Of a DNA stretch of 64,000 nucleotides, positions 1 through 64,000 are shown one piece after another. The stretch comes from Bathymodiolus brooksi (Eukaryota; Mollusca; Bivalvia; Mytilida; Modiolidae): positions 49,130,536 through 49,194,535 of the forward strand of contig OY804579.1 in assembly GCA_963680875.1 (NCBI GenBank), read 5' to 3'. The notes beneath the pieces were generated by a model, which was given only the letters and a program-made list of their open reading frames with translations, was not told the DNA's origin and made no database searches. Position 1 is the stretch's first letter; each line of letters begins with the position of its first letter. The position numbers were made by a program, and so were the translations under genes.

Positions 1-651
1 CCATATTACTTTTAGAGGAGGCTATCTTTTCCCTACCCGAGCAAGAATTTTTTTTTCATGAAACAAAATCAGTTTATTTTTTCATGAAAAAATTGTATTT
101 TTTTTTCTCAAATATTCTCAAAATGTTAGTGCCGTATTAATTATTATTTACATCTTCGGAGTCAGTTTAATTTTTTTTTCTGTAAAAGAATTTGAAGACA
201 TAATTTGTTTTAAAGATTAAACCGTTTATATATCAATATCTATATTAATATATCAATCAATGACGATGGTCACAATTTATATTTTATTTATTTATATATT
301 CTGTATATGTAGGAGGAAAAATATAATAGACCCGTGTACATATATATTGCTTAGGTCAATAAAATTTAAATATCTACATTATTATATTTGTTTTTCTATA
401 ACTCACGTGTGTATGGGGTGAGGTGACAAATTAGGTGCTTAGCTAATATTCACCAGAGTATTAGTTTAAATCTATCACGATATCATTTATATCTTTCTTA
501 ATTATATCTAAGTGTCTGTGTTTTAGTGTCTGTTATAGTTGTCAGAGACGACAAGATTGTTCGATAATAGCTATATTACATGACACATTTTTTTTCTAAT
601 ATTGAAAACGTATGATGAACATTTACAAAGGAAGAATACCTAGTATAAAAA
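1..651. other. Upstream flank of gene 1, no gene seen
   Basis: AT-rich DNA with poly-T runs and TA-rich stretches. No ORF, RNA gene or clear core promoter can be supported. It must contain or precede the 5' UTR of gene 1 if exon 1 at 652 is correct. Confidence 0.5.
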
Positions 652-712
652 ATGTCGACATCGATTGTACTTTTACTGGTTCTCTTCATGAAATGCGGGT
701 TTTCTTTTGCAG
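652..712 (+). CDS. Exon 1: start codon and signal peptide
   Basis: An ATG in AAAA-ATG context opens 20 codons with a hydrophobic core (IVLLLVLFM), then CGFSFA, a plausible signal peptidase site. The exon stops after one extra base (phase 1) at GCAG/GTCAGA. The ORF is too short to stand alone. Support comes from its phase matching the vWA exon at 22216 and from the matching signal-peptide exon at 55979 in the next gene. No convincing TATA box is visible just upstream; a TATAAAA-like string lies immediately before the ATG, too close to serve as one. Confidence 0.6.
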
Positions 713-3700
713 GTCAGATATAGTATTTTTTATAGAAATTTTAATTATTTAAAAGCTAATTAACTTACATCATGCACACTTTGCCGATAATTGAGGGTTA
801 GGGTTAGGATTATGGTGCTTAACGTCACTTTCAACAATATTTCAGTTATATCATGGCGGATAGTTTTATTGGTAGCGGAGAGCGGATTACACAGAGAAAA
901 CCACTGATCAGTCGCAAGTCAGTGACATACTTTATAACATAATGTTGTATCAAGTACACCACACCACGAACGGGGTTCGAACTCACAACGTCAGTAGTGA
1001 TAGGCACTGACTGCATAAGTAGTTAAAATCCAATTACCACGACCACGACGTCCCCGCCGATATTTGAATTTAATTAGAAGAGTAAATAAACAGTACCTGT
1101 TCCACTAATGACACCTGTCGTGTTACTCTCGTCACAAACCCAGTGATAATTGATGAACGAGGAAAGGAAGGGATTGTTATTTACGATACCCTTATCCCCT
1201 CCATACTTTTATCCAGCAATACACGCAATAAGGTAAACCTTTCAGAAGCAGAGAAATGGGCTGTCAATTGTTGTTATCAACTCCTTCGTCAGTTTTAAGT
1301 CTAGATCATTGAAACTATGCATAGGGTTTGTAAACATCTTAGACATAATAGGTACACTAAGTTGATAATGTTGATGGCTATGCTTCATACGCGTTAGAGG
1401 AGGGGCAATCAAGAATGGACAATCGAGAGATCCAGAGAGGCTGCCAACTGATAGAACAATTAATTGAATACTCGACCGTAAGATACAAAAAATCAATATT
1501 TATTAGATGGAAATATTAACATAACTAATTTTTGAATTCGGTTGGGATTATCTTGTGATTTCATAATAGCACGAATAAAACTATTGAAAAGGTGTGAATA
1601 AATGCAATATTAAGTTTGCAACTTGTATTTCTTCAAATAGTGAATACAAATTGGAAGATACCAAAGGAATTAACAAAGCTCTAAGAGCTTATCATAACTA
1701 TAGAAACTAGATATGCTGCAATGGTCATTACCATGGGGCACTCAATAAGATGATATCTTAAAACTCTCATTCCCCCGAGGCGCTCAATAGCATGGTATGT
1801 TACTATCCTCATTACCCTGAGGCACTCAATAAGATGATATGTTGCTACACTCATTACCCTGGGGCACTCAATAAGATGGTATGTTACTACCCACATTACC
1901 ATGAGGCACTCAATAAGATAATGTGTTGCTATCCTCATTCCCATGTTAAACTCAATAAGATGATAAGTTACTATCCTCATTCCCCTGTGGCATTAAATAA
2001 GATGGTATGTTGATATCATCATTACCCTGGGGCACTCAATAAGATGATATGTTACTATCCTCATTACCCTGGGGCACTCAATAAGATGATATGTTAAAAT
2101 TAGCATTCCCCTCAGGCGCTCAATAAGATGATATGTTACTACCTTCATTCCCCTGGGGCACTCAATAATATGGTATGTTAATATCCTCATTACCCCGAGG
2201 CACTCAATAAGATGATATGTTGCTACCCTCATACCCCTGGGGCACTCAATAAGATGACATGTTGCAATTCTCATTACCCAGACACACTCAATAAGATGAT
2301 ATATTACTACCTGCATTCCCCTCGGACACTCAATAAGATGATATGTTGCTACCCTCATTATCCTGAGGTACTCAATACGATATGTTACTACCCTCATTCC
2401 CCTGGGGCACTAAATAGGATGATATGTTACAATTCTCATTAACCTAAGGCACTCAATGAGATGATATGTTACTACCCTCATTACCCTGGGGCACTCAATA
2501 TGATGGTATGTTGCAATCCTCATTCCCATGAGGCACTCAATTATATGGTACGTTACTATCCTCATTCCCATGAGGTACTCAATAAGATAGTATGTTACTA
2601 TCCTCATTCCACTGAGGCACTAAATAAGATGATATGCTGTTACCCTCATTCCCCTGAGGCACTCAATAAGATTATATGTTATTATCCTCATTCCCATGAG
2701 GCACTCAATAAAATGGAATGTTGCTATCCTCATTCCCCTGGGGCACTCAATAAGATGATATGTTACAATTATCATTGCCGGGAGACAATCAATAAAATGA
2801 TATGTTACTACCCTCATTACTCTGGGGCACTTAATAAGATGATATGTTACTACCCTCATTACTCTGGGGCACTCAATAAGATGGTATGTTGCTACCCTCA
2901 TTCCCCTGAGGCACTCAATAAGATGAGATGTTGCTATCGTCATTCCCCTGGGGCACTCAATACGATGGTATGTTACTATACTCATTCCCATGAGGCACTC
3001 AATACGATGGTATCTTACTTATCCTCATTCTCATGAGGCACTCAATAAGATGGCATGTTACTATCCTCATTCCCATGAGGCACTCAATAAGATGGTATGC
3101 TATTACCCTCATTCCCCTGAGGCACTCAATAAGATGATACGCTACTACCCTCATTCTCTTGGGGCACTCAATAAGATGGTATGTTTCTACCCTCATTCCC
3201 GTGGGGCACTCAATAAGATGGTATGTTGCTACTCTCATTACAATGAGGCACACCAATAAGATGATATTTTACTACCCTCATTCCCCTGGGACACTCAATA
3301 ATATGGTATGTTGCAATCCTCATTACCCCGAGGCACTCAATAAGATTACATGTTGCAATTCTCATTACTCGGACGCACTCCAATAAGATGATATATTACT
3401 ACCCTCATTCCCCTGGAACACTCAATAAGATAATATGTTACTCCCCTCATTCCCCTGGGGCACTAAATAAGACGATATATTGCTACCCTCATTCCCTCGA
3501 GGCACTCAATAAGATGATATGTTGCTACCCTCATTCCCTTGAGACACTCAATAAGATGATATGTTACCACCCTCATTACCCTGGGGCACTAAATAAGATG
3601 ATAATTATGTAGCTACGCTCATTCCCCAGAGGCACTCAATAAGAAGATATGTTGCTAGTCTCATTCCCCTGGGGCACTAAATAAGATGATATGTTGCTAC

Positions 3701-6700
3701 CCTCATTCCCTTGAGACACTCAATAAGATGATATGTTACTACCCTCATTACCCTGGGGCACTAAATAAGATGATAATTATGTAGCTACCCTCATTCCCCA
3801 GAGGCACTCAATAAGATGATATGTTGCTAGCCTCATTCCCCTGGGGCACTAAATAAGATGATATGTTGCTACACTCATTCCCTTGAGACACTCAATAAGA
3901 TGATATGTTACCACCCTCATTACCCTGGGGCACTAAATAAGATGATAATTATGTAGCTACCCTCATTCCCCAGAGGCACTCAATAAGATGATATGTTGCT
4001 AGCCTCATTCCCCTGGGGCACTAAATAAGATGATATGTTGCTACCCTAATTCCCCTGGGGCACTACATAAGATGACATGTTACAGTTTTCATTAGCCTGA
4101 GGCACTCAATAAGATGATATGTTACTACCCTCATTCTCATGAGGCACTCAATAAGATGGTATGTTGCTATCATAATTCCCCTGCGGCACTCAATAAGATG
4201 ACATGTTACAATTCTGCATTACCCTGAGGCACTCAATAAGATGAAATATTACTACCCTCATTCTCATGAGGCACTCAATAAGATGGAATGTTGCTATCAT
4301 CATTCCCCTGCCGCACTCAATAAGATGACATGTTACAATTATCATTCCCCTGAGACACTCAATAAGATGATATGTTGTTATCCTCATTCCCATGAGGCAC
4401 TCAATAAGATGATATGTTGCTATCCTTATTACCCTGAGGCACTCAATACGATGATATGTTGCTACACTCATTACCCTGGGGCACTCAATAAGATGGTATG
4501 TTACTACTCTCATTACCCTGAGGCACTCAATAAGATGATATGTTGCTATCATCATTCCCCTGGTGCACTCAATAAGATGATATGTTACTATCCTCATTCC
4601 CGTAAGGCATTCAATAAGATGGTATGTTGATATCATCATTAACCTGGGGCACTCAATAAGATGATATGTTACTATCCTCATTACCCTGGGGCACTCAATA
4701 AGATGATGTGTTAAAATTCTCATTCCCCTCAGGCGCTCAATAAGATGATATGTTACTACCCTCATTCCCCTGGGGCACTCAATAATATGGTATGTTAATA
4801 TCCACATTACCCAGAGGCCCACAATAAGAGGATATGTTGCTACCCTCATACCCCTGGGGCACTCCATAAGATGACATGTTGCAATTCTCATTACCCAGAC
4901 GCACTCAATAAGATGATCTCTTACTACTTGCATTCCACTCGGGCACTCAATAAGATGATATGTTGCTACCCTCAATCCGCAGAGGCAGTCAATAAGATGA
5001 TATGTTGCTATCCTCATTATCCTGAGGTACTCAATACGATATGTTACTACCCTCATTCCCCTGGGGCACTAAATATGATGATATGTTACAATTCTCATTA
5101 GTTTAAGGCACTCAATAAGATGATATGTTACTACCCTCATTACCCTGGGGCACTCAATAAGATGGTATGTTGCAATCCTCATTCCCATGATGAACTCAAT
5201 TAGATGGTACGTTACTATCCTCATTCCCATGAGGTACGCAATAAGATGGTATGTTACTATCCTCATTCCCCTGGGGCACTAAATAAGATGATATGTTACT
5301 ATCCTCATTCCCATGAGGCACTCAATAACATTGTATGTTGCTATCCTCATTCCCCTGGGGAACTCAATAAGATGACATGTTACAATTCCCATTACTCGGA
5401 GGCACTCAATAAGATGGTATCTTACTTATCCTCATTCTCATGTGGCACTCAATAAGATGGCATGTTACTGTCCTCATTCCCACGAGGCACTCAATAAAAT
5501 GGTATGTTGCTATCCTCATTCCCCTGGGGCACTCAATAAGATGACATGTTACAATTATCATTGCCCAGAGACAATCAATAAGATTATATGTTACTACCCT
5601 CATTACTCTGGGGCACTCAATAAGATGGTATGTTGCTACCCTCATTCCCCGTAGGCACTCAATAAGATTACATGTTACAATTCTCATTACTCGGACGCAC
5701 TCCAATAAGATGATATATTACTACCCTCTTTACTCTGGGGCACTCAATAAGATGGTATGTTGTTATCTTCATTCCCCTGAGGCACTCAATAAGATGGCAT
5801 GTTACTATCCTCATTCCCATGAGGCACTCAATAAAATGGTATGTTGCTATCCTCATTCCCCTGGGGTACTCAATAAGATGACATGTTACAATTATCATTG
5901 CCCGGAGACAATCAATAAGATGATATGTTACTACCCTCATTCCCCTGAGTCACTCAATATGATGGTATGTTACCATCCTCATTCCGATGAGGCACTCAAT
6001 AAGATGGTATGCTATTACCCTCATTACCATGAGGGACACCAATAAGATGATATGTTATTACCCTCATTCTCCTGGGACACTCAATAATATGGTATGTTAT
6101 TATCCTCATTACCATGAGGCACTCAATAAGATGATATGTTGCTAACCTCATTATCCTGGAACACTCAATAAGATTACATGTTACAATTCTCATTTCTCGA
6201 ACGCACTCCAATAAGATGATATATTATTACCCTCATTCCCCTGGAACACTCAATAAGATGATATGTTGCTACCCTCATTCCCTTGATGCACTCAATAAGA
6301 TGATATGTTGCCACCCTCATTACCCTGCGGCACTAAATAAGATGATAATTATGTAGCTACGCTCATTCCCCAGAGGTACTCTATCAGATGATATGTTAAT
6401 AGCCTCATTCGCGTGGGGCACTAAATCAGATGATATGTTGCTACCCTCATTCCCCTGGGGCACTAAATAAGATGATATGTTACAGTTTTCATTAGCCTGA
6501 GGCACTCAATAAGATGAAATATTACTACCCTCATTCCCATGAGGCACTCAATAAGATGGTATGTTGCTATCATCATTCCCCTGCGGCACTCAATAAGATG
6601 ATATGTTGCTATCCTCATTACCCTGAGGCACTCAATACGATGATATGTTGCTACACTCATTACCCAGGGGCACTCAATAAGATGGTATGTTACTACTCTC

Positions 6701-9700
6701 ATTACCCTGAGGCACCCAATAAGATGATATGTTGCTATCCTCATTCCCCTGGTGCACTCAATAAGATGATAAGTTACTATCCTCATTCCCTTAAGGCATT
6801 CAATAAGATGGTATGTTGATATCATCATTAACCTGGGGCACTCAATAAGATGATATGTTACTATCCTCATTACCCTGGGGCACTCAATAAGATGATGTGT
6901 TAAAATTCTCATTCCCCTCAGGCGCTCAATAAGATGATATGTTACTACCCTCATTCCCCTGGGGCACTCAATAATATGGTATGTTAATATTCACATTACC
7001 CAGAGGCATTCAATAAGATGATATGTTGCTACCCTCATACCCCTGGGGCACTCCATAAGATGACATGTTGCAATTCTCATTACCCAGATGCACTCAATAA
7101 GATGATATATTACTACTTGCATTCCACTCGGGCACTCAATAAGATGATATGTTGCTACTCTCAATACGCAGAGGCAGTCAATAAGATGAGATATTGCTAT
7201 CCTCATTATCCTGGGGTACTCAATACGATATGTTACTACCCTCATTCCCCTGGGGCACTCAATATGATGATATGTTACAATTAATTCTCATTAGCTTAAG
7301 GCACTCAATAAGATGATATGTTACTACCCTCATTACCCTGGGGCACTCAATAAGATGGTATGTTGCAATCCTCATTCCCATGATGCACTCAATTAGATGG
7401 TACGTTACTATCCTCATTCCCATGAGGTACTCAATAAGATGGTATGTTACTATCCTCATTCCCCTGGAGCACTAAATAAGATGATATGTTGATACCTTCA
7501 TTCCCATGAGGCACTCAATAAAATTGTATGTTGCTATCCTCATTCCCCTGGGACACTCAATAAGATGACATGTTACAATTCTCATTACTCGGAGGCACTC
7601 AATACGATGGTATGTTACTATCCTCATTACCATGAGGCACTCAATAAGATGGTATCTTACTTATCCTCATTCTCATGTGGCACTCAATAAGATGGCATGT
7701 TACTATCCTCATTCCCCTGGGGCACTCAATAAGATGACATGTTACAATTATCATTTCCCGGAGACAATCAATAAGATGATATGTTACTACCCTCATTACT
7801 CTGGGGCACTCAATAAGATGGTATGTTGCTTTCCTCATTCCCCTGAGGCACTCAATAAGATTACATGTTACAATTCTCATTACTCGGACGCACTCCAATG
7901 AGATGATATATTACTACCCTCTTTACTCTGGGGCACGCAATAAGATGGTATGTTGCTACCTTCATTCCCATGAGGCACTCAATAAGATGGCATTTTACTA
8001 TCCTCATTCCCATGAGGCACTCAATAAAATGGTATGTTGCTACCCTCATTCCCCTGGGGTACTCAATAAGATGACATGTTACAATTATCATTGCCCGGAG
8101 AAGATCAATAAGATGATATGTTACTACCCTCATTCCCCTGAGGCACTCAATATGATGGTATGTTACTATCCTCATTCCCATGAGGCACTCAATAAGATGG
8201 TATCTTACTTATCCTTATTCTCATGAGGCACTCAATAAGATGGCATGTTACTGTCCTCATTCCCATGAAGCACTCAACAAGATGGTATGCTATTACCCTC
8301 ATTACCATGAGGCACACCAATACGATGATATATTACTACCCTCATTCCACTGGGACACTCAATAATATGGTATGTTACTATCCTCATTACCCGGAGGCAC
8401 TCAATAAGATGATATGTTGCTACCCTCATTCCCCTGGGGCACTCAATAAGATTACATGTTACAATTCTCATTTCTCGAACGCACTCCAATAAGATGATAT
8501 ATTATGACCCTCATTCCCCTGGAACACTCAATAAGATGATATGTTACTACCCTCATTCTCCTGGGGCACTAAATAAGATGATATTTTGCTACCCTCATTC
8601 CCTTGAGGCACTCAATAAGATGATATGTTGCCAACCTCATTACCCTGGGGCACTAAATAAGATGATACTTATGTAGCTACCCTCATTCCCCAGAGGTACT
8701 CTATGAGATGATATGTTGCTAGCTCATTCGCCTGGGGCACTCAAAAAGATGATATGTTGCTACCCTCATTCCCCTGGGGCACTAAATAAGATGACATGTT
8801 ACAGTTTTCATTAGCCTGAGGCACTCAATAAGATGATATGTTACTACCCTCATTCCCATGAGGCACTCAATAGGATGGTATGTTGCTAACATCATTCCCC
8901 TGCGGCACTCAATAAGATGACTTGTTACAATTCTCATTACCCTGAGGCACTCAATAAGATGAAATATTACTACCCTCCTTCCCATGAGGCACTCAATAAG
9001 ATGGTATGCTGCTATCATCATTCCCCTGCGGCACTCAATAAGATGACATGTTGCAATTCTCAATCCCCGGAGGCACTCAATAAGATGATATGTTGTTATC
9101 CTCATTCCCCTGAGGCATTCAATAAGATGATATGTTGCTATCCTCATTTTCCTTAAGTACTCAATAAGATGGTATGTTACTACCCTCATTCCCCAGAGAC
9201 ACTCAATAAGATTGGATGTTATTACCTTCATTACCATGAGGCACTCACTAAGATGGTGTCTTGCTATCCTCATTATCCTGAGGTACTCAATAAGATGATA
9301 TCTTACTATCCTCATTCCCATAAGGCACTCAATAAGATGGAATGTTACTATCCTCATTCCCATGAGGCACTCAATAAGATCGTATGCTATTACCCTCATT
9401 CCACTGAAGCACTGAATAAGATGATATGTTATTACCCTCATTCCCCTGGGGCACTCAATATGATGGTATGTCACTACCCTCATAACCCTGAGTCACTCAA
9501 TAAGATGGTATGTTACTACCCTCATTACCCCGAGGCACTCAATAAGATGGTATGTTGCTACCCGCATTCCCCTGGGGCACTCCATAAGATGATATGTCAC
9601 TACCCCCATAACCTTGAGTCACTCAATACGATGGTATGTTACTACCCTCATTACCCTTAAGCACTCAATAAGATAGTATGTTGCTGCCCTCATTCCTCTG

Positions 9701-12700
9701 GGGCACTCAATAAGATGGTATGTTGCTACCCTAATTACCATGAGGCACACCAATAAGATGATATGTTACTACCCTCATTCCACTGGGACACTCAATAATA
9801 TGGTGTGCTGCTCTCATCATTCCCCTGCGGCACTCAATAATATGACATGTTACAATTCTCAATCTCCGGAGGCACTCAATAAGATGATATGTTGTTATCC
9901 TCATTCCCCTGAGGCATTCATTAAGATGATATGTTGCTATCCTCATTTTCCTTAAGTACTCAATAAGATGATATGCTACTACCCTCATTCCCCAGAGACA
10001 CTCAATAAGATGGTATGCTACTACCCTCATTCCCCAGAGACACTCAATAAGATTGGATGTTACTACCTTCATTACCACGAGGCACTCACTAAGATGGTGT
10101 CTTGCTATCCTCATTATCCTGAGGTACTCAGTAAGATGGTATCTTACTTTCCTCATTCCCATAAGGGACTCAATAAGATGGAATGTTACTATCCTCATTC
10201 CCATGAGGCACTCAATAAGATCGTATGCTATTACCCTCAGTCCACTGAAGCACTGAATAAGATGATATGTTATTACCCTCATTCCCCTGGGGCACTCAAT
10301 AAGATGGTATGTCACTACCCTCATAACCCTGAGTCACTCAATAAGATGGTATGTTACTACCCTCATTACCCTGAGGCACTCAATAAGATGGTATGTTGCT
10401 ACCCTCATTACCCTGTGGCACTCGATAAGAAGGTACGTTACTACCTTCATTCCCCTGGGGCACTCAATAAGATGGTATGTCACTACCCTCATAACCCTGA
10501 GTCACTCAATAAGATGGTATGTTACTACCCTCATTACCCTGAGGCACTCAATAAGATAGTATGTTGCTGCCCTCATTCCTCTGGGGCACTCAATAAGTTG
10601 GTATGTTGCTACCCTCATTACCATGAGGCACACCAATAAGATGATATGTTACTACCCTCATTCCACTGGAACACTCAATAATATGGTGTGCTACTATGCT
10701 CATTACCCCGAGACACTCCATAGGATGATATGTTGCTACCCTCATTCCCCGGGGGCACTCAATAAGATGACATGTTACAATTTTCATTACTCGGATGCAC
10801 CCCAATAAGATGATATGTTACTACCCTCATTCCCCTGGGGCACTAAATAAGATGATATATTGCTACCCTTATTCCTTTGTGGCACTCAATAAGATGATAT
10901 GTTACAACCCTCATTCCCCTGGGGCTCTAAATAAGTTAATAATTATACTGCTACCCTTATTCCCCAGAGGCACTCAATAAGATGATATGTTGCCATCCTC
11001 ATTCCCCTGGGGCACTGAATAAGATGATATGTTGCTTCCCTCATTCCCCTATGGCACTAAATAAGATGATATGTTACAATTCTCATTAGTCTGAGGCACT
11101 CAATAAGATGATATGTTACTACCCTCATTCCCATGAGGCACTCAATAAGATGGTATGTTGCTATCATCATTCCCCTGGGTTACTCAATGAGATTGTATGT
11201 TTCTACCCTCATTCCTCAGAGACACTCAATAAGATAATGTTACTACCCTCATTCACCTGAGGCACTCAATAAAATGATATGATACTTCACTCATTACATT
11301 GGTGCACTCAATAAGATGGCTTGTTGCTATCCTCATTCTCCTCTGGCACTCAATAATATGATATATTACTATCCTCATTACCCGGAGGCACTCAATAAGA
11401 TGGTATGTTACTATCCTCATTACTCTGAGGCACTCAATAAGAGAATAAGTTACTACCCTCATTACCCTGAGGCACTCAATAAGATGGTATGCTTGCTACC
11501 CTCATTATCCTAAGGTACTCAATATGATGGTATGTTGCTACTCTCATTACTCTGAGGCACTGAGTAAGAGGATAAGTTACTATTCTTATTATGCTGAGGC
11601 ACTCAATAAGATGATATGTTACTACCCTCATTCCCATGAGGCACTCAATAAGATGGTATGTTGCTATCCTCATTCCCTGAGGCACTCAATAAGATCGTAT
11701 GTTACTACCCTCATTCCCCCGAGGTACTTGATAAGATGATATGTTACTACCCTCATTCCCCTGGGGCACTAAATAATATGATATATTACTCTCCTCATTA
11801 CCGTGAGGCACTCAATGAGATGGTATGTTACTATCCTCATTTCCTTGAGGCACTCAATAAGAGAATAAGTTACTATTCTTATGTTTCTGAGGCACTCAAT
11901 AAGATATGTTACTACCCTCATTCCTCTGTGGCACCCAATAAGATGGTATGTTACTATCTTCATTACCCTGAGACACTCAATAATATGGTACATGTATGTT
12001 ACTATCTTCATTACCCTGATGCTCTCAATAATATGGTATGTTGCTATCCTCATTACCCTGAGGCAATAAATAAGATGGTATGTTGCTATCCTCATTACCA
12101 TGAGGCACTCAATATAAGGATAAGTTTCTATTCTTATTATGCTGAGGCACTCAATAAGATGATATGTTAATACCGTCATTCCCCTCGGCTCAATAAGATG
12201 GTATGTTACTATCCTCATTCCCGTGGGGCACTCAATAACATGGTATGTTGCTATCCTCATTCCCTGAGGCACTCAATAAGATGGTATGTTGCTATCCTCA
12301 TTCCCCTGGGGCACTCAATAAGAGGATGATTTACTATTCTTATTGTGCTGAGGCACTCAATAAGATGGAATGTTACTATCCTCATTACCCTGAGGCACTC
12401 AATAAAATGATATATTACTACCCTCATTACCCTGGTGCACTCAATTAGATGGTTTGTTGCTATTCTCATTCTCCTCTGGCACTCAATAATATGATATATT
12501 ACTATCCTCATTACCCGGAGGCACTCAATAAGATGGTATGTTACTATCCTCATTACCCTGAGGCACTCAATAAGAGAATAAGTTACTACCCTCATTACCT
12601 TGAGGCACTCAATAAGATGGTATGTTTGCTACCCTTATTATCCTGAGGTACTCAATATGATGGTATGTTGCTACTCTCATTACTCTGAGGCACTCAATAA

Positions 12701-15700
12701 GAGGATAAGTTATTATTCTTATTATGTTGAGGCACTCAATAAGATAATATGTTAATACCGTCATCCCCCTGGGGCACTCAATAAGATGGTATGTTACTAT
12801 CCTCATTCCCGTAGGGCACTCAATAAGATGGTATGTTGCTATCCTCATTCCCTGAGGCACTCAATAAGAGAATAAGTTACTATTCTTATGTTTCTGAGGC
12901 ACTCAATAAGATATGTTACTAACCTCATTCCCCTGTGGCACCCAATAAGATGGTATGTTTGCTACCCTTATTATCCTGAGGTACTCAATATAATGGTATG
13001 TTGCTACTCTCATTACTCTGAGGCACTCAATAAGAGGATAAGTTATTATTCTTATTATGCTGAGACACTCAATAAGATAATATGTTAATACCGTCATCCC
13101 CCTGGGGCACTCAATAAGATGGTATGTTACTATCCTCATTCCCGTGGGGCACTCAATAAGATGGTATGTTGCTATCCTCATTCCCTGAGACACTCAATAA
13201 GATCGTATGTTACTACCCTCATTCCCCCGAGGTGCTTAATAAGATGATATGTTACTACCCTCATTCCCCTGGGGCACTAAATAATATGATATATTACTAT
13301 CCTCATTACCCTGAGGCACTCAATGAGATGGTATGTTACTATCCTCATTTCCTTGAGGCACTCAATAAGAGAATAAGTTACTATTCTTATGTTTCTGAGG
13401 CACTCAATAAGATATGTTACTACCCTCATTCCCCTGTGGCACCCAATAAGATGGTATGTTACTATCCTCATTACCCTGAGACACTCAATAATATGGTACA
13501 TGTATGTTACTATCTTCATTACCCTGATGCTCTCAATAATATGGTATGTTACTATCCTCATTCCCTGGGACACTCAATAAGATGGTATGTTGCTATCCTC
13601 ATTATCATGGGGCACTCAATAAGACGGTATGTTACTATCCTCATTCCCCTGGGGCACTCAATAAAATGGTGTGTTACTATCCTCTTCCCCTGGGATACTC
13701 AAAAAGATGGTATTTTACTATACTCATTACCCTGGGGCACTCAAAAAGAGGATATGTTACTATCCTCATTACCCGGAGCCATTTAATAAGAGAATATGTT
13801 ACTATCCTCTTTCCCCTGATGCACTCAATAAGATGGTATGTTACTATCCTCATTCAATAGGGCACTCAATAAGATAGTATGTTGCCATCCTCATTACCCT
13901 GGGGCACTCAATAAGACGGTATGTTTCTATCCTCATTCCCCTGGGTCACTCAATAAGATGGTATGTTACTATCCTCATTACACTGGGGCACTCAACACAA
14001 TGATGTGTTACTATCCTCATTCCCCTGGACACTCAATAAGAAGGAATGTTACTATCCTCATTACCCGGAGGCATTCAATAAGAGGATATGTTGCTATCCT
14101 CATTACCCGAAGGCACTCAATACGATGATATGTTACTATCCTCATTCTCCTGAGGCACTCAATAAGAGGATAAGTTACTATTTTTATTATGCTGAGGCAC
14201 TCAATACGATGATATGTTACTATCAGCATTCCCCTGGGGCACTCAATAAGATGGTATGTTACTATTCTCATTCCCCTGGGGCACTCGATAAGAGGATAAT
14301 TTACTATTCTTATTATGCTGAGGCACTCAATAAGATGATATGTTACTATCCTCATTCCCCTGGACACTCAATAAGATGGCATGTTACTATCCTCTTTTCC
14401 CTGGGGAACGCAATCAGATGGTATGTTACTATCCTCATTACACTGAAGCACTCAATAAGATCGTATTTTACTATTTTCATTACCCCGAGGCACTCAATAA
14501 GATGATATGTTACTATCTTCATTATCCTGAGACACTCAATAAGATCATATGTTACTATCCTCATTCCCCTGGGGCACTCAATAAAAGGATAATTTACTAT
14601 TCATATCATGCTGAGCCACACAAAAAGATGATATGTTACTACCCTCATTCCCCTGGGGCACTCAATAATATTGGAATGTTGCTATCCTCATTCCCCTAGT
14701 GCACTCAATAAGATGGTTTGTTACTATCCTTGTTATCCTGGGGAACTCAATAAGATGGTATTTTACTATCCTCATTTCCCTGGGGCATTCAATAAGAGGG
14801 TATGTTACTATTCTCATTCCCCTGGGGCACTTAATAAGATGGTATGTTGCTATCCTCATTATCATGGGGCACTCAATAAGACGGTATGTTACTATCCTCA
14901 TTCCCCTGGGGCACTCAATAAAATGGTGTGTTACTATCCTCTTCCCCTGGGACACTCAAAAAGATGGTATTTTACTATACTCATTACCCTGGGGCACTCA
15001 AAAAGAGGATATGTTACTATCCTCATTACCCGGAGCCATTTAATAAGAGAATATGTTACTATCCTCTTTCCCCTGATGCACTCAATAAGATGGTATGCTA
15101 CTATCCTCATTCAATAGGGCACTCAATAAGATAGTATGTTGCCATCCTCATTACCCTGGGGCACTCAATAAGACGGTATGTTTCTATCCTCATTCCCCTG
15201 GGTCACTCAATAAGATGGTATGTTACTATCCTCATTACACTGGGGCACTCAACACAATGATGTGTTACTATCCTCATTCCCCTGGACACTCAATAAGAAG
15301 GAATGTTACTATCCTCATTACCCGGAGGCATTCAATAAGAGGATATGTTGCTATCCTCATTACCCGAAGGCACTCAATACGATGATATGTTACTATCCTC
15401 ATTCTCCTGAGGCACTCAATAAGAGGATAAGTTACTATTTTTATTATGCTGAGGCACTCAATACGATGATATGTTACTATCAGCATTCCCCTGGGGCACT
15501 CAATAAGATGGTATGTTACTATTCTCATTCCCCTGGGGCACTCAATAAGAGGATAATTTACTATTCTTATTATGCTGAGGCACTCAATAAGATGATATGT
15601 TACTATCCTCATTCCCCTGGACACTCAATAAGATGGCATGTTACTATCCTCTTTTCCCTGGGGAACGCAATCAGATGGTATGTTACTATCCTCATTACAC

Positions 15701-18700
15701 TGAAGCACTCAATAAGATCGTATTTTACTATTTTCATTACCCCGAGGCACTCAATAAGATGATATGTTACTATCTTTATTATCCTGAGAAACTCAATAAG
15801 ATCATATGTTACTATCCTCATTCCCCTGGGGCACTCAATAAAAGGATAATTTACTATTCATATCATGCTGAGCCACACAATAAGATGATATTTTACTACC
15901 CTCATTCCCCTGGGGCACTCAATAATATTGGAATGTTGCTATCCTCATTCCCCTAGTGCACTCAATAAGATGGTTTGTTACTATCCTTGTTATCCTGGGG
16001 AACTCAATAAGATGGTATTTTACTATCCTCATTTCCCTGGGGCACTCAATAAGAGGGTATGTTACTATTCTCATTCCCCTGGGGCACTTAATAAGATGGT
16101 TGTTACTATCCTCATTCCCATGGGACACTGCACTCAATAAGATGGTGTTACTATCCTCATTCCCCTGGGGCACTCAATAAGAGGATATGTTATTATCCTC
16201 ATTACCCGGAGGCACTCAATAAGAGGATATGTTGCTATCCTCATTAACCTGGGGCACTCAATAAGAGGATATGTTGCTATCCTCATTACCCTGAGGCACT
16301 AACTAAGATGATATGCTACTATCCTCATTCCCCTTGGGCACTCAATAAGAGGATAAGTTACTATTCTTATTATTCTGAGGCACTCAGTAAGAGGATATGT
16401 TACTATCCTCATTACCCAATGGCACCCAATAAAATTTTATGTTACTATCCTCATTCTCCTGAGGCACTCATTAAAATGATACGTTGCTATCCTCATTTCC
16501 CTCGGGCACTCAATAAGATGGTATGTTGCTATACTGATTCCTCTGGGGCATTCAATAATATGGTATGTTGCTATCCTCATTCCCTGGGGCACTCAATAAG
16601 ATGGTATGTTGCTATCCTCATTACACTGTGGCACTCAATAAGATGATATGTTACTATTCTCATTACCCTGAGGCACTCAATAAGATGGTATGCTACTATC
16701 CTCACTCCCTGTGGGCACTCAATAAGATGGTATGTTACTATCCTCATTACCATGAGGCACTCAATAAAAGGATAAGCTACTATTCTTATTATACTGAGGC
16801 ACTCAATAAGACGATATGTTACTACCGTCATTCCCCTAGGGCACTCAATAAGATGGTATGTTACTATCCTCATTCCCGTGGGGCACTCAATAAGATGGTA
16901 TGTTGTTATCCTCATTCCTTGAGGCACTCAATAAAATGATGTGATACTATCCTATTCCCCTGGGACACTCAAAAAGATGGTATTTTACTATACTCATTAC
17001 CCAGGGGCACTCAAAAAGAAGATATGTTACTATCCTCATGACACGGAGGCATTTAATAAGAGAATATGTCCTCTTTCCCCTGAGGCACTCAATAAGATGG
17101 TATATTACTATCCTCATTATCCTGAGGCACTCAATAAGAGGATCAGTTATTATTCTTAATATGCTCAGGCACTCAATAAGATGGTATGTTACTATCCTCA
17201 TTTCTCTGAGGCACACAATAAGAGGATAAGTTACTATTCTTAAGTTTCTGAGGCACTCAATAAGATATGGTAATACTCTCATTCCCCTGTGGCACTCAAT
17301 AATATGGTAAGCTACTATCCTCATTACCCTGATGCTCTCAATAAGAAGCTTTGTTTGCTACCCTCATTACTCTGAGGCACTCAATAGGAAGATAAGCTAC
17401 TATTCTTATTATGCTGAGGCACTGAATAAGATGATATGTTACTACCCTCATTCCCCTGAGGTACTCAATAAGATGGTATGTTACTACCATCTTTCCCCAG
17501 AAACACTCAATAAGATATGTTACTACCCTCATTCCCCCGAGGTGCTTAATAAGATGATATGTTACTACCCTCATTCCCTTGGGTCACTCAATAAGATGGT
17601 ATGAAACCACCTTCATTCCCCTGGGGTACTAAATAATATGATATATTACCATCCTCATTACCCGGAGGCACTCAATAAGATGGTATGTTACTATCCTCAT
17701 TTCCCTGAGGCACTCAATAAGAGGATAAGTTACTATTCTTATGTTTCTGAGGCACTCAATAAGATATGTTACTACTCTCATTCCCCTGTGGCACTCAATA
17801 AGATGGTATGTTACTATCCTCCTTAACCTGAGGCACTCATTAATATGGTATGTTAATATCCTCATTACCCTGATGCTCTCAATAAGACGGTATGTTACTA
17901 TCCTCATTACCCTGAGCCACTATATAAGATGGTATGTTGCTCTCATCATTACCCGGAGGCACTCAATAAGATGGTATGTTACTATCCTCATTACCCTGAA
18001 GCATTCAATAAAAGGATAAGTTACTATTCTTATTATGCTGATGCACTCAATAAGATTATATGTTACTACCCTCATTCCAAAGGGGCACTCAATAGGATGG
18101 TATGTTACTATCCTCATTCCGTGGGGCACTCAATAAGATGGTATGTTACTATCCTCATTCCCTAGGGCACTCAATAAGATGGTATGTTGCTATCCTCATT
18201 ACCCTGGGGCACTCAATAAGACGGTATGTTTCTATCCTCATTCCCCTGGGGCACTCAATAAGATGGTATGTTGCTATCCTCATTACACTGGGGCACTCAA
18301 TAAGAAGGAATGTTACTATACTCATTACCCTGGGGCACTAAAAAAGAGGATATGTTACTATCCTCATTACCCGAAGGCACTCAATACGATAATATGTTAC
18401 TATCCTCATTCCCTGAGGCACCCAATAAGAGGATAAGCTACTATTTTTATTATGCTGAAGCACTCAATAAGAGGATATGTTACTATCCTCATTACTCGGC
18501 GACATTCAATAAGATGGTATGTTACTATCCTCATTCCCCTGGGGCACTCAATAAGAGGATAATTTACTATTCTTATTATGCTGAGGCACTCAATAAGATC
18601 ATATGTTACTATCCTCATTCCCCTGGGGCACTCAATAAGATGGTATGTTGCTATCTTCATTACCCTGAGACACTCAATAAGAGGATAATTTACTATTCTT

Positions 18701-21700
18701 ATTATGCTGAGGCACTCAATAAGAGGATAATTTACTATTCGTATTATGCTGAGGCACTCAATAAGATGATATGTTATTATCCTCATTCCCCTGGACACTC
18801 AATAAGATGGTATATTACTATCCTCATTCCCCTGGGGCACGCAATCAGATGGTATGTTACTATCCTCATTACCCTGAGGCACTCAATAAGATCGTATTTT
18901 ATTATTTTAATTACCCCGAGGCACTCAATAAGATGATATGTTACTATTCTCATTATCCTGAGACACTCAATAAGATCATATATTACTATCCTCATTACCC
19001 TGGGACACTCAATCAGAGGATAATTTACTATTCTTATTATGCTGAGGCACTCAATAAGAGGATAATTTACTATTCGTATTATGCTGAGGCACGCAATAAG
19101 ATGATATGTTACTATACTCATTCCCCTGGACACTCAATAAGATGGTATGTTACTATCCTCATTCCCCTGGGGCACGCAATCAGATGGTATGTTAATATCC
19201 TCATTACCCTGAGGCACTCAATAAGATCGTATTTTACTATTTTATTTACCCCGAGGCACTCAATAAGATGATATGTTACTATCCTCATTATCCTGAAACA
19301 CTCCATAAGATGATATGTTGCTATCCTCATTATCCTGAGGCGCTCAATAAGATGATATGCTACTACCCTCATTCCCATGGGGCACTCAATAAGATGGTAT
19401 GTTGCTATCCTCATTCCCCTAGAGCACTCAATAAGATGATGTGTTACTATCCTCATTCCCCTGGGGCACTCAATAAGATGGTATGTTGCTATCCTTATTA
19501 TCCTGGGGAACTCAATAAGATGGTATTTTACTATCCTCAATTCCCTGGGGCACTCAATAAGATGGTATGTTACTATCCTCATTACACTGGGGCACTCAAT
19601 ACAATGATGTGTTACTATCCTCATTCCCTTGGGGCACTCAATAAGAAGGAATGTTGCTATACTCATTACCCTGGGGCACTCAAAAAGAGGATCTGTTGCT
19701 ATCCTCATTACCCGGAGGCATTCAATAAGAGGATATGCTACTATCCTCATTACCCGAAGGCACTCAATACGATGATATGTTACTATCCTCATTCCCCTGA
19801 GGCACTCAATAAGAGGATAAGTTACTATTTTTATTATGCTGAGGCACTCAATAAGAGGATATGTTACTATCCTCATTACTCGGCGGCATTCAATACGATG
19901 ATATGTTACTATCATCATTCTCCTGGGGCACTCAATAAGATGGTATGTTACTATCCTCATTCCCCTGGGGCACTCAATAAGAGGATAATTTACTATTCTT
20001 ATTATGCTGAGGCACTCAATAAGATGATATGTTACTATCCTCAATCCCCTGGGGCACTCAATAAGATGGTATGTTACTATCCTCATAACCCTGAGACACT
20101 CAATAAGAGGATAATTTACTATTCTTATTATGTTGAGGCACTCAATAAGATGATATGTTACTATCCTCATTCCCCTGGACACTCAATAAGATGGTATGTT
20201 GCTATCCTCATTCCACTGGGGCACACAATCAGATGGTATGTTACTATCCTCATTACCCTGTTGCACTCAATAAGATCGTATTTTGCTATTTTAATTACCC
20301 CGAGGCACTCAATAAGATGATATGTTACTATCCTCATTATCCTGAGACACTAAATAAGATCATATGTTACTATCCTCATTACCTGGGGACACTCAATAAG
20401 AGGATAATTTACTATTCTTATTATGCTGAGGCACTAAATAAGATGATATGTTACTATCCTCATTCCCCTGGACACTCAATAAGATGGTATGTTACTATCC
20501 TCATTCCCCTGTGGCACGCAATCAAATGGTATGTTACTATCCTCATTACCCTGAGGCACTCAATAAGATCGTATTTTATTATTTAAATTACCCCGAGGCA
20601 CTCAATAAGATGATATGTTACTATCATCATTATCCTGAGACACTCAATAAGATGATATGTTACTATCCTCATTATCTTGAGGCACTCAATAAGATGATAT
20701 GTTACTACCCTCATTCCCATGGGGCACTCAATAAGATGGTATGTTGCTATCCTCATTCCCCTAGACCACTCAATAAGATGGTTTGTTACTATCCTCATTC
20801 CCCTGGGGCACTCAATAAGATGGTATGTTGCTAGTCTCATTATCCTGGGGAACTCAATGAGATGGTATTTTACTATCCTCATTTCCCTGGGGCATTCATT
20901 AAGAGGGTATGTTACTATTCTCATTCCCCTGGGGCACTCAATAAGATGGTATGTTGCTAGTCTCATTATCCTGAGGAACTCAATGAGATGGTATTTTACT
21001 ATCCTCATTTCCCTGGGGCATTCAATAAGAGGGTATGTTACTATTCTCATTCCCCTGGGGCATTTAATAAGATGGTATGCTACTATCCTCATTCCCCTGG
21101 GGCACTGAACTCAATAAGATGGTGTTACTATCCTCATTCCCCTGGGGCACTCAATAAGAGGATATGTTATTATCCTCATTACCCGGAGGCACTCAATAAG
21201 AGGATATGTTACTATCCTCATTAACATGGGGCACTCAATAAGAGGACATGTTGCTATCCCCATTACCCTGAGGCACTAACTAAGATGATATGCTACTATC
21301 CTCATTCCCCTGAGGCACTCAATAAGAGGATAAGTTACTATTCTTATTATTCTGAGGCACTCAGTAAGAGGATATGTTACTATCCTCATTACCCGGAGGC
21401 ACTCAATACAATTATATGTTACTATCCTCATTCTCCTGAGGCACTCATTAAAATGATACGTTGCTATCCTCATTCCTCTGGGGCATTCAATAAGATGATA
21501 TGTTACTATCCTCATTACCCTCATTACCCTGAGGCACTCAATAAGATGGTATGCTACTATCCTCACTCCCTGTGGGCACTCAATAAGATGGTATGTTACT
21601 ATCCTCATTCTCCTGGGGCACTCAATAAAATGGAATGTTACTATCCTCATTACCCTGAGGCACTCAATAAGATGGTATGTTACTATCCTCATTTCCCTGG

Positions 21701-24700
21701 GGCACTCAATAAGATGGTATGTTACTAGCCTCATTCCTCTGGGGCACTCAGTAAGATGGTATGTTACTATCTTCATTACCCTGAGGCACTTAATAATATG
21801 ATATGTTGCTACCCTCATTCCCCTGGGGCACTCAATAAGATGGTATGTTACTAGTCTCATTCCTCTGGGGCACTCAGTAAGATGGTATGTTACTATCCTC
21901 ATTACCCTGAGGCACTTAATAATACGATATGTTGCTACCCTCATTCCCCTGGTGCACTCAACAAGATGATATGTTTCTACCCTCATTACCCTGGGGCGCT
22001 CAATAAGATGAAATGTTACTATCCTCATTCTCATGGGGCACTCAATAAGATGGTATGTTACTAGCCTCATCCCCCTGGGGCACTCAACAAGAGGATATGT
22101 TACTATCCTCATTTGATATCATTAAGCAGGGATATAAAAAGAAAGCAAAATACTAATAAAATTGAAAACAAATCTGTATTTGCAAATGATATATACATCT
22201 CAAAATTGTTTGTAGGTTGTGCGCCTGTGCGATTAGATGTTGCATTCTATTTAGTAAGAGACAAAGAGGTGTCAGAAACAGATATTCAAAATCAAGTGAA
22301 TTTTGCAAAGGCGATAGTTAACGCTGCTACCGTTGGATTTATGCAAACACGATTCTCCTGTCATGTCTATGGATCTACAGGAGAAGAAATATTTGATTTC
22401 AAATCAAAAACTTCTAAAGATGGTGTTCTTGCTGCTCTGGATGCTATTCCAACGTTTATTTCAGGCAGTGGTGTACTAGAAACGATCGAAAACATCAAAT
22501 ACATATGGAAAACTATATTTACAGTAGACAAGGGAGACAGACCAAACATTAGCGATTATTGTATAATGATGGCATCAGGCGAAAATAATGATACGTATGA
22601 CTCTGCAGGCCGTTTGAAACCCAATGAATTAGATTTGGGAATTATTGACGCACAGACGAATTATGAAGCAAATATGTATTATACCAGTTCAAGTTATGTT
22701 TCTTTTGCGGAACACCGACCAATTAGTTCTTTTTCTGTTATTAATTTGAATACAGAAGTAGAAGTTTTTACCAGCAAATTGTTTACCTGCAACTATTGTA
22801 AGTATTTCTGCGTTAACACAGTTGTGTGGCATATCCTTGTATATTAATAAATATACTAAGAATGTATATTATATGTGTAAGCCTATTAAATGATATTAAG
22901 GGATCGGTTAAAGCTTCTTTTGTTCTTTTATTGTAAGTATTTCGTTAACACAGTTGTGTGGCATATCCTTGTATATATATATATACTAATATATATGCTA
23001 AAAAAATGTATATTATGTGTGTAAGCCTATTAAATCATATTAAGGGTCGGGCAGGCTTCTTTTTGTTTTTATTGAAAAACCCATGTATGAAAAATGTTTC
23101 ATACGTATAACAGAACAAGTCGGCAAGAAAATGAGCACATATGGTACCCCTAGGAATGCCGAATGTCTGTTGAACAATACGTCCTCCAAACATATTCTTA
23201 GTTTGATCGATCTTGACAATTATGAAAAAAACATCCGATGAATGTGTCCTTTAACAGTGTCTGTGCTATTCTCCTTATTGTGTGCAGAAGTTTATATTAT
23301 TAGAAAAGAATATTTTAAAATGTTAGCCCAGACAGGAGATTACATGTTGGACATCTTGCCTCACGACGTTGTCTGTTGCGCAACTATTGTCCCACTGGAC
23401 AACTATCCCGTATTGAATTTGGCTTTAACTGGATATGTAACCGATTTAGCTTTTAAATTACTAGTAATCGTACAAGGTCATAAAAAAGTTAAATTTACAC
23501 AAAAAAGAAAATTGAAACTAACAGTAATCAATGTCATTCCAATAACTGCATTCATGTTATCTACTCTACAGTAAAAATGTTTGATCTTTTCATAGATTGT
23601 GATGTTAATTATTTCGCATATGATGATCCAAAATTACTGAAGACGTATCAAGATTCCGACTCAGGTAGGTTGAAAAGCTAGAATTTACGTCTTAACTCAC
23701 GAGAATATTCACCGACAAAAGTAAATCATGGTGTTTCATACATAAACATTAGAGGAATCCGATGGGGTCAATAAAGGACATTACAAAATTCCAGAGACAC
23801 ATGCAACATTGAGCGAAAAATATGACTAATTACTCATATTATCAAATATATGCTAAATTCGATTCTACTAAGCCTTGCGACTCATTTATTAATAAGAAAA
23901 CATATTTTAGTGTAAATATTAATAAACTTTATATAAATTATATTTATATTTATGTCAAGAACGATAATTAATTATGTATACATGTTCACATGCTCCAGTG
24001 GTTTGTTAGGAGGTCTCATGCCTTATTTATGTTAGTTGTGTTTGTTTTTGTATAGTGGTGTCCGACACATATAGTGGTGTGTTTTTGTTTTGTTTTTCTT
24101 TGCTACCCTATGTTGCCAGTTTCGCTGGATTGTCCATTTTTAATTGCTCCTTTGGTACACTCTAACGTTTATGAATTACATTTTAACCTCACATAGGTTA
24201 ACTTTCAAAGCTAGGCATAAGCTTTTCGTTGCATTTATTTGATCTATGTGTGCCATCTTTTAAACCAGTGTCATATGGTATTGTGTACATCTGGCAAAAA
24301 TGAACCGATATTCGTTAGTCCATTTTGAACTTGGTGGAATATATCATATGGTATTTTGAACACGGGGTCATTTTTCTATTAGTGTTGATGCTAGAGGCTC
24401 AGCTGAGCCTGCATTGCTCACATGATTACTAATACAGTACTTGGGTCCATGCAAGTTTGTACTTTTAAGGAAAATGCTTTTTATTCATAATCTCAAAAGG
24501 TCATATGTTAAACAATATATTGTGATGTAGTTGAGAGCTCACATTAGTTTCATTAAAACAATATTGCCGAAAAGATCGGAATGTAAATGTGTTATCTGTT
24601 TTAAGGCCGCAAAATATCTGAAACAGTTTTATATTCTATGGCTGTACATTTTGATTAAGCAAAATGACCGTTCGAATGCTATATTCCTAGATTGTTTAGT

Positions 24701-27700
24701 GATAGTTTGTTGGAATCTGCAGCACATGTATTACTCTTCATCAGTATCTCCTCGACTCATTTAAACGGAGAGCGAGTTTATCACCGGGTTTGTGACTAGA
24801 TTAAAACGACGGGTGTCACTAGTGGAGTAGGAACTGCTTACCCTTCCGGAGCACCTGAGTTCACTCCGGTTTTGGGTGGGGTTCGTGTTACTCGATCTTT
24901 AGTTTTATGTGTATGTTTTGTAGATCGTTGTTTGTCCTTTTGTGCTTTTTCTTTTGGCCATTGTGTTGTCTGTTCTTCTTCGATATACCGATCTGATAGC
25001 TACTTTGGTATCTTCAAACTCTTCTTAAACACGAGTTCATGGTTGAACCTATATATCAATGTCGACAGAATAGTAGCACGTGTAGATCGTATTGTAGAAA
25101 AGAGTACTAGGGACCATGATTGTGTACCGGCTATGCATCGTGGTCAAGTGAGAGTTACAACGGATTGTGATTACGACATATGGAACATATATATGGTTAT
25201 TTTTTGACACAGATATGCCGTAACGGCTAACCAAGTCATTGTGGCGAACGGAACACTTTTAAAGTAATGACGTCAACTTAACCTCTATGACGCCTTGGTT
25301 GAGTAGTTACCTTGTTAGCAGCAACCCACTAAAAAATCAAGGGAATCATGATATGAACCACACATACTGAAAAATAAAAGTACAGTGAACTTGTGCAATC
25401 CGACACGTGAGTTTTCCGACATCCTGTGACATCCGACAAAAATGTATGGTCCCATAGTATTTCTGTTAATTAAAATAATCCTGAGTATTCCGACATCCTG
25501 TACAATCCGACACATTTCCCTGGTCCCTAGGGTGTGTAGGATTAGACAGGTTCCATTGTATTAGCTATATGTTGTATCAAATAGTATTTTGCACATATCA
25601 TCCTTTTATTAAGGTAGTACTAAATTTGAATATATTCAAATCTTCTCCATTCAGGTAGATTGTATTTATTAGCGGATGGACCATGGAACATAACGTGCTG
25701 TGGTGTGATAACATCCTGGATATTCTATGTAAAAGATAGCGGAACGCTTAAAATGTGCGTTTTCCGGCCAACAGGGACGACAAACCAGTATAAAATAGTA
25801 GGATATACTATAATTATTGTTCCAGGTGTGTTTATTAATATTAATCCTTGTGAATTTCTAAACTAAGATCAAACAAATCTTCACACAGAATTATGAAATA
25901 TTCACAACTAATATATAAAAGATTGAAAATACCAGAAGAGTAATCAGAAGAATAGACAATACAATGGCCAAATGAAAAAGCACAAAGAGATAAACAATGA
26001 ATTACAAAACACTACACAGTTCAAGTAAAGATTGATCAGTACTAGCCGCACAATAAGAGGTGACAAGCAGTTCCTGCTCCATTAGTTGCACACGTCGTGT
26101 TACTCTTGTCAAACATTTGGTAGTGAGTCATGAATGAGGAAAGGAACGAATTGCGATTACGACAAAGGAGGCATATCCGTGGTTATTTGTGACACAGATA
26201 TTCCGTAACGGCAGCCTCAATATTTCTATTAAGAATGAGCTTTTCCTTATTTATCTTATTTGTGTATTTTTTTTTTTTTGTTGAGTTTGTTTTACAATTT
26301 CAATTGTTGCAAAATTAATAAATATTTACTAGTTGTAAGATTATTATTCATTCTTACCACGAATTAATAGATACAATAAAAAAAATGTTAGTCCCTCAAA
26401 GTATATAAATATTCACTTCAGTCAATTAAATATACAAAATATTGATCAATTGGTAACAAGAGCTACCGGGGGTATGGGGCTAAAATTTATGAGCAATTGT
26501 ATCGTATCTATAATGAACATTGTTTTCTCTTTGACAGAAACGAGCATTGATACACTTTTAACGTATCCAAATATTGTTGGTCAAAGGATAGCTATTAAGG
26601 AAGGAGATAAAATAGGATGGTACGAACCATACATAATTATATAACACCAGAATTGTGAGGAGCCGTCTTGGTCGTGATCATATGTTAATTGGAGTTGCAA
26701 CTACCTATGGAATGAGTGCCTATCACCACTATAACGTTATGAGTTCGAACCCCGTTTACGGCGAGGGGAGCTCGACACAACATTATGTGATAAACTTTAT
26801 CAGTGACTTGCTGCAGTTCGGTGGTTTTCTCCGGGTACTCCGGTTTTTTTCCACCGCTTAAACTGACCGCCGCCACGATATAACTGAAATGATGTTGAAA
26901 GTGGCGTTAAATACCATAACCCTAACCCATAATTGTGGACAGAAAGAAAGTTTAAACAATGATGGTAAATCATTCCATCAATAGCCTCTGACCTCAAAAC
27001 ATTGAATACGGCTTGGGACAGGCACACACACACAGATGTGGCGGTGTTAAACTGGTTAATGGAATATCTACACTCACCTCTTAATAAATGCACATGCAAC
27101 GTCAATATAAATATAAACAATCAATTGTACACACTTCCACTCAAAAAAAAAACCCACATACTATCACAACTTTGAAGAACAAACACAAACATGGACAGTA
27201 CGATAACAGGATCAGTGGCTGCTAGGCTAAGATGGAAAAATCTGTTGGTTAAAGACCATTACTGTTAAGACAAAACACATAATTAAAGGTAATAACAAAA
27301 TTACCGAACTCCGAACAATCTTACAAAGGGAAAGTCAAAACTCATAATTATATAAACAGACAAAATCAGTCAACAACCGGAAAACTGTGAAAACCGTAAT
27401 GACCCTGACTTGGTACAGGCATTTCTAAAGAAATGGTGGGTTGAATCAGATTTTAAGGCGCCAAACCTCCCGCTCTCATTGCGGTTCAAAGGTTCCGGCT
27501 GATTCTTTATGTATGACACTCGTTGTAAAGATACCTCATTCAATTAAGAAATAAGGAACCAGAGGCGAGGGATTAAATTTACTAATATCCGCCAACCCAT
27601 GTTAAAACTCAAAACACATTCTGGCTTCCATGATTTATTTCGATTCTGATATGTCTAAGAGTACAAATACTGTAGTATACTTTGATTGGAAGACGGTAAT

Positions 27701-30700
27701 TTATATTTACGTTTCCGGAAAATATCGCACACAATTTATGCTGCCAATGGAAAAGTCAGTCACATTTACCGTGCGAATGAGATTACATCATCACTAAATC
27801 GCTCGTTGTCTACAAAGCGAAAGAAGGACGTCATGTTAGAATGTGTGTATATACTATAATTTAGGTAAAACAAAACGTAATTACTTTTAATATGCAGGTA
27901 TTCATCTGGTCCCAATATAATATCTTACTCAACATGTAATGTATCTACTCGAACCGACTGTCCACAGAGCAATTATTGGTATTCCCCCACAGAAGATATA
28001 GCAGTTGGAGATATTATAACAATGCCTACATCATCTGACCTAATGAACAGAGCCTACTCTTTGAAGTTCACTACAGCAGATAGTAAGACTTAATTCCATG
28101 ATTGTTGAGGTGTCATATAAAGTTTTAAGTTGTCGTTATATACTTACTCGAATTAAATTTATCCAGTGTTTTAATGTGTTATATTGCAATAATTAGAAAT
28201 ACATTTACCTGGTGTTTTAATCTGTTATATTGCAAATATTAGAAATGAATTTACCCGATGTTTTAAGTTGTCATATTGCATTAATTAGAAATAAATTTAC
28301 CTGATGTTTTAAGCTGATATATTGCAATAATTAGAAATAAATTTACATTGGGTTTTAAGTTGTTATATTGCAATAATTAGAAATAAATTTAACTGTGGTT
28401 TTAAGCTGATATATTGCAATAATTAGAAATAAATTTACATGGGGTTTTAAGTTGTTATATTGCAATAATTAGAAATAAATTTGACTGTGGTTTTAAGCTG
28501 TTATATTGCAATAATTAGAAATAAATCTACCCGATGTTATAAGTTGTCATATTGCAATAATTAGAAATAAATTTATCTGGTGTTTTAAGTTGTTATATTG
28601 CAATAATTAGAAATAAATTTACCTGGTGTTTTAAGTTGTTATATTGTAATAATTAGAAATTAATTTATCTGATGTTTTAAGTTGTTTTATTAACTTATAG
28701 TATATATTTCTCATATGCTATATTTTTAACTGATTACAAGAAAATTTTAAAAATAGCCGGCGGAGTGAAACAGTTTACTGTTCCCCTACTTCCGGATCCG
28801 AACTATTCCATGCCCAAGAAAGATGCGCAGTGCGTCATTCCTGTCAAGCGCACCAGTGACCATTCAGTTCGTTAGGCAGACGAGATGGCAGATAAATAAT
28901 CAACAAATGCTGTATTTCTTTCAAAACAATGTTGTGCCCCAATTTTTTAATGGTATGGTATGCTGACATTATCATCTTCAGTGGATTTGTGGTTATGTGC
29001 ATGTATATAAGATAATAAAACAGTTATTACATGCCTGTTCAGGGAACAGTCAAAACTATTGTCCCTCGGTGCTGGAGATGACTTGGGAACTGTTGCCTTC
29101 GGCCTCAGGCAATAGTTCCCAAGTCATCTCCAGCACCTCGGGTCAATAATCTTGACTGTTCCCTGAACAGGCATAAAATAACTGTATAATATTACAATAA
29201 TTAGAAATACATTTACCTGGTGTTTTAAGTTGTTATATTGCAATAATTAGAAATAAATTTACCGTATGTTTTAAGTTGTTATATTAAAATAATTATAATG
29301 ATATTTTCCCGGTGTTTTAACCTGTTATATTGCAATAATTGTAAATAAATTTACTTGGTGTTTTAAGTTGTTATTTTTAATAATTAGAATTAAGCTTACT
29401 TCGTGTTTTAAAGTGTTATTTTACAATATTAGAATTAAGCTTACCCAGTTTTTGATGTTGAAATATTAGAATAATAAGGTTTAAATATTGGTCTACCCGA
29501 TGTTTTAAGATGCTATATTGCAAATATTAGAATTAAATACAGTTGGTGTGGAGTTAAATGGAACTATTACTTTACATTGTTGTAATACAAACTTTAGAAA
29601 TAAAATTTTAATTTGCAATACAGTGAAAAACTAAAATCCCACACTGTCGAAACAGTTCTAAAATCCCACACTGTCGAAACAGTTCTAAAATCCCACACTG
29701 TCGAAACAGTTCTAAAATCCCACACTGTCGAAACAGTTCTAAAATCCCACACTGTCGAAACATTTCTAAAATCCAACAGATACAAAAGTCATCGGAATTA
29801 AAAGGAACCCGTGTTTATTTTTCTTGTTTCTATCAAGTGCTGACCGCATTCAACAAGTTGAAGATTATATCAGGGATTTTAGATTATTAAAGAAAAAACA
29901 GGATAAAATTGAGACATCGTTGATATAAAAGGATTATTTAAATTAACAAAACAAATTCTGGAAGATCGCAGTCGGTCGTTGTTTTGCACGAATCATTACA
30001 TAAATCGCCAAATGACGTTATGTAAATGACACTTCATTTCGAGAAGGCCTTCTAATCAGCACTGTACGTATGCTAAGATGGTACATTCGAGATTCAAGAT
30101 TCGAAATTCGAGATTCAGTATCTGAAGTACGAGATTCGAAATGAAAAGTAATACATAATTGGAAACAACGGAAGGGAAAACTGAAATGTGCATTTAGTGA
30201 TAATCGAAACAATTGCATTCATTTACAGAAGAAATTAATAAAATAATCACTATGTGACAAGAAACTCTACATGTTGTCCTAAATCACTAAAGTAAATTAA
30301 GGGTACATATAGGTATACTCTGTAACACATAATCCAACAATTCGCTGAAACGATCAATAGACATGGACTATTTGTCTAGTTTTATTTTGAGTCGCCTCCC
30401 TTTAGCTAAGTAAGAGTTGTCTCGCTTTGATGTGGCATAATTTGGCTTTAATCTCATTGGTTAATTAGATTACTGAATTTTGAATCTAGAATCTCGAGCT
30501 ATAGATACTAAATCTGGAATTTTGAATCTCGAATGATCCTTCTGTGATTTCAAAGCAAAAGATCCCAACGATATATATTATCTCCAAAATCAGATGCCGA
30601 TTTATTTTTTATGGCCTTGTATTTCTGAATTCATAATAGTATTCTCTTCAATCAATTATAGATACAGAGTTGATTATTAGGACTAGTGAACATGAAACCG

Positions 30701-33700
30701 AGCTAGAAGAAAATACTGCTGTTGGAGTGAGAGCAATATATTTAACTATTGTTGATACTGATGCTTACGAAGATCATGTGTTTACGATGACCGGTGCTAC
30801 GGACTACTTTGAGCTTAACATTGTTAACACTGAGAAAAGTAAGTACATGTACAATGTAATACGGTAGTCTGAATTGTATTTAAGTAGACGAATGCAGGAT
30901 AATACCACCCGGATATATTTGGGGTAATCAGAATCCGTAAATCGAAGGACAGACAATACAATGGCCAAAAGAAAAAGTACAAAAGGACAAACAACGATCT
31001 ACAAAACATTACACAAAAAACACAAGATCGACCAATCTTTCCTTTTTTAGCAAAGTAATTTATTGATTTGTGTGAGTTTTCCTGTGATTGTTATATGATA
31101 TTGGAATTATATTTTCAGTGTTGTTTATAAGAGGAAATGTCCATTGTTTATTTTGATGTTTTTGTCCCTATGATTTTGCATAGTGCTGTTGACATCTATT
31201 CCATAAGCTTTTTAACTCTATCATGGGATCTTATCTATATAGCGGTTCAATTCGTTGACTTCTAACCAGAGTCTGAACATCAATAACGTAAATGTTCACC
31301 CCATCAATGTTAGCGGTTCAAGATATCTCCACCTACCGATGAATTTACTGAACAGGTCGCTATAACTGTCCAGGTTCTCCTCTCCTAGTAATGTATTGTT
31401 GCTGAAAGTAGAATTTCTGACAACAGAACACCATTGGAAATATTATAAATAAGAATTAGATACGTAGTACGGGTAGCAATGGGGCGAAATTTTTCCTGAA
31501 CTATTGAGAGGTATTACCCACTACGTAACGCAAATAATTTGTTTGTATTTTTTGTAAGAGTTTGACTCAGGATTTGCCTTCGTTCTTACCTGAAATGTTT
31601 ATTGTGACAATGTACGTATTACTATTGTGCGTAAATGATAAACGGTGGTTCCTTCTTTTCACTATGGAAATCTAAGGTTCTGACATAATTGCTATAAAAT
31701 CTTAACTTGATCAGAATTAGGTATTTTATTAAGCTCAATTAAAAAATACATAAATTATGAAAAGGAAGTGGAAACAGCCATGATAAAAAAATTCCACAAA
31801 TATCAGCAATACGAAAAACCACGACTTTACTTCAACAACAAAAAAGCACGACATATGGCGTTGAAGATCCAATTACTGACTTGAGATATATTGTGACTGG
31901 GTGAAACTGGTTAATTGGATCCCAACACTCATCCTCTGATAATTGGATCTCTAACAACAATATGAACATTATGAAGACTTTTGATAATCACCGAAAGCAC
32001 TTTATAATCTTTTTTAATCTGTCAGATGCGTTAAGTACAGTCCTAATTGCCCATACAAGTTTCGAAATTTTACTAGTGATTTCAAAATATTAAAAATACA
32101 GGGGTTAAGCTTATGGTGTTTAAGGCCACGTTCAACAATATGTCAGTTATATCGTGGCGGTCAATTTTATTGGTGGATGAAACAGGAATACCCGAAGAAA
32201 ACCACCGACCTGTTGCAAGTCACTGACAAGCTTTATCACATAATGTTGTTTCGAATATACCTTGTCATGAGAGGGATTCGAACTCACAACTACCATACGA
32301 TCACGACCACGATGGGCCATTAAAAAGGTATGTGACACTACTATGAAGGTATTAAATGTTACATGTTAATCAGTTAGATATAAGTGTTAATTCATCTCAC
32401 ATGACATACTGTTGAATGATGAAATGATTTCATAATCTAAACACATATTTAATGCAGTGACAATTGACCTCAATACCAAGTTCCCGAAAGGGGGTGGCGG
32501 ACCTTACATAGTCACAATATCTGGTGAAGATACTTGTCAACATTCCGCTACTGTTACCCTTACTATTGGAACATATAATGCAGTAAGTCATATAAAATGT
32601 AGGGGTCGTGTGCTTAACACCACTTTCATCAATATATTGCTTATTTCGTGGCTGTCAGATTGGTCATATAACATGTATTGATTCGGATCCTTGTTGACAT
32701 ACAAATAGTCATGAAAAGAAAATTAAAACCAGTACTGGTTACCAATTCCCCGTATATCAACAAACCTATGATAAGAACCGAACATTTTGTCATAGAAGAT
32801 CGCATATAACTGTATATTAGATCTCTGGCGAAATAACATGTTGCCGTGTAACGGGCCGCCAACGACCACTCCTGACAAACTGTTGCGCATTATGAGCTGC
32901 TGCTGGCTGTTGTGAAACGTAGAAGAGTGGAAAAATCCATACACGAGACACTCATTTCCGTCCCTTCCTAATGTCGAGTTCTGTATCTGATTTTTCCCGC
33001 GTAATTAGCAGGCGACACTTTCGCACCAGAGAAACTATGTATTATGTGTATATCCGGGAATCCGGAGGAAATATGTGCTTTTATGTTTTTTATGAAAATA
33101 AAGATATACATAAGAAGAGTTTGAAGATACTAAAGAGGTAATCAGAATCCGTAAATCGAAGGACTGATAACACAATGGCCAAAAGAAAAATGACAAATGA
33201 CAAACAACGATCTACAAAACCTTACACATAAAACTAACGATGGAGTAACATATGACCGAAAGTTTTGTTATATCGTTAACGTAATGTGCTTTGGTCGACG
33301 AAGCGGGAAAATGAGCGTTCATAAATATATGTTTTGGATATCTTACAATTATTTTGGAATAAGTTTTGGAACTGTTCTGTGTGGTATTTTATTTTATTGT
33401 ATTATTTCAGCCTCCAATTATAAATAATTTACCTTACATTCATGAGATATTAGAAACTACAAAAACGGCAGTTCCTCTGTTCATGATTAATGTCACCGAT
33501 GCTACAAACGACGATGTGTGTTGTACTCTATCCTCTACCTTGCCAAATTCGCCTAACTTTGTGCTGCACAATATTACCAATGACATCGGTAAGCCTACAA
33601 TACGTTCATATTTACATACATGTAACACTGAATTTTTTAATACTTAATATGACCATCATTTATTGGCGCGTAAACTTGGTTTTTATTACTAGGTTAAGCT

Positions 33701-36700
33701 GTCTACAGAGTTTGTCATTAAAATATAAGACTAATGAGGTACTAAATACAGGCTAATTAAAATGTTATATAAACAGAAAAATGTCATTCAGTATCAGTCG
33801 CCGGTGATGATATCGACATAGTTCACTGCTACCTATCATTCAACCGTGACGATATCAGTAATCATGCACCGTGACACATGTTTGTGTCTGTTTCAAGTAG
33901 AGTGAGTGATTATTGTTTAAAGTCAATGAGCAGTCTTTCAGTTACATCATGGCGATAACAAGTTACATTTTGATGAGATGATGATGATGTCCGCTTTGTA
34001 CTAGACCAACGCGCTGAGTGGATGTTTATAGTGCTAGCTCACTGAAACAATAGTCCGCGGGTAGACATGTCGCTCCAATCGGACACATTATTTTTGTATT
34101 TATGATGTGTTCTATTCAGACTGTTTATGTTTGTATTCACGACTTGTTCTTTGTAGACTGTTATCTTTGTATTTATGACTTGTTCTTTGCAGACTGTTAT
34201 ATATTATCTTTGTATTTATGACTTGTTCTTTGCAGAATGTTACATATTATCTTTGTATTTATGACTTGTTCTTTGCCGACTGTTTATGTTTGTATTTATA
34301 ACTTGTTCTTTGCCGACTGTTTATCTTTGTATTGATGACTTGTTCTTTGCAGACTGTTTATGTTTGTATTTATGACTTGTTCTTTGCCGACTGTTTATGT
34401 TTGTATTTATGACTTGTTCTTTGCAGACTGTTTATGTTTGTATTTATGACTTGTTCTTTGCAGACTGTTTATGTTTGTATTTATGACTTGTTCTTTGTCG
34501 ACTGTTTATGTTTGTATTTATGACTTGTTCTTTGCCGACTGTTTATGTTTGTATTTATGACTTGTTCTTTGCCGACTGTTTATCTTTGTATTTATGACTT
34601 GTTCTTTGCCGACTGTTTATGTTTGTATTTAAGACTTGTTCTTTGCCGACTGTTTATGTTTTATTTATGACTTGTTCTTTGCAGACTGTTTATGTTTGTA
34701 TTTATGACTTGTTCTTTGCAGACTGTTTATGTTTGTATTTATGACTTGTTCTTTGCAGACTATTATATATTATCTTTGTATTTATGACTTGTTCTTTGCA
34801 GAATGTTACATATTATCTTTGTATTTATGACTTGTTCTTTGCAGACTGTTTATGTTTGTATTTATAACTTGTTCTTTGCCGACTGTTTATGTTTGTATTT
34901 ATGACTTGTTCTTTACCGACTGTTTATGTTTGTATTTATGACTTGTTCTTTGCCGACTGTTTATGTTTGTATTTATGACTTGTTCTTTGCCGACTGTTTA
35001 TGTTTGTATTTATGACTTGTTCTTTGCAGACTCTTTATGTTTGTATTTATGACTTGTTCTTTGCCGACTGTTTATGTTTGTATTTATGACTTGTTCTTTG
35101 CCGACTGTTTATGTTTGTATTTATGACTTGTTCTTTGCAGACTGTTTATGTTTGTATGTATGACTTGTTCTTTGCAGACTGTTTATGTTTGTATTTATGA
35201 CTTGTTCTTTGCCGACTGTTTATGTTTGTATTCATGACTTGTTCTTTGCCGACTGTTTATGTTTGTATTTATGACTTGTTCTTTGGCGACTGTTTATGTT
35301 TGTATTTATGACTTGTTCTTTGCCGACTGTTTATGTTTGTATTGATGACTTGTTCTTTGCCGACTGTTTATGTTTGTATTTATGACTTGTTCTTTGCCGA
35401 CTGTTTATGTTTGTATTTATGACTTGTTCTTTGCCGACTATTTATGTTTGTATTTATGACTTGTTCTTTGCAGACTGTTTATGTTTGTATGTATGACTTG
35501 TTCTTTGCAGACTGTTTATGTTTGTATTTATGACTTGTTCTTTGCCGACTGTTTATGTTTGTATTCATGACTTGTTCTTTGCCGACTGTTTATGTTTGTA
35601 TTTATGACTTGTTCTTTGCCGACTGTTTATGTTTGTATTTATGACTTGTTCTTTGCCGACTGTTTATGTTTGTATTGATGACTTGTTCTTTGCCGACTGT
35701 TTATGTTTGTATTTATGACTTGTTCTTTGCCGACTGTTTATGTTTGTATTTATGACTTGTTCTTTGCCGACTGTTTATGTTTGTATTTATGACTTGTTCT
35801 TTGCAGACTGTTTATGTTTATGTTTATCTTTGTAGTTATGACTGTTATAATGTAGTTTGTATTATATATATATAGAAGTCCAGAAGATTGTGCAACGATA
35901 CCGATAAAGATGTTACACAAAATATATTGACAAAACTTTCGATCAACAAATGACCTTCTATAATTCATTTTGTTTGTGCTGCATCGTCATGTCTCGACGA
36001 TATGTTTCTCATTGAGTTCTCTGGTTGGTATATTAAATATATAATGTACCATCTACACACGCTTATACACATGTCTTACGTCTATCTCTAGATTTGCCTT
36101 ACGAGACAAGGTAACACTACGATTATTGAAGCTCATTTTTAGGGAGTGGATGTGGTCGAGTGGTCTAGGGCGCCGGACGTAAGGCTAAGCGAATTGTTTC
36201 TGCAGTGTATCAATGGTGTGAGTTCAAAAATTTAGAAGGGGAGATAATTCAACTTATACTTTCACGAAAATGGGGGTCGTGTACCTTGTAAGCGCAACTC
36301 CTCCTAAACGACTTATTGAATTTTTATGAAACTTTACTCAGTTGTAGTACACAACCTGCAGATGTGCATGAAGGAATACCGTTGCTGTCTAGAATTTAGA
36401 AGGGGAGATAATTCAACTTATACTTTCACGAAAAGGGGGTCGTGTACTTGTGACGACCCCTAGATGTATGTTCTCGGTTAGTTTATTTTGGAGATGGGAT
36501 GTTGTCTCCTTGACATAACTCCATATCCGTTCATTTTTCATAGTTAACTTGCTAATGTACCTGCATTCCAAAGTTTGAACATCATAGTATTGCAAGCGGG
36601 GGCTATCACTCAGTGAGGTCACTCACAGTTCTAGTTTGTTACTTCTTTAGTTATGCATTTGTACATATATAAAAATTGTGTTATGTTGTTTGTTATCTTG

Positions 36701-39700
36701 TATTGTATATAAACACATTCTCATATGTTGTAGGCGTAGAAGAATTGTGGCTGTATACTATTGAGGAACCAGTCTTTCAATACAGTGACACAGATTCCTA
36801 CAGATTATTTGTTTGTTGCGAAGACCCGTACGGCTCTACATATAGCTATCTTATTCTACGATTAGTAGAGGTTAAGCAAGTGTCTTACGATCCTCCAGGT
36901 ATGTACAATGTAAGAGTCAGAATACGCTCCTCTATGTTAGTAAGAGTCAGAATACGCTCCTCCAGATATGTAAGAATCCGAATCCGCTCCTCCAGGTATG
37001 TAGCAGTCAGAATACGCTCTTCCAGATAGGTAAGAGTCAGAATACGCTCCTCCGGGTATGTAAGAGTCAGAATACGCTCCTCCAGGTATGCAAGAGTCAG
37101 AATACGCTCCTCCAGGTAAGTACAATGTAAGAGTCAGAATACGCTCCTCCAGGTTTGTAAGAGTCAGAATACGCTCCTGCAGGTATGTAAGAGTAAGAGT
37201 ACGCTCCTCCAGGTATGTAAGAGTCAGAATACGCTCTTCCAGGCTAGTAAGAGTCAGAATACGCTCCTCCAGGTATGTACGAATCCGAATAGACTCCTCT
37301 AGGTATGACAGAGTCAGAATATGCTCCTCCAGGTATGTACAATGTAAGAGTCAGAATACGCTCCTCCAGGTTAGTAAGAGTCAGAATACCCTCCTGTAGG
37401 TATGTAAGAGTCAGAATACGCTCTTCCAGATATGTACAATGTAACAGTCAGAATACGCTCCTCCAGGTTTGTAAGAGTCAGAATACACTCCACCAGGTAT
37501 GTAAGAGTAATAGTACGCTCCTCCAGGTATGTAAGAGTCAGAATACGCTCCTCCAGGTATGTAAGAGTCAGAATACGCTCCTCCAGGTATGTAAGAGTCA
37601 GAATACGCTCCTCCATGTTAGTAAGAGTCAGAATACGCTCCTCCAGGTATGTAAGAATCCGAATATGCTCCTCCAGGTATGTAGCAGTCAGAATACGCTC
37701 TTCCAGGTATGTACAAAGTAAGAGTCAGAATACGCTCCTTCGGGTTAGTAAGAGTCAGAATACGCTCCTCCAGGTATGTAGCAGTCAGAATACGCTCTTC
37801 CATGTATGTAAGAGTCAGAATACGCTCCTCCAGGTATGTAAGAGTCAGAATACGCTCCTCCAGGTTTGTAAGAGTCAGAATACGCTCCTCCAGGTAGGCA
37901 CAATGTAAGAGTCAGAATACGCTCCTCCATGTTTGTAAGAGTCAGAATACGCTCCTCCAGGTATGTAGCAGTCAGAATCCGCTCTTCCATGTATGTAAGA
38001 GTCAGAATACGCTCCTCCAGGTATGTAAGAGTCAGAATACGCTCTTCCAGGTATGTGCAATGTAAGAGTCAGAATACGCTCCTCCGGGTTAGTAAGAGTC
38101 AGAATACGCTCCTTCAGGTTAGTAAGAGTCAGAATAGGCTCCTGTAGGTATGTAATAGTCAGAATACGCTCATCCATGTATGTAAGAATCCGATTACGCT
38201 TCTCTAGGTGTGTAAGAGTCAGAATACGCTCCTCCAGGTATGCACAATGTAACAGTCAGAATACGCTCCTCCATGTTTGTAAGAGTCAGAATACGCTCTT
38301 CCAGGTATGTAGCAGTCAGAATACACTCTTCCATGTATGTAAGAATCAGAATACGCTCCTCCAGGTATGTAAGAGTCAGAATACGCTCCTCCAGGTTTGT
38401 AAGAGTCAGAATACGCTCCTCCAGGTATGTAAGAGTCAGAATACGCTCCTCCATGTTTGTAAGAGTGAGAATACGCTCCTCCAGGTATGTAGCAGTCAAA
38501 ATACGCTCCTCCAGGTATGTAAGAGTCAGAATACGCTCCTCCAGGTTTGTAAGAGTCAGAATACGCTCCTGCAGGTATGTAAGAGTAAGAGTACGCTCCT
38601 CCAGGTATGTAAGAGTCAGAATACGCTCCTCCAGGCTAGTAAGAGTCAGAATACGCTCCTCCAGGTATGTACGAATCCGAATAGACTCCTCTAGGTATGA
38701 CAGAGTCAGAATATGCTCCTCCAGGTATGTACAATGTAAGAGTCAGAATACGCTCCTCCAGGTTAGTAAGAGTCAGAATACCCTCCTGTAGGTATGTAAG
38801 AGTCAGCATACGCTCTTCCAGATATGTACAATGTAACAGTCAGAATACGCTCCTCCAGGTTTGTAAGAGTCAGAATACACTCCACCAGGTATGTAAGAAT
38901 AATAGTACGCTCCTCCAGGTATGTAAGAGTGAGAGTACGCTCCTCCAGGTATGTAGGGGTCAGAATACGCTCCTCCAGGTATGTACGAATCCGAATAGGC
39001 TCCTCTAGGTATGACAGAGTCAGAATATGCTCCTCCAGGTATGTACAATGTAAGAGTCAGAATACGCTCGTCCAGGTTGGTAAGAGTCAAAATACGCTCC
39101 TCCAGGTATGTAAGAGTCAGAATACGCTCCTCCAGGTATGTAGGGGTCAGAATACGCTCCTCCATGTTAATAAGAGTCAGAATACGCTCCTCCAGGTATG
39201 TAAGAATCCGAATATGCTCCTCCAGGTATGTAGCAGTCAGAATACGCTCTTCCAGGTATGTACAATGTAAGAGTCAGAATACGCTCCTCCAGGTTAGTAA
39301 GAGTCCGAATACGCTCCTCCAGGTTAGTAAGAGTCAGAATACGCTCCTGTAGGTATGTAAGAGTAAGAGTACGCTCCTCCAGGTATGTAAGAGTCAGAAT
39401 ACGCTCCTTCAGGTTAGTAAGAGTCAGAATAGGCTCCTGTAGGTATGTAAGAGTCAGAATACGCTCCTCCATGTATGTAAGAGTCAGAATACGCTCCTCC
39501 AGGTATGTACAATGTAACAGTCAGAATACGCTCCTCTATGTATGTAAGAGGCAGAATACTCTCCTCCAGGTATGTACAATGTAAGAGTCAGAATACGCTC
39601 CTCCAGGTTAATAAGAGTCAGAATACGCTCCTGCAGGTATGTAAGAGTAAGAGTACGCTCCTCCAGGTATGTAAGAGTCAGAATACGCTCCTCCAGGTTA

Positions 39701-42700
39701 GTAAGAGTTAGAATACGCTCCTCCAGGTTAGTAAGAGTAAGAATACGCTCCTCCAGGTTAGTAAGAGTCAGAATACGCTCCTCCAGGTTAGTAAGAGTAA
39801 GAATACGCTCCTCCAGGTTAGTAAGAGTCAGAATACGCTCCTCCAGGTTAGTAAGAGTAAGAATACGCTCCTCCAGGTTAGTAAGAGTCAGAATACGCTC
39901 CTCCAGGCTAGTAAGAATCCGAATACGCTCCTCCAGGTATGTACAATGTAACAGTCAGAATACGCTCCTCCAGGTTAGTAAGAGTCAGAATAGGCTCCTG
40001 TAGGTATGTAGCAGTCAGACTACGCTTCTCTAGGTATGTAAGAGTCAGAATACGCTGCTCCAGGTATGTACAATGTAACAGTCAGAATACGCTCCTATAG
40101 GTATGTAAGAGTCAGAATAGGCTCTTCCAGGTATGTACAATGTAAGAGTCAGAATACGCTCCTCCAGGTTAGTAAGAGTCAGAATACGTTCCTGCAGGTA
40201 TGTAAGAGTAAGAGTACGCTCCTCCAGGTATGTAAGAGTCAGAATACGCTCCTCCAGGTTAGTAAGAGTCAGAATACGCTCCTTCAGGTTAGTAAGAGTC
40301 AGAATACGCTCATGTAGGTATGGAAGAGTAAGAATACGCTCCACTAGGTATGTAAGAATCCGAATAGGCTCCTCCAGGTATGTAGCAGTCAGAAAACGCT
40401 CTTCCAGGTATGTAAGAGTCAGAATACGCTCCTCCATGTATGTAAGAATCCGAATACGCTGCTCTAGGTATGTAAGAGTCAGAATACGCTCCTCCAGGTA
40501 TGTAGGGGTCAGAATACGCTCCTCCATGTTAATAAGAGTCAGAATACGCTCCTCCAGGTATGTAAGAATCCGAATATGCTCCTCCAGGTATGTAGCAGTC
40601 AGAATACGCTCTTCCAGGTATGTACAATGTAAGAGTCAGAATACGCTCCTCCAGGTTAGTAAGAGTCCGAATACGCTCCTCCAGGTTAGTAAGAGTCAGA
40701 ATACGCTCCTGTAGGTATGTAAGAGCAAGAGTACGCTCCTCCAGGTATGTAAGAGTCAGAATACGCTCCTTCAGGTTAGTAAGAGTCAGAATAGGCTCCT
40801 GTAGGTATGTAAGAGCAAGAGTACGCTCCTCCAGGTATGTAAGAGTCAGAATACGCTCCTTCAGGTTAGTAAGAGTCAGAATAGGCTCCTGTAGGTATGT
40901 ACAATGTAACAGTCAGAATACGCTCCTCTATGTATGTAAGAGGCAGAATACTCTCCTCCAGGTATGTACAATGTAAGAGTCAGAATACGCTCCTCCAGGT
41001 TAATAAGAGTCAGAATACGCTCCTGCAGGTATGTAAGAGTAAGAGTACGCTCCTCCAGGTATGTAAGAGTCAGAATACGCTCCTCCAGGTTAGTAAGAGT
41101 TAGAATACGCTCCTCCAGGTTAGTAAGAGTAAGAATACGCTCCTCCAGGTTAGTAAGAGTCAGAATACGCTCCTGTAGGTATGTAAGAGCAAGAGTACGC
41201 TCCTCCAGGTATGTAAGAGTCAGAATACGCTCCTTCAGGTTAGTAAGAGTCAGAATAGGCTCCTGTAGGTATGTAAGAGCAAGAGTACGCTCCTCCAGGT
41301 ATGTAAGAGTCAGAATACGCTCCTTCAGGTTAGTAAGAGTCAGAATAGGCTCCTGTAGGTATGTAAGAGCAAGAGTACGCTCCTCCAGGTATGTAAGAGT
41401 CAGAATACGCTCCTTCAGGTATGTAAGAGTCAGAATACACTCCACCAGGTATGTAAGAGTCAGAATACACTCCTCCAGGTATGTAAGAGTCAGAATACGC
41501 TCCTCCAGGTATATAGGAGTCAGAATACGCTCCTCCATGTTAGTAAGAGTCCGAATACGCTCCTCCAGGTATGTAGCAGTCAGAAAACGCTCTTCCAGAT
41601 AGGTAAGAGTCAGAATACACTCCACCAGGTATGTAAGAGTAATAGTACGCTCCTCCAGGTATGTAAGAGTCAGAATACGCTCCTCTAGGTATGTAAGAGT
41701 CAGAATACACTCCACCAGGTATGTAAGAGTCAGAATACGCTCATCCATGTATGTAAGAGTCAGAATACGCTCCTCTAGGTATGTAAGAGTCAGAATACAC
41801 TCCACCAGGTATGTAAGAGTCAGAATACACTCCACCAGGTATGTAAGAGTCAGAATACGCTCCTCTAGGTATGTAAGATTCAGAATACGCTCCTCCAGGT
41901 ATGTAAGAATCCGAATATGCTCCTCCAGGTATGTAAGAATCCGAATACGCTCATCCATGTATGTAAGAGTCAGAATACGCTCCTCTAGGTATGTAAGAGT
42001 CAGAATACACTCCACCAGGTATGTAAGAGTCAGAATACGCTCCTCTAGGTATGTAAGATTCAGAATACACTCCACCAGGTATGTAAAAATCCGAATACGC
42101 TTCACCAGGTATGTAGCAGTCAGAATACGCTCTTCCAGATAGGTAAGAGTCAGAATACACTCCACCAGGTATGTAAGAGTAATAGTACGCTCCTCCAGGT
42201 ATGTAAGAGTCAGAATACGCTCCTCTAGGTATGTAAGAGTCAGAATACACTCCACCAGGTATGTAAGAGTCAGAATACGCTCCACCAGGTTAGTAAGAGT
42301 AAGAATACGCTCCTCCAGGTTAGTAAGAGTAAGAATACGCTCCTCCAGGTAAGTAAGAGTCAGAATACGCTCCTCCAGGCTAGTAAGAATCCGAATACGC
42401 TCCTCCAGGTATGTACAATGTAACAGTCAGAATACGCTCCTCCAGGTTAGTAAGAGTCAGAATAGGCTCCTGTAGGTATGTAGCAGTCAGAATACGCTTC
42501 TCTAGGTATGTAAGAGTCAGAATACGCTGCTCCAGGTATGTACAATGTAACAGTCAGAATACGCTCCTATAGGTATGTAAGAGTCAGAATAGGCTCTTCC
42601 AGGTATGTACAATGTAAGAGTCAGAATACGCTCCTCCAGGTTAGTAAGAGTCAGAATACGCTCATGTAGGTATGGAAGAGTAAGAATACGCTCCACTAGG

Positions 42701-44118
42701 TATGTAAGAATCCGAATAGGCTCCTCCAGGTATGTAGCAGTCAGAAAACGCTCTTCCAGGTATGTAAGAGTCAGAATACGCTCCTCCATGTATGTAAGAA
42801 TCCGAATACGCTCCTCTAGGTATGTAAGAGTCAGAATACGCTCCTCCAGGTATGTACAATGTAACAGTCAGAATACGCTCCTCCATGTTAGTAAGAGTCA
42901 GAATACGCTCCTGTAGGTATGTAAGAGTCAGAATACGCTCCTCCAGGTTGGTAAGACTATATAAATTACATAACTACGTTTTTATTAGGCATAAGCCCTA
43001 TTTAAAATTGCAATACAAAATAACAAGCAAAATGTGTTAGAAACCAACCGAACACAGTTGTTATGACAATATCGCCATTGATATGAATATAGCAAACACA
43101 TATCACATAGTTAGTATATGCTACAAGTCAAGAAATGTAAAGAATAGAAGGAAAAATAAATTACTTACCAGGACGACTGAAAACAAATATTCCTTAATAT
43201 ACCACAATTATTATTCTATTTTATATCTTTTCAGGATGGTTTTATACGGCCCTTATAGTATCAATGTTTCCTATATCGATCATGATGATGCTAGCATGTG
43301 CTATTTTCATAATAACATTGTTTTTCCTGGACGGAAATCCAAAAATTGAAATGGACAAGGAACACAAAAGTCGTGAATCGATTGAGTTGACACCAGATAT
43401 TGACTATGGTGAAGGTGATGAAACCAATGTGAAATTGTCAGGGAATACTTCAGAAATTGAAACATTTAAAACTTTGTATAACGACGAAGTGGTGAGCATA
43501 CCGATATGGAGAGGCCGATGGAAACAAGCTGCGAACGCAGTAGCTGCAACTAATGCGCTGCCTTCTATATCAGAAAAGTCCGGATTCCAGACTTTGGAAG
43601 AAGTTGATGCACCTAAAACCAAAGGAGATGCCTTTGGTGTTGATATGAAATTATTTCATTATGGTGGCAAGCCAAAGCAGATGATTTCTGATGAAGAAAG
43701 ATCCGCCAAGGTGCTTCAGAAAAAGAACGATATGAAAGACAAATGGATGGGACTAGCAGAAAAGATGAAGAACAGGAAAATAGTGAAAGAAAAGGGAACA
43801 AGCATGGTCACCATATTATCTCACAAAAGACTAACCACGAAAGATAAAGCATCAGAGAAAAAGAACGATGTCACCAATTTGTCCAATAAAAAACTAGCAA
43901 CCCGAAAACACGTACCAACCACGAAAGAGAAGGTATTGGACGAAATAGATGATGCCGCCGGAATCAGAAATGAAGACATTAAAAACGATGATGACACAAG
44001 TATCAAGGGAATTTATGATTCAGACGAAGAACTTAATGATGAGATCGGCGATGTCCTAAGCATCTTTGACAAAGTTGTGGATACCGGAACAGCAGCGATG
44101 GGAACAACCCTTCCTTAA
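652..44118 (+). CDS. Predicted 11-exon gene: secretory type I membrane protein with degenerate vWA, CCG module and two cadherin-like repeats
   Basis: Eleven exons join in frame: 652-712, 22216-22797, 23596-23664, 25655-25825, 26538-26619, 27898-28082, 30662-30838, 32458-32582, 33411-33588, 36734-36898 and 43235-44118. Every intron is GT-AG, phases are 1,1,1,1,2,1,1,0,1,1, and the total is 2679 nt (892 residues plus TAA) with no internal stop. Approximate residue layout: signal peptide 1-20, vWA 21-215, short Cys segment 215-238, CCG/jelly-roll-like module 238-384, cadherin-like repeats 384-484 and 485-599, transmembrane helix 600-630, cytoplasmic tail 631-892. The protein should sit at the cell surface with adhesive domains outside. 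Function is unknown; adhesion or recognition is inferred from domain types. Intron 1 is 21.5 kb of mostly satellite, so an exon could be missed there, but the phases agree without one. The model comes from reading the DNA only. Confidence 0.72.
785..1055 (-). mobile_element. tRNA-derived SINE, minus strand
   Basis: Reading the minus strand, a box A-like region (GTCGTGGTCGTGG...) is followed by a box B-like GAGTTCGAACCCCG, then a conserved body ending in CATAACCCTAACCC. The same body occurs at 26657, 32101, 46277, 52568 and 56655. Copies differ by many substitutions, so they are old. This one lies in intron 1. Confidence 0.65.
1076..1210 (+). mobile_element. Dispersed repeat family D, 3' fragment
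   Basis: The stretch with ACCTGTTCCACTAATGACAC, TGTTACTCTCGTC and GAGGAAAGGAAGGG matches the 3' half of the repeat also seen at 25918-26212 and, inverted, at 24785-25036 and 51348-51485. It is probably a non-autonomous DNA transposon; I do not know its class. Confidence 0.5.
1711..22114. repeat. 42-bp satellite array, about 485 copies (intron 1)
   Basis: The unit is approximately ACTCAATAAGATGGTATGTT followed by ACTATCCTCATTCCCCTGGGGC. It is 42 bp, or 14 codons, with no stop in two plus frames and one minus frame, so dozens of ORFs appear (motifs such as [14 protein letters not shown] or [14 protein letters not shown]). None looks like a real protein gene. Units differ by scattered substitutions and a few small indels. 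The left part (to about 11.5 kb) and right part differ: the variant AAGAGGATAAGTTACTATTC with TTATTATGCTGAG appears only from about 11.56 kb on. Longer repeats of about 2.2 kb, 0.84 kb and 1.257 kb are embedded. The array fills most of intron 1 of gene 1. Confidence 0.95.
13590..16103. repeat. Recent 1257-bp segmental duplication inside the 42-bp satellite
   Basis: Blocks near 13590-14846 and 14847-16103 are nearly identical with a constant offset of 1257 bp; for example the piece at 13838-14505 recurs at 15095-15762. Only scattered single-base differences are seen. 1257 is about 30 units minus 3 bp. Exact edges are approximate. Confidence 0.8.
22216..22797 (+). CDS. Exon 2: von Willebrand factor A-like domain with lost MIDAS
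   Basis: The exon starts after TTGTTTGTAG and ends at CTATT/GTAAGTATT; both ends are phase 1, giving about 194 residues. The order of landmarks fits a vWA fold: a Cys just before strand 1 ([13 protein letters not shown]), helix [12 protein letters not shown], strand RFSCHVYGS, then [45 protein letters not shown] and a later strand SFSVINLN. The metal-binding DxSxS, Thr and Asp positions are all replaced ([20 protein letters not shown]), so metal-dependent ligand binding is unlikely. The open frame extends upstream to 22113 and downstream to 22847, but splice signals trim it. The domain call rests on motif order and length. Confidence 0.7.
22796..23068 (+). repeat. Tandem duplication of about 135 bp that copies the exon 2 donor
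   Basis: ATTGTAAGTATTT...GTTAACACAGTTGTGTGGCATATCC at 22796 is repeated from about 22931, including TGTAAGCCTATTAAAT and the end GCTTCTTTT. Copies differ by a TA-repeat expansion and small changes. Both copies carry a GTAAGT donor; only the first follows the vWA frame. Confidence 0.8.
22798..23595 (+). other. Intron 2
   Basis: It runs from GTAAGTATT to TTTTCATAG. It holds the donor duplication and an open stretch at about 23288-23570 that begins after a good acceptor but would create TAA if spliced to exon 2; see rejected items. Confidence 0.5.
23596..23664 (+). CDS. Exon 3: short Cys-containing linker exon
   Basis: A 69-nt phase 1-1 exon lies between TTTTCATAG and CTCAG/GTAGGT. It encodes about 23 residues including [18 protein letters not shown]. 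It joins the vWA exon by a Tyr codon and the next exon by a Gly codon. I do not recognise a domain; it is acidic and aromatic and probably leads into the CCG module. It is too small to be found as an ORF, and support comes from splice signals and phase alone. Confidence 0.55.
24785..25036 (-). mobile_element. Dispersed repeat family D, fullest copy, minus strand
   Basis: On the minus strand it reads GTTTGAAGATACCAAAGTAG, then CAACACAATGGCCAAAAGAA, AACAACGATCTACAAAAC, CGGAGTGAACTCAGGTGCTC and CGGAAGGGTAAGCAGTTCC. This order serves as reference for the other copies. It is very common in bivalve DNA to my knowledge and is probably a non-autonomous transposon. No ORF of its own. Confidence 0.6.
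25100..25235 (+). mobile_element. Family D fragment, plus strand
   Basis: GATTACGACATATGG... and GACACAGATATGCCGTAACGGC match the end of the copy at 25918-26212 (GATATTCCGTAACGGC). It sits just beside the minus-strand copy in opposite orientation, suggesting nested or inverted insertion. Confidence 0.45.
25381..25560. mobile_element. MITE with imperfect terminal inverted repeats
   Basis: It starts TACAGTGAACTTGTGCAATC and ends GATTAGACAGGTTCCATTGTA, so the ends are inverted copies (about 24 bp with mismatches) and each includes TA. Inside, TCCGACATCCTGT is repeated. The size of 180 bp and lack of coding capacity fit a Tc1/mariner-type MITE. Confidence 0.65.
25655..25825 (+). CDS. Exon 4: first part of CCG-type beta-sandwich-like module
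   Basis: A 171-nt phase 1-1 exon is bounded by TCTCCATTCAG and GTTCCAG/GTGTGT. Recognisable pieces are [18 protein letters not shown], then [11 protein letters not shown] and [12 protein letters not shown]. The CCG-x-x-x-x-W pattern followed by a G-x-L/V-x-x-x-V-F/W-R-P strand recurs, from memory, in molluscan extracellular proteins that also carry vWA or cadherin-like domains. No function is established to my knowledge. It continues directly into exon 5 by a Glu codon. The fold assignment is inference. Confidence 0.65.
25918..26212 (+). mobile_element. Dispersed repeat family D copy, plus strand (intron 4)
   Basis: AAGATTGAAAATACCAGAAG, CAATACAATGGCCAAATGAA, GCAGTTCCTGCTCCATTAGT and GATATTCCGTAACGGC follow the family order. 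It is decayed but nearly full length. Confidence 0.55.
26538..26619 (+). CDS. Exon 5: middle of CCG-type module
   Basis: An 82-nt exon starts after CTCTTTGACAG (phase 1) and ends in phase 2 at GGATG/GTACGA, a weak donor. It encodes [20 protein letters not shown] followed by EGDKIG. The split Trp codon (TG plus G) joins exon 6 to give the typical GDKIGWYSSGP turn, which is strong evidence that the weak donor is genuine. A SINE begins about 35 bp after this donor. Confidence 0.6.
26657..26931 (+). mobile_element. tRNA-derived SINE, plus strand (intron 5)
   Basis: GTCTTGGTCGTGATCATATG, then box B-like GAGTTCGAACCCCG, then GGTTTTCTCCGGGTACTCCG and the end CATAACCCTAACCC. It lies just after the weak donor of exon 5. 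Confidence 0.68.
27898..28082 (+). CDS. Exon 6: last part of CCG-type module
   Basis: A 185-nt exon (enters phase 2, leaves phase 1) lies between TTTTAATATGCAG and GCAGATA/GTAAGA. It completes the Trp of [15 protein letters not shown] and goes on with [24 protein letters not shown] and [10 protein letters not shown]. Two Cys in the STC and TDC pieces could pair. It ends just before the first cadherin-like repeat. The following intron carries the 46-bp and 27-bp arrays. Confidence 0.62.
28120..28690 (+). repeat. 46-bp tandem array, part 1 (intron 6)
   Basis: About 12 units of the form TTTTAAGTTGTTATATTGCA followed by ATAATTAGAAATAAATTTAC and CTGGTG. Units are similar but not identical. The array is interrupted by a non-array segment at about 28690-29190 and resumes after it. 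Confidence 0.88.
29020..29186. mobile_element. Foldback element (long hairpin) inserted between the two parts of the 46-bp array
   Basis: The left arm CCTGTTCAGGGAACAGTC and GGTGCTGGAGATGACTTGGG are mirrored on the right by CCCAAGTCATCTCCAGCACC and GACTGTTCCCTGAACAGGC. The arms are about 65 to 80 bp with few mismatches and a tiny loop near 29100. The outermost parts CAGTTATT and AATAACTG also pair. No coding capacity. Confidence 0.8.
29187..29560 (+). repeat. 46-bp tandem array, part 2, decaying to the right
   Basis: Units with AATAATTAGAAATACATTTACC and GGTGTTTTAAGTTGTTATAT continue after the foldback element and become more diverged toward 29560. Confidence 0.75.
29631..29776 (+). repeat. 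27-bp minisatellite, about 5 copies
   Basis: The unit is CTAAAATCCCACACTGTCGA followed by AACAGTT, five nearly perfect copies and a partial sixth. Each contains the small palindrome ACTGT-CGA-ACAGT. Because 27 is a multiple of 3, short ORFs appear on both strands; they are artefacts. Confidence 0.9.
30080..30537. mobile_element. Candidate foldback element with GATTC-rich inverted ends
   Basis: The left end (CATTCGAGATTCAAGATTCG...CAGTATCT) is the inverse of the right end (AGATACTAAATCTGG...GAATCTCGAATG), with a few mismatches and a short deletion. The ends are built of ten-base GATTCGAAATTC-like steps. It lies directly before exon 7. Confidence 0.5.
30662..30838 (+). CDS. Exon 7: cadherin-like repeat 1, N-terminal half
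   Basis: A 177-nt phase 1-1 exon lies between ATCAATTATAG and GAGAAAA/GTAAGTAC. It encodes an E-x-x-A-V-G start ([20 protein letters not shown]), then [17 protein letters not shown]. This is the usual cadherin-like run: strand, TVxDxDxxD calcium-type turn, strand, then a FxL/I-N strand. The donor is a near-perfect consensus. The second half of the repeat is in exon 8. Confidence 0.66.
30893..31030 (+). mobile_element. Family D 5' fragment (intron 7)
   Basis: GGGGTAATCAGAATCCGTAA, then GACAATACAATGGCCAAAAG and AAACAACGATCTACAAAAC match the family. The start sits only about 55 bp after the donor of exon 7. Confidence 0.6.
31031..32100. other. Intron 7 remainder, no feature
   Basis: AT-rich sequence with no repeat array, RNA gene or phase-compatible exon that I can support. 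Confidence 0.4.
32101..32320 (-). mobile_element. tRNA-derived SINE, minus strand
   Basis: The inverse order of the 26657 copy: GGGGTTAAGCTTATGGTGTT, TCAGTTATATCGTGGCGG, GGGATTCGAACTCACAAC and CGATCACGACCACGATGG. Confidence 0.65.
32458..32582 (+). CDS. Exon 8: cadherin-like repeat 1, C-terminal half
   Basis: A 125-nt exon enters in phase 1 after TATTTAATGCAG and leaves in phase 0 at AATGCA/GTAAGT. It encodes [20 protein letters not shown], then SGEDTC and SATVTLTI. This matches the L-D-x-E...Y-x-v-x-V-x-A-x-D...a-x-v-x-v-x-I half of a cadherin repeat, with a Gly-rich loop. The exon ends at the linker that continues into [10 protein letters not shown] in exon 9. Confidence 0.62.
33117..33250 (+). 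mobile_element. Family D 5' fragment (intron 8)
   Basis: GTTTGAAGATACTAAAGAGG, TAATCAGAATCCGTAAATCG and ACACAATGGCCAAAAG follow the family order, with AAACAACGATCTACAAAACC at the end. It carries a single copy of the module that is amplified at 53.36 kb. Confidence 0.62.
33411..33588 (+). CDS. Exon 9: cadherin-like repeat 2, N-terminal half
   Basis: A 178-nt exon follows GTATTATTTCAG (phase 0) and ends at GACATCG/GTAAGC (phase 1). It opens with [20 protein letters not shown], a common start of mollusc cadherin-like repeats, then [14 protein letters not shown] and PNFVLHNIT. The acidic VTDATNDD loop fits a calcium site. A Cys pair (CC) occurs here and another in exon 10. The intron after it contains the 37-bp array. 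Confidence 0.65.
34089..35822 (+). repeat. 37-bp tandem array, about 47 copies, acceptor-like (intron 9)
   Basis: The unit is GACTGTTTATGTTTGTATTT followed by ATGACTTGTTCTTTGCC or ...TTTGCAG. Units ending TTGTTCTTTGCAG look like 3' splice acceptors. Some units carry TTATATATTATC insertions. It lies between exons 9 and 10 of gene 1. No meaningful ORF. Confidence 0.93.
36144..36290 (+). mobile_element. Degenerate tRNA-Leu/Ser-like SINE head
   Basis: GTGGTCGAGTGGTCTAGGGC resembles box A of a class II tRNA. A degraded box B (GAGTTCAAAAATT) follows at the expected spacing. The stem pairs are not intact, so it is not a functional tRNA. It is followed by a 58-bp sequence that recurs 162 bp downstream. 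Confidence 0.5.
36228..36447 (+). repeat. Pair of 58-bp direct repeats
   Basis: AATTTAGAAGGGGAGATAAT and ACTTTCACGAAAATGGGGGTCGTGTAC-like sequence occur at about 36228 and again at about 36390, with one base missing in the second copy. Confidence 0.75.
36734..36898 (+). CDS. Exon 10: cadherin-like repeat 2, C-terminal half; its donor seeds the 30-bp array
   Basis: A 165-nt phase 1-1 exon lies between TCATATGTTGTAG and TCCTCCAG/GTATGT. It encodes [30 protein letters not shown] and [13 protein letters not shown], the second half of a cadherin-like repeat, then a short juxtamembrane stalk ending in DPP. The last 13 exon bases (TACGATCCTCCAG) and the donor are repeated, with one change, about 200 times directly downstream. 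Reading through the donor stays open until TAG at 37027. Confidence 0.64.
36886..42955 (+). repeat. 30-bp tandem array of exon-end plus splice-donor units, about 200 copies (intron 10)
   Basis: The unit is GTATGTAAGAGTCAGAATAC followed by GCTCCTCCAG. A 37-bp form has TACAATG inserted after GTATG; the first unit, next to exon 10, is of this form. Units end with the same bases as exon 10 and start with its donor. Common variants have GTTAGTAAG, GTTTGTAAG or AGATATG in the donor. Since 30 is ten codons without stops, ORFs with [10 protein letters not shown] or [10 protein letters not shown] (plus) and [10 protein letters not shown] (minus) appear; they are artefacts. Blocks of several hundred bp recur within it, for example around 37.2 and 38.6 kb, and 39.3 and 40.6 kb. 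Confidence 0.95.
43235..44118 (+). CDS. Exon 11: transmembrane helix and cytoplasmic tail
   Basis: The acceptor TATATCTTTTCAG is followed by a Gly codon completed in phase 1, then a strongly hydrophobic segment of about 30 residues ([19 protein letters not shown] and onward to FFL). The remaining tail of about 260 residues ends at TAA 44116. The tail is charged, with alternating acidic ([16 protein letters not shown]) and Lys-rich stretches, two similar HKRLTTKDK / NKKLATRKH pieces, and an acidic end [19 protein letters not shown]. No kinase, TIR or SH2-binding domain is recognised. Codon use looks like genuine coding DNA. This is the longest non-repeat ORF near the gene end. Confidence 0.75.
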
Positions 44119-44165
44119 ATGAAACCAATACAATATTCTTGTTGTGAATTTAAAATTGTGGCGTA

Positions 44166-44171
44166 AATAAA
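44166..44171 (+). terminator. Polyadenylation signal of gene 1
   Basis: AATAAA occurs 48 bases after the stop codon of exon 11. A second AATAAA lies near 44295. Both sit inside a 186-bp segment that is repeated at 45985-46170, so the poly(A) region exists in two copies. Confidence 0.45.
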
Positions 44172-44351
44172 TTTAATATATATCTCGAACTTGAATATCT
44201 CATTTTTATGGATATCTTAATGTAGCATATAATTTATTCAAATACAATGTACTGGAAAATTGTTGGTCCCTTCGACTTTGAATGTTGAAAAAATGTAAAT
44301 AAATTCAATAAGTGACCGAATTGAAATGCTATTTTTATAGCATATTCCATA
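44166..44351 (+). repeat. 186-bp direct repeat, left copy
   Basis: It begins at the AATAAA of gene 1 and ends GCATATTCCATA. Compared with 45985-46170, the length is the same and I count four differences, all transitions. The pair encloses a 1633-bp segment with a tyrosine recombinase. Confidence 0.88.
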
Positions 44352-44370
44352 GTCAACACAAAAGACTTAC

Positions 44371-45265
44371 TTGCTTTATTTTAAATCTTACTGCTCTTTT
44401 TGCACTCAGATTAATATACCTTTAGTACCTTTAAGTGATCTTAATCTCGCAAGATATATAGCATTTTTGTCTGGTCGTTTATGTTTTAAATCTATACAAA
44501 ATTGTCTTTCGTTCATAAACCTCCTTCACAAGGAAGCGAAAATACCCTCCCCTATAAATTCTCATTATATTCAACGGGTTCTGCGAGGAGCAAAGCGTAT
44601 TTTAGGGGACACCCGTCATCCCAAATTTCCCATTACCCCAGCTATTTTACAAGGAATTTTTTCTAATTTAAATTTAGGTCATAGTTCCGACATTACTTTT
44701 TGGGCTGCCTGCTTGGTGGCCTTTTTCTCATTTTTTCGCAAGTCAATTATTTTTGTCCCATCACAAACCGAGTTTGATCCAGCTCGTCATTTAAGCAGAG
44801 AAGCTGTAGTCTTTCACAAAGATGGTGTCATTTTAAGTATAATTAAGACAAAAACAATTCAAAATGAAGAGAGTCCTTAAAATTCCTTTGCCCAGAATTC
44901 CTGGGTCCCTCTTTTGCCCTGCCCAGGCCTTATTATTATCATTCAAAATGGCCCCAGCCAATAATTCTTGCTTTCCAGCCTTTTTATATAAAAACGGTAC
45001 TAAAGTTATTCCGCTAACTTATTCAGTGTTCCTGTCCAAACTGAAAAGGTCCCTTTCAGTTTTGGGTATTAACAACACCCTTTATTCAGGGCATAGTTTC
45101 AGACGAGGGGGTGCTTCCTTCGCTTTAGAATGTGGTGTCCCATCTGAACTTAACCAGTCCCATGGAGACTGGAAGAGTGACACTTACAAAAAGTACTTAG
45201 ACCCCTCCTTTCAACATAGGCAGTTAGTTATGAATCGTTTTGCACAAACTCTATGCAAGGCTTGA
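44371..45265 (+). pseudogene. Tyrosine recombinase of a DIRS/Ngaro/Crypton-like element, one frameshift
   Basis: Two overlapping frames (to 44880, and 44864-45265) form one tyrosine recombinase catalytic region of about 297 residues broken by a single frameshift near 44860-44880. Visible parts: core-binding-like helices (LARYIAFLSGRLCFKSIQN), the first catalytic Arg in FFSFFRKSI, a beta-hairpin Lys in IIKTKT, the H-x-x-R box GHSFRRGGASFA, then HGDWKSDTYKKYL, containing the H/W position and the nucleophilic Tyr. No good ATG starts it, so the 5' part is missing or the frame is entered otherwise. Such genes are often labelled XerD-like in bivalves and belong to eukaryotic transposons. No reverse transcriptase is seen next to it. 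Confidence 0.72.
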
Positions 45266-45984
45266 ATATTTTTGTAGTATATATTAGCTGCTCTGATATT
45301 GTAAACATTGTACTGTGAAAATTGTTTCTCCTTGTATGGAGACCCTTGATTTTGTCTATTGATACATGTATTGATTTTATTTACACATGCGTTACTGTAT
45401 ATATATATATATGTGTGTGTGTTATTTTATATGTTTGTTGGGTAGGGTCTTGCTACTCGTATTCCTGAATTTGCCAGCTTCATTCGGACTCTAGTGCAGT
45501 GATGCATAGATAATGTTATTGACAGTAGTGTTTATAATTTGTGTCACTAACTTTTTAAACATTTTAAAACTTGTTGTTGGACTTTTTAAAATAATTTAAT
45601 TGTGTTTTTACTATCATGTTTTCCTACTACTACATCTCAGGTTTGGACATTTTTGTTTGGAGAACCACAGTTTATCTTTTATTCATTAATTGGAAAACTT
45701 GTGTTTTCATGCTTATTCTTGCATTATTTCAAATTTAAATTATGCTTTGAAATAAACTGTGGTTAGTTATCCCAAACCTGATTTTTTATTCTTATGTTGT
45801 TTTACTCTGCACTGCTTTATATTCTACTCGGCCACTGTATCCGGGATTACCTGGTGTATCCAACCTTGGTGTGTATATGAAAAAACACATCAAGTGTTGG
45901 CAGGGAGGCAGAGAAGAAGCTGTGTTGTATGGCCTGTGGTGGGAAGCTGAAAGTGGGAGGGGTTCCTACATAAATTCACAGATT
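45266..45984 (+). other. 3' part of the recombinase-bearing segment
   Basis: Non-coding, AT-rich, with a TA/TG microsatellite near 45398-45422. An imperfect inverted repeat pairs AGGTTTGG...CCACAGTTTAT (about 45639-45675) with ATAAACTGTGG...CCCAAACCT (45752-45779). It could be a structural end of the element. Confidence 0.45.
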
Positions 45985-46170
45985 AATAAATTCAATATAT
46001 ATCTCGAACTTGAATATCTCATTTTTGTGGATATCTTAATGTAGCATATAATTTATTCAAATACAATGTACTGGAAAATCGTTGGTCCCTTCGACTTTGA
46101 ATGTTGAAAAAATGTAAATAAATTCAATAAGTGACCGAATTGAAATGTTATTTTTATAGCATATTCCATA
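45985..46170 (+). repeat. 186-bp direct repeat, right copy
   Basis: The second copy of 44166-44351, beginning AATAAATTCAATATATATCTCG and ending GCATATTCCATA before a T-run. It also contains two AATAAA signals. Confidence 0.88.
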
Positions 46171-46276
46171 TTTTTTTTTTATATTATTAAAGTATTGTCT
46201 CGTCATTATGTCTAACACATATTATTGTACTAATAATATCTCCTAGTTCTGATTTCAACGTAAATGTTTCTTCGTG

Positions 46277-46535
46277 ATTATATATGGTAATTGGATTTAC
46301 AACTACATGTGCAATCAGTACATATCACCGCTAAAAGCTGTGAGTTCGAATCCTGTTCATGGCGAGGTGATCTCGAAACAACATAATGTGATAAAGTTTG
46401 TCAGTGACTTGCTGACAGGTCAGTGGTTTTCTCCGGGTACTCCTGTTTCCTCCACCAATAAAACTGCCCGCCACGATATAACTGAAACATTTTTGGAAGT
46501 TGCCTTTAACACTATAACCCTAACCCCAAATTTGG
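46277..46535 (+). mobile_element. tRNA-derived SINE, plus strand
   Basis: GTGAGTTCGAATCCTGTTC (box B-like), GGTTTTCTCCGGGTACTCCTG, CGCCACGATATAACTGAAAC and the end ACTATAACCCTAACCCC. The 5' box A part is eroded. Confidence 0.65.
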
Positions 46536-46712
46536 TATTAATTTTTCATATATGTTTCTGTATTTTTTAAATTGTATATAATAAACATGTATTAATAAAT
46601 GCGTTTACAGTTTTTGCACTGGTATGTTTCTCAATTAACTCGTACAAACTAGAATGACCCATAATTCAAAACCTTATTAGTGGTGCAATATGTTAGTGTG
46701 CTCTCCACAAGT

Positions 46713-46890
46713 ACAGTCAAACCTGTATTAAGAGGTCACCATTGGGACAAAGAAAAAGTAGTCTTTTATAAAGGATGACATCTTAAAAGAGGTTCAAATC
46801 ATAGGAATTTTTTTATGATAGAACAAGAAAAAGGTGACCTTTTAATACAGGAGACTGCTTAATAAGGGTGACCGCATGGACAGGTTTGAC
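46713..46890. mobile_element. MITE with GTCAAACCTGT inverted ends
   Basis: GTCAAACCTGT at 46716 is the exact inverse of ACAGGTTTGAC ending at 46890. AGAGGTCACC and GGTGACC pair further in. About 178 bp and non-coding. This end sequence is common in invertebrate MITEs. Confidence 0.72.
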
Positions 46891-47207
46891 GACATAGCAT
46901 CTTGCACTAGATATATGGCTGAGTTCAGTCAAGATTGAATTGGCTGCTTCTTCTATAATCAAGCAGAATTAGGAAATAAGGAAATGAGAAGACTGTTTAT
47001 CTCAGATTCGGGATAATGTGTCCGAGTGGAGCGATATGTCATTTGTACGGTCTGTTTTTTCAGTAAATAAAAATACTGACGATCGTGTTCTAGCATAAAG
47101 TAGATATCATTATCATCTCATTAAAAGGTGACTTGTTATCGACAAGAAATAAATATTAATGTTATACTTTACGTTTTTATTTTCTCTATTTGTCTTTGTT
47201 ATCGCAG

Positions 47208-47241
47208 CCGGTCAATATTTTAGTATATTGACCGGGCTCGA
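47208..47241. repeat. Short palindrome
   Basis: CCGGTCAATATTTTAGTATA followed by TTGACCGG forms a near-perfect hairpin just before the larger foldback element at 47347. Confidence 0.55.
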
Positions 47242-47346
47242 TCAATATAATGGTTTCTTCCGGATTTTGTCGGAACTCGTGTTTTGTCTTAGATATACAA
47301 TAACAAAAACATGTCGTCTGACAGATTTGCATGTATTGAGTATACT

Positions 47347-47473
47347 ATAACAAATTGTTCATGGCACTTCGGGCCAAATGGCAGTTTATGGATCGGTCCA
47401 TACAATATTTTGTGGGTGACATCACGGTCCATAAACTGCCATATGGCCCTTAGTGCCATGCACTATTTGTTAA
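47347..47473. mobile_element. Foldback element
   Basis: The left arm AACAAATTGTTCATGGCAC and GGGCCAAATGGCAGTTTATGG are mirrored by CCATAAACTGCCATATGGCCC and GTGCCATGCACTATTTGTT. Arms of about 50 bp with few mismatches, loop about 25 bp. No ORF. Confidence 0.75.
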
Positions 47474-47568
47474 ATAATTACTCACATCGGATCATATTTG
47501 TTTAAAAATCCAATGCATATAGGTAACTTGCATGCATAATAAATAAATATCGAATCCATATAAATATA

Positions 47569-50500
47569 CAAAACCGTAGGAGTTAAGTACAAAAACCATA
47601 GGAGATAAGTACAAAAAACCATAGGAGATACATACATAAAACCATAAGAGATGCATACAGAAAACCATAGGAGATGCATACAGAAAACCATAGGAGATAA
47701 ATATACAAAACCATAGGAGATGCATACAGAAAACCATAGGAGATGCATACAGAAAACCATAGGAGATAAATATACAAAACCATAGGAGATGCATACAGAA
47801 AACCATAGGAGATGCATACAGAAAACCATAGGAGATAAATATACAAAACCATAGGAGATGCATACAGAAAACCATAGGAGATACATACAGAAAACCATAG
47901 GAGATGCATACAGAAAACCATAGGAGATGCATACAGAAAACCATAGGAGATAAATATACAAAACCATAGGAGATGCATACAGAACACCATAGGAGATACA
48001 TACAGAAAACCATAGGAGATACATACATAAAACCATAGGAGATGCATACAGAAAACCATAGGAGATAAATATACAAAACCATAGGAGATACATACATAAA
48101 ACCATAGGAGATACATACATAAAACCATAGGAGATGCATACAGAAAACCATAGGAGATAAATATACAAAACCATAGGAGATGCATACAGAAAACCATAGG
48201 AGATACATACAGAAAACCATAGGAGATACATACATAAAACCATAGGAGATGCATACATAAAACCATAGGAGATACATACAGAAAATCATAGGAGATACAT
48301 ACAGAAAACCATAGGAGATAAATATACAAAACCATAGGAGATGCATACAGAAAACCATAGGAGATACATACAGAAAACCATAGGAGATACATACATAAAA
48401 CCAAAGGAGATACATACAGAAAACCATAGGAGATAAATACAGAAAACCATAGGATATAAATATACAAAACCATAGGAGATAAATACGCAAAACCATAGGA
48501 GATACATACAGAAAATCATAGGAGATACATACATAAAACCATAGGAGATGCATACAGAAAACCATAGGAGATACATACAGAAAACCATAGGAGATACATA
48601 CAGAAAACCATAGGAGATTAATACAGAAAACCATAGGAGATAAATATACAAAACCATAGGAGATGCATACAGAAAACCATAGGAGATACATACAGAACAC
48701 CATAGGAGATACATACAGAAAACCATAGGAGATACATACAGAAAACCATAGGAGATGCATACAGAAAACCATAGGAGATGCATACAGAAAACCATAGGAG
48801 ATAAATATACAAAACCATAGGAGATGCATACAGAAAACCATAGGAGATGCATACAGAAAACCATAGGAGATAAATATACAAAACCATAGGAGATGCATAC
48901 AGAAAACCATAGGAGATACATACAGAAAACCATAGGAGATGCATACAGAAAACCATAGGAGATGCATACAGAAAACCATAGGAGATAAATATACAAAACC
49001 ATAGGAGATGCATACAGAACACCATAGGAGATACATACAGAAAACCATAGGAGATACATACATAAAACCATAGGAGATGCATACATAAAACCATAGGAGA
49101 TGCATACAGAAAACCATAGGAGATAAATATACAAAACCATAGGAGATACATACATAAAACCATAGGAGATACATACATAAAACCATAGGAGATGCATACA
49201 GAAAACCATAGGAGATAAATATACAAAACCATAGGAGATGCATACAGAAAACCATAGGAGATACATACAGAAAACCATAGGAGATACATACATAAAACCA
49301 AAGGAGATACATACAGAAAACCATAGGAGATAAATACAGAAAACCATAGGAGATAAATATACAAAACCATAGGAGATAAATACGCAAAACCATAGGAGAT
49401 ACATACAGAAAATCATAGGAGATACATACATAAAACCATAGGAGATGCATACAGAAAACCATAGGAGATACATACAGAAAACCATAGGAGATACATACAG
49501 AAAACCATAGGAGATTAATACAGAAAACCATAGGAGATACATACAGAAAACCATAGGAGATACATACAGAAAATCATAGGAGATACATACAGAAAACCAT
49601 AGGAGATAAATATACAAAACCATAGGAGATGCATACAGAAAACCATAGGAGATACATACAGAACACCATAGGAGATACATACAGAAAACCATAGGAGATA
49701 CATACAGAAAACCATAGGAGATGCATACAGAAAACCATAGGAGATGCATACAGAAAACCATAGGAGATAAATATACAAAACCATAGGAGATGCATACAGA
49801 AAACCATAGGAGATGCATACAGAAAACCATAGGAGATAAATATACAAAACCATAGGAGATGCATACAGAAAACCATAGGAGATACATACAGAAAACCATA
49901 GGAGATGCATACAGAAAACCATAGGAGATGCATACAGAAAACCATAGGAGATAAATATACAAAACCATAGGAGATGCATACAGAACACCATAGGAGATAC
50001 ATACAGAAAACCATAGGAGATACATACATAAAACCATAGGAGATGCATACAGAAAACCATAGGAGATAAATATACAAAACAATAGGAGATACATACATAA
50101 AACCATAGGAGATACATACATAAAACCATAGGAGATGCATACAGAAAACCATAGGAGATAAATATACAAAACCATAGGAGATGCATACAGAAAACCATAG
50201 GAGATACATACAGAAAACCATAGGAGATACATACATAAAACCATAGGAGATGCATACATAAAACCATAGGAGATACATACAGAAAACCATAGGAGATACA
50301 TACAGAAACCCATAGGAGATACATACATAAAACCAAAGGAGATACATACAGAAAACCATAGGAGATAAATACAGAAAACCATAGGAGATAAATATACAAA
50401 ACCATAGGAGATAAATACGCAAAACCATAGGAGATACATACAGAAAATCATAGGAGATACATACATAAAACCATAGGAGATGCATACAGAAAACCATAGG

Positions 50501-51032
50501 AGATACATACAGTAAACCATAGGAGATACATACAGAAAACCATAGGAGATTAATACAGAAAACCATAGGAGATACATACCGAAAACCATAGGAGATACAT
50601 ACAGAAAATCATAGGAGATACATACAGAAAACCATAGGAGATAAATATACAAAACCATAGGAGATGCATACAGAAAACCATAGGAGATACATACAGAACA
50701 CCATAGGAGATACATACAGAAAACCATAGGAGATACATACAGAAAATCATAGGAGATACATACATAAAACCATAGGAGATACATACAGAAAACCATAGGA
50801 GATGCATACAGAAAACCATAGGAGATACATACAGAAAACCATAGGAGATACATACAGAAAACCATAGGAGATGCATACAGAAAACCATAGGAGATACATA
50901 CAGAAAACCATTGGAGATACATACAGAAAACCATAGGAGATACATACAGAAAAGCATAGGAGATACATACAGAAAATCATAGGAGATACATACAGAAAAC
51001 CATAGGAGATACATACAGAAAACCATATGAGA
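47569..51032 (-). repeat. 23-bp tandem array, about 150 copies
   Basis: The plus-strand unit is CCATAGGAGATACATACAGA followed by AAA. Common forms have GATGCATAC or GATAAATATAC. Length stays 23 bp, so reading shifts frame each unit and returns after 69 bp. On the minus strand all three frames lack stops, which yields ORFs up to 882 codons with a 23-residue period (MVFCMYLLWFSVCISYGF...). They are aromatic and hydrophobic, have no coding bias, and overlap each other, so I reject them as genes. Blocks near 48392, 49290 and 50327 recur with offsets of about 39 and 45 units. Confidence 0.95.
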
Positions 51033-52567
51033 TACAACACGATACAATGAAAAATCAATAAAAACTACTGGTACATGACAGCTATAGACAGAGTGTCGGT
51101 TAAAACAAAGGAGATGATTTCAATTTCCCACTGCGAACTTTATATGTACATGTAGCAACATTCCAGCAGCTGCATATTGAGTATATGCATAAGTTGATAC
51201 GATATTCTAGAGCTTGTGGTTTCCATCATAATTTCCATGAAAGAGGGTTGCTGCTATCAAAGGAAGCCACAGAATGAAGGATGGTTATGATGAAGCAAAG
51301 AGTTGGAAATTCGAACGGTCGTCACCTAGTACTTGCTTGACCGCTACGGAATAACTAAATCACAAATTATCACGGAGAGATTATGCTTGTCATAATCACA
51401 ACCCTTCCTTTCCCATTCATTATATATCACCGGCTTTTTAACAAGAGTAACACAACGGCAACTTGTTGATCAGGAACTGACTCCTGTGCACATATATTCG
51501 CCCACGATTTTAATTGATGTTCGTGTTGAACAACGTTCAGTTTTCTGAATAGTATTTTGCCGAACCACTGTTTGTCTTTATTTCTTTTCATTGCATTGTA
51601 TCTTCTTCGAATTACGGTTTCAAATTACCCCTTTGTTACCTCCAAACTTTTCTTTCTATCCCTACATCCAACAAAGATATATAAAATGTAAATGCATACA
51701 CACTATCAACAAGAAAATTGTAGAATATACTACATCCAGTCAAATCCATATTTTAGCACTGAAAATGTAACTAATTGTTTTTATTTCGGTTTTATTAGAT
51801 ATATGTATAATTGAAATGAACAGTCCCTCAATAATGTAATTAGTTCAAACTAAAGTCAATCTACATCAGACATAGGTAAAATTAGCCAGGTTTGGCTGTT
51901 CTCTTTATGCCCTTTGATTTATTTGCTCTCAAACACTTTTAAATTATTTTGCTTTCAAATCCTTTGACCTTGGGCGTACTTCAGAAACGCGTCGTCCGTA
52001 CTAATTTAGATATCGACGTGTTTATCACTATTAAATACCACCCACATGATTTATTGCAAATCTTTGTTGTGCCCGGGGTTTGGTACCGGGTATATTAAGC
52101 TTTTTAGTGTCCGCAAGTTCCTCCATTCGTCTGTCGGTACGTTAATTTGGGTTTTCTTTTTCGTTTCCGTTCAATGACTTAAGTTAACCTTCAGCAAATC
52201 ATATGAAGTGACATCGAAGGTGAAATATTTTACAAAGGAGGCAAAGCTCGATTTTGGGGATAGACACCTTTTTCAGTTCTGGGGTTTTGGTTCTTTCTAT
52301 ATATAGATGACCTCCTAGATTGTATCACAGATGGTTGGAAATTAAGGATACCATAGAGTTTGCTTCATACCTTTACCTCTACATGGACATTGACAATAAG
52401 TAACAACTGAGAACCTAATTATACGACAAACGAGAAGTTTTCAACTTCCCAATTTTAAACTCCACTTTCCTTTGTAGAAATAGTCCATCACCACATGCAT
52501 ATATACCAAGTATATATATTTCAATTAATACTATATTACAGGGCTTCTACATCATATTAAAATTCTC
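51033..52567. other. Intergenic, no gene seen
   Basis: AT-rich DNA with a family D fragment in minus orientation (about 51348-51485, GTTACTCTTGTT inverse and GAAAGGAAGGG inverse) and other likely dispersed repeat pieces near 51930-52310. No exon with splice and phase support was found. Confidence 0.4.
51348..51485 (-). mobile_element. Family D 3' fragment, minus strand
   Basis: The reverse complement reads GTGTTACTCTTGTTAAAAAG, GGGAAAGGAAGGGTTGTGAT and TTAGTTATTCCGTAGCGG, matching the 3' part of the 25918-26212 copy. Confidence 0.5.
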
Positions 52568-52803
52568 GGGACCGCCGTGGTCGTGATCGTATGATAGTTG
52601 GCCATGGATCTACAACTGCCATGTGTAATCAGTGTCTATCACCACTAAATTTATGAGTTGAAATACGCTCATGGCGAGGTGTAAAATTTGTCAGTGACTT
52701 GCGGCAAATCGGTGGAAGTCTCCACCTATAAAATTGACCGCCACGATATGACTGAAATACTCTTGAAGGTGGCGTTAAACACAATAACCATAACTCTAAC
52801 CCT
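52568..52803 (+). mobile_element. tRNA-derived SINE, plus strand
   Basis: It has the best-preserved 5' part: GACCGCCGTGGTCGTGATCG and TATGATAGTTGG (box A region), GTGTCTATCACCACTAAAT, a degraded box B (GAGTTGAAATACG), and the end CATAACTCTAACCCT. Confidence 0.68.
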
Positions 52804-53361
52804 ATTAAGATTGTTCTTGATTGATGTTTGCTACAGTTTTTGATTGGGTCCGTGTTTCTCAACTTTAGTTTTCTGGGTTGGGTCACGTTAATTTTTGTTT
52901 TGTTTTTGTCTCACGTTTTTAGTTTTGAACACATGTTTGACTTTTTTGGACTTTTTATTATCACATCATGTCATCTTCTGTCTTTCTTACACAACACGTT
53001 GCAATTATAGAGATTTAATGAAGTTAAAGTGTTCATTGAAGTTAATTAGGTTATATAAGGTTTAAATACCATAACATATATAATCATATTCTTCACATGT
53101 AAAGTATGTCTAGATCCAAATCTAAGGTTGGCTTAATGCGGTCTAATTAAATGAACGTGTGATGATCTAACTATATTTTAGAATTTTGTGTCCTAAGTAT
53201 ATATTGTGGAAAATAATTACACTATGACTATTCTTTTACCAGGATCACACATACAAAGGTAATACTTTACATTTATCGTGTGTTTAATAGTAATTCCTAA
53301 AATGGTTCCATCGATCTGCATTTTGACCTTTCAAATTAAATAGTTGATATTTGTGAAAGAA

Positions 53362-55572
53362 AGGTTTGAAGATACCACAGGGGTATTCAGAAGCCGTTAA
53401 TCTAAGATACCACAGGGGTAATCAGAAGACGTAAATCTAAGATACCACAGGGGTAATCAGAAGCCGTTAATCTAAGATACCACAGGGGTAATCAGAAGAC
53501 GTAAATCTAAGATACCACAGGGGTAATCAGAAGCCGTATATCTAAGATACCACAGGGGTAATCAGAAGACGTAAATCTAAGATACCACAGGGGTAATCAG
53601 AAGCCGTAAATCTAAGATACCACAGGGGTAATCAGAAGCCGTATATCTAAGATACCACAGGGGTAATCAGAAGACGTAAATCTAAGATACCACAGGGGTA
53701 ATCAGAAGCCGTAAATCTAAGATACCACAGGGGTAATCAGAAGCCGTATATCTAAGATACCACAGGGGTAATCAGAAACCGTAAATCTAAGATACCACAG
53801 GGGTAATCATAAGTCGTAAATCTAAGATACCACAGGGGTAATCAGATGCCGTAAATCTAAGATGCCACAGGGGTAATCAGAAGCCGTAAATCTAAGATGC
53901 CACAGGGGTAATCAGAAGCCGTAAATCTATGATACCACAGGGGTAATCAGAAGCCGTTAATCTAAGATACCACAGGGGTAATCAGAAGCCGTAAATCTAA
54001 GATACCACAGGGGTAATCAGAAGCCGTAAATCTAAGATACCACAGGGGTAATCAGAAGCCGTTAATCTAAGATACCACAGGGGTAATCAGAAGCCGTAAA
54101 TCTAAGATACCACAGAGGTAATCAGAAGCCGTAAATCTAAGATACCACAGGGGTAATCAGAAGCCGTAAATCTAAGATACCACAGGGGTAATCATAAGAC
54201 GTAAAACTAAGATTCCACGGGGGTAATCAGATGTCGTAAATCTAAGATACCAGAGGGTAATCAGAAGCCGTAAATCTAAGATACCACAGGGGTAATTAGC
54301 AGTCGTAAATCTAAGATACCACAGGGGTAATCAGAAGCCGTAAATCTAAGATACCACAGGGGTAATCAGAAGCCGTAAATCTAAAATACCACAGGGGTAA
54401 TCATAAGTCGTAAATCTAAGATACCACAGGGGTAATCAGATGACGTAAATCTAAGATGCCACAGGGGTAATCAGAAGTCGTAAATCTAAGATGCCACAGG
54501 GGTAATCAGAAGCCGTAAGTCTAAGATACCACAGGAGTAATCAGAAGCCGTAAATCTAAGATACCACAGGGGTAATCAGAAGCCGTAAGTCTAAGATACC
54601 ACAGGGGTAATCAGAAGCCGTAAGTTTAAGATACCACAGGGGTAATCAGAAGACGTAAGTCTAAGATACCACAGGGGTAATCAGAAGCCGTAAGTTTAAG
54701 ATACCACAGGAGTAATCAGAAGCCGTAAATCTAAGATACCACAGGGGTAATCAGAAGCCGTAAGTCTAAGATACCACAGGGGTAATCAGAAGCCGTAAGT
54801 TTAAGATACCACAGGGGTAATCAGAAGACGTAAGTCTAAGATACCACAGGGGTAATCAGAAGCGTAAGTTTAAGATACCACAGGGGTAATCAGAAGCCGT
54901 AAATCTAAAATACCACAGGGGTAATCAGAAGACGTAAGTCTAAGATACCACAGGGGTAATCAGAAGCCGTAAGTTTAAGATACCACAGGAGTAATCAGAA
55001 GCCGTAAATCTAAGATACCACAGGGGTAATCAGAAGCCGTTAGTCTAAGATACCACAGGGGTAATCAGAAGCCGTAAGTTTAAGATACCACAGGGGTAAT
55101 CAGAAGACGTAAGTCTAAGATACCACAGGGGTAATCAGAAGCCGTAAGTTTAAGATACCACAGGGGTAATCAGAAGCCGTAAATCTAAAATACCACAGGG
55201 GTAATCAGAAGACGTAAGTCTAAGATACCACAGGGGTAATCAGAAGCCGTAAGTTTAAGATACCACAGGGGTAATCAGAAGCCGTAAATCTAGAATACCA
55301 CAGGGGTAATCAGAAGTCGTAAATCTAAGATACCACAGGGGTAATCAGAAGCCGTAAATCTAAAATACCACAGGGGTAATCAGAAGTCGTAAATCTAAAA
55401 TACCACAGGGGTAATCAGAAGCCGTAAATCTATGATACCACAGGGGTAATCAGAAGCCGTAAATCTAAAATACCACAGGGGTAATCAGAAGTCGTAAATC
55501 TAAAATACCACAGGGGTAATCAGAAGCCGTAAATCTAAAATACCACAGGGGTAATCAGAAGACGTAAATCGA
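53362..55572 (+). repeat. 35-bp tandem array, about 63 copies, grown inside a family D repeat
   Basis: The unit is GATACCACAGGGGTAATCAG followed by AAGCCGTAAATCTAA. The array begins with the family D start GTTTGAAGATACCACAGGGG and runs into the next family D part (CGAAGAAGGACAGAGAATAC, AATGGGCAAAAGAAAAAGG) at its right end. Single-copy versions of the same module occur at 30893 and 33117. Units with AAGTCTAAG/AAGTTTAAG dominate 54.5-55.3 kb. Confidence 0.95.
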
Positions 55573-55760
55573 AGAAGGACAGAGAATACAATGGGCAAAA
55601 GAAAAAGGACAAAAGGAAAAACAATGATCTACAAAACATCAAACAGAAAACTAATGATCGAGTAACGTGAACAACACTAACAACCGGGATGAACTCGGGT
55701 GCTCCGGAAGGGTAAGCAGTTCCTGCATCACATGTGGCACCCGTAGTGTTACTCTTGAAA
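55573..55760 (+). mobile_element. Remainder of the family D copy that holds the 35-bp array
   Basis: AACAATGATCTACAAAACATC, GGATGAACTCGGGTGCTCCG, GAAGGGTAAGCAGTTCCTGC and TGTTACTCTTGAAAGC follow in the family order seen at 24785-25036. Confidence 0.65.
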
Positions 55761-55894
55761 GCTTAGACAGTGATGCCCAGAAATTATATCAATGCCAACA
55801 AAACGAACAATCACCTTTCATCTACAAATGACAGTTTATTTTCCCAGATTAAAACAAATAAGATAATAATTTGTGTGTTTTTTTGTTTTTTTTT

Positions 55895-55902
55895 TATATA
55901 AT
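55895..55902 (+). promoter_or_regulatory. TATA-like box upstream of gene 2
   Basis: TATATAAT after a poly-T run lies about 80 bp before the ATG at 55979, a fitting distance for a short 5' UTR. Weak evidence in AT-rich DNA. Confidence 0.3.
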
Positions 55903-55978
55903 AGGAGATGTGTAGTAGAATGACTAAATAAAACAAAGATATATGCATTTATAGACTGGTATTGAACTGAGTGTCATC

Positions 55979-56027
55979 ATGTTTCCTGGATCCACGTCCC
56001 TTGTGTTAGTTAACCTCATCTGCATTG
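55979..56027 (+). CDS. Gene 2, exon 1: signal-peptide exon
   Basis: The ATG opens 16 codons (MFPGSTSLVLVNLICI) with a hydrophobic stretch and stops in phase 1 at ATTG/GTAAGTC, a strong donor. The arrangement (short secretory leader, phase 1 donor) copies exon 1 of gene 1, so a related surface protein gene probably starts here. The open frame continues 235 bp into the intron by chance. Confidence 0.5.
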
Positions 56028-56654
56028 GTAAGTCTATAAAGTCAGTAAGACTGTCAAAAATATTGTGCATCATAATAATAAAAAATGTTATACGTTCGAA
56101 ATTGCAGAGCAATAGTAAAGCTTTAAGAACTAAGAAATTCGATGTTGTATATTCGATTCCTGCCGATGGAAAAACAAAAATACAAAAGAAAATTTGTCAG
56201 CTAAACAACTCCATCTTTATTGGGTTGATTATATATACTAGAGCAACTGTGAATTTGAATTAATAACTGACAGTATGGTTTGCAAAAAATATTTGACAAA
56301 AAGTTATATTTTTATAATCGACATTGGCTTGACAAAATGTAAAGAGAGTAAAAGTAAAGTAGACAATTAAACACAGGAGTGGAGCGAAAAGTGGGGTGGG
56401 AGGGGGCATAGTTTCGCCCCCATTGCAACCGGCCCTTACGATCCTGGTCCAAATCGAACACTTGTTAATGCAAATGAGACAACATGTACAACTCTTCTCG
56501 TACCTAATGATTTGTCTATTATTTGGTAATAAGAAGAGATTTATGTAATGGTAAAGTTCAGACATGTCTATTGTTGGTGTTTAATATGTTGAGAGAAAAG
56601 TTATAACTAAAAGAGAGTTTCTATGCATCGTGTTATTGTAGTTTGATTTATTTC

Positions 56655-56900
56655 AAAGGGTTATGGGTTAGGGTTATGGTGTTTAACGCCACTTTCAACA
56701 ATATTTGAGTTATGTCGTGGTTGTCAGTTTTATTGGTGGAGGAAATCAGAGTAACCGGGGGAAAACCGCCAACCTGTCGACAGTCACCGACAAACTTTAT
56801 CACCGCCGACCTGTCGCCAGTCACTGACAAACTTTATCACCGCCGACCTGTTGCCAGTCACTGACAAACTTTATCACATGATATTGTATCGAGTACACAC
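56655..56900 (-). mobile_element. tRNA-derived SINE, minus strand, with internal triplication
   Basis: GGGTTAGGGTTATGGTGTTT, TATGTCGTGGTTGTCAG and ATCACATGATATTGTATCGAG are the inverse of the SINE body. The 5' tRNA-like part is missing. The segment ACCGCCGACCTGTCGCCAGT CACTGACAAACTTTATC-type unit is present three times. Confidence 0.65.
56765..56875 (+). repeat. 37-bp triplication inside the SINE
   Basis: Three head-to-tail copies of a 37-bp piece (ACCGCC...GACAAACTTTATC) differ by only a few bases. Other SINE copies in the window have one copy of this part. Confidence 0.9.
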
Positions 56901-57051
56901 AAAGATTATCATTAGTCAAATAAAATACAAAAAAGAAACGAAAACTTAAGCAAATGAAGAACTGTCAACTTTCTACTATTAACCAATCTTTTTTATTACC
57001 ATGCTTTAAATGTCCATAACAAAAGCTAAAGGATAGCTTTATATTTCATAG

Positions 57052-57087
57052 GAACAATCCATACCACGACAGATACTCTAACTGAAA
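57052..57087 (+). CDS. Gene 2, candidate exon 2 (36 nt)
   Basis: A 36-nt phase 1-1 exon between TATATTTCATAG and CTGAAA/GTGAGT encodes TIHTTTDTLTE after a Gly codon shared with exon 1. It is small, so a chance match is possible. The Thr-rich linker right after the leader is plausible. Further exons would lie beyond the window or were not recognised. Confidence 0.4.
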
Positions 57088-57905
57088 GTGAGTATCAATA
57101 TCAATCTATGTCGTTTACTTTCTTGACACTTATAGGCCAGCGGCAAAATCTAAAAAGGCGCTTATTTAAAGAGTTAAATCAACCCATCGACTACACACCT
57201 AAATATATTTTCAAATGCTAGATTATGCATTTAGCTAATAAATTTAGCATGCCGTAAGAAAATCGTATGGTCACGTTATCACGAAAACTACATTTTTCTA
57301 GGATTAATGCGTTTTTGGAGAAAGTCCGATCATACTCAGTAAAATCAATATTTTACATGATTTATGCACCTTCGGCAATTTGTTGCACTTGTAGTTTTTA
57401 AATTTAACTTAAATAAATAAAATAAGCCAAAATATCTTATTAAAATAACTTTTATTTCATCAGTTTGGCTTCTTTGAATCCAGCAGATGTGGTAAATATT
57501 TTAACGGTTACTTTTAAAATTATGTCAGAAGAAATACTTTCATTAAATTGATCTCAAACTTTTTTTAAAACAAAAGTGTAAACATAGTTTACATAAAACA
57601 TTATCATTATAGCGCCAATTTCTACGAGTTTAAGAGGTTTGGACCGTTTTTAAATGCACATCAACATATCGAAAGTAGAAAATGATTCCGGATATTTTGC
57701 CCGTGACTTTTTAAAATTATAATCCTCAGTCCGATCAAATCTTATTGCATCGAGACCAAAGCATATTTTCTTAATAATTACTTATATTCTTGTGTTATCT
57801 GTATTTGATTGTTGTCACCCTTCATTGATAACATTTGCTGTTGTTAATTGTAACGTCTTAGTTACAAAAGGTGGTTTGAAATATTGTTTGTAGAGAATTT
57901 AATTA
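57088..57905. other. Unannotated AT-rich stretch
   Basis: No repeat array, exon or RNA gene can be supported. If gene 2 is real this is within its second intron. Confidence 0.35.
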
Positions 57906-59454
57906 GTGTTTACAAGTTGTCAGAAAATCATTTGTCGGAACTATTCTGAGTGTTTTCCGGAAAATGGCACAGTTTGGCTTCTTCCATTTAGTGCTAAGAG
58001 GAGTACACCTTCAATAGAATGGAACCAATGTATCATTTGTCAATGTAAAAGTCTTGAACAATTATACGTTTTTACAGATAGGGACAAATAGACTTTTATT
58101 AAAACCGCAGAGGTACGTCAAGATGAGGTATACAGACGATTAATAGTAGAGGTGTCTTCAATTACTCATGTTGTATCTGAAAGTTGTGTGGTGAAATATC
58201 ATAGGTCCTGTTGCAAATCACATACCAGTAAACAAAATATTACGTGTTTTGCACAAAAAAAGACAATAAAAGAAGTGCCCGATAGTAAATCAAGTAGTAC
58301 ATTTGTATGTTCAAATGATATTACTTACAGATCTGATTGGACTTATTGTATTTTCTGTAAAAAGAAAAGTTATAAAAAAGACCATAAGCTCCTCAAAATT
58401 GAATCACAAGTCGCTTATTAGATTTCTCGGCGATTACATTGTCAAACATATTAATCAGAACAGTTCTCTCCAAGAAGGGCTATCACTTTACCTGGCCGGT
58501 TTATTTTCTAATCCTGAAACAGTTAAAATGTTGAATCAGAATGGTATGTTAGATTGCAGTTGTTTGGCAAGCACACAAGAAGAGGCGGATACTCGCATAA
58601 TTTTGCATGCACTGTATTCTGACAAACTGTACCAAGAGAATAACGTTCAAGGTCGCATTGTTGTGAAATCCCCAGATACGGACATTCTTGTCCTTTTAGT
58701 ACATTATTTTCCAAAAATAAAAAACCCAAGTGAGCTTTGGTTTCAAACAGGACTTATTACGAGCACTAAGGATTATAGACGTTATATCCCTATATACGAG
58801 TTATGCAAGTCATTGAGCTCCGTTGTGTGTGAGATCTTGCCAGCTGCTTATGCTCTAACTGGGTGTGGTACCACTTCTTCGTTCTTTGGTATCGGGAAGA
58901 AGTCTATGTTGAAAGCTCTGTAAGAGACACCCAATCAGTTTAGTGATTTTCTCGAATAGAATGCTCTGACATAGATAATTCAGTCGATCCAAGCCGAAAA
59001 CTAATATCAAGGCTGTATGATCTGAAGGGAAAGTCGAAACGATGCCATATCGATCTGAACAAATTGCGGGTAAAATTGGCAACTGTCATAGATTCTACTT
59101 TGGTGAGACTTCCTCCGAGTGAAGACACATTTAAAAAGCATGTTCTTAGATCTTCGTACAAAACAAAAGATATGGTTAAATGCACATATTCCAAAGCCAG
59201 CAGTTGGGTCACCTTTTGAGCATGGTTGAAAAGATGGAAAGTTTGGTCTTGAATTAATATTGTTTGAAGATCAAATGTCATCTGACTTTTTGCAGGACCT
59301 CGTATGCACATGCAAAGGAAGGTCCGTTTGTAGTAAAGGCTGTGTTTGTTTTGAACAGAATTTGTCCTGCACAGAACTTTGTCCTTGCCAAGCATTAGAC
59401 CTCTGTCACAATGTGATTACACACAGGACAGATATCGAAGATGACGATGCGTAA
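57906..59454 (+). pseudogene. Broken TE-type gene: zinc-finger pieces, FEN1/XPG-like nuclease region, Cys-rich C terminus
   Basis: The open pieces follow one protein family order. At 57906-58091 there is a C-x2-C finger (WNQCIICQCKS) ending at a TAG. At 58152-58421 comes HRSCCKSHTSK and a second finger TYCIFCKKKSYKKDHKL. At about 58400-58923, in another frame, STQEEADTRIILHA, VVKSPDTDILVLLVHYFP and ALTGCGTTSSFFGIGKKS follow. After stops, a degraded stretch (KLRVKLATVIDSTLVRLPPS) leads to a Cys-rich end at 59260-59454 (CTCKGRSVCSKGCVC, CTELCPC). The EADT, DTD and GCD-type acidic motifs resemble FEN1/XPG nucleases; here the last Asp is Gly (codon 58867). The family is widespread in cnidarians and molluscs as uncharacterised repeat-like genes. 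Two or more frame breaks and a probable internal deletion make it a pseudogene. Confidence 0.62.
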
Positions 59455-59459
59455 GCACG

Positions 59460-60828
59460 CAAGAGTTCTTTTTTTAAGCAAACCATAAAAACAACTGTAT
59501 TTATTTGATTCCCTGAATATCTCCATATGCGATTGACCAGATCAAATGCATTATCCAAACACCCAATCTGATAATAATTTGGTTTCGGATTACCATTGTG
59601 AATGAAACATGTATATTTTGTGGTTTTAAACGTTCAAAATGTCTGAAAGGGTGTTTTTATTTATGAATCACTTTAATAAAAAAAAAACTACAAGGGTTCA
59701 CATGAGATGTACAATGCTCATAGCTATTTAGGGACTGACAAAGTACAGACTTACAAAAATACTTGTGTTGGGGGAATCGGGCATGTTTTGATTTACTTTC
59801 GTTGTATCGAACAGTATATATACAAAATATAATGAAACATAAATAAACGTCATTATTACGTAAATAGAGATGACCTTGGGTCAAGGTCATTGTTTTATGG
59901 AAGCAAATACGAATCACTTACATTGAAAAATCCCATTCCCATCCAAAAACGGTCATTTCGACGTCAATTTTGGTTCAATAATCTAATTTAATATGTGGTC
60001 CATCAAAAAAATACCATCAAACTTGTCGAATTGAATTTCATTTTTAAGGAAAATGCACTTTTCGAACGAAAGTCGAAAGCGAAAAACAAATTGTTCTTGA
60101 CCTTTGACCTTAATTATGCAAAAACATGACCACTTCCGACTTTTACGGCATCATTATTCTGAGAGTCCCGTCATTCCTCTTTCCAATGATATATGATATA
60201 GGTGTGTAGCCCATTACATTTTATTTTTTGATTTTCTACCGCTGGTCTATTACCATATACCGTTAAAGTACTATTTATCCGTTGGCACCAATTATCGTGG
60301 TTTCTACAAAATGCACTGATCCCTTGGTTCTTAAATTCGCAGTTTCAAACATTACAGGCAACAATCAATGGGAAAATTGTATTTCGTTGGATTTTAATTT
60401 TCGTGCTTTAAGTGAACCATGAAAATTAGAACCCCAAGATTAATAATGATTTCACAGTATATATATATTTCTTTATATGATATATTGGTTTTGAAACCAC
60501 TATTCATATTATAATACAGTATCAAATTCTTTGTCAAATAAAAATGCAATATTTTCCGATATTTTTACTAGTCTTCCTTTATAAATATACCTAAAAAGTA
60601 GAGAATTTCCGAATGAGTTAAAAATATTGCATCTTGACCGATATTGCATGCCATTCTTTCTCTTTTAAGTTTGGTACGCACTAGAGAGGTTCCGAGTAAA
60701 ACTATATTTGCACGCAAGCAGACGAGACATAAACAAGATGACGGAATTATATTCAATACATGACGCAAAGAAATATAGTTAAATGTAATTGTCACAGACT
60801 GAAATATTTGGTACTATATAATAAAAGT
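59460..60828. other. AT-rich stretch without gene
   Basis: No coding or array feature is visible. Short ORFs lack coding bias. Confidence 0.35.
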
Positions 60829-60829
60829 G

Positions 60830-60951
60830 TTATTGCACTAATTTTGAGGAATATTGTCCCTCTCAGTATATCATATTACACACGCAAGCTCGTGCAATAT
60901 GATATACTACTGAGAGCTCGGGGCAATATTCCTCAATATTAGTGCAATAAC
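60830..60951. mobile_element. Foldback element
   Basis: GTTATTGCACTAATTTTGAG, GAATATTGTCCC and CTCAGTATATCATATT on the left pair with AATATGATATACTACTGAG, GGGGCAATATTCC and CTCAATATTAGTGCAATAAC on the right. Arms of about 55 bp with a few mismatches and a tiny loop near 60890. Confidence 0.75.
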
Positions 60952-61286
60952 CCTATAATATTGGCCAATTTTCACATATATACAGACTAGTTTTGTTAAT
61001 CTGGTTACACGTAAATGAATGGTACAGTAAGTGAGGGAATCATTTTCATAACGAAAGGATGTCTCGAGGTTTGTTTATCTTAGGTATTACTTTCATTATT
61101 AGAAATATCTGTTTCCGGGTTTATTTGAACATGTATGACTTTCATAACAAATTATTTTCCAGAATTTAACATTAGGTTATATGACAAAAACACTGAATCA
61201 GATTATTTTTTTTTCCTCCACCAAAATCAGAATATTTTTTTCAGCAACATTGGGAATCAGAATATTTTTTTAGAAAAAAACCATAA

Positions 61287-61306
61287 CCCCCCCCCCCCCC
61301 CCCCCC
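61287..61306 (+). repeat. Poly-C run of 20
   Basis: Twenty C in a row after CCATAA; the complementary strand could form a G-quadruplex-like structure. Length may be affected by sequencing. Confidence 0.9.
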
Positions 61307-61383
61307 TTCAAGTTAAATGGTCGTTCCCTAAACATGTATGTATCACTTTCATTACAAAAGCCTGCCGTCCGCCAGGAATGTTG

Positions 61384-61617
61384 GAATTTGGAGATGTCAC
61401 CTTCATAGCGAGGGTATGTCTCAAGGTACGCTTGAACATTGGGATATTACCTTCATAATAAACGTACGAATAAAGAAATGTTTGAATTTGGAGATGTCAC
61501 CATCATGACGAGGGTATGTCTCAATGTATGTTAGAACATTTTGATATTACCTTGATAATAAAGGTATAGATGAAGGAATGTTTGAATTTAGAGATGTCAC
61601 CTTCATGACGCGGATAA
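61384..61617 (+). repeat. 100-bp tandem repeat, 2 to 3 copies
   Basis: GAATTTGGAGATGTCACC starts at 61384, 61484 and (as GAATTTAGAGATGTCACC) 61584, exactly 100 bp apart. Weaker earlier copies may exist around 61130-61370 (CTTTCATAACA, CTTTCATTACA). Confidence 0.8.
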
Positions 61618-61827
61618 GGATCTATGTGAGCTTAACATGGAGTTGTCACTTTACTCAGGGGGTACTTTTGTAATCGCATTGCACATGCATACTAAACCTT
61701 GACCACAACCTCAAATATTTTATATTTGTCCATGGCCGGTTGTCCGTGAGTAATTGGTTGTAGACCTTCATGTACCGTAGTCGATCAATCACAGAAATCA
61801 ACTCGTTGTTCATATTTATAGATCGTA

Positions 61828-63245
61828 ATATAAGATAAGATAAGATAAGATAAGTTTTATTTATAGTCGGCATATTTAAATAACAATACAACACAAGCTC
61901 TAGTGGGCTTTTGACCGACATACACAATACAAGATTAATTAACAGTTAAAAACAACAAAAGCATGCACACAAATTAATAATTTAGATAAAAGCACTCATA
62001 GTAGCAAAATACAGCAAATAAGTTAAAGCACACATATAGCACAGACAAGGTAAGCATATACAAAAGTACAGTAATAAAAGCTAAAAAAAATATAAAAAAT
62101 AAAATAAAGCTGGTGTTACGAGCTAAAAGCATTTTATACTGCTAAGAAATAAATAAATATAAATAATATAAAAATTTAAAAGACCTTGATGATATTATTT
62201 TTTTTTACATGCATTACATTTGCATTCATTTCCATTCCAAGATAATAAAATGTTTTTAAATTGGTTAAAATTGGCAATTTTTCTAAAATCATCAGGTAAG
62301 TCATTCCATAAAACAGCAGCTGTATATTTAAAAGAGTTCTTACCATAGGTAGTAGTCTTTACTCTAGGTATCTCTACAATATTAGAATATCTAAAACTAT
62401 ATTTACTATTTTTTAAAACAACTAAATCATTTAAGCATGGTGGAGACAGTTTATACAATATTTTAAAACATTCTAATGCCCTAGTGCACATTCTCCTTAT
62501 TTGTAGAGATGGTACTTTTGCTATATGTAAAAATTCTTCATATGTGCTGTTGTAATCCTCATAGATAAAACGTAAAGCTCTTTCCTGTATTTTCTCCAGC
62601 TTTATAGTGTTTGCTTTTGAACAAAAATACCAAGCCAAAGGACAAAAATTGAAATTAGACAATATAAAAGAATGAAAAATTGTTAGCTTATTAAGCTTAG
62701 ATAAAAAAAAACAACCAATACGCTTTAGTACACTTAATTGCTGTGAAGCTTTACGACAGATATTTTTTTATATGTTTATCAAAATTTAGCTGATAGTCTA
62801 TATCAATACCCAATAATTTTACAACTTCATCACATGATATATTAGCAGACTCAGTATTAAAAACAGGTTCTTTTGCATAAGTTTTCTTCCCAAAAGCAAT
62901 AGCTTGAAATTTATCTGGGTTGGCTTGCATACAATTAAAATTAAACCATTCAATTAAAATAGAGCTTTCTTTTTCTAAAACATTAATTAAGGTATTATAA
63001 TCTTGATCTGCATATGATAAGGTGTTGTGATCAGCATAGTTGTACAATGTTCCATGTTCAATGAAGTAAAATATATCGTTTATAAAAATGTTAAAAAGTA
63101 AGGGCTCCATTATGGAGCCTTGGGGAACACCTTTCTGTAAAATTCTAATTCCAACTCTACAATGGTTAAAATGGGTATTAACCAAATGAGGTCGCATTCT
63201 GTTTCGTGGCGAATGTAGATTTATTTTATGTATATTTCCCGACAA
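61828..63245 (-). mobile_element. 5'-truncated non-LTR retrotransposon, minus strand
   Basis: On the minus strand a reverse transcriptase region (63245 to 62751) is followed, in another frame, by the C-terminal part (62662 to 62195), then about 330 bp of 3' UTR and a tail of (TTATC) repeats near 61830-61855. A short-repeat tail is usual for CR1/L2-type and related elements. The 5' part (endonuclease and first RT motifs) is missing. Confidence 0.75.
62195..63245 (-). pseudogene. Reverse transcriptase fragment of a CR1/L2-like element, inactive
   Basis: The first piece shows the RT motif KGVPQGSIMEPLLFNIFIND, then LYNYADHNTLSYADQD and ANPDKFQAIAFGKK and KLLGIDIDYQLNFDKHIKK. The catalytic YADD box reads YADH (codon at 63027-63029), so activity is lost. 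The second piece shows KLEKIQERALRFIYEDYNS, the thumb-side helix region, FKYTAAVLWNDLPDDFRK and a terminal C-x-C-x2-C (CKCNACKKK). A frame break lies between 62751 and 62662. Family placement comes from the C-terminal pattern and is inference. Confidence 0.75.
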
Positions 63246-63402
63246 TGTTTATTGTGTTTATGATGTAACGGAAACAATTATTAAATTTACACACAAAAAG
63301 GCAGAGAAAAAGACATCTTGGCTAGACGTATAAACTGAATGTTTATACATACACCGTTATATAGATATTAAATGTACTGATTGAAGTATACATTTATTTG
63401 TT

Positions 63403-63609
63403 ATGTCCTTTAAAAAATTCAACCCAAATATTAATATGAAACGGGCACCGCCTGAAAAGCTCGCGAAACCGGTATTAATCAGACTATTCGGCAATTTCCG
63501 CTACACTAGGCGTAGCAAGAATGGCCGAGTAGTTACGATTGGACCGGATGCTCTTCGATACCTTTCGTGTCTCTTTCGTAAGTTCTCAAGGGTTCCCGAA
63601 AAGCGGTAA
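63403..63609 (+). other. Small ORF of unknown nature (68 codons)
   Basis: It is basic (RRSKNGRVV, RKFSRVPEKR) and has higher GC than its surroundings. There is a GTAAG at 63580. I recognise no domain. It could be an exon, part of a dispersed repeat, or chance. Confidence 0.2.
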
Positions 63610-63722
63610 CCCGGATGTGTTGAAACTTTTTCATAGGCATATCGTGTCGTGACATCTGCTCGGTCATGCAATAAAGTCGGTCACTTGTTTTGATTTACCC
63701 CTCTGGCGCAGCACGAAACCAA

Positions 63723-63740
63723 TGACGTCATTCTATATAT
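63723..63740 (+). promoter_or_regulatory. Candidate core promoter with CRE and TATA-like element
   Basis: A full cAMP-response-type palindrome TGACGTCA, preceded by CCAA, is followed directly by TTCTATATAT. A gene could start to the right, outside the window. No coding start is identified. Confidence 0.25.
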
Positions 63741-64000
63741 TCATAGCGTACATAAACACAGAGGGAATTCTTTTCAACGTCAAAATTACAAGATGAGATT
63801 AAAGCAGAGAAGTTTGAATTGAATAAATTCCATGCAAGTAAAAAATATCCTTTTTACTAATGTCTTTTTTTCCTGACCATTATGCTTGTTAAATATGTTT
63901 CCATCGATGGTATTCCCCAAGCATTTTTATCTTCCCGGTTTGTTGACATAATCGTCATCACAGTTCATGACCGTTTCTGGAATGTAGGCCAAGCAAATTG

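Follow-up and report, generated by a model that had tools for sequence, protein, structure and literature searches.

The closest described relative of the locus reported here is the human IFI6 (6-16) gene, in which Turri, Cuin and Porter in 1995 reportedly found a minisatellite with multiple splice donors, said to consist of about 26 copies of a 12-mer and to offer alternative donors for an in-frame extension of the protein. According to PMC4526556, two of the downstream units are used and the gene yields three mRNA species. IFI6 is a direct precedent for a donor-bearing minisatellite, and the array that we describe in the bivalve Bathymodiolus brooksi resembles it in lying at an exon end, in beginning at the donor of that exon and in being built of units that contain donor sequence. 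The two differ greatly in scale: IFI6 has short units and few of them, whereas here 178-477 copies of 30 or 37 bp occupy 5.5-14.5 kb in each of three gene copies. They differ too in that IFI6 is reported to use more than one donor, while the downstream donors here are only candidates.

Other systems share parts of this picture. Human UBC is described in PMC10809524 as a tandem series of 228-nt in-frame coding monomers, each with an AG|GT usable as donor or acceptor, and variable splicing was seen by RT-PCR; the units here also bring an AG|GT each, but they are 30 nt long, intronic and contain stops in the frame of the exon, and their use as splice sites is putative. Intron gain by tandem duplication, as outlined in PMC4974935, likewise involves local duplication of a segment bearing a splice site, with several copies of a 24-bp segment in the fission yeast cases cited there. 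That process places a new intron inside an exon, whereas here the donor of an existing intron has been duplicated hundreds of times. ABCA7 and TERT hold intronic minisatellites with a reported association with splicing. No report of a donor-derived array of the present size was found in the open-licence literature searched. This locus is a much larger, intronic and frame-breaking variant of the donor-bearing minisatellite, with evidence that the exon served as template.

The host gene and its exon-10 donor

The window, by which we mean the whole stretch of DNA analysed (64,000 nucleotides), covers positions 49130536-49194535 of its contig in a 2.0-Gb genome of 136 contigs. Tblastn searches with the proteins of relatives place eleven exons on its plus strand between 652 and 44118 (Table 1), and the numbering of exon 10 in the original prediction agrees with this gene model. 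The product comprises a signal peptide, a von Willebrand factor A (VWA) domain, an ectodomain, a transmembrane segment recognized by eye and a cytoplasmic tail. Among the relatives, P0004-P0006 (M. californianus, M. galloprovincialis, M. edulis) are 60-62% identical over about half of the query, and P0007, a shorter M. galloprovincialis form, is 66% identical over a quarter of it. Intron 1 of the gene holds a 20-kb array with 485 copies of a 42-bp unit. Two open reading frames, at 44353-45265 on the plus strand and 62195-63248 on the minus strand, have a likeness by eye to what we take to be mobile-element tyrosine recombinase and reverse transcriptase.

Table 1. Features of the host gene and of the array at its exon-10 donor, in window coordinates
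Feature	Position	Strand	Evidence
Exon 1, signal peptide	652..712	+	tblastn P0002, 21/21 identical; donor read
Exon 2, von Willebrand factor A domain	22216..22797	+	Pfam PF00092, E 6.9e-13; tblastn; splice sites
Exon 3, limits approximate	23598..23664	+	tblastn; donor region
Exon 4	25655..25825	+	tblastn; splice sites
Exon 5, start approximate	26537..26619	+	tblastn; donor region
Exon 6	27898..28082	+	tblastn; splice sites
Exon 7	30662..30838	+	tblastn; phases
Exon 8	32458..32582	+	tblastn; phases
Exon 9	33411..33588	+	tblastn; phases
Exon 10, end phase 1	36734..36898	+	tblastn P0002-P0006; phase and continuity with exon 11; alignment; three genomic copies
Tandem array, 197 junction-like units	36886..42956	+	TRF; junction-anchored unit walk
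Authentic 5' splice site and remainder of unit 1 (GTATGTACAATGTAAGAGTCAGAA, 37-bp type unit)	36899..36922	+	
Exon 11, transmembrane segment and cytoplasmic tail	43235..44118	+	acceptor AG ends 43234; P0001 97% identical

Exons 7-11 chain in phase. At the junction of exons 10 and 11 (36898 to 43235) both sides are in phase 1, and the joined peptide matches the YVPPD-WFFRALI of Mytilus P0004-P0006 and of P0003; the Mytilus junction peptide reads ...YVPPDWFFRALI. P0003 looks transcript-like, since the contig that carries its exons 4-11 is no longer than 2,132 bp, and its exon 10/11 junction is spliced. Because the two exons join in phase as they do in Mytilus, and because the same junction is spliced in P0003, position 36898 can be regarded as a well-supported donor on the combined grounds of phase, protein continuity and the sequences of relatives. 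When exon 10 of the window is compared with that of P0002, 2 of 56 residues differ, both of them within the last seven (window 36875-36898); the end of the exon beside the array may be changing more rapidly than its remainder.

Anatomy of the array

TRF reports a period of 30 bp in 196.3 copies at 36908-42956. A walk anchored on the junction, in which a small penalty on other spacings favours steps of 30 and 37 bp, gives 197 units head to tail, namely the real junction and 196 more. Neighbouring units lie 30 bp apart in 172 cases and 37 bp apart in 24, within the 10-100 bp usual for minisatellite units. The prediction of a 6-kb array of about 200 copies at the exon-10 donor is confirmed by this count, and its claim that the array starts exactly there is borne out, as the units run from 36886 flush with the donor. 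The seven extra bases of the longer units are CAATGTA in 23 cases and CAAAGTA in one, and this near-constancy of the insert makes the 37-bp form look old.

A GT stands at the junction in 187 of the 197 units and an AG|GT in 164, the latter at a density of 27.5 per kb in the array versus 1.83 per kb elsewhere. CAG|GTATGT is the commonest donor type (84/197), with 30 units of CAG|GTTAGT and 28 of TAG|GTATGT. The original statement that nearly every unit carries the junction therefore holds for the GT but not for the exact letters, for TACGCTCCTCCAG is counted 82 times in the array and TACGCTCCTCCAGGTATGTAAG 27 times; the exact 22-mer stands in 27 of the 197 units. With the 7-bp insert removed, the 195 inner units fall into 88 distinct types. 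Three blocks of 8-11 units are repeated at offsets of 44-45 units, which is a mark of larger duplications. A search of the array for inverted repeats of at least 12 bp found none.

Three copies of exon 10, each with an array

At E <= 1 the exon-10 peptide has three matches in the 2.0-Gb genome (five candidates scored), and the exon-10 DNA pattern has three too. All three copies (A, in the window, A2 and B) have the array at the same donor, with 197, 178 and 477 units, respectively. The exact 22-mer has 110 matches in the genome, 27 in A, 30 in A2 and 53 in B, with none on the other strand and none in a reversed control; the search was for the exact unit, and counts of repeats may be lower bounds. 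The case in which the same array would turn up at unrelated loci was checked in this way, and no locus besides the three exon-10 donors has the exact 22-mer.

A and A2 are nearly identical in their exons (165/165 bases in exon 10 and 883/884 in exon 11, so that 1 base in 1,049 differs), which could reflect gene conversion mimicking a recent duplication. In their arrays, 103 of 118 aligned units are identical, and the alignment contains one-sided blocks of 60 units in A2 and of 46, 26, 6 and 1 units in A. Copy number thus differs between near-identical copies (197 versus 178), and this comparison indirectly supports variation in array length. All units of A and A2 measure either 30 or 37 bp, and in B the 37-bp form accounts for 26 units and further lengths for five; distinct unit types number 92 in A, 77 in A2 and 141 in B. 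Since 27 unit types are common to A and B, along with the 37-bp form, we infer that their arrays share a common ancestry. Homology between A and B extends to the array and across it, and beyond it (window 42956-44118) nothing was found but short matches to repeats elsewhere in the window; the cytoplasmic tail encoded by exon 11 is long in A and short in B. As the array sits at this break in homology, it may have mediated an exchange of the last exon.

Evidence for the unit as an amplified exon-intron junction

It had been claimed that the last 13 exonic bases recur in the unit with one change, and the unit consensus does match them at 12 of 13 positions. Outside the array, the end of exon 10 is the best place in the window for this consensus, the next best reaching 10/13, as does the best on the other strand. 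As a control, the units of six arrays in the window were scored against exon ends, the 3' ends being those of nine exons (exons 3 and 5 left out). The 30-bp unit scores 39 at the end of exon 10, whereas 400 random 50-mers reach no more than 20. Scores of the remaining five arrays at the nine 3' ends are 13-18, no higher than the 95% level of their own nulls. A chance match of 13 bases is rejected on the consensus match and on this control. At exon 5' ends, a 46-bp array (28150-28691) scores 25 at the start of exon 9 (33411) and a 37-bp array (34088-35827) scores 20 at the start of exon 4 (25655), both above the 95% null level and below the null maxima of 51 and 24, respectively; these two scores are probably chance in AT-rich sequence.

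In copy A, the last 21 or so bases of exon 10 align to the unit with a 3-base gap, and by itself this gapped match is not exceptional, a local score of 21 being reached by 3 of 8,263 null windows. The strong case for a junction origin comes from copy B and the genome-wide counts, not from the tail of A by itself. The exon end of B reads AAGCAAGTGTCAGAATACGTTCCTCCAG|GTATGTAAG, its exons 10 and 11 join as YVPP|EWFYRALI, and the last 24 bases of its exon tail (AAGTGTCAGAATACGTTCCTCCAG) match three array units with one mismatch, these units sitting near the far end of the array, away from the exon. Open reading frames P0009 and P0010, from other records, end in ...QVSEYVPPGM, much like the SEYAPPGM that the array gives in the register of the exon. 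This was a hint that TCAGAA, 'intronic' in the unit, belongs to the exon, and copy B shows it.

In Mytilus, in P0002 and in copy B the exon closes with YVPP, and so the GTT codon in the exon of B is probably ancestral. In B, units with this GTT make up 11 of the first 18 downstream of the exon versus 3 of the other 458 (Fisher 1.8e-15; the cut at 18 was chosen after the list was inspected). An exact 113-bp repeat in B takes in 16 exonic bases. From the clustering by the exon and from this repeat, amplification appears to run outward from the real junction and to have done so more than once.

Taken with the 24-base tail match in B, the clustering of exon-variant units beside the exon strongly supports a unit of about 20-24 exonic and 6-10 intronic bases, probably with the true junction as its source. 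Its exonic part is longer than the 13 bases of the prediction, and in A it is blurred by the 3-bp gap. The reading of the unit as an amplified junction of exon and intron is likewise strongly supported, by its presence at three of three exon-10 copies, by the absence of the exact unit everywhere else and by the tail match in B. The exon contains an AAG and so does the seam on the intronic side, as would fit a first duplication mediated by microhomology.

A process that makes long arrays from short segments is evidently common in this genome. In 16 control stretches totalling 160 kb, 34.9% of the sequence lies in arrays of at least 500 bp with a period of at least 12, and in the window the figure is 53.7% (for example 1725-22113, 34088-35827, 47570-51036 and 53369-55575). 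As minisatellites fill about 35% of the 160-kb sample, amplification is likely to be untargeted, and here it has hit a splice junction.

Consequences for splicing

Use of a downstream junction would cost the protein its membrane anchor. Counting units without GT as well, none of 196 downstream junctions in A, 177 in A2 and 476 in B keeps the anchor (0/849 overall). In A, 192 meet a stop codon before the extension ends, and with the other 4 exon 11 is read out of frame; in A2 the numbers are 173 and 4, and in B all 476 lead to a stop. The in-frame extension by alternative donors said to characterize IFI6 is therefore not seen here, and a longer exon 10 with exon 11 in frame is excluded by sequence. 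The array does contain an open reading frame of 197 aa, which has no homologue at E <= 10 among 21 candidates; with no downstream junction in frame, translation of the array as a repeat protein is rejected too.

Two relatives show opposite states of this intron, the junction being spliced in P0003 and read through in P0002. The latter (600 aa; 94% across the 42% of the query that aligns, some 80% within exon 2) has exons 1-10 on a contig of 1,901 bp, and the record is hence transcript-like. It runs from exon 10 past the donor into ...YVPPGM, so that in this sample intron 10 is not spliced at the first site; such an end could come from pre-mRNA, from a donor further downstream or from a genuine truncated isoform.

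An energy model of the U1 duplex gives -10.0 kcal/mol for the true donor, a value equalled or bettered by 108 of the 196 downstream units of A; the four further donors of this gene that were scored have -5.6 to -8.2 kcal/mol. When the model was applied to the consensus units of arrays (35 control rows, some overlapping, and six in the window), the present unit had -10.2, equalled only by two-copy repeats of 328-330 bp in one stretch (-11.2, on the other strand). Folding of a single 300-nt stretch at the array start gave less structure than any of 200 shuffles did (z +3.46), so the donors there are predicted not to be hidden by local folding. A choice of donor through hairpins is rejected on this result and on the lack of inverted repeats of at least 12 bp. 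None of the three arrays contains an AATAAA, and ATTAAA, counted in A and B, is absent from both. Among the 88 unit types, the donor positions are not significantly more conserved than the others (P 0.27 and 0.17), and selection keeping the donors intact is unsupported.

Weighing the explanations

We think it very probable that this is a junction-born minisatellite which expanded, was copied with its gene and is now mostly neutral intron, the first donor being the one normally used. Given the anatomy, the junction identity and the three copies observed, its birth would have been a tandem duplication of a segment of some 30 bp across the exon-10/intron-10 junction, with the shared AAG at the seam, and the exon-type units seen clustered beside the exon suggest that copying went from exon to array. 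As expansion of this kind is common in the genome, the array would have grown by more duplications and by unequal exchange, to the different copy numbers observed, and would have travelled with the gene as this was copied. It would be neutral intron for the most part, and the pre-mRNA would normally be spliced from 36898, since only this donor closes exon 10 at the size set by the acceptor and keeps exon 11 in frame. Given the frame consequences set out above, missing it, through retention or a later donor, would truncate the protein before the membrane anchor and so yield a secreted or discarded product.

The same observations could be read as regulation, with the look-alike donors, or the delay that they cause, setting the proportion of membrane-anchored to ectodomain-ended transcripts and array length tuning it. 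The loss of the anchor at all 849 downstream junctions, the reading of transcript-like P0002 beyond the donor, the U1 pairing of 108 of 196 units in A, the weak structure at the array start and the presence of the array in all three gene copies agree with this. We nevertheless think it unlikely, for P0002 could represent pre-mRNA before splicing, the copies vary from 178 to 477 units without any hint of constraint, and the donor positions stand out by no significant conservation. An elaborated form, to which we give a similarly low probability, is a splice-site sink of variable length: U1 bound at many equal sites in weakly structured RNA would slow the removal of intron 10, array length would set the ratio of anchored to secreted VWA ectodomain because all donors but the first lose the anchor, and the last codons of the exon would drift with the array because it keeps being re-seeded from the exon end. 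Somewhat less credible again is that the AG|GT units are dual sites for recursive or stochastic splicing of intron 10, as reported for UBC; PMC10809524 describes introns with dual-specific splicing as enriched in human tandem-repeat genes. The 164 AG|GT of the 197 units, at 27.5 versus 1.83 per kb elsewhere, would suit such use, and pyrimidines are about as frequent before the units (mean share 0.55, maximum 0.69) as in the overlapping range of eight real acceptors (0.50-0.81), but T by itself is sparse (mean 0.26 and maximum 0.38, where the acceptors have 0.38-0.69). Moreover, 30 nt is too short for an animal intron, so that each step would need at least two units.

Two further readings bear on where the array came from. 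Misassembly could have produced its length or the A/A2 duplication, as tandem arrays are difficult to assemble, alleles can be assembled as paralogues and A and A2 are almost the same in exons 10 and 11. Yet the three copies differ in length and hold many unit types (92, 77 and 141), exon 11 of B differs from that of A, and B-type exon-10 ends, though exon ends alone, appear in other records (P0009, on a contig of 209,584 bp, and P0010), which together make an artefact very improbable. Most improbable of all is that a mobile element, for instance one of the bivalve Helentron/HINE type with tandem repeats in its centre, settled beside the exon and that the exon end was later rebuilt from a unit. 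Central tandem arrays are indeed a feature of oyster Helentron-type elements (PMC7492417). An array borne by such elements would be expected at several unrelated loci, whereas the exact 22-mer lies at the three exon-10 donors only in 2.0 Gb, and it is this confinement that disfavours the origin from an element; besides, all three arrays begin within exon-10 sequence, the YVPP exon ending is common to Mytilus, and inverted repeats of at least 12 bp are absent from the array.

Implications

How the spliceosome chooses among identical neighbouring donors is usually studied with few engineered copies. Nature here supplies three genes in which a single donor comes with 178, 197 and 477 junction-like units, and the read-out is binary, the anchor being kept or lost. 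The locus looks like a minisatellite caught growing from a coding splice junction with the exon as its template and, if about a third of the genome consists of such arrays, more junctions may be affected. On the assumption, which is a guess in both figures, of some 100 arrays per Mb and some 200,000 donors, hundreds of arrays straddling a junction would be expected without selection. A count of such arrays in an annotated genome would measure purifying selection on splice-site duplication.
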